Source: a virus. From it: DNA of 20,423 bases. The stretch is from the IMG/VR virus record IMGVR_UViG_3300002180_000037, positions 14,015-34,437 of that record, one strand, 5' to 3'. Below the pieces are notes generated by a model. It searched no databases, had not been told where the DNA came from, and saw only the letters and a list, made by a program, of their open reading frames with translations. Both the position numbers and the translations under genes were made by a program. Of the stretch, positions 1-20,423 are shown piece by piece (position 1 is the stretch's first letter; each line of letters begins with the position of its first letter).

Positions 1-2
1 TT

Positions 3-392
3 ACAGAATTTTACGAAGGCCAAGTAGAGGGAGCATTCGAAGACCTAACCCGTTACTACAGTAATCAAGAAGTAGGAATGACTAAGGATAGGTACTACGA
101 GTTAATGCACCAGCTTGGCAAAGAACCTAACGAGGATGAGGTACCGATAGAGATATCGGACCTACCAATCTGTTTTCAAAACTATGTAGCAGCCTTCTCA
201 TACTTACCAGATAACTGGGACGCTATGGGAGGCAATTACCTAGGTAAGGACTTATCCTGCCTAAACACTATATTCGACATATTCGAGATTAAAGACCGAA
301 TGCTGGCTCTACGTGCGATTAAAGAGCTGGAAAATATAAAAATAACAAACTTAAATGCTAAGAAGAAGAAGACTAAGAAGAAGAAGAAATAG
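3..392 (+). CDS. Tail-assembly-chaperone-like protein, 5'-truncated by window edge
   Basis: The frame is open from the first complete codon at position 3, giving 25 residues before the first ATG at 78 and 104 after it. That ATG has an AGGA directly touching it, too close to act as a normal ribosome site, so I think the gene begins upstream and only its 3' part is seen. The central pattern (YYELMHQLG near residue 8 of the 78 start, then DLP.CFQ, then the GGNYLGKDLS motif) resembles proteins found just before tape measure genes in siphoviruses. In that position the usual role is chaperoning the tape measure during tail-tube assembly, and the product is often made by -1 frameshifting as the G-T form. 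The C-terminus is an extreme Lys tail (10 of the last 11 residues are Lys). Function rests mainly on position. If not frameshifted, the coding region would be 78-392. Confidence 0.72.
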   Translation, partial: TEFYEGQVEGAFEDLTRYYSNQEVGMTKDRYYELMHQLGKEPNEDEVPIEISDLPICFQNYVAAFSYLPDNWDAMGGNYLGKDLSCLNTIFDIFEIKDRMLALRAIKELENIKITNLNAKKKKTKKKKK

Positions 393-402
393 CACGCGTT
401 AA

Positions 403-437
403 GGGCAGAGTTATGTAACGTAGCTCTGCCTTCTTTG
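403..437 (+). terminator. Rho-independent terminator or attenuator hairpin between chaperone and tape measure
   Basis: An 11-bp stem (404-414 with 420-430, GGCAGAGTTAT against GTAGCTCTGCC, two G-U wobbles) closes a five-base loop (GTAAC). It is followed by the T-rich run TTCTTTG at 431-437. It starts 11 bases after the stop of the chaperone-like gene and ends 22 bases before the tape measure start. The T-run is interrupted by C, so termination may be partial. A partial terminator here would lower tape measure mRNA relative to the upstream tube and chaperone genes. RNA processing or protection of a 3' end are alternatives. Confidence 0.6.
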
Positions 438-458
438 TATCTAAGCTAAGGAAATAAT

Positions 459-3400
459 ATGGCTAAAGACGAGAAAAGAAAGGTAGTTATCGAGATAACA
501 GACAAAGGTCTGAAGAAGGTAACTGATGGAATTAGCAAATTAAGCGCGTCTCTAGATAAATTAGAGAAACCAATAAACCCTACTAAATTTACTCAAGGAG
601 CTGGTAAGGCTCTTGGAAAGACTACAGAAGGTGTTAAGTCTTACACTACGTCGATCAGCGAAGCCGATCGGGCCGCCAAGTCTTTCAGCAACACCTCTAG
701 CAGGGGTGCCAAGGATTTCGCTAAACAGTCTCAAGGGTTGGGCGGTTTAGTACACGTATACGCAACAGTAGCCGCTAATATATGGGCTGTAGGCGCTGCC
801 TTCGATCAGTTGAAGCAGTCTGCTGATTTAAAAGGCGTAATTAAAGCACAGGAGTCTCTTGCAGCCCAGACAGGTAGATCACTTACCTCTATGTCCGCAG
901 CACTGAAGGAAGGCACCAATAACACAATCACCCTAGCAACTGCTATGAAGCTCGCTTCTCAGGCTGCTGCAGCAGGGTTTGATACTAAATTCACAAAAGA
1001 CTTAGCAAAGGTAGCTCTTGGAGCTTCTAAAGCTTTCGGTAGGGATATTACGGATTCCGTAGAACGTCTCACCAAGGGTATCGCTAAGATGGAACCTGAA
1101 ATACTTGATGAATTGGGTATCTTCGTTAAGATTGAACAAGCTACTCGTAAGTATGCTGACGCGAATAACTTAGCACAGTCTGAGTTATCTGAGTTACAGA
1201 GACGTCAAGCGTTCTCTAATGAAGCTATGCGTCAAGGTTTAGAAGTATTCGAGCGGATAGGTAAAGAAGCAGCAAACAATCCCTATAGTAAAGTAGCTTC
1301 ACAGATGGTAGACTTGAAAGACAGTGTACTCTCTATGGTTACAGGATTTATCGACGCTACTGGTGTTATAGGTGTGTTTACCGAAAGTGCAGGAGCACTT
1401 AAAGCAGGTATGTTCTTATTGGTTAGAGGACTAGTAAAACAGGCAATACCAGCCCTTTCTGATTGGCATAACTCCTTATCTACAAAGATAGTAGAAAAAC
1501 ATACAGCAAACCTAGCTCAGTTCGAGAAGGCCACTATAAGGTCATCCCTCTCTACTAGGGCCCTTACTGGAACGATGACCTCTTTCAATACCTCATTAAG
1601 TGCTGTAGCTAGTGGCGCAAGGTTAGCTGGAACCTCTATGCAGGTAGCTTTCTCAGCAGGTATGGTAGGAGGTATAGAAGCTCAGGCAGTAATGGCCGGG
1701 GTAAATAGTCAACTACGTACCATGAGTCCTCTATTAGTTGCAGCCTCTGCCTCTATGCAGCTTTTCGGTAAGGCTGCGGGCGGTATCAGAGCTCTCGGTG
1801 GACTAGTATTTAAACTGGCGGGGTGGATATCTATGGCCACGATAGCTTTCCAGTTATTCGCAAAACCTTTAGAGAAATTAGCAAGCGCACTAGGTATACT
1901 AGAGCCGCTCGTAAGTGTCTTTGACAGAATAGGTGCTGCCACTGGGTTATATAACCCAAAAGGTATAGAAGATCTAACTAAGGCCACTAAAGGCTACTCA
2001 GAGGAATTGAGGAAACCTTTAGAAGGGTTTAAAGAGTTAAGTACCGCAGCAACTGAAGCATTTATAGAACCAACAAGGCTCACCAAATTACTGGCTAATA
2101 ACTTAGTAAACCTTGGTAGCGGCTTAACGGCGACCATAGACGCTTTCGAAAAGGTACCAGAACGTAACCTGCAATATACTTTAGAGAAGTTTCAAGATGT
2201 TAAGAAGGAGATCTTGGACGGAGCTAAAGCACTAAAACAGACCAAGCTACAAAAGCGACTAGAGGACCTATTAAACGTAGATCCCAAAGACTTCGCTAAA
2301 ATTCCTGCGATACTTAAAGAAGCTCAGGCCGCAATTGAGGCTCAGGCTGTTGTTGCTCAAACTGCTCAAGGAAAGACTGAAGGGTACGCTAAGGCTATTG
2401 AAGACTTAGAAAGAGAAACCACTAAGTACTTAAAGTCTTTCGAAGGTAATACTCAGCTAGATAAAGTATCATCGGCCTTTAACTCTTCCTCGCTAGTAGA
2501 GTTTAAGACAGAACTGGAAGGGTTAGAAGAGTTAATTAACACCGGTGAGTTCTCCTTAGAAGTTACTGCTAATGCCGGTAGGGTAGAAAAACTACAAGCG
2601 ACCATACTCAGTTCGCAGAAGGCTTTGAAAGCTATTGAAGGTACTAGGAGCCGTGGACGAGGCGAAGCAGCCGGGGGTGCCGACGCGGGCATTACTAGTC
2701 AGCAGCGATACCGTGTAACTAGGGATTTAAACGCTGCGATAGATCGAACTAGGAAAGAGATAGATACGATAGTCACCAACGCTGTAGTTACTTTACCTTC
2801 GGATATTATTAGTTCGGAAGCCTTACGTAACGTACAGGGTGATATTGCCAAGATAGGTGAGAAAACTCTACGAACTATTGGTTTAAGTGTTACCGAAGCC
2901 AAAAGGTTGTTGGAGCTGGCGAAGACGCCTACCGAAGGACTGGATAGTCTGTCTAATAACCTTGACCAGTTAAGGGAGTTCTCAAGCTTAACCGATAAGA
3001 CTAGGGAAGGGTTAGAAAGACTTACTGGGTCAATGGAGAAGCAGAGGAATATCGCACTAGCCAATAAAGATCTTCAAGCATCTACTTATGAATCTCAGCT
3101 AAAGTATGAAGCAGAGCTACGTACTTTGAAAGCCAGTGGAAAGGCTGGAGAGGTTGGTGATACTGAAGTTAGGGTGGCCGCTAAAGCCTTAGAGCTAGGA
3201 AGAGAGCGGGTGCTTCTAGAGAATAAGATTGCTACTATTAGGAATAAGAATGCAGCTTTACAAGCTAAGATAGATGGCCTAGGGTCGCGAGATGCGGCTC
3301 CTAAAGCTATTAAAGACGCCATAGATCTGCAGAATAAGAGTATAGCTACAAATGAGCGTAGTATTGCTGTTCTTACTAAGCAAAAAGTAGCTCTCCAGGA

Positions 3401-6400
3401 TAATGCAGAAGTTAGATTAGAGTTATTCACCTTGGAGATTGAACAAGCTGAACGTATGAATACTCTTAAGACTTCCCAAGGGTTGGCGTTACAGCAACTT
3501 CAGCAGGAATATGATCTTAGATCCTCTATTAGAGGCGTTGAGTCTGATAGGTTCATTATGTTGGCTGAAATGCGTGAGCAGGACACTGCCGCTATGCAGG
3601 CTAAGATACAGCTGAAAACTTTTGAAGAAGAGGCAGATATTAAGAAGCTAGAGCAGCAGGCTAAGATAAACCAAGCTCTAGAGGTCACCGCAGCTTTAGA
3701 GGCTAAAATAGCTCTGTTAAGAGGCCGCGCACCTGCTGAAGTTCAGGAAGCTTTGGCCGCAGCTCAAGCCCAGTTATCCTTAGAGAGAGCAGCCCTTGAG
3801 AACCTAGAGAAGACTTCTAGCGTTACTAAGGACTTGCTAAAGTTTAAGGGAGAATTAGCTACTATTGATGCACCTTTCAAGGATATAGGAAGTGCACTAG
3901 AGGGGCTAGATGATGGGCCTTTCAAGAAGTGGATTGACGGATCGAACCAGTTCGCTAAAGTAACTGCTAAGAATAACAAAGTCCTTTCTAAACTGAAGGA
4001 AGATGAAAACTCTACTGACGCAGACATTCAGAAGCAGCGTTTAAAAGGCTTCGGAGACCAAGCTTCGGCGATGGTAAGTATGTTTGAGGAAGGTAGTTCA
4101 GCAGCTAAGGCAGCACACGCTATAGAGCAAGCCATACACATAGCTAGGTTAGCTATGGAAGTACAGGCAGCAACTGCTCATATAGCCTCCGTAGCTTCGG
4201 CAGCGGCAGCAGACCAAGCGACCATACCCGGTAAGATAGCTTCTGGCTTCGGCGCAATTGTATCTGAAGGCGGTATTCCCGGCTTGGCGATAGGTGCAGG
4301 GTTTATTGCGATGATGGCCTCCTTAATGGGTGGTTCTGGCGGTAGTTCAGCAGGCGGGGACGGCGGACAGGCTTTAGTTAAGAAGCAGTTAGCTAACCAC
4401 GAAGCTAATCTAGGCGAAAACGGCATTACTAATGTAATGGACTTAGAAACAAACGCACTAGTAGAGAGTATAAATGACCTAGTAGAGATTGACACTAGAT
4501 TGTTCTCATCTATGTACGACTTGCAAGGTTCTATTGTAGAGCTTGGTAAGAGTTTCAAGTCAGTAGGTAGTTCAGCTAAGCAGGCGTTCGGTGGATTAAC
4601 TGACCGAGGCGTTGCCGCTCAGTTTGATAACTTGCCTGAGATTGGTCCTGACCTAGCTATAGGTAGCCCTAAACGCCGTGCAGAAAGAACAATAGAAGAT
4701 GTACTATTACAGCCTAACTTAGAACTTCAGGGTAGTCAGATTAACCCTGCTAATATAACTAAGGCTAGTGATTATATCAAGAACAGTTTTGACAATCTTA
4801 CTGCTCTAGTAATCACTAAGTTAACTATTAGTAAGACTTCTACAGGAGCCATCAAGTCAGCCAGTATAGACGAGTTTACTCAGAATATTGCTGGAGAGCT
4901 ATCCGATGACTTATCTTCTGCATTCATTAACACTATAGATACTACATTTGATCTTATCATGGCCTTAGACCCTGGAGCACACTTCGGTAAAGCTTCTAAG
5001 TCTTTCCAGCAGGATCTAGTAGACAATATGATCTCTAGTTTCGAGTCAGGAACCTTATTTGAGGGGAACGTTGGAAACGCAGGGTTCGTAGACCAAAACG
5101 TACTAGCTAGCGACTTTAACACTAGCATATCCCTTGACGGGTTAAGCAGTAGTGAAGCAGCCGATCGTATATCTGGATACTTTAATAGCTTATCTGACTC
5201 AATGATTGAACAACTGTTCCGTCCTATTGATGACTTCAGAAGGGCTGGTGAAGAGATAGGCGACACATTAGCTAGGTTAGTAGAAGAAACTGCCGCAGCT
5301 GTTAATGCATTCGCCTACTTGGGTTTTGAAGGTTCGATGTTTGATCCCTCAGTAATGAACTCAGCAGGTGTACAAGCTAATCTGGCTTTCCAGAAGGGTT
5401 TGTTTGAAGGGTTTGAAGACGCAGGTGTATGGGCTTCCTTAGCGGAAGAGTTTACCTCTGTAATTCTTACAGAAGCTGAGGCGTTAGAAAACAAAGTATC
5501 AGTACTAGGTACTGATGTGGGTGCAGGACTTGAGCGTTCTATATCACAGGCGTTGGATGTTACCAATATATCGGGAGCTGCCTTGCTTGGGAATGAACTG
5601 CAAACCTTGTCTATGGATCTAGAGTCAGGGGCTATAACCTCTAAGCAAGCACTATTAGGGTTCCGCACCGTTTGGGATCAATACTCTAAGGTACTTGGCG
5701 CAGCGGGCGAAGGCGTTGACTTATCTGGCAACCTTATCACTCCAGACACTTTGGAGCAGTTAGGTTCGTTAGATTCTACACTAATGGGAACAGTAGCAGC
5801 CTTAGGGCAGTTACTTGATGCTGAGGAAGACTTAGCCACAGCGGTAGCTGATGAAACAGGCGCAGCGTTACTTGACTTCTTGGAGGTTATCAATAACATC
5901 CGGAATACTGTAGCAAACATGCTTCTTGGGGACTTATCTCCACTAGCACCTGGACAGAAGCTAGAACTTGCTAAAGGTACCTTTGATGGTATGATCTCTG
6001 CGCTACAAACAGAGACTGATCCTGAGAAGCAGCTTGAGTTATTATCTGGACTAGAAACAGCAGGTCTTGATTACTTGAACCTTAGTAAGGACTTCTACGG
6101 CGGAGTTGGTGTTTACATTGATGAGTTTGAGCGAGTTAAATCAATACTAGAGCAGACTGCAGAGTCATTTGCAGATCAGTACGGTGTAGATATTGACCAA
6201 CAGACACTCGATGTATTAGAAGCCACCTACGATCTAGAAGCTAGGGCAGCACAGGCTAATGAGGACGGCTTACTTGCCATACTTAATGCCATAAGCCCTG
6301 AAGACGCTTCCGCTATTGAAGCTATCTACCAAGACCAGTTAGGTCGTGCATCTGATGAAGCCGGAATGGCTTTCTACACGGATCAGCTAGTTAACCAAGG

Positions 6401-6968
6401 TCAGAGCTTAGCCTCTATCGACGAAGCGATTAATGCTTCCGCAGAAGGTGTAGCATATGACGCTAGTACTGGAAGTTCTGCTGACGCAGCACTAAGTGGT
6501 ACTAACGGTAGTATCGAGCAGCTTTACCAAGAAGAACTGGGACGGGCGGCAGATGCTGGCGGGTTAGTCTTCTACGCAGATCAAGTAGACAGCGGCGTTA
6601 GTAGCTTAGACAGTGTTAGGGCGCAGTTGAACGGCTCTGAAGAAGGTATAGCGTATGATGCTCTGGGACTGGATATGTTTGCCGAAGGCGGTATTACTAG
6701 CGGCGTTAGCTTAGCTGGTGAGGCAGGCCCTGAAGCGGTTGTTCCTTTACCTGATGGACGGTCTATACCAGTAGACATGGGCGGTAACTTTAACACTGCT
6801 GAGTTACAGAGGCAGTTAGCAGAGTTATCCTTGAAAGTAGAAGAGCAGACAGCGGCTAACTTAGCGGCTCAAGCTCAGTTAGCACAGTTACTAGAAGAGA
6901 GCAATGATATTGCTACTAGTAGTCTTAGTACTAACAAGAAAGCTGCAAGACAGGAGGTTCTTGTATGA
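459..6968 (+). CDS. Tail tape measure protein, 2169 residues, with C-terminal DUF4214-like repeats
   Basis: This protein sets tail length and is thought to be ejected ahead of the DNA. The start is supported by TAAGGA six bases upstream. The N-terminal ~290 residues match the pattern of large tape measures, with a stretch around residues 190-230 including EPEILDELGIFVKI. Hydrophobic segments lie near residues 316-330, 446-469 and 1264-1297 (the last Gly-rich), fitting a membrane-inserting role during ejection. Roughly residues 540-1250 are Lys/Glu/Gln/Ala-rich and look helical and coiled. Two DUF4214-like repeats occupy about 1952-2000 and 2019-2066 (YQDQLGRASDEAG and YQEELGRAADAGG). The motif FAEGGI at 2074 leads into GEAGPEAVVPLPDGRSIPV, common near tape measure C-termini, and a Gln/Leu coiled-coil tail ends the protein. 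No peptidase or lysozyme motif was seen. The stop overlaps the next gene's start (ATGA). Confidence 0.95.
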   Translation: MAKDEKRKVVIEITDKGLKKVTDGISKLSASLDKLEKPINPTKFTQGAGKALGKTTEGVKSYTTSISEADRAAKSFSNTSSRGAKDFAKQSQGLGGLVHVYATVAANIWAVGAAFDQLKQSADLKGVIKAQESLAAQTGRSLTSMSAALKEGTNNTITLATAMKLASQAAAAGFDTKFTKDLAKVALGASKAFGRDITDSVERLTKGIAKMEPEILDELGIFVKIEQATRKYADANNLAQSELSELQRRQAFSNEAMRQGLEVFERIGKEAANNPYSKVASQMVDLKDSVLSMVTGFIDATGVIGVFTESAGALKAGMFLLVRGLVKQAIPALSDWHNSLSTKIVEKHTANLAQFEKATIRSSLSTRALTGTMTSFNTSLSAVASGARLAGTSMQVAFSAGMVGGIEAQAVMAGVNSQLRTMSPLLVAASASMQLFGKAAGGIRALGGLVFKLAGWISMATIAFQLFAKPLEKLASALGILEPLVSVFDRIGAATGLYNPKGIEDLTKATKGYSEELRKPLEGFKELSTAATEAFIEPTRLTKLLANNLVNLGSGLTATIDAFEKVPERNLQYTLEKFQDVKKEILDGAKALKQTKLQKRLEDLLNVDPKDFAKIPAILKEAQAAIEAQAVVAQTAQGKTEGYAKAIEDLERETTKYLKSFEGNTQLDKVSSAFNSSSLVEFKTELEGLEELINTGEFSLEVTANAGRVEKLQATILSSQKALKAIEGTRSRGRGEAAGGADAGITSQQRYRVTRDLNAAIDRTRKEIDTIVTNAVVTLPSDIISSEALRNVQGDIAKIGEKTLRTIGLSVTEAKRLLELAKTPTEGLDSLSNNLDQLREFSSLTDKTREGLERLTGSMEKQRNIALANKDLQASTYESQLKYEAELRTLKASGKAGEVGDTEVRVAAKALELGRERVLLENKIATIRNKNAALQAKIDGLGSRDAAPKAIKDAIDLQNKSIATNERSIAVLTKQKVALQDNAEVRLELFTLEIEQAERMNTLKTSQGLALQQLQQEYDLRSSIRGVESDRFIMLAEMREQDTAAMQAKIQLKTFEEEADIKKLEQQAKINQALEVTAALEAKIALLRGRAPAEVQEALAAAQAQLSLERAALENLEKTSSVTKDLLKFKGELATIDAPFKDIGSALEGLDDGPFKKWIDGSNQFAKVTAKNNKVLSKLKEDENSTDADIQKQRLKGFGDQASAMVSMFEEGSSAAKAAHAIEQAIHIARLAMEVQAATAHIASVASAAAADQATIPGKIASGFGAIVSEGGIPGLAIGAGFIAMMASLMGGSGGSSAGGDGGQALVKKQLANHEANLGENGITNVMDLETNALVESINDLVEIDTRLFSSMYDLQGSIVELGKSFKSVGSSAKQAFGGLTDRGVAAQFDNLPEIGPDLAIGSPKRRAERTIEDVLLQPNLELQGSQINPANITKASDYIKNSFDNLTALVITKLTISKTSTGAIKSASIDEFTQNIAGELSDDLSSAFINTIDTTFDLIMALDPGAHFGKASKSFQQDLVDNMISSFESGTLFEGNVGNAGFVDQNVLASDFNTSISLDGLSSSEAADRISGYFNSLSDSMIEQLFRPIDDFRRAGEEIGDTLARLVEETAAAVNAFAYLGFEGSMFDPSVMNSAGVQANLAFQKGLFEGFEDAGVWASLAEEFTSVILTEAEALENKVSVLGTDVGAGLERSISQALDVTNISGAALLGNELQTLSMDLESGAITSKQALLGFRTVWDQYSKVLGAAGEGVDLSGNLITPDTLEQLGSLDSTLMGTVAALGQLLDAEEDLATAVADETGAALLDFLEVINNIRNTVANMLLGDLSPLAPGQKLELAKGTFDGMISALQTETDPEKQLELLSGLETAGLDYLNLSKDFYGGVGVYIDEFERVKSILEQTAESFADQYGVDIDQQTLDVLEATYDLEARAAQANEDGLLAILNAISPEDASAIEAIYQDQLGRASDEAGMAFYTDQLVNQGQSLASIDEAINASAEGVAYDASTGSSADAALSGTNGSIEQLYQEELGRAADAGGLVFYADQVDSGVSSLDSVRAQLNGSEEGIAYDALGLDMFAEGGITSGVSLAGEAGPEAVVPLPDGRSIPVDMGGNFNTAELQRQLAELSLKVEEQTAANLAAQAQLAQLLEESNDIATSSLSTNKKAARQEVLV
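6312..6656 (+). repeat. Two DUF4214-like repeats within the tape measure gene
   Basis: Two units of about 48 residues, separated by an 18-residue Ser/Gly/Ala linker, share the pattern YQ..LGRA.D..G..FY.DQ..........I...(I/L)N.S.EG.AYDA. The match to DUF4214 (L-G-R-x-x-D-x-x-G) is by eye. The DNA copies have drifted in synonymous positions, so the duplication is not recent. Confidence 0.7.
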
Positions 6969-9217
6969 CACAACAGGTGTCTCTAGTTGAGATAAGCTCT
7001 TTAAACCTGGGTAGTAATACAGCAGAGATGCTGTATTACTCAAACACCAGTTATATAACCACACCAACAGATACTCCAGCAAACACTGCCTACCTCCCAA
7101 GGGTAGACAGTGCCTTGGAGATTTCACGAGATATATTTAAGGGACTACAGGGCGGTAGAATCGCATCCGCAGGGATCGGTAGTATTGTCCTGTCCAACCC
7201 TGATGGAGCGTTAGATAGTATTTACTCCACTAATCTACTAATTGGTAGAAGTATTACTATTAAGGCTGGGGATATTGACGGCGGTCACGTAAATCTGACC
7301 ACTATCCTAGTCGGCGTTATTAGGGACGTAGATTACTCCCAAAGTAACGTGACACTTCAGGTTCAAGATAGAAACGCAGTGTTTGACACTGAGATTTCCA
7401 CTACCCTCTATACTCCTGTAACAGGTAGCGGAGAAGTAACTTTTAACACTTCCTTACATGATAGCCCCTTGCCTATTTGCTATGGGGATGTTAGGAACGT
7501 AACCCCTATACATGTAGGGGCCGTATTATCAGGAGACCTTTATACCAGTACCTTTGATGCGTACTATATAGGGGATTCGATGAGCCTGTCTGAGGATAAG
7601 CTCACAGCTACTAATGATGACGTAGGTACTTGGGGAACCGCATACGCCGCTGCGGGCGTAGGTTCAGGCAAGTCCTACTTAGAGTTTGACGTAACGCACA
7701 CAACAGAAGGGTACGTAGGCATTACTACTTCGGTAGGTAGGCCACGTACTACATTTTTAGGTAATACTACAGGCAGTTATGGGTATAGAGCTTCGGATGG
7801 GTACTTAGTAAACAATGGTACTCCTGCGGCTTTCCACGCTAGCTTCCTAGGTGCTGCCACAATCGGAATAGCTATAGACGCAGACGCTGGTAAGGTCTGG
7901 TTCGCACGTAATAATGTGTGGAGCGGAAATCCTTCTACGGGGGTCGGTGCGGCCATTTCAGGACTTACGGGTGTAATTACTCCAGGGGTTTCAAGTAACG
8001 ATCCTACGGATTCTGTGCTTGCGGTATTCAATACAGGCGACCATACGTATTCGCCACCTTCTGGCTTTAATGCTGGTACGTCTAATCCTATAGCGGTTAA
8101 CGAACTGATCTACCAAGTGCATGATGGAGCTATCGAAGATATAGTTGCAGTTTACGCAGGAGGTAGTTTGGTTGATCCTGGAAACTATACTAAGCTATTG
8201 AGCGAGGGGAAATTCCAGCTTGACATAGGCTCCGCTAGCGGGTATACTATTACTGCAGACGTTAAGGGAAGTACGGCACCTGCCACTTATAATAAGGTGG
8301 GGGATATTATTAAGGACTTAATAACTAACCGTATAAGCCCTTCTATCTCGTACAACTCCTCTTCTTTCGATGATTTAGAGGATGCTTACTTTAGTACAGT
8401 AAGTATAGTTGATACCGCTCGTTGTGGGTTCTACCTACCTAAGGGCGGGAGCGTTAAACAAGTACTTACCCTGTTCAATAGGTCTTTTGGCATGTATACC
8501 GGCTTCGATAGATCAGGTGTATTCGATATAGGTATATTTAAAGGGCCTGACTCAGGCGCCTCTGCGCTAGATCTGGCAGAGGAGAATGTATCTGAAGTGG
8601 TACGTTTACCTGTTAAGGTACCTACATATGAACACTCTGTGGAATACGCCCATAACTATACGGTATTGGGAGACTCCTCGCTAGCTAGTGTAGTCATAGA
8701 GCAATATCCTGACCACCATGCATTCCTTGGGGAGGCCAATCGAGTCGCCACGGCGGATGAGTATGAGTTAGGGATACGACTAGCCGATGATGTAGTAGAG
8801 GCTATCCCGGTAGGTTCTGAGGGCCTGTATCAAAGCTTGAAAGATCGCTACCCTACCAGCGTACCTAGTGATGCATCGTCTTCTGTCATCTACTCAGGAG
8901 TAGACGCTTACTTAGAAGCTAAGAGGCGTTGGAGACTTTATAATAGTGGTGGAACCTTGAGACAGGCATCCTACATACGAGTTACATTAGCTACTAAGTC
9001 TGAAATAGAGATAAACGATACTGTAAAGCTGACCTACCCTAGACTAGGGTTGGATAGCGGAAGCTACTATACAGTAGTAGCGGTATCTGAAGACGTTAGA
9101 TTAGACGAGATGGAGCTAGACCTGTGGGCAGGTTCTGAGGATTCTTTCACTGACGGCGATGATGTTAATGTAGCAACAATAACTGCTGATTACGTACAAT
9201 ACGAAGGAATCCTGTAG
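6965..9217 (+). CDS. Tail-tip hub-like protein with inserted SPRY-like domain (paralogue 1)
   Basis: The start ATG overlaps the tape measure stop (ATGA) and has AGGAGG at 6952-6957, so translation is probably coupled. The N-terminal ~190 residues (TPTDTPANTAY at about 36-46, then GIGSIVLSNPDGALD) and the C-terminal ~350 residues, ending in a beta-rich NDTVKLTYPRLGLDSG segment, follow a layout I know from phage tail-tip or hub-like proteins encoded after the tape measure. Between them, about residues 205-365, is a SPRY-like sandwich with a telltale WFARNNVWSGNP from W312. A likely role is a tail-tip component with the SPRY domain displayed for binding. It is a clear paralogue of the next gene. 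No signal peptide, transmembrane segment or enzyme motif is visible. The hub assignment is inferred from position and general pattern; the SPRY-like call is firmer. Confidence 0.78.
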   Translation: MTQQVSLVEISSLNLGSNTAEMLYYSNTSYITTPTDTPANTAYLPRVDSALEISRDIFKGLQGGRIASAGIGSIVLSNPDGALDSIYSTNLLIGRSITIKAGDIDGGHVNLTTILVGVIRDVDYSQSNVTLQVQDRNAVFDTEISTTLYTPVTGSGEVTFNTSLHDSPLPICYGDVRNVTPIHVGAVLSGDLYTSTFDAYYIGDSMSLSEDKLTATNDDVGTWGTAYAAAGVGSGKSYLEFDVTHTTEGYVGITTSVGRPRTTFLGNTTGSYGYRASDGYLVNNGTPAAFHASFLGAATIGIAIDADAGKVWFARNNVWSGNPSTGVGAAISGLTGVITPGVSSNDPTDSVLAVFNTGDHTYSPPSGFNAGTSNPIAVNELIYQVHDGAIEDIVAVYAGGSLVDPGNYTKLLSEGKFQLDIGSASGYTITADVKGSTAPATYNKVGDIIKDLITNRISPSISYNSSSFDDLEDAYFSTVSIVDTARCGFYLPKGGSVKQVLTLFNRSFGMYTGFDRSGVFDIGIFKGPDSGASALDLAEENVSEVVRLPVKVPTYEHSVEYAHNYTVLGDSSLASVVIEQYPDHHAFLGEANRVATADEYELGIRLADDVVEAIPVGSEGLYQSLKDRYPTSVPSDASSSVIYSGVDAYLEAKRRWRLYNSGGTLRQASYIRVTLATKSEIEINDTVKLTYPRLGLDSGSYYTVVAVSEDVRLDEMELDLWAGSEDSFTDGDDVNVATITADYVQYEGIL

Positions 9218-9242
9218 GGTTCTATACTAACGGAGGAACTTC

Positions 9243-11603
9243 ATGGCAATAATAGATGTACCAACTGTGAGACAGATTGCACTACTAGAGCTTAAAGCTC
9301 TAGATGTCTCCTCCAATGCAGAAGTTACCCTATACTTCTCTAACTCTAGTTATGTTACTACACCAACTGATACCCCCGCCAACACAGCTTATATAGCTAG
9401 GTTGAGTGGGGCTCCTTCCTTAGACAGGAAGATGTACTCCTCTAACAACATAGGCGGTCTGGTTTCTCAAGGTATAGGCAATATTAGCCTATACAATGGG
9501 GACGGCGGTTTAGACTACATATATGATGATTACTTGATACTTGGTAGAGAGTTTACCTATAGTATCATATCGTTAGGAGACACACACGAAAACAAGCGAC
9601 TGATATTCAGCGGAGTGGTTAATAATGCACGCTTCGGTGAACAGTCCTTAGAATTAGTACTATCCGGTAAAGAGGTTCTGTTAGATCAACCTCTCTCCCC
9701 TACCAAATACTGCGCCGTCGGAGGCGTGGGCCAGGTGACCTTTAACAGCTCACTACATGGCAGAAACTTACCCGTGTCCTACGGGGTAGTTAAGAACGTA
9801 ACCCCTACCTACATAGCCAGATCGTTAGCTGGACTACTAAAGTACTCTGAGTTTGATGGAGCTAGCACAAGTTCTAGCGTTACCATAAGCGGAGGTGGCT
9901 TAGTTGCTACTCATTCAGGTGATTCAGATAGTTGGGCTACTATATACGCGACCATAGGCGCTGGCGACGACTTGCAATACTTTGAAATAGATACAGCTTT
10001 CAGCTCTAATGGGGCTGTTGGTGTATCAGAAGCAGGTCCGAGGGTTTTTGACGAAGCTATAGGAGATGCAGACGAGGCTTACGGTTTCGAAGCTGCCACT
10101 GGCAACCTCATCTCATATGGCTCTAGCGCGCCTTATTCATCTGCTTATATAGGCGGCACCCGGATAGGGGTAGCTGTCGACCTAGTTGAAGGTAAGCTCT
10201 GGTTTTCTAGGAATGGCATATGGGACGGAAATCCTAGTGCTGGTACTGATCCTGCTGCCTCTGGTCTTAAAGCTCCGCTGTACGTAGCGGTATCTTTATA
10301 TGATGTGGGAGACTCAGTTACTGCGGTGTTTGACCCAGATGGTACTGTGTATCCTACACCTTCCGGATTTAACACCAATACTACCTTACAGACTTCTGTA
10401 ATGGATAAGACTTACCAAGTACACAAGTCTACTATATACAATATTATCTGTGTACATTCTAACGGCGCTGACTTGGCTGAGTCGGAGTACTATACAGAGT
10501 TTGAGAAAGGTACTTTTACCGTAACGGCGGCCTCGGCACAGAGTATTACGGCAGACGTACACGGTGATATAGTTCCAGCTATACCTGAGGGCGCTACTGA
10601 TATAATGAAAGAGCTAGTTATTGGGCAACTAACGCCACCTCAGGAGATAGATGGGGTCAGCTTTAACAATCTACTAACACCGTACTTCGCAGGTGTTAGC
10701 ATTCTTACTAGAGCTACTACTGGATACTACAATCAAACAGGTCAATCTGTTGGAGGCGCTCTTAAGGAGCTACTTAACTCCTTTGGACTATTCGGCGGAT
10801 TTAATCGGAAAGGTGTATTCGACATAGGGCTTTTCAAAGGACAGACCGAGTCTTCCTCCGTGGCTTCGCTAACAGATGTTAGTATCATAGAAGCTTCTAG
10901 GCAGAAGACCTCAATACCTAAGTACAGGAGATCGCTGGGATACGCTAGGAACTATACTCCTATGACTCCCTCTGCCATCGCCCCTACCGTGTTACTATAT
11001 AACCCCGATCAGTATGCCTTCCTGCTAGCACCTTGGAGAGTAGTCACAGCGGATACCTTAGAGCTAGGTATCCGTAAAGTTGACTCAGTAGTAGAGGCTA
11101 TACCTGAAGGAGGGGAGGATGACTACCACACTATTCAAGACAGGTACCCTACTGCCGAAGAAGGTAATCAATTGCCGAGCAATATATTCTCAGGAGTAGA
11201 CGCACTACTGGAGAACAAGAGGCGGTGGAGGCTTTATAATAGTGCTGGAACGCTACTACAGCCAAGTAGGTTAAGTATGGTAGTTAAAGCACTAGCTGGC
11301 TCCTTAGAGCTGAACGACACCTTAATGATAAAATACCCAAGGTTTGGGCTGGATACGGAGGTTCCGTACTGTATTATTGGAATATCAGAGGACACCTTAA
11401 ACAACATAGTAACCTTAGATCTTTGGTCTGGCTCAGAAAGCTCTATAGGCGCTGGTACCGATGTTGATGTCGCTGCTATTGAGGCCTCCTTCGTACAATA
11501 CGATGGCTGCTCACCTATTATAATCGCTATAGAAAGTGACCTACATCCCTACGGACTACCTAGCAACCCCTATGGTATGGGTACTAGGCCTTTTGGATCG
11601 TAA
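9243..11603 (+). CDS. Tail-tip hub-like protein with inserted SPRY-like domain (paralogue 2)
   Basis: The start is set by CGGAGGAA ten to eleven bases upstream, in a 25-base gap after paralogue 1. The protein aligns with its neighbour end to end: TPTDTPANTAY near the N-terminus, GVGQVTFNSSLHGR...LPVSYG before the insert, the SPRY-like signature WFSRNGIWDGNP from W320, and ending in NDTLMIKYPRFGLD, DLWSGSESS and FVQYDG. Conserved blocks such as VFDIG(I/L)FKG, RYPT and KRRWRLYNS are shared; the copies otherwise differ widely, so both have probably been kept for distinct roles. It has an extra 29-residue tail rich in Pro, Gly and Tyr (YGLPSNPYGMGTRPFGS), which may dock the next protein. This gene closes the first block: a promoter follows it. 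Confidence 0.78.
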   Translation: MAIIDVPTVRQIALLELKALDVSSNAEVTLYFSNSSYVTTPTDTPANTAYIARLSGAPSLDRKMYSSNNIGGLVSQGIGNISLYNGDGGLDYIYDDYLILGREFTYSIISLGDTHENKRLIFSGVVNNARFGEQSLELVLSGKEVLLDQPLSPTKYCAVGGVGQVTFNSSLHGRNLPVSYGVVKNVTPTYIARSLAGLLKYSEFDGASTSSSVTISGGGLVATHSGDSDSWATIYATIGAGDDLQYFEIDTAFSSNGAVGVSEAGPRVFDEAIGDADEAYGFEAATGNLISYGSSAPYSSAYIGGTRIGVAVDLVEGKLWFSRNGIWDGNPSAGTDPAASGLKAPLYVAVSLYDVGDSVTAVFDPDGTVYPTPSGFNTNTTLQTSVMDKTYQVHKSTIYNIICVHSNGADLAESEYYTEFEKGTFTVTAASAQSITADVHGDIVPAIPEGATDIMKELVIGQLTPPQEIDGVSFNNLLTPYFAGVSILTRATTGYYNQTGQSVGGALKELLNSFGLFGGFNRKGVFDIGLFKGQTESSSVASLTDVSIIEASRQKTSIPKYRRSLGYARNYTPMTPSAIAPTVLLYNPDQYAFLLAPWRVVTADTLELGIRKVDSVVEAIPEGGEDDYHTIQDRYPTAEEGNQLPSNIFSGVDALLENKRRWRLYNSAGTLLQPSRLSMVVKALAGSLELNDTLMIKYPRFGLDTEVPYCIIGISEDTLNNIVTLDLWSGSESSIGAGTDVDVAAIEASFVQYDGCSPIIIAIESDLHPYGLPSNPYGMGTRPFGS

Positions 11604-11715
11604 GCCTTGCATGTATTTGGTAGTAACTTTTCAGTTGACAGATTCATGAATTTGTGTATAATTGAGAAGTTACCTCCCAGGTATCTTAACTAACTAATTA
11701 GGAGCAGGTACGTAC
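11604..11715 (+). other. Intergenic leader with promoter and possible RBS-masking structure
   Basis: This 112-base non-coding gap holds promoter 1. After the predicted start of transcription (about 11669) comes TACCT-CCC-AGGTA (11671-11683), a small hairpin. Its ACCTCC core is also complementary to the ribosome site region GGAGCAGGTA (11701-11710). The leader could fold in two ways, one hiding the ribosome site. No ORF longer than 12 codons and no convincing terminator for the upstream gene were found. Confidence 0.45.
11635..11662 (+). promoter_or_regulatory. Consensus sigma70 promoter driving the adhesin operon
   Basis: TTGACA at 11635-11640 and TATAAT at 11657-11662 are both exact consensus hexamers, with a 16-base spacer. 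It lies in the gap before the gene at 11716, in the right orientation. Start of transcription is expected near 11669, giving a leader of roughly 47 bases. No extended -10 (TGn) is present. An exact match at both boxes in intergenic DNA is very unlikely by chance. Confidence 0.88.
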
Positions 11716-12594
11716 ATGTCAGATAACGCACCAAGCCATTTAGTTATAGCATACATAGACCGACTACTAGACTCTGCTACTACGGTGACAGGGTTTAGTT
11801 GGGACGGTCTAAATCCTGTAGCTAACTTAACAACTAATAAATTCTCACAAACAGCCAACGCTATAGCCAATAACTCAGCCGTAGCGGTGGACTTTGGTTC
11901 CAGTAAATCAATTGAAGTACTGGCCCTGCCTAGACATACTTTGTCTACTAACGGTACTTGGCGAGTTCGAGTATCTACCGACGTAACCTTACTAACCGAC
12001 CCAGCTTCTGTAGACCTTGGAGACATAGTGTATGACTCGGGGGTAGTCAATGTGTGGCCCTCTCTCGACAGCTATACCACCGTACCTTATGAAGAGTACA
12101 GTATTTGGGCAGCCGAGCTTGTCAATGTACATAATCCCCCTGGAGTCTTGTGGCTACCTAGAGGTACCGAAGCTCAGTACATGTACGTGGACTTCAGCGA
12201 CCCTGACGCAGATGATTACACAATAGGTAAGTTATTCGCCGGCCCTTATTGGCAGCCCGAGAACGGAGTCAGTAGAGGGTGGAGTACCCAGTACATAAGT
12301 CCTACTAAACCTAAGAGGTTAGAAGGTGGACTAGTAACTACCGAACCTAGTAATAGGTATCGAAGAATAGAATATGACTGTAAGTTTATACCTGAAGACG
12401 ACGTCTTCACAGAGGCTGCTATTATTGATAGGGAGTACGCGTTAAACGTACCTTTTGTATCTATCATAGACCCTTCTGATAGTAAGAACGCACATCGTGT
12501 GTTTATTTACGGAACTAACAGTAAGATACACGCTTCAATAAATACTTCTTACGGGTACTACTCTAAGAAGTTCACGATAGATGAGTGGCTATAG
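11716..12594 (+). CDS. Virion structural protein, possibly galactose-binding-like (paralogue of 12606 C-terminal part)
   Basis: First gene after promoter 1. Ribosome site: TAGGAG ending 11 bases before ATG, or AGGTA five bases before it. The 292-residue protein follows a pattern I associate with phage tail proteins of probable beta-sandwich fold: AVDFGSSKSIEVLALPRHTL (about 56-75), TWRVRVSTDVTLLTDP, YDSG, then YMYVDFSDPDADDYTIGKLF and a (G/S)P.WQ motif, RGW, and a C-terminus TIDEWL. The next gene repeats nearly all of these in order. The likely role is as a tail-tip or fibre-base component, possibly carbohydrate-binding; that is inference from fold-like pattern only. No signal peptide or enzyme motif is visible. 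Confidence 0.72.
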   Translation: MSDNAPSHLVIAYIDRLLDSATTVTGFSWDGLNPVANLTTNKFSQTANAIANNSAVAVDFGSSKSIEVLALPRHTLSTNGTWRVRVSTDVTLLTDPASVDLGDIVYDSGVVNVWPSLDSYTTVPYEEYSIWAAELVNVHNPPGVLWLPRGTEAQYMYVDFSDPDADDYTIGKLFAGPYWQPENGVSRGWSTQYISPTKPKRLEGGLVTTEPSNRYRRIEYDCKFIPEDDVFTEAAIIDREYALNVPFVSIIDPSDSKNAHRVFIYGTNSKIHASINTSYGYYSKKFTIDEWL

Positions 12595-12605
12595 GAGGCT
12601 AACCA

Positions 12606-14000
12606 ATGCCAGCATTAACCGGCCTAGGGGCCACTACGAATATAACCTCGCTAAGTCCTGGTAGGGGCTTAGCCCTAACCGGCTTAGAGTCTGTAGTAGT
12701 AGCTCAGTATTTACCTACTATTCTACAAGGTGTAGAAACTCCTATAATTTTAGAGGGGTTAGGCTACTACAAAGGAGAGCTATTCTCCGGAGTAGCCAGT
12801 ACCAGCGCTTTAGGTAGTTTAGGTACTACTAAGTCTGGATCGTTGGCATTATCTGGCGTATCTGAAGACTTTGCTCTTGGTGTAATAGACCTACCTAATC
12901 TACAAGTACAGGCTCCTGTAACCCCCAAGCCGCAACCTTTGTTGGCTTATATTGATTATACTACTCTAACATCTACCACCATACAAGGCGTAGGTTCTTG
13001 GGCCGCCTCGCTACCTTTAGAAAATGCACTAAATACAAGCATGGGAGAAGCAGCTAGAGTACTAAGTACAACAGCGACCATGAGCATTGACATCGCTTCG
13101 TCACATTCTCTAGATGTTGTAGCTATACCAAAACACAACCTAACGGATCAGGCTACTTGGCGGGTAAGGATGAGCAATGACGCTACACTCCTAACAGACC
13201 CAGATAACGTAGCTCCTTTAGATTTAGTGTACGATAACGGTTCCGGTACCTCGACGGTATCTACCACACTAATAAACGTTTTAAGCCCACCAGCGACCAT
13301 AGACGTAGAGGCAGATGTAGGATTCGCACCGGGTGGCCTAATAAAGATACACAATGCTACCAATAACTATATATTGGGTACTGTTGATAGTTACGCTGCT
13401 GGCGTACTAACGTTTACTAAGACGTCTGGGTCAACCGATCCATACGCATCAGGAACTTGGACTGTTACTTTAATCGACGATAGTCCTAGAATGTTCTCAA
13501 CTGACACCGTATTTTCCGCAGGAGCTGCAGTAATACCTCCTGCATTGTTGATCTTGCCAGCTACCGTTAAGGCTAGATACTTGCACGTAACTATCGAAGA
13601 CCCTACTAATGCTTTAGGGTACTTGGATATATACAAAGTACTAGCATCTCCTGCGTGGCAAAGTAGTCACGACATAGATCGTGGTTGGAAGATTACTAAC
13701 ATAGATAAGAGTAAGAAGACCTTATCGCACGGAGCACAGCTCTATATAGACTCAAGACCGATGTACCGCAAGTTTGAGATTAGGTACACTCACATGGATA
13801 AGACCGAGATTATGTCAAACCTTCTAGAACTAGATAGATTGATAGGTACCGAGGCTCCTGTGTTGTTATGTCTGGAACCCTTAAATGCGGCTAGGTTAGC
13901 GGATAAGTCTATATACGGGACTAAAACAGCTTTACCTAAGTTCGCGGAGAGATTCGCGGGATTAATGGGAACATCAATATCTATAGAGGAGTGGATTTAG
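12606..14000 (+). CDS. Virion structural protein: repeat N-terminus plus paralogue of 11716 with inserted beta-domain
   Basis: AGGAGG (12593-12598) overlaps the upstream TAG stop and sits seven bases from ATG. Three parts are visible. Residues 1-115 are Gly/Leu/Thr/Ser-rich with degenerate repeats of the type ALTG(L/V)...L...G, starting MPALT as in the gene at 18952. From about residue 116 the protein aligns with 11716: AYIDYTTLTSTT, IDIASSHSLDVVAIPKHNL, TWRVRMSNDATLLTDPDN, YLHVTIEDP, a PAWQ motif, RGW and a final SIEEWI. At about 226-300 an insert absent from 11716 (VGFAPGGLIKIHNATNNYI then TGTVDSY-like turn and WTVTL) looks like a small beta-domain recurrent in phage fibres. Probably a second, larger variant of the same tail part. 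Function is inferred. Confidence 0.72.
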   Translation: MPALTGLGATTNITSLSPGRGLALTGLESVVVAQYLPTILQGVETPIILEGLGYYKGELFSGVASTSALGSLGTTKSGSLALSGVSEDFALGVIDLPNLQVQAPVTPKPQPLLAYIDYTTLTSTTIQGVGSWAASLPLENALNTSMGEAARVLSTTATMSIDIASSHSLDVVAIPKHNLTDQATWRVRMSNDATLLTDPDNVAPLDLVYDNGSGTSTVSTTLINVLSPPATIDVEADVGFAPGGLIKIHNATNNYILGTVDSYAAGVLTFTKTSGSTDPYASGTWTVTLIDDSPRMFSTDTVFSAGAAVIPPALLILPATVKARYLHVTIEDPTNALGYLDIYKVLASPAWQSSHDIDRGWKITNIDKSKKTLSHGAQLYIDSRPMYRKFEIRYTHMDKTEIMSNLLELDRLIGTEAPVLLCLEPLNAARLADKSIYGTKTALPKFAERFAGLMGTSISIEEWI

Positions 14001-14001
14001 T

Positions 14002-14370
14002 ATGTCAGCAAATGTTTATGATTTCGTACGAGAGACCTCTACTACAGTAGGTACAGGAGCGACCATATCCCTTACGGCAATCACTGGATTCAGTAGATTT
14101 GCAGATGTGGCTGTAGTAGGTACGAAAGTCTACTACAGTATCCTAAGTGGAAATGATAGAGAGGTGGGTATTGGTACTATACAGGCTTCCAATACCTTCT
14201 CTAGAGACACCCCCTTAACAACGTTAGTCGGAGGCGTATACAATAAGAACCCTCTGACACCTATAAGCATGAACGGAGACTCAGAGGTGGCCATAACCCC
14301 TCTAGCTCAAACACTGACAACCATAGAAGAAGAAGTAGCTGCAAGAATCCTACTTCTTATAGGAACCTAG
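14002..14370 (+). CDS. Small phage tail/fibre accessory protein (paralogue of C-terminal domain of 18952)
   Basis: GAGGAG (13986-13991) lies ten bases before ATG and the gap to the upstream gene is one base. The 122-residue protein is beta-rich, with YDFVRETSTTVGTGATISL at the start, then VYYSI...GN.RE.G.GT and a repeated segment around TPLTTLVGGVYNKNP. The C-terminus has TPLAQTLTTIEEEVAARILLLIGT, where the last part looks helical. The same domain, with PLTTLENGVY and APMAQTF, forms residues 101-223 of the gene at 18952. Proteins with this pattern are commonly encoded near phage tail fibres, and I suggest a connector or fibre head role. No biochemical function is known to me. Confidence 0.66.
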   Translation: MSANVYDFVRETSTTVGTGATISLTAITGFSRFADVAVVGTKVYYSILSGNDREVGIGTIQASNTFSRDTPLTTLVGGVYNKNPLTPISMNGDSEVAITPLAQTLTTIEEEVAARILLLIGT

Positions 14371-14373
14371 CAA

Positions 14374-14700
14374 ATGGCAATAGAATACAAAGTACTTGGA
14401 CAATCTGCACCTACTGCTGGTATACTGACAGACGTATATACCGTACCAGTCGATACGTCTGCTATTATATCTACTATATCTATCGCAAGTATCGGTGCTG
14501 CTGATACTGTGCGCGTTGCTGTACGTCCAGGAGGTGCCGGTATTTTAAATCAGCACTATATAGTATATGATGTAGCGATGGAATCAGGTGAAGCAACCTA
14601 CCTTACTATGGGCATAACATTGGGCTCAGGCGACGTTATAAGTGTTTACAGCTTAGACGCTCTTACGTCTTTTGGAATCTTCGGCTCAGAGATAGTATAA
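14374..14700 (+). CDS. Small conserved phage virion-associated protein
   Basis: ATAGGAA lies nine bases upstream of ATG. The 108-residue protein is predicted almost entirely beta. It matches a pattern I recognise from many phages as a small protein encoded beside tail fibres: YKVLGQSAPTAG, LTDVYTVP, then AVRPGGAGI.NQHYI.YD, and a LGSGDVISVYS..., ending FGSEI. No function is established that I can name; a small beta-sandwich decoration or fibre-linked protein is the likeliest. Its TAA stop overlaps the next ATG (TAATG), so the following LRR fibre is probably translationally coupled to it; that gene has only a weak ribosome site of its own. Confidence 0.66.
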   Translation: MAIEYKVLGQSAPTAGILTDVYTVPVDTSAIISTISIASIGAADTVRVAVRPGGAGILNQHYIVYDVAMESGEATYLTMGITLGSGDVISVYSLDALTSFGIFGSEIV

Positions 14701-16574
14701 TGTCTAGTCTTAAGTTTAGTCAGCTAGGCTTAGCTAGCAAAACTATAGGACTCAATAAACCTTTAGGTGTAGAGACATCTTTTGATGGAGTACTAACTCC
14801 TATGCCCTCTACAGCCAATACTGACTACTTACTGGGTCGCATAAAAATCGGTCCGTATAGAACATTACTAGCAATAGATGTCACTACTAACGCAGGTCCA
14901 AACGCTGTTAGTAATGGTTATTACGTAAGTTGGGGCGACGGTAGCCCGCCAGAATTATTTGCTAGCGGGACTGTTGCAGAGCACGAATACATAGGCAGTG
15001 AGGGATATTCCTACAACACTAAAGGCACTAAATATGCCTACGGGTTTGTAGAGGTATATCCGGCAGGTGACGACACTTTAGATACTATCGACTTAAGTAA
15101 GTATTATAATGATGTCACCGCTAACTCTGACTATAACCCTCCCGCCTATAGTTCTGCTTGGTTGCAGTTAGAGGTGGTTTCTAACAGCCTAACTGCTTTT
15201 ACAGTAGGGCCTATAAGTTCTGGTTTCGCCAATGGCTACGCCTCTGCGGAGTTAGGCTCTGTCGGTATGTATCGGATGGGGTACTGGGAAGGTATCTATA
15301 CAGGAGACCCAAACACTACAACTCCTGAGATACCGCATAGAAACTTAGCAGAGGTATACTTTAGATGCCCTAATGTTGTAGACGGGTCTTATATGTTTCA
15401 GTGTTGTACTGCTTTGCGCAAGTTAGATATTGACACTAGCAACATGGAAATAATGCATTTAATGTTTGCTAACTGTATAGTACTAAGGGATGCATCCAGT
15501 GTTACCTTCGAATCTTGTGTAGACGCTTCAGGAGTTTTTCAGGCCTGTAGTATTTTAACAGTATTGCCGTCACTCTATATGCCAAAAGTAGCTTACTTAG
15601 ATAGGGCATTCGCAGGGTGTGACTTATTGGTAGATTTCTCCCTTACCTTAACAGGGGCTTGCATAGACGTGTCTTATATGTTTGCCTTCTGCAACATACT
15701 ACGTTCCGTAGTCATAAAAGGTCCCAGTGTTAGAGGTCCGGCAGATCATATGTTCGAAGATTGCCTATACCTCACCAGGGTAGCTATAACTAATGTTAGT
15801 AGTATAACTAGCGCAGAGTACTTATTCCAAGGGTGCGATTATTTACGCAATATACCTGATTGGAATTTTATAAGTTGCAAGAGTATATATAGGTGCTTTT
15901 ATCAAATGAAGCGGCTCTCTGTAGCCCCTAAATGGATACTACCCGCCTGCACAGACTATAGAGAATGTTTTTCAGAAACTGCTATAATAGAGGGCCCTAA
16001 CTGGGATATGCCTTCTGGGGAGCGCTTTTACAGGATGTTTAGGAACTGTAAGTGGTTAGAAAGGTGCAGCCTATACTTTCCTTCCGACGATTATAGGGAG
16101 TATGTTGGCGTTTTTGAGGGCTGCCACTGGTTAGAAGATCTAGCCGTAGATACTCCTATAGGTCTACCTCATGGCAATTACTTCTTAAATGGTTGTCACT
16201 CTATTGAATTCTTGCCACCAGTTACCTATAGAAACACTACAGGAGTAACTAATGTCTATGCTGACTCATTCAACTTAATGAATTCTTTAGTAGAGTACCC
16301 TGGGTTCATAGGCCTTGATACAGACTTGTCTCAGTTCACTACCAGCCCTTACAGTAACGTAGGTCCTAAGGTATCGAAGTTACTAGCGCCTATCTGTGAG
16401 AAGTCTTTCACAGTGGATTCATGTGTTATGACTTCGGTAGGGTTAAATGAACTATATGAGAGCCTGCCTGTAGTAACTAGTAAAACTATCACGATAACTA
16501 ATGTAGACGATGATGAAGTAGCTGCGTCCGACACTACCATAGCCACCGATAAAGGTTGGACAGTCAATTCCTAG
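14700..16574 (+). CDS. Tail fibre/adhesin with BspA-type (DUF285) leucine-rich repeats
   Basis: 624 residues, starting by TAATG coupling to the upstream gene. The N-terminus KFSQLGLASKTIG matches that of the next fibre. A SWGDGSP motif at 77-83 followed by SGTVAEHEY is typical of PKD-like beta-domains found before BspA-type repeats. From M232 to about 520 there are 12 copies of a repeat with the pattern (M/V/L/A/C)F..C..L, at residues 232, 255, 279, 303, 327, 351, 375, 399, 423, 446, 471 and 495, so 23-25 residues apart. The C-terminus has TIATDKGWTV, the usual end of this family. Such solenoids are adhesive surfaces, so this is the strongest receptor-binding candidate. Most repeat units hold a Cys at the fixed position (the units at 399 and 423 lack it). 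No signal peptide is visible. Confidence 0.85.
   Translation: MSSLKFSQLGLASKTIGLNKPLGVETSFDGVLTPMPSTANTDYLLGRIKIGPYRTLLAIDVTTNAGPNAVSNGYYVSWGDGSPPELFASGTVAEHEYIGSEGYSYNTKGTKYAYGFVEVYPAGDDTLDTIDLSKYYNDVTANSDYNPPAYSSAWLQLEVVSNSLTAFTVGPISSGFANGYASAELGSVGMYRMGYWEGIYTGDPNTTTPEIPHRNLAEVYFRCPNVVDGSYMFQCCTALRKLDIDTSNMEIMHLMFANCIVLRDASSVTFESCVDASGVFQACSILTVLPSLYMPKVAYLDRAFAGCDLLVDFSLTLTGACIDVSYMFAFCNILRSVVIKGPSVRGPADHMFEDCLYLTRVAITNVSSITSAEYLFQGCDYLRNIPDWNFISCKSIYRCFYQMKRLSVAPKWILPACTDYRECFSETAIIEGPNWDMPSGERFYRMFRNCKWLERCSLYFPSDDYREYVGVFEGCHWLEDLAVDTPIGLPHGNYFLNGCHSIEFLPPVTYRNTTGVTNVYADSFNLMNSLVEYPGFIGLDTDLSQFTTSPYSNVGPKVSKLLAPICEKSFTVDSCVMTSVGLNELYESLPVVTSKTITITNVDDDEVAASDTTIATDKGWTVNS
15393..16259 (+). 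repeat. Twelve ~24-residue leucine-rich repeats in the fibre gene
   Basis: Units of 23-25 codons carry MF.xC.xL-type cores (MFQCC, MFANC, VFQAC, AFAGC, MFAFC, MFEDC, LFQGC, CFYQM, CFSET, MFRNC, VFEGC, FLNGC). Spacing is so regular that a solenoid fold is near certain. DNA copies are diverged, so copy number is unlikely to change by simple slippage. Confidence 0.85.
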
Positions 16575-16578
16575 GAGG
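16573..16578 (+). promoter_or_regulatory. Ribosome binding site deciding a TTG start
   Basis: AGGAGG lies five bases before TTG at 16584 and overlaps the TAG stop of the upstream fibre (16572-16574). The full consensus site and the N-terminal match to the other fibre (FxQxGLxxxxIG) favour the TTG start. Confidence 0.8.
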
Positions 16579-16583
16579 TTCTT

Positions 16584-18941
16584 TTGAGCATAGGTACGTT
16601 TAAACAAAGAGGTCTAGGGCTTAGATCAATAGGTGCTGGAGGCCTTGCCAATAACGAAAGAAATAAACCAAAAGGTTGGGATATACCTATCTGGAAAAGG
16701 CCTAGGTGGTGGAGGGACTTTGAGGAGTACACAGATACTGACGATGTATGTGAGCAATTTGTGCGAGTACCTCCATCAGGAACGATGCACAGGGTAAAGG
16801 CATGGGGTAGCTCCGGCTCGTATAAGGTAGACTGGGGGGATGGCTCTCCAGTAGAGACCTTTTCGTCTAATACTATTGCAGAGCATTCGTACAGTTATGA
16901 GGATGTTCCAGCTAATATTGGATCTACAGTCTCCTACATTGCAGAGAGTAACTTAGTTACTTTGACAGAGCACGGATACCAGGATGGGGATTATGTAAGT
17001 ATGTTTAATCCTTCAGGAACCTATGAGGTAGAGCACGGAAGAACTTATATAGTTAAAAATTCCAGTGAGAATTCTTTCCAGATATCTAAGACTTCAAGAG
17101 GAGAGGTCTTATCTTTCTCTTCCGACGGGTCAGGAGACCTAGCAGGCTACCGATTAGCTAGTGCTAAAGTTATGTCTCCGGACGCTTCCATACGCTTAAC
17201 AACTGTAGATCTAGGAGTTATAAATAATACTACTAAGCAGCCGAATGCTATCGCTGCCCATATGAATACCCCTAATATATCTGCGTTTACTACTACTACA
17301 TCTTACACGTCCTTTAGGGTACCTCTAAAGTACTTGAGCGGGTCAAACTGTAGCTCATTAAGTAATTTCAGGTATATGTTCTCGCTCCACCTATTAAAAA
17401 ATATAGAGGAGTTGGACATGTCCAACGCCACTAGCATATCTAATATTAATGTAGTTAGTAACTCTACGGGATTGCGCGGATGGTCGGATAACTTTACTAA
17501 GGCAGTGGAGCGATGTACTACTTTAGATAAGTTAACCTTTAAGAGTTTATATATCCCACCTCTCAATTTCTCTAGTTCAGTTCTTTTAAATAATACGTTG
17601 GTAAATTCCATATGTATGGATATAACTATAAACTATCTTAATGCTTCTACCGGCCCTAACTTACCTGACGGCTTACTTAGCTTATACCTGAACCATGTAT
17701 ACGGAACCAGCCCCGTATCTACACTGGTAGATAGTCAGCCTACTATGTTAACTGACTCTTATGAGGATATAAGGATAAACCCTGTGAGGGCAGAAAAACC
17801 CGTAAGGGTTCCACAAGTTCAGTACGCTGAGGAGATGGTACTGCCTGAAATATATGACAAGCCCGACCTTAATAGTTTCGGACAGGATCAACCTAAGCTA
17901 AAAACACTACCTGCAGGGCTTAAACCGGGCGCAGTATTTGCGGATTTTAATAATCTATTCCAATTTTGTCATAATTTAGACGTAGTAGACGCTACAGACT
18001 TAACAGCAGGAATCTACCATACTGGAATAGTCTATGATGCTTATGACTACTATTGGAGAAACGATGGGTGGCTACAGTTGCTATTTAATGACTGCAATGG
18101 ACTAAGAAGCCTAGCTGTTACCGAGGAACCCGCCCGCCTAGGTTTAGCTACCAAAGACTGTAGGGCATTAGTAGAGTTGGATATTATAGTACCTAAAAAT
18201 TACGCTTTGTTTTCCCCACTACTCCCTTTCGTAGATTGCCGTCTTCTTAGCTATATAGGTAATAATAGTATCCGAGATATAGACGGAAACTTCCCTAGCA
18301 ACAAGGCGTACTACTACAGTACCACTGCGATAGTGCCTATGTTCGCCGGATGTTTTAATCTACAGACTATAGAAGATTTAGACTGCAGGGAGTTTAGAGA
18401 CGGGTATAACTATGGTATAAGTATTCAGAAGAACTACTCCTTGGAGAAGATAGATATAAAAGGAGTACAGAACTACTTTAAGGCAACTAGGTGCAACCTA
18501 GGCAAGGAAGCCGTAGAGTTAGTATTTAGGAATCTTTACCCAGTATCTGGAGATTACGACGTTAGACTAAATAGTGGGCCAACTGGGCATACAAACTCAG
18601 TATCGACCATGGGCGAGTTAGGCACTTTGGGTATTATAAATACCGGAAGTAAGTCAGTAAGCTTGTCCGGAATCTCTTTAACTACCGAAATAGGTACTAT
18701 AAAAGCAGGTACTGCAGGGGTTGTTTCATTAACCAACGTAAGTGCACAAGGATCCTTAGGGCAGCTAGTAGCGAGCGGAGACTCCGTACAGCTTACCGGG
18801 GTCTCAACTACAGGGGCCGTAAATGACTTTGTAACATTACCCGGAGGAACAGTCTACTTAAAAGCCAACCCAGGTCTGTACTTAGCAGACTGGTCTATTG
18901 CAACGGCTAAAGGTTGGACAATTAACACAACTACCGATTAA
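16584..18941 (+). CDS. Second LRR-type tail fibre with inserted beta-domain and C-terminal short repeats
   Basis: 785 residues from a TTG start. The N-terminus TFKQRGLGLRSIG parallels the previous fibre. A PKD-like WGDGSP at 84-89 with SNTIAEHSY follows. Residues ~114-196 hold an insert (NLVTLTEHGYQDGDYV ... NSFQISKTSRGE) resembling a small beta-domain common in phage fibres; it splits the PKD-like part from the repeats. Degenerate LRR signatures occur at MF near 265, LFQFC near 458, LLFNDC near 499 and MFAGC at 586, far less regular than in the neighbour. Residues ~676-752 are three or so short repeats (SVSLSGIS..., VVSLTNVS..., SVQLTGVS...). The protein then ends in SIATAKGWTI like the neighbour. 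Likely a second adhesin with different specificity. The stop TAA lies inside the next gene's ribosome site (TAAGGAGG). Confidence 0.78.
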   Translation: MSIGTFKQRGLGLRSIGAGGLANNERNKPKGWDIPIWKRPRWWRDFEEYTDTDDVCEQFVRVPPSGTMHRVKAWGSSGSYKVDWGDGSPVETFSSNTIAEHSYSYEDVPANIGSTVSYIAESNLVTLTEHGYQDGDYVSMFNPSGTYEVEHGRTYIVKNSSENSFQISKTSRGEVLSFSSDGSGDLAGYRLASAKVMSPDASIRLTTVDLGVINNTTKQPNAIAAHMNTPNISAFTTTTSYTSFRVPLKYLSGSNCSSLSNFRYMFSLHLLKNIEELDMSNATSISNINVVSNSTGLRGWSDNFTKAVERCTTLDKLTFKSLYIPPLNFSSSVLLNNTLVNSICMDITINYLNASTGPNLPDGLLSLYLNHVYGTSPVSTLVDSQPTMLTDSYEDIRINPVRAEKPVRVPQVQYAEEMVLPEIYDKPDLNSFGQDQPKLKTLPAGLKPGAVFADFNNLFQFCHNLDVVDATDLTAGIYHTGIVYDAYDYYWRNDGWLQLLFNDCNGLRSLAVTEEPARLGLATKDCRALVELDIIVPKNYALFSPLLPFVDCRLLSYIGNNSIRDIDGNFPSNKAYYYSTTAIVPMFAGCFNLQTIEDLDCREFRDGYNYGISIQKNYSLEKIDIKGVQNYFKATRCNLGKEAVELVFRNLYPVSGDYDVRLNSGPTGHTNSVSTMGELGTLGIINTGSKSVSLSGISLTTEIGTIKAGTAGVVSLTNVSAQGSLGQLVASGDSVQLTGVSTTGAVNDFVTLPGGTVYLKANPGLYLADWSIATAKGWTINTTTD
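18609..18840 (+). repeat. Short 'S(V)xLxGVS' repeats near the fibre C-terminus
   Basis: Units of about 20-24 residues with the core (S/V)V(S/Q)L(S/T)(G/N)(I/V)S followed by ~G.(L/I)...G. The same type of unit forms the N-termini of the proteins at 12606 and 18952. In phages the pattern recurs in beta-repeat fibres and linkers. Alignment is by eye and the unit edges are uncertain. Confidence 0.55.
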
Positions 18942-18946
18942 GGAGG
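18940..18946 (+). promoter_or_regulatory. Ribosome binding site deciding the start at 18952
   Basis: AAGGAGG lies five bases before ATG at 18952. An upstream in-frame ATG at 18898 lies inside the preceding gene and would add 18 residues with no ribosome site. The MPALT start also matches that of the gene at 12606. Both favour 18952. Confidence 0.85.
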
Positions 18947-18951
18947 CGACC

Positions 18952-19623
18952 ATGCCAGCTTTAACTTCTGTACTATCTACTACATCGGTAGGTAGTATGG
19001 CAGCGGCTTTACATACACAACCACTAACCTCCAGTACTATAGTAGGTACTCTAGGTTATACAGGTTTGTTAACAAACGTACTAGGTACTTCAGCTACTGG
19101 TACAATGACTGCGGCGTTTTCTGTACCACTAACTTCCGTACTAACTACTATGAACAGAGGACTACTAACTGCTGTAAAGGCAAGTAGTAGGGTTTCCAAT
19201 CTTGTAGGTGTATTTGCATCAGGCCAGCAGGGTGTCATTGGAAGGCTACCTCTAGATAGAAAGGAAATCTATAGCCTGATTCTACAGGAGTCTAGTACTT
19301 CAGGAGACGCAGAGACCATACGGTTAGATCAGGTTGGGAACTTCGGAGTGTTCGGGGATGTAATATCCGTAGGAGCGACTGTCCATTACTCTATTGAGAA
19401 TGGGAATAACAAAGAGACCGGCTATGGTACTTATACTCAGAATCGCCTGTTGAGAACGCGACCCCTTACTACATTAGAGAATGGGGTATACGACAGCAGC
19501 TCACCTAATAGGATTACGCTATCTGGCATAAGTAGTGTCAGTATTGCTCCTATGGCGCAAACGTTCACCAATTTAGAGGAGGACGCGAAGCTCAGGGTGT
19601 TGATGCTCATGGGGTCTAGTTAA
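18952..19623 (+). CDS. Repeat-plus-head virion protein (C-terminal paralogue of 14002)
   Basis: 223 residues. Residues 1-100 are Leu/Thr/Ser/Gly-rich degenerate repeats (ALTSVLSTTSVGSM, PLTSSTIVGTLG, NVLGTSATGTM, PLTSVLTTMNRGLL, NLVGVFASGQQGVI), of the same type as the N-terminus of 12606 and the C-terminal repeats of 16584. Residues 101-223 align with the whole of the 14002 protein, sharing HYSI/YYSI, GT, R.(R/T)PLTTL..GVY and AP(M/L)AQT with a final helical LEEDAKLRVLMLMG. So this is a fusion of a repeat stalk with the small head domain. It probably serves as another connector or fibre part. It is the last gene of the operon: a new promoter begins 11 bases after its stop. Confidence 0.68.
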   Translation: MPALTSVLSTTSVGSMAAALHTQPLTSSTIVGTLGYTGLLTNVLGTSATGTMTAAFSVPLTSVLTTMNRGLLTAVKASSRVSNLVGVFASGQQGVIGRLPLDRKEIYSLILQESSTSGDAETIRLDQVGNFGVFGDVISVGATVHYSIENGNNKETGYGTYTQNRLLRTRPLTTLENGVYDSSSPNRITLSGISSVSIAPMAQTFTNLEEDAKLRVLMLMGSS

Positions 19624-19772
19624 TAAATTTTTTATTGACCGAGTTTTTAAAAGGTTGTATAATGATTTTTAACCGACGCAGCAAATGCCTAAAAGAGCCC
19701 TCTGCGTAGTACTCTTATCTTTAATAAACAAATACGTAATGAACTCCATACAGCATACAGGAATGAGAATAT
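19624..19772 (+). other. Intergenic leader with promoter 2
   Basis: 149 bases. It opens with an AT-rich run (TAATAAATTTTTTA) that could act as an UP element, then promoter 2. The transcribed leader (about 100 bases) contains a 6-bp inverted repeat ACGCAG/CTGCGT (19676-19681 and 19702-19707) around a 20-base loop. No terminator hairpin for the preceding operon is visible. One short unassigned reading frame (19685-19780) is discussed among the rejected items. Confidence 0.5.
19635..19663 (+). promoter_or_regulatory. Near-consensus sigma70 promoter upstream of the last two genes
   Basis: TTGACC at 19635-19640 (5 of 6 consensus) and TATAAT at 19658-19663 (6 of 6), with an optimal 17-base spacer. 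It lies in the gap in the reading direction of the following genes. Transcription is expected to start near 19670. Confidence 0.86.
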
Positions 19773-19955
19773 ATGATTAATACTACTAAAGGTCCGATGG
19801 ACGAAACCTTACTGGAGCACAGGGCAGGAACAGACGAGTCTATCACTGAAACAGTAGATTGGGTAGAGTATTATTTAGAAGGGGAGTTGGTGCATCGATC
19901 TGTACATTTAACTCTTAAAGAACTTCCAACAACCAAAACCGACGTAGGAGAATAA
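19773..19955 (+). CDS. Small conserved phage protein, 60 residues
   Basis: The first gene after promoter 2. AGGA lies ten bases before ATG at 19773; an in-frame ATG at 19797 is an alternative, leaving MDETLLEHR as the start. The core EHRAGTDESITETVDWVEYY followed by GELVHRSVHLTL is a pattern I recognise from small proteins encoded directly before the 152-residue type protein in phages. Acidic, with two beta-like strands and no membrane segment. Function unknown. The four-base gap to the next gene and the pairing suggest a joint role. Confidence 0.62.
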   Translation: MINTTKGPMDETLLEHRAGTDESITETVDWVEYYLEGELVHRSVHLTLKELPTTKTDVGE

Positions 19956-19959
19956 CCAG

Positions 19960-20418
19960 ATGGCAAATACACAAGCAATGTGCACCTCATTTAAAGTAGA
20001 TATGTTGAATGGCTTACATGCTTTCGGAACTACTGTAATTAGAGCAGGCACTACTAAAGATGACTTTAAAATGGCTTTGTACGAAGCTACAGCAACTAAA
20101 GATGCTACCACCACAGTATATAATACTACTGGAGAAGTAAGTGGAACTAACTATTCAGCTGGAGGCGAAGCTGTAACAACCGGTACTGCTCCTTCTAGTT
20201 CTGGTACTACCGCATTTGTAACCCCCTCCGCTAGTGTAACTTATACTAATGTAACCTTATCAACTTCGTTTGATTGTGCTGTATTTTATAATAACACCGC
20301 AGCTACTAAAAATGCTGTAGCCGTCTTCACTTTCGGAGCCCAAACGGTAACCGCAGGTGATTTCACACTTACCATGCCTACTAACGATGCTTCTACTGGC
20401 CTGATTCGTTTAGGCTAA
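19960..20418 (+). CDS. Conserved phage virion-type protein, 152 residues
   Basis: GTAGGAG (19946-19952) overlaps the end of the upstream gene and lies seven bases before ATG. The sequence matches a pattern I know from many tailed phages: MANTQAMCTSFKVDMLNGLHAFG, then FKMALYEATA, GEVSGTNYSAGG, a TPSASVTYTNVT strand, FTFG.Q.VTAG.F.LTMP.NDA, and GLIRL near the end. Beta-rich, no signal peptide. A minor structural or tail-associated protein is likely. I do not know an established function. The gene is complete, ending five bases before the window edge. Confidence 0.72.
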   Translation: MANTQAMCTSFKVDMLNGLHAFGTTVIRAGTTKDDFKMALYEATATKDATTTVYNTTGEVSGTNYSAGGEAVTTGTAPSSSGTTAFVTPSASVTYTNVTLSTSFDCAVFYNNTAATKNAVAVFTFGAQTVTAGDFTLTMPTNDASTGLIRLG

Positions 20419-20423
20419 GCTCT

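Follow-up and report, generated by a model that had tools for sequence, protein, structure and literature searches.

Downstream of its tape measure gene, an uncultured siphophage carries four pairs of homologous tail-tip genes, one of which consists of two complete predicted baseplate hub genes. We propose that these genes were probably duplicated individually, for the most part as tandem copies. The window, the whole 20,423-nucleotide stretch analysed, covers bases 14015-34437 of a virus record 34,437 bases long. Genes upstream of the window's genes encode the terminase, portal, protease-capsid fusion, head-tail connectors and major tail protein; a single 641-codon frame (L006:7858-9783) joins the head maturation protease and the major capsid protein. 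The gene order up to the tape measure (459-6968, phrog_3779) is the ordinary siphophage order, and our finding concerns the genes 3′ of it. All features described between 6965 and 19623 lie on the + strand.

Four gene pairs in the tail-tip region

When the profiles of 11 proteins from the window were compared all against all, 4 of the 55 possible pairs stood out (E 2e-101, 3.7e-21, 3.5e-18, and 2.2e-6), and the remaining 51 comparisons gave E values of 0.02 or worse. The four are exactly the pairs that an earlier note on this DNA had claimed by eye and proposed to compare in this way: the proteins starting at 6965 and 9243, at 11716 and 12606, at 14002 and 18952 (C-terminal half), and at 14700 and 16584. 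All four are thus homologous above background. As a possible fifth pair, the 11716 and 16584 proteins gave a blastp E of 0.002 but an hhalign E of 0.21, and we took this match as chance.

Of the 10 ORFs between 6965 and 20418, 8 belong to a pair, which is what the note's 'nearly every' module amounts to; two ORFs have no partner. One is a small tail-fibre-like protein (14374..14700; phrog_693 tail fiber protein, 1.4e-6) that finds no partner in the all-against-all comparison, and the other is a protein at 19960-20418 (phrog_644, 1.9e-13) that follows a 336-base gap. The same note had described the pairs as not being in simple tandem order. This is true of the dispersed 14002/18952 pair, but the members of the other three are direct neighbours, with intergenic distances of 25, 11, and 9 bases within the hub, galactose-binding-like and leucine-rich repeat (LRR) fibre pairs. 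An extra block in one copy of each later pair was observed as described, and it is always the second copy (12606, 16584, and 18952) that carries it; the extra material of the second hub (9243) is just a C-terminal tail of ~30 residues. Similarity at the DNA level is faint (73% over 73 bases and 81% over 48 bases, each ~2.3 kb apart), and the duplication is therefore old.

Two intact hubs with a SPRY insert

Hub copy A (6965..9217, 750 aa, phrog_8917) directly adjoins the tape measure gene, its start overlapping the end of that gene by 4 bases. An AlphaFold2 model built on a 13-sequence alignment (mean pLDDT 66.6, higher in the core) matches T5 pb3 (7zqp_b) with Z 15.2 and an rmsd of 4.8 Å over 462 aligned residues, spanning model residues 1-729. 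It also matches the DT57C protein 8hqz_A (Foldseek E 5.6e-16) and many other hubs. The predicted fold of hub A is that of a T5 pb3/gp27-type baseplate hub. A PDB profile search with the hub alignment gave no significant sequence match, the best being to an antibody (E 0.43). Hub copy B (9243..11603, 786 aa) is a full-length paralogue with its own ribosome-binding site (GGAGG upstream), and its 41% identity to the modelled hub A over 749 aa (E 0.0) predicts the same hub type. It forms one open frame of 786 codons, with conservation even over all regions.

Each hub contains a SPRY domain, at residues ~191-378 of hub A (7535..8098; Pfam SPRY 30.5 bits, cut-off 26.3) and ~200-385 of hub B (9840..10397; 34.9 bits, same cut-off). 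The insert of hub A (residues 191-378) is SPRY by fold also, matching the RanBP10 IUS-SPRY with Z 11.9. The phrog_8917 match is interrupted at 267/269 in hub A and 269/271 in hub B, so that SPRY occupies one common site in the two hubs. This common site would make the SPRY insertion older than the hub duplication, unless recombination carried SPRY from one copy to the other. Identity between the hubs is 37% in the SPRY domain and 37-54% in the other regions, with no stops.

In a tree of nine rows, hubs A and B are sisters (100/99) and group against all single-copy hubs. Contig L082 has the same tape-to-hub junction, and its tape-adjacent hub contains the start of a SPRY domain. The hub fragments of L082 and of a second contig, G778, both of which end within the hub, are 46% and 48% identical to hub A vs 34% and 38% to hub B; trees that include these fragments do not separate an earlier from a later branching of hub B relative to them. 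Hub B has changed more than hub A, with 66 to 24 changes against L082 (p 1e-5) and 34 to 15 against G778 (p 0.009). This difference is clear with these two contigs, but the two could be related to hub A only and would then not be outgroups. Against each of five distant outgroups, hub B again shows the larger number of changes (p < 0.05 in 2 of 5). In viral contigs, the search for close relatives of hub A returned SPRY matches only and that for hub B returned none; a single-protein scan of genome contigs with the L012 hub found no relative.

The galactose-binding-like, adaptor-like and fibre pairs

Galactose-binding-like copy A (11716..12594, 292 aa, phrog_8610 5e-29) is followed by copy B (12606..14000, 464 aa, phrog_8610 1.2e-33), which carries additional repeats at its N terminus and an insert in a loop (13251..13535, bounds approximate) placed by alignments and by split phrog_8610 matches near 70-90. 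The two proteins are 24% identical over 354 columns (E 2e-30) and are sisters at 88/92 in the tree. Identity is higher in the CBM-like domain (63/165, 38%) than in the C-terminal part (23/114, 20%), and seven outgroups show no consistent rate asymmetry between the copies. A model of the 11716 protein built on 12 sequences has a mean pLDDT of 49.5, reaching about 70-80 in parts of the CBM32-like domain. Its residues 14-178 match the CBM32 structure 4a42_A (Z 11.9, rmsd 2.7, 121 aligned), with Foldseek E values of 3e-4 to 9e-4 among the best 11 matches. The model thus gives residues 12-178 a CBM32/galactose-binding-like fold; this is a statement of fold. The structural matches also include non-sugar-binding proteins, and the domain is a putative sugar binder. 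A PDB profile search with the CBM-like alignment returned no significant sequence match.

The dispersed pair consists of copy A (14002..14370, 122 aa) and copy B (18952..19623, 223 aa, with N-terminal repeats), whose C-terminal half is 42% identical to copy A over 118 aa. For copy B we used the ATG at 18952, which has AGGAGG upstream; the listed TTG start at 18898 would overlap the preceding gene. Relatives of copy A occur in 5 records, and those in a Vibrio phage and in an Alteromonas phage are tail proteins; we infer an adaptor role for both copies.

LRR fibre copy A (14700..16574, 624 aa), like copy B a candidate BspA-type LRR protein, matches Pfam LRR_5 with 40.8 bits (cut-off 27.7) and has 9 F..C..L signatures. 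Copy B (16584..18941, 785 aa) has 4 such signatures, an FCCH-like insert, and a repeat block before its C-terminal cap; its matches to LRR models and to E1_FCCH are all below the Pfam cut-off. Each signature count was reached in 0 of 2000 shuffles. The two fibres have an N-terminal anchor in common (31% over 113 residues, E 1e-7, with a core of 27 aa at 63%) and a C-terminal cap motif (E 0.019), and their middle parts do not align. This is the weakest of the four pairs, with only the anchor, the C-terminal motif, and the LRR class common to both, and it may have arisen by recombination of different tips onto a common anchor instead of by copying of the entire gene.

A ~20-residue repeat motif matches the 12606, 16584, and 18952 proteins 4, 6, and 5 times, respectively (0 of 2000 shuffles each), in agreement with the shared repeats seen earlier by eye; the pattern was written after inspecting these three sequences, so the counts and shuffles are descriptive. 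In galactose-binding-like copy B the repeats are N-terminal (12606..12920; 4 matches, 0 of 5000 segment shuffles), and in LRR fibre copy B they form a block at residues 666-765 (18591..18833; 4 matches, 2 of 5000 shuffles). We found no convincing alignment between the FCCH-like stretch of the 16584 protein and the loop insert of the 12606 protein.

Copy number in relatives

The search for relatives with one copy of each module, proposed in the earlier note, found single-copy relatives for the hub and the galactose-binding-like gene. With phrog_8917, each of the 13 other records with the family has one hub, vs two in the present phage; five further records, those with SPRY matches only, have none. 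With phrog_8610, 12 of the 13 other records have a single CBM-like gene, the exception being Caulobacter phage Sansa with two. Sansa gp39 and gp40 are encoded next to each other, share 42% identity and group as sisters (100/100), and the Sansa hub is single; this is an independent tandem duplication of the galactose-binding-like gene alone.

EBPR siphovirus 2, Sansa, Azospirillum phage Cd, Microcystis phage yong1, and Synechococcus phage MinM1 all encode the same two families, with the CBM-like gene directly 3′ of the hub gene in 4 of the 5 and an annotated tape measure directly 5′ of the hub in Sansa and yong1. In contrast to the two SPRY-bearing hubs of the present phage, each of these five has one hub with no SPRY, and Sansa is the only one of them with a second CBM-like gene; phage Cd encodes its CBM-like part within a larger protein. 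The EBPR siphovirus 2 hub (L013:5017-7776) has an N-terminal extension of ~400 residues with short GxFxLxG-type repeats recognised by eye, in which the ~20-residue motif of the window has no match.

Of 754 bacterial genomes searched, 31 contain the hub family: 29 of the 385 in one class and 2 of the 369 in a second. None of the 43 hub places in these 31 genomes holds a full-length side-by-side hub pair; the count of 43 was made by hand from 48 rows joined across insert and frame splits, and three places (G113, G134, and G322) are weak. The CBM-like family occupies 39 places in the same 31 genomes (46 rows, counted likewise), again with no side-by-side pair.

SPRY is missing from all seven single-copy hubs that we aligned. 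Four prophage hubs contain other inserts near profile position 260 with no Pfam match; the hub therefore tolerates loop inserts, and in this phage group the insert is SPRY. Prophage homologues of the CBM-like protein have larger inserts at a profile position similar to that of the 12606 loop insert. Large inserts occur in hubs and CBM-like proteins of the prophages L061-L066, near hub profile position 260 and CBM-like profile position 70-90; most of these inserts match no Pfam family.

Only 1 of 13 records with a related terminase holds this hub family, most of these records being short. However, two larger records whose terminase and capsid are related (G772 and G776; 98 kb and 42 kb) also have no match to the hub family, a pattern that suggests that tail modules are exchanged.

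Origin of the pairs

The tail-tip genes are arranged in a known order of tape measure, baseplate hub, galactose-binding-like protein, and fibres, and several of them would have been duplicated singly. The observed order, A A′ B B′ ... L L′, fits separate tandem gene duplications, whereas copying the adhesion block as a whole would need repeated rearrangement. Together with the single-copy relatives and the lone duplication in Sansa, the adjacency of the pairs makes separate tandem duplications the account with the fewest steps. The earlier description of a duplicated adhesion apparatus later reshuffled survives as duplication with later gain of domains; its other part, one block copied and then shuffled, accounts less well for three adjacent pairs. 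That all four pairs lie within one operon and that repeats are common to three second copies would suit a single block copy reshuffled afterwards, but identities vary widely from pair to pair and Sansa doubled its galactose-binding-like gene by itself, making such an event quite improbable.

The second copies could also be pseudo-paralogues acquired from other phages by recombination and not duplicated in this lineage. The strong divergence within pairs, the closer similarity of the L082 and G778 hubs to hub A than to hub B, and the mobility of tail modules indicated by the two larger records are consistent with such an origin. We nevertheless regard it as unlikely, as SPRY lies at one site in both hubs, hubs A and B group together in the nine-row tree, and GC and GC3 are similar between copies.

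Possible roles of the doubled hub and fibres

A single trimer of pb3 closes the tube of the T5 tail (PMC10038345). Two intact hubs therefore need explaining, be it by a mixed trimer, an extra ring, alternative assembly, or redundancy. Under separate duplication, hub A, next to the tape measure, would have kept the ancestral tube-closing role, and hub B, intact and somewhat faster changing, would join it in a mixed trimer or form a second ring, displaying a second SPRY domain. A mixed hub in the wider sense, with A/B heterotrimers, two stacked rings, or virions carrying A or B alternatively, could give two SPRY specificities from one genome; we put this forward tentatively, as a possible but doubtful arrangement. 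The single pb3 trimer of the T5 tip would accord with hub B being a relic or spare copy retained by chance and without a role of its own, yet at 41% identity hub B still has an open frame of full length, a ribosome-binding site, and even conservation, and we find a relic very hard to credit.

The LRR fibres, with the same anchor and different tips, could equip one tail with two adhesins, and the repeat blocks and loop domains of the second copies may be spacers or additional adhesion surfaces. For these fibres two receptor specificities, which the earlier note had raised, are plausible from the kept anchors and the middle parts that do not align. Faster divergence of the presumed binding domains, expected under two specificities, was not seen in the hub or CBM-like pair.

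If both hubs enter the virion, this phage would be an exception to one homotrimeric hub per siphophage tip, and the SPRY insert would offer a clean test of the hub's own part in receptor choice. If the mixed hub is true, the hub, and not the fibre alone, would serve receptor diversification. Two families listed as of unknown function also gain probable identities, phrog_8917 as hub and phrog_8610 as CBM32-like.

Comparison with known systems

Doubled fibres are already known; the doubled complete hub is the unusual feature. Neither the 13 other records nor the 43 places compared in bacterial genomes showed an intact doubled hub of the predicted tube-closing kind, and a search of the open-licence literature for doubled hubs or paralogous tail-tip genes turned up no clear earlier case of hub doubling. 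In jumbo phages, SPRY domains have been described as lectin-like components of the virion (PMC7824862). Evolved Dit and Tal proteins of siphophages (PMC7291167) likewise carry binding modules in loops of tail-tip core proteins; here, in contrast, the insert is SPRY, a putative sugar binder, it lies in the hub, and the core gene itself is doubled. In DT57C, the lateral fibres LtfA and LtfB, which differ in their receptor parts, are likewise encoded by neighbouring genes, and the second fibre is thought to attach via the first (PMC4728585), whereas here the LRR fibres have a common anchor and the hub is doubled too. Hub A resembles T5 pb3 and the gp27/gp44/VgrG hubs in its predicted fold and T5 pb3-type hubs in its gene position after the tape measure; unlike T5 pb3, the hub is present here in two full-length copies per phage, each with a SPRY insert.
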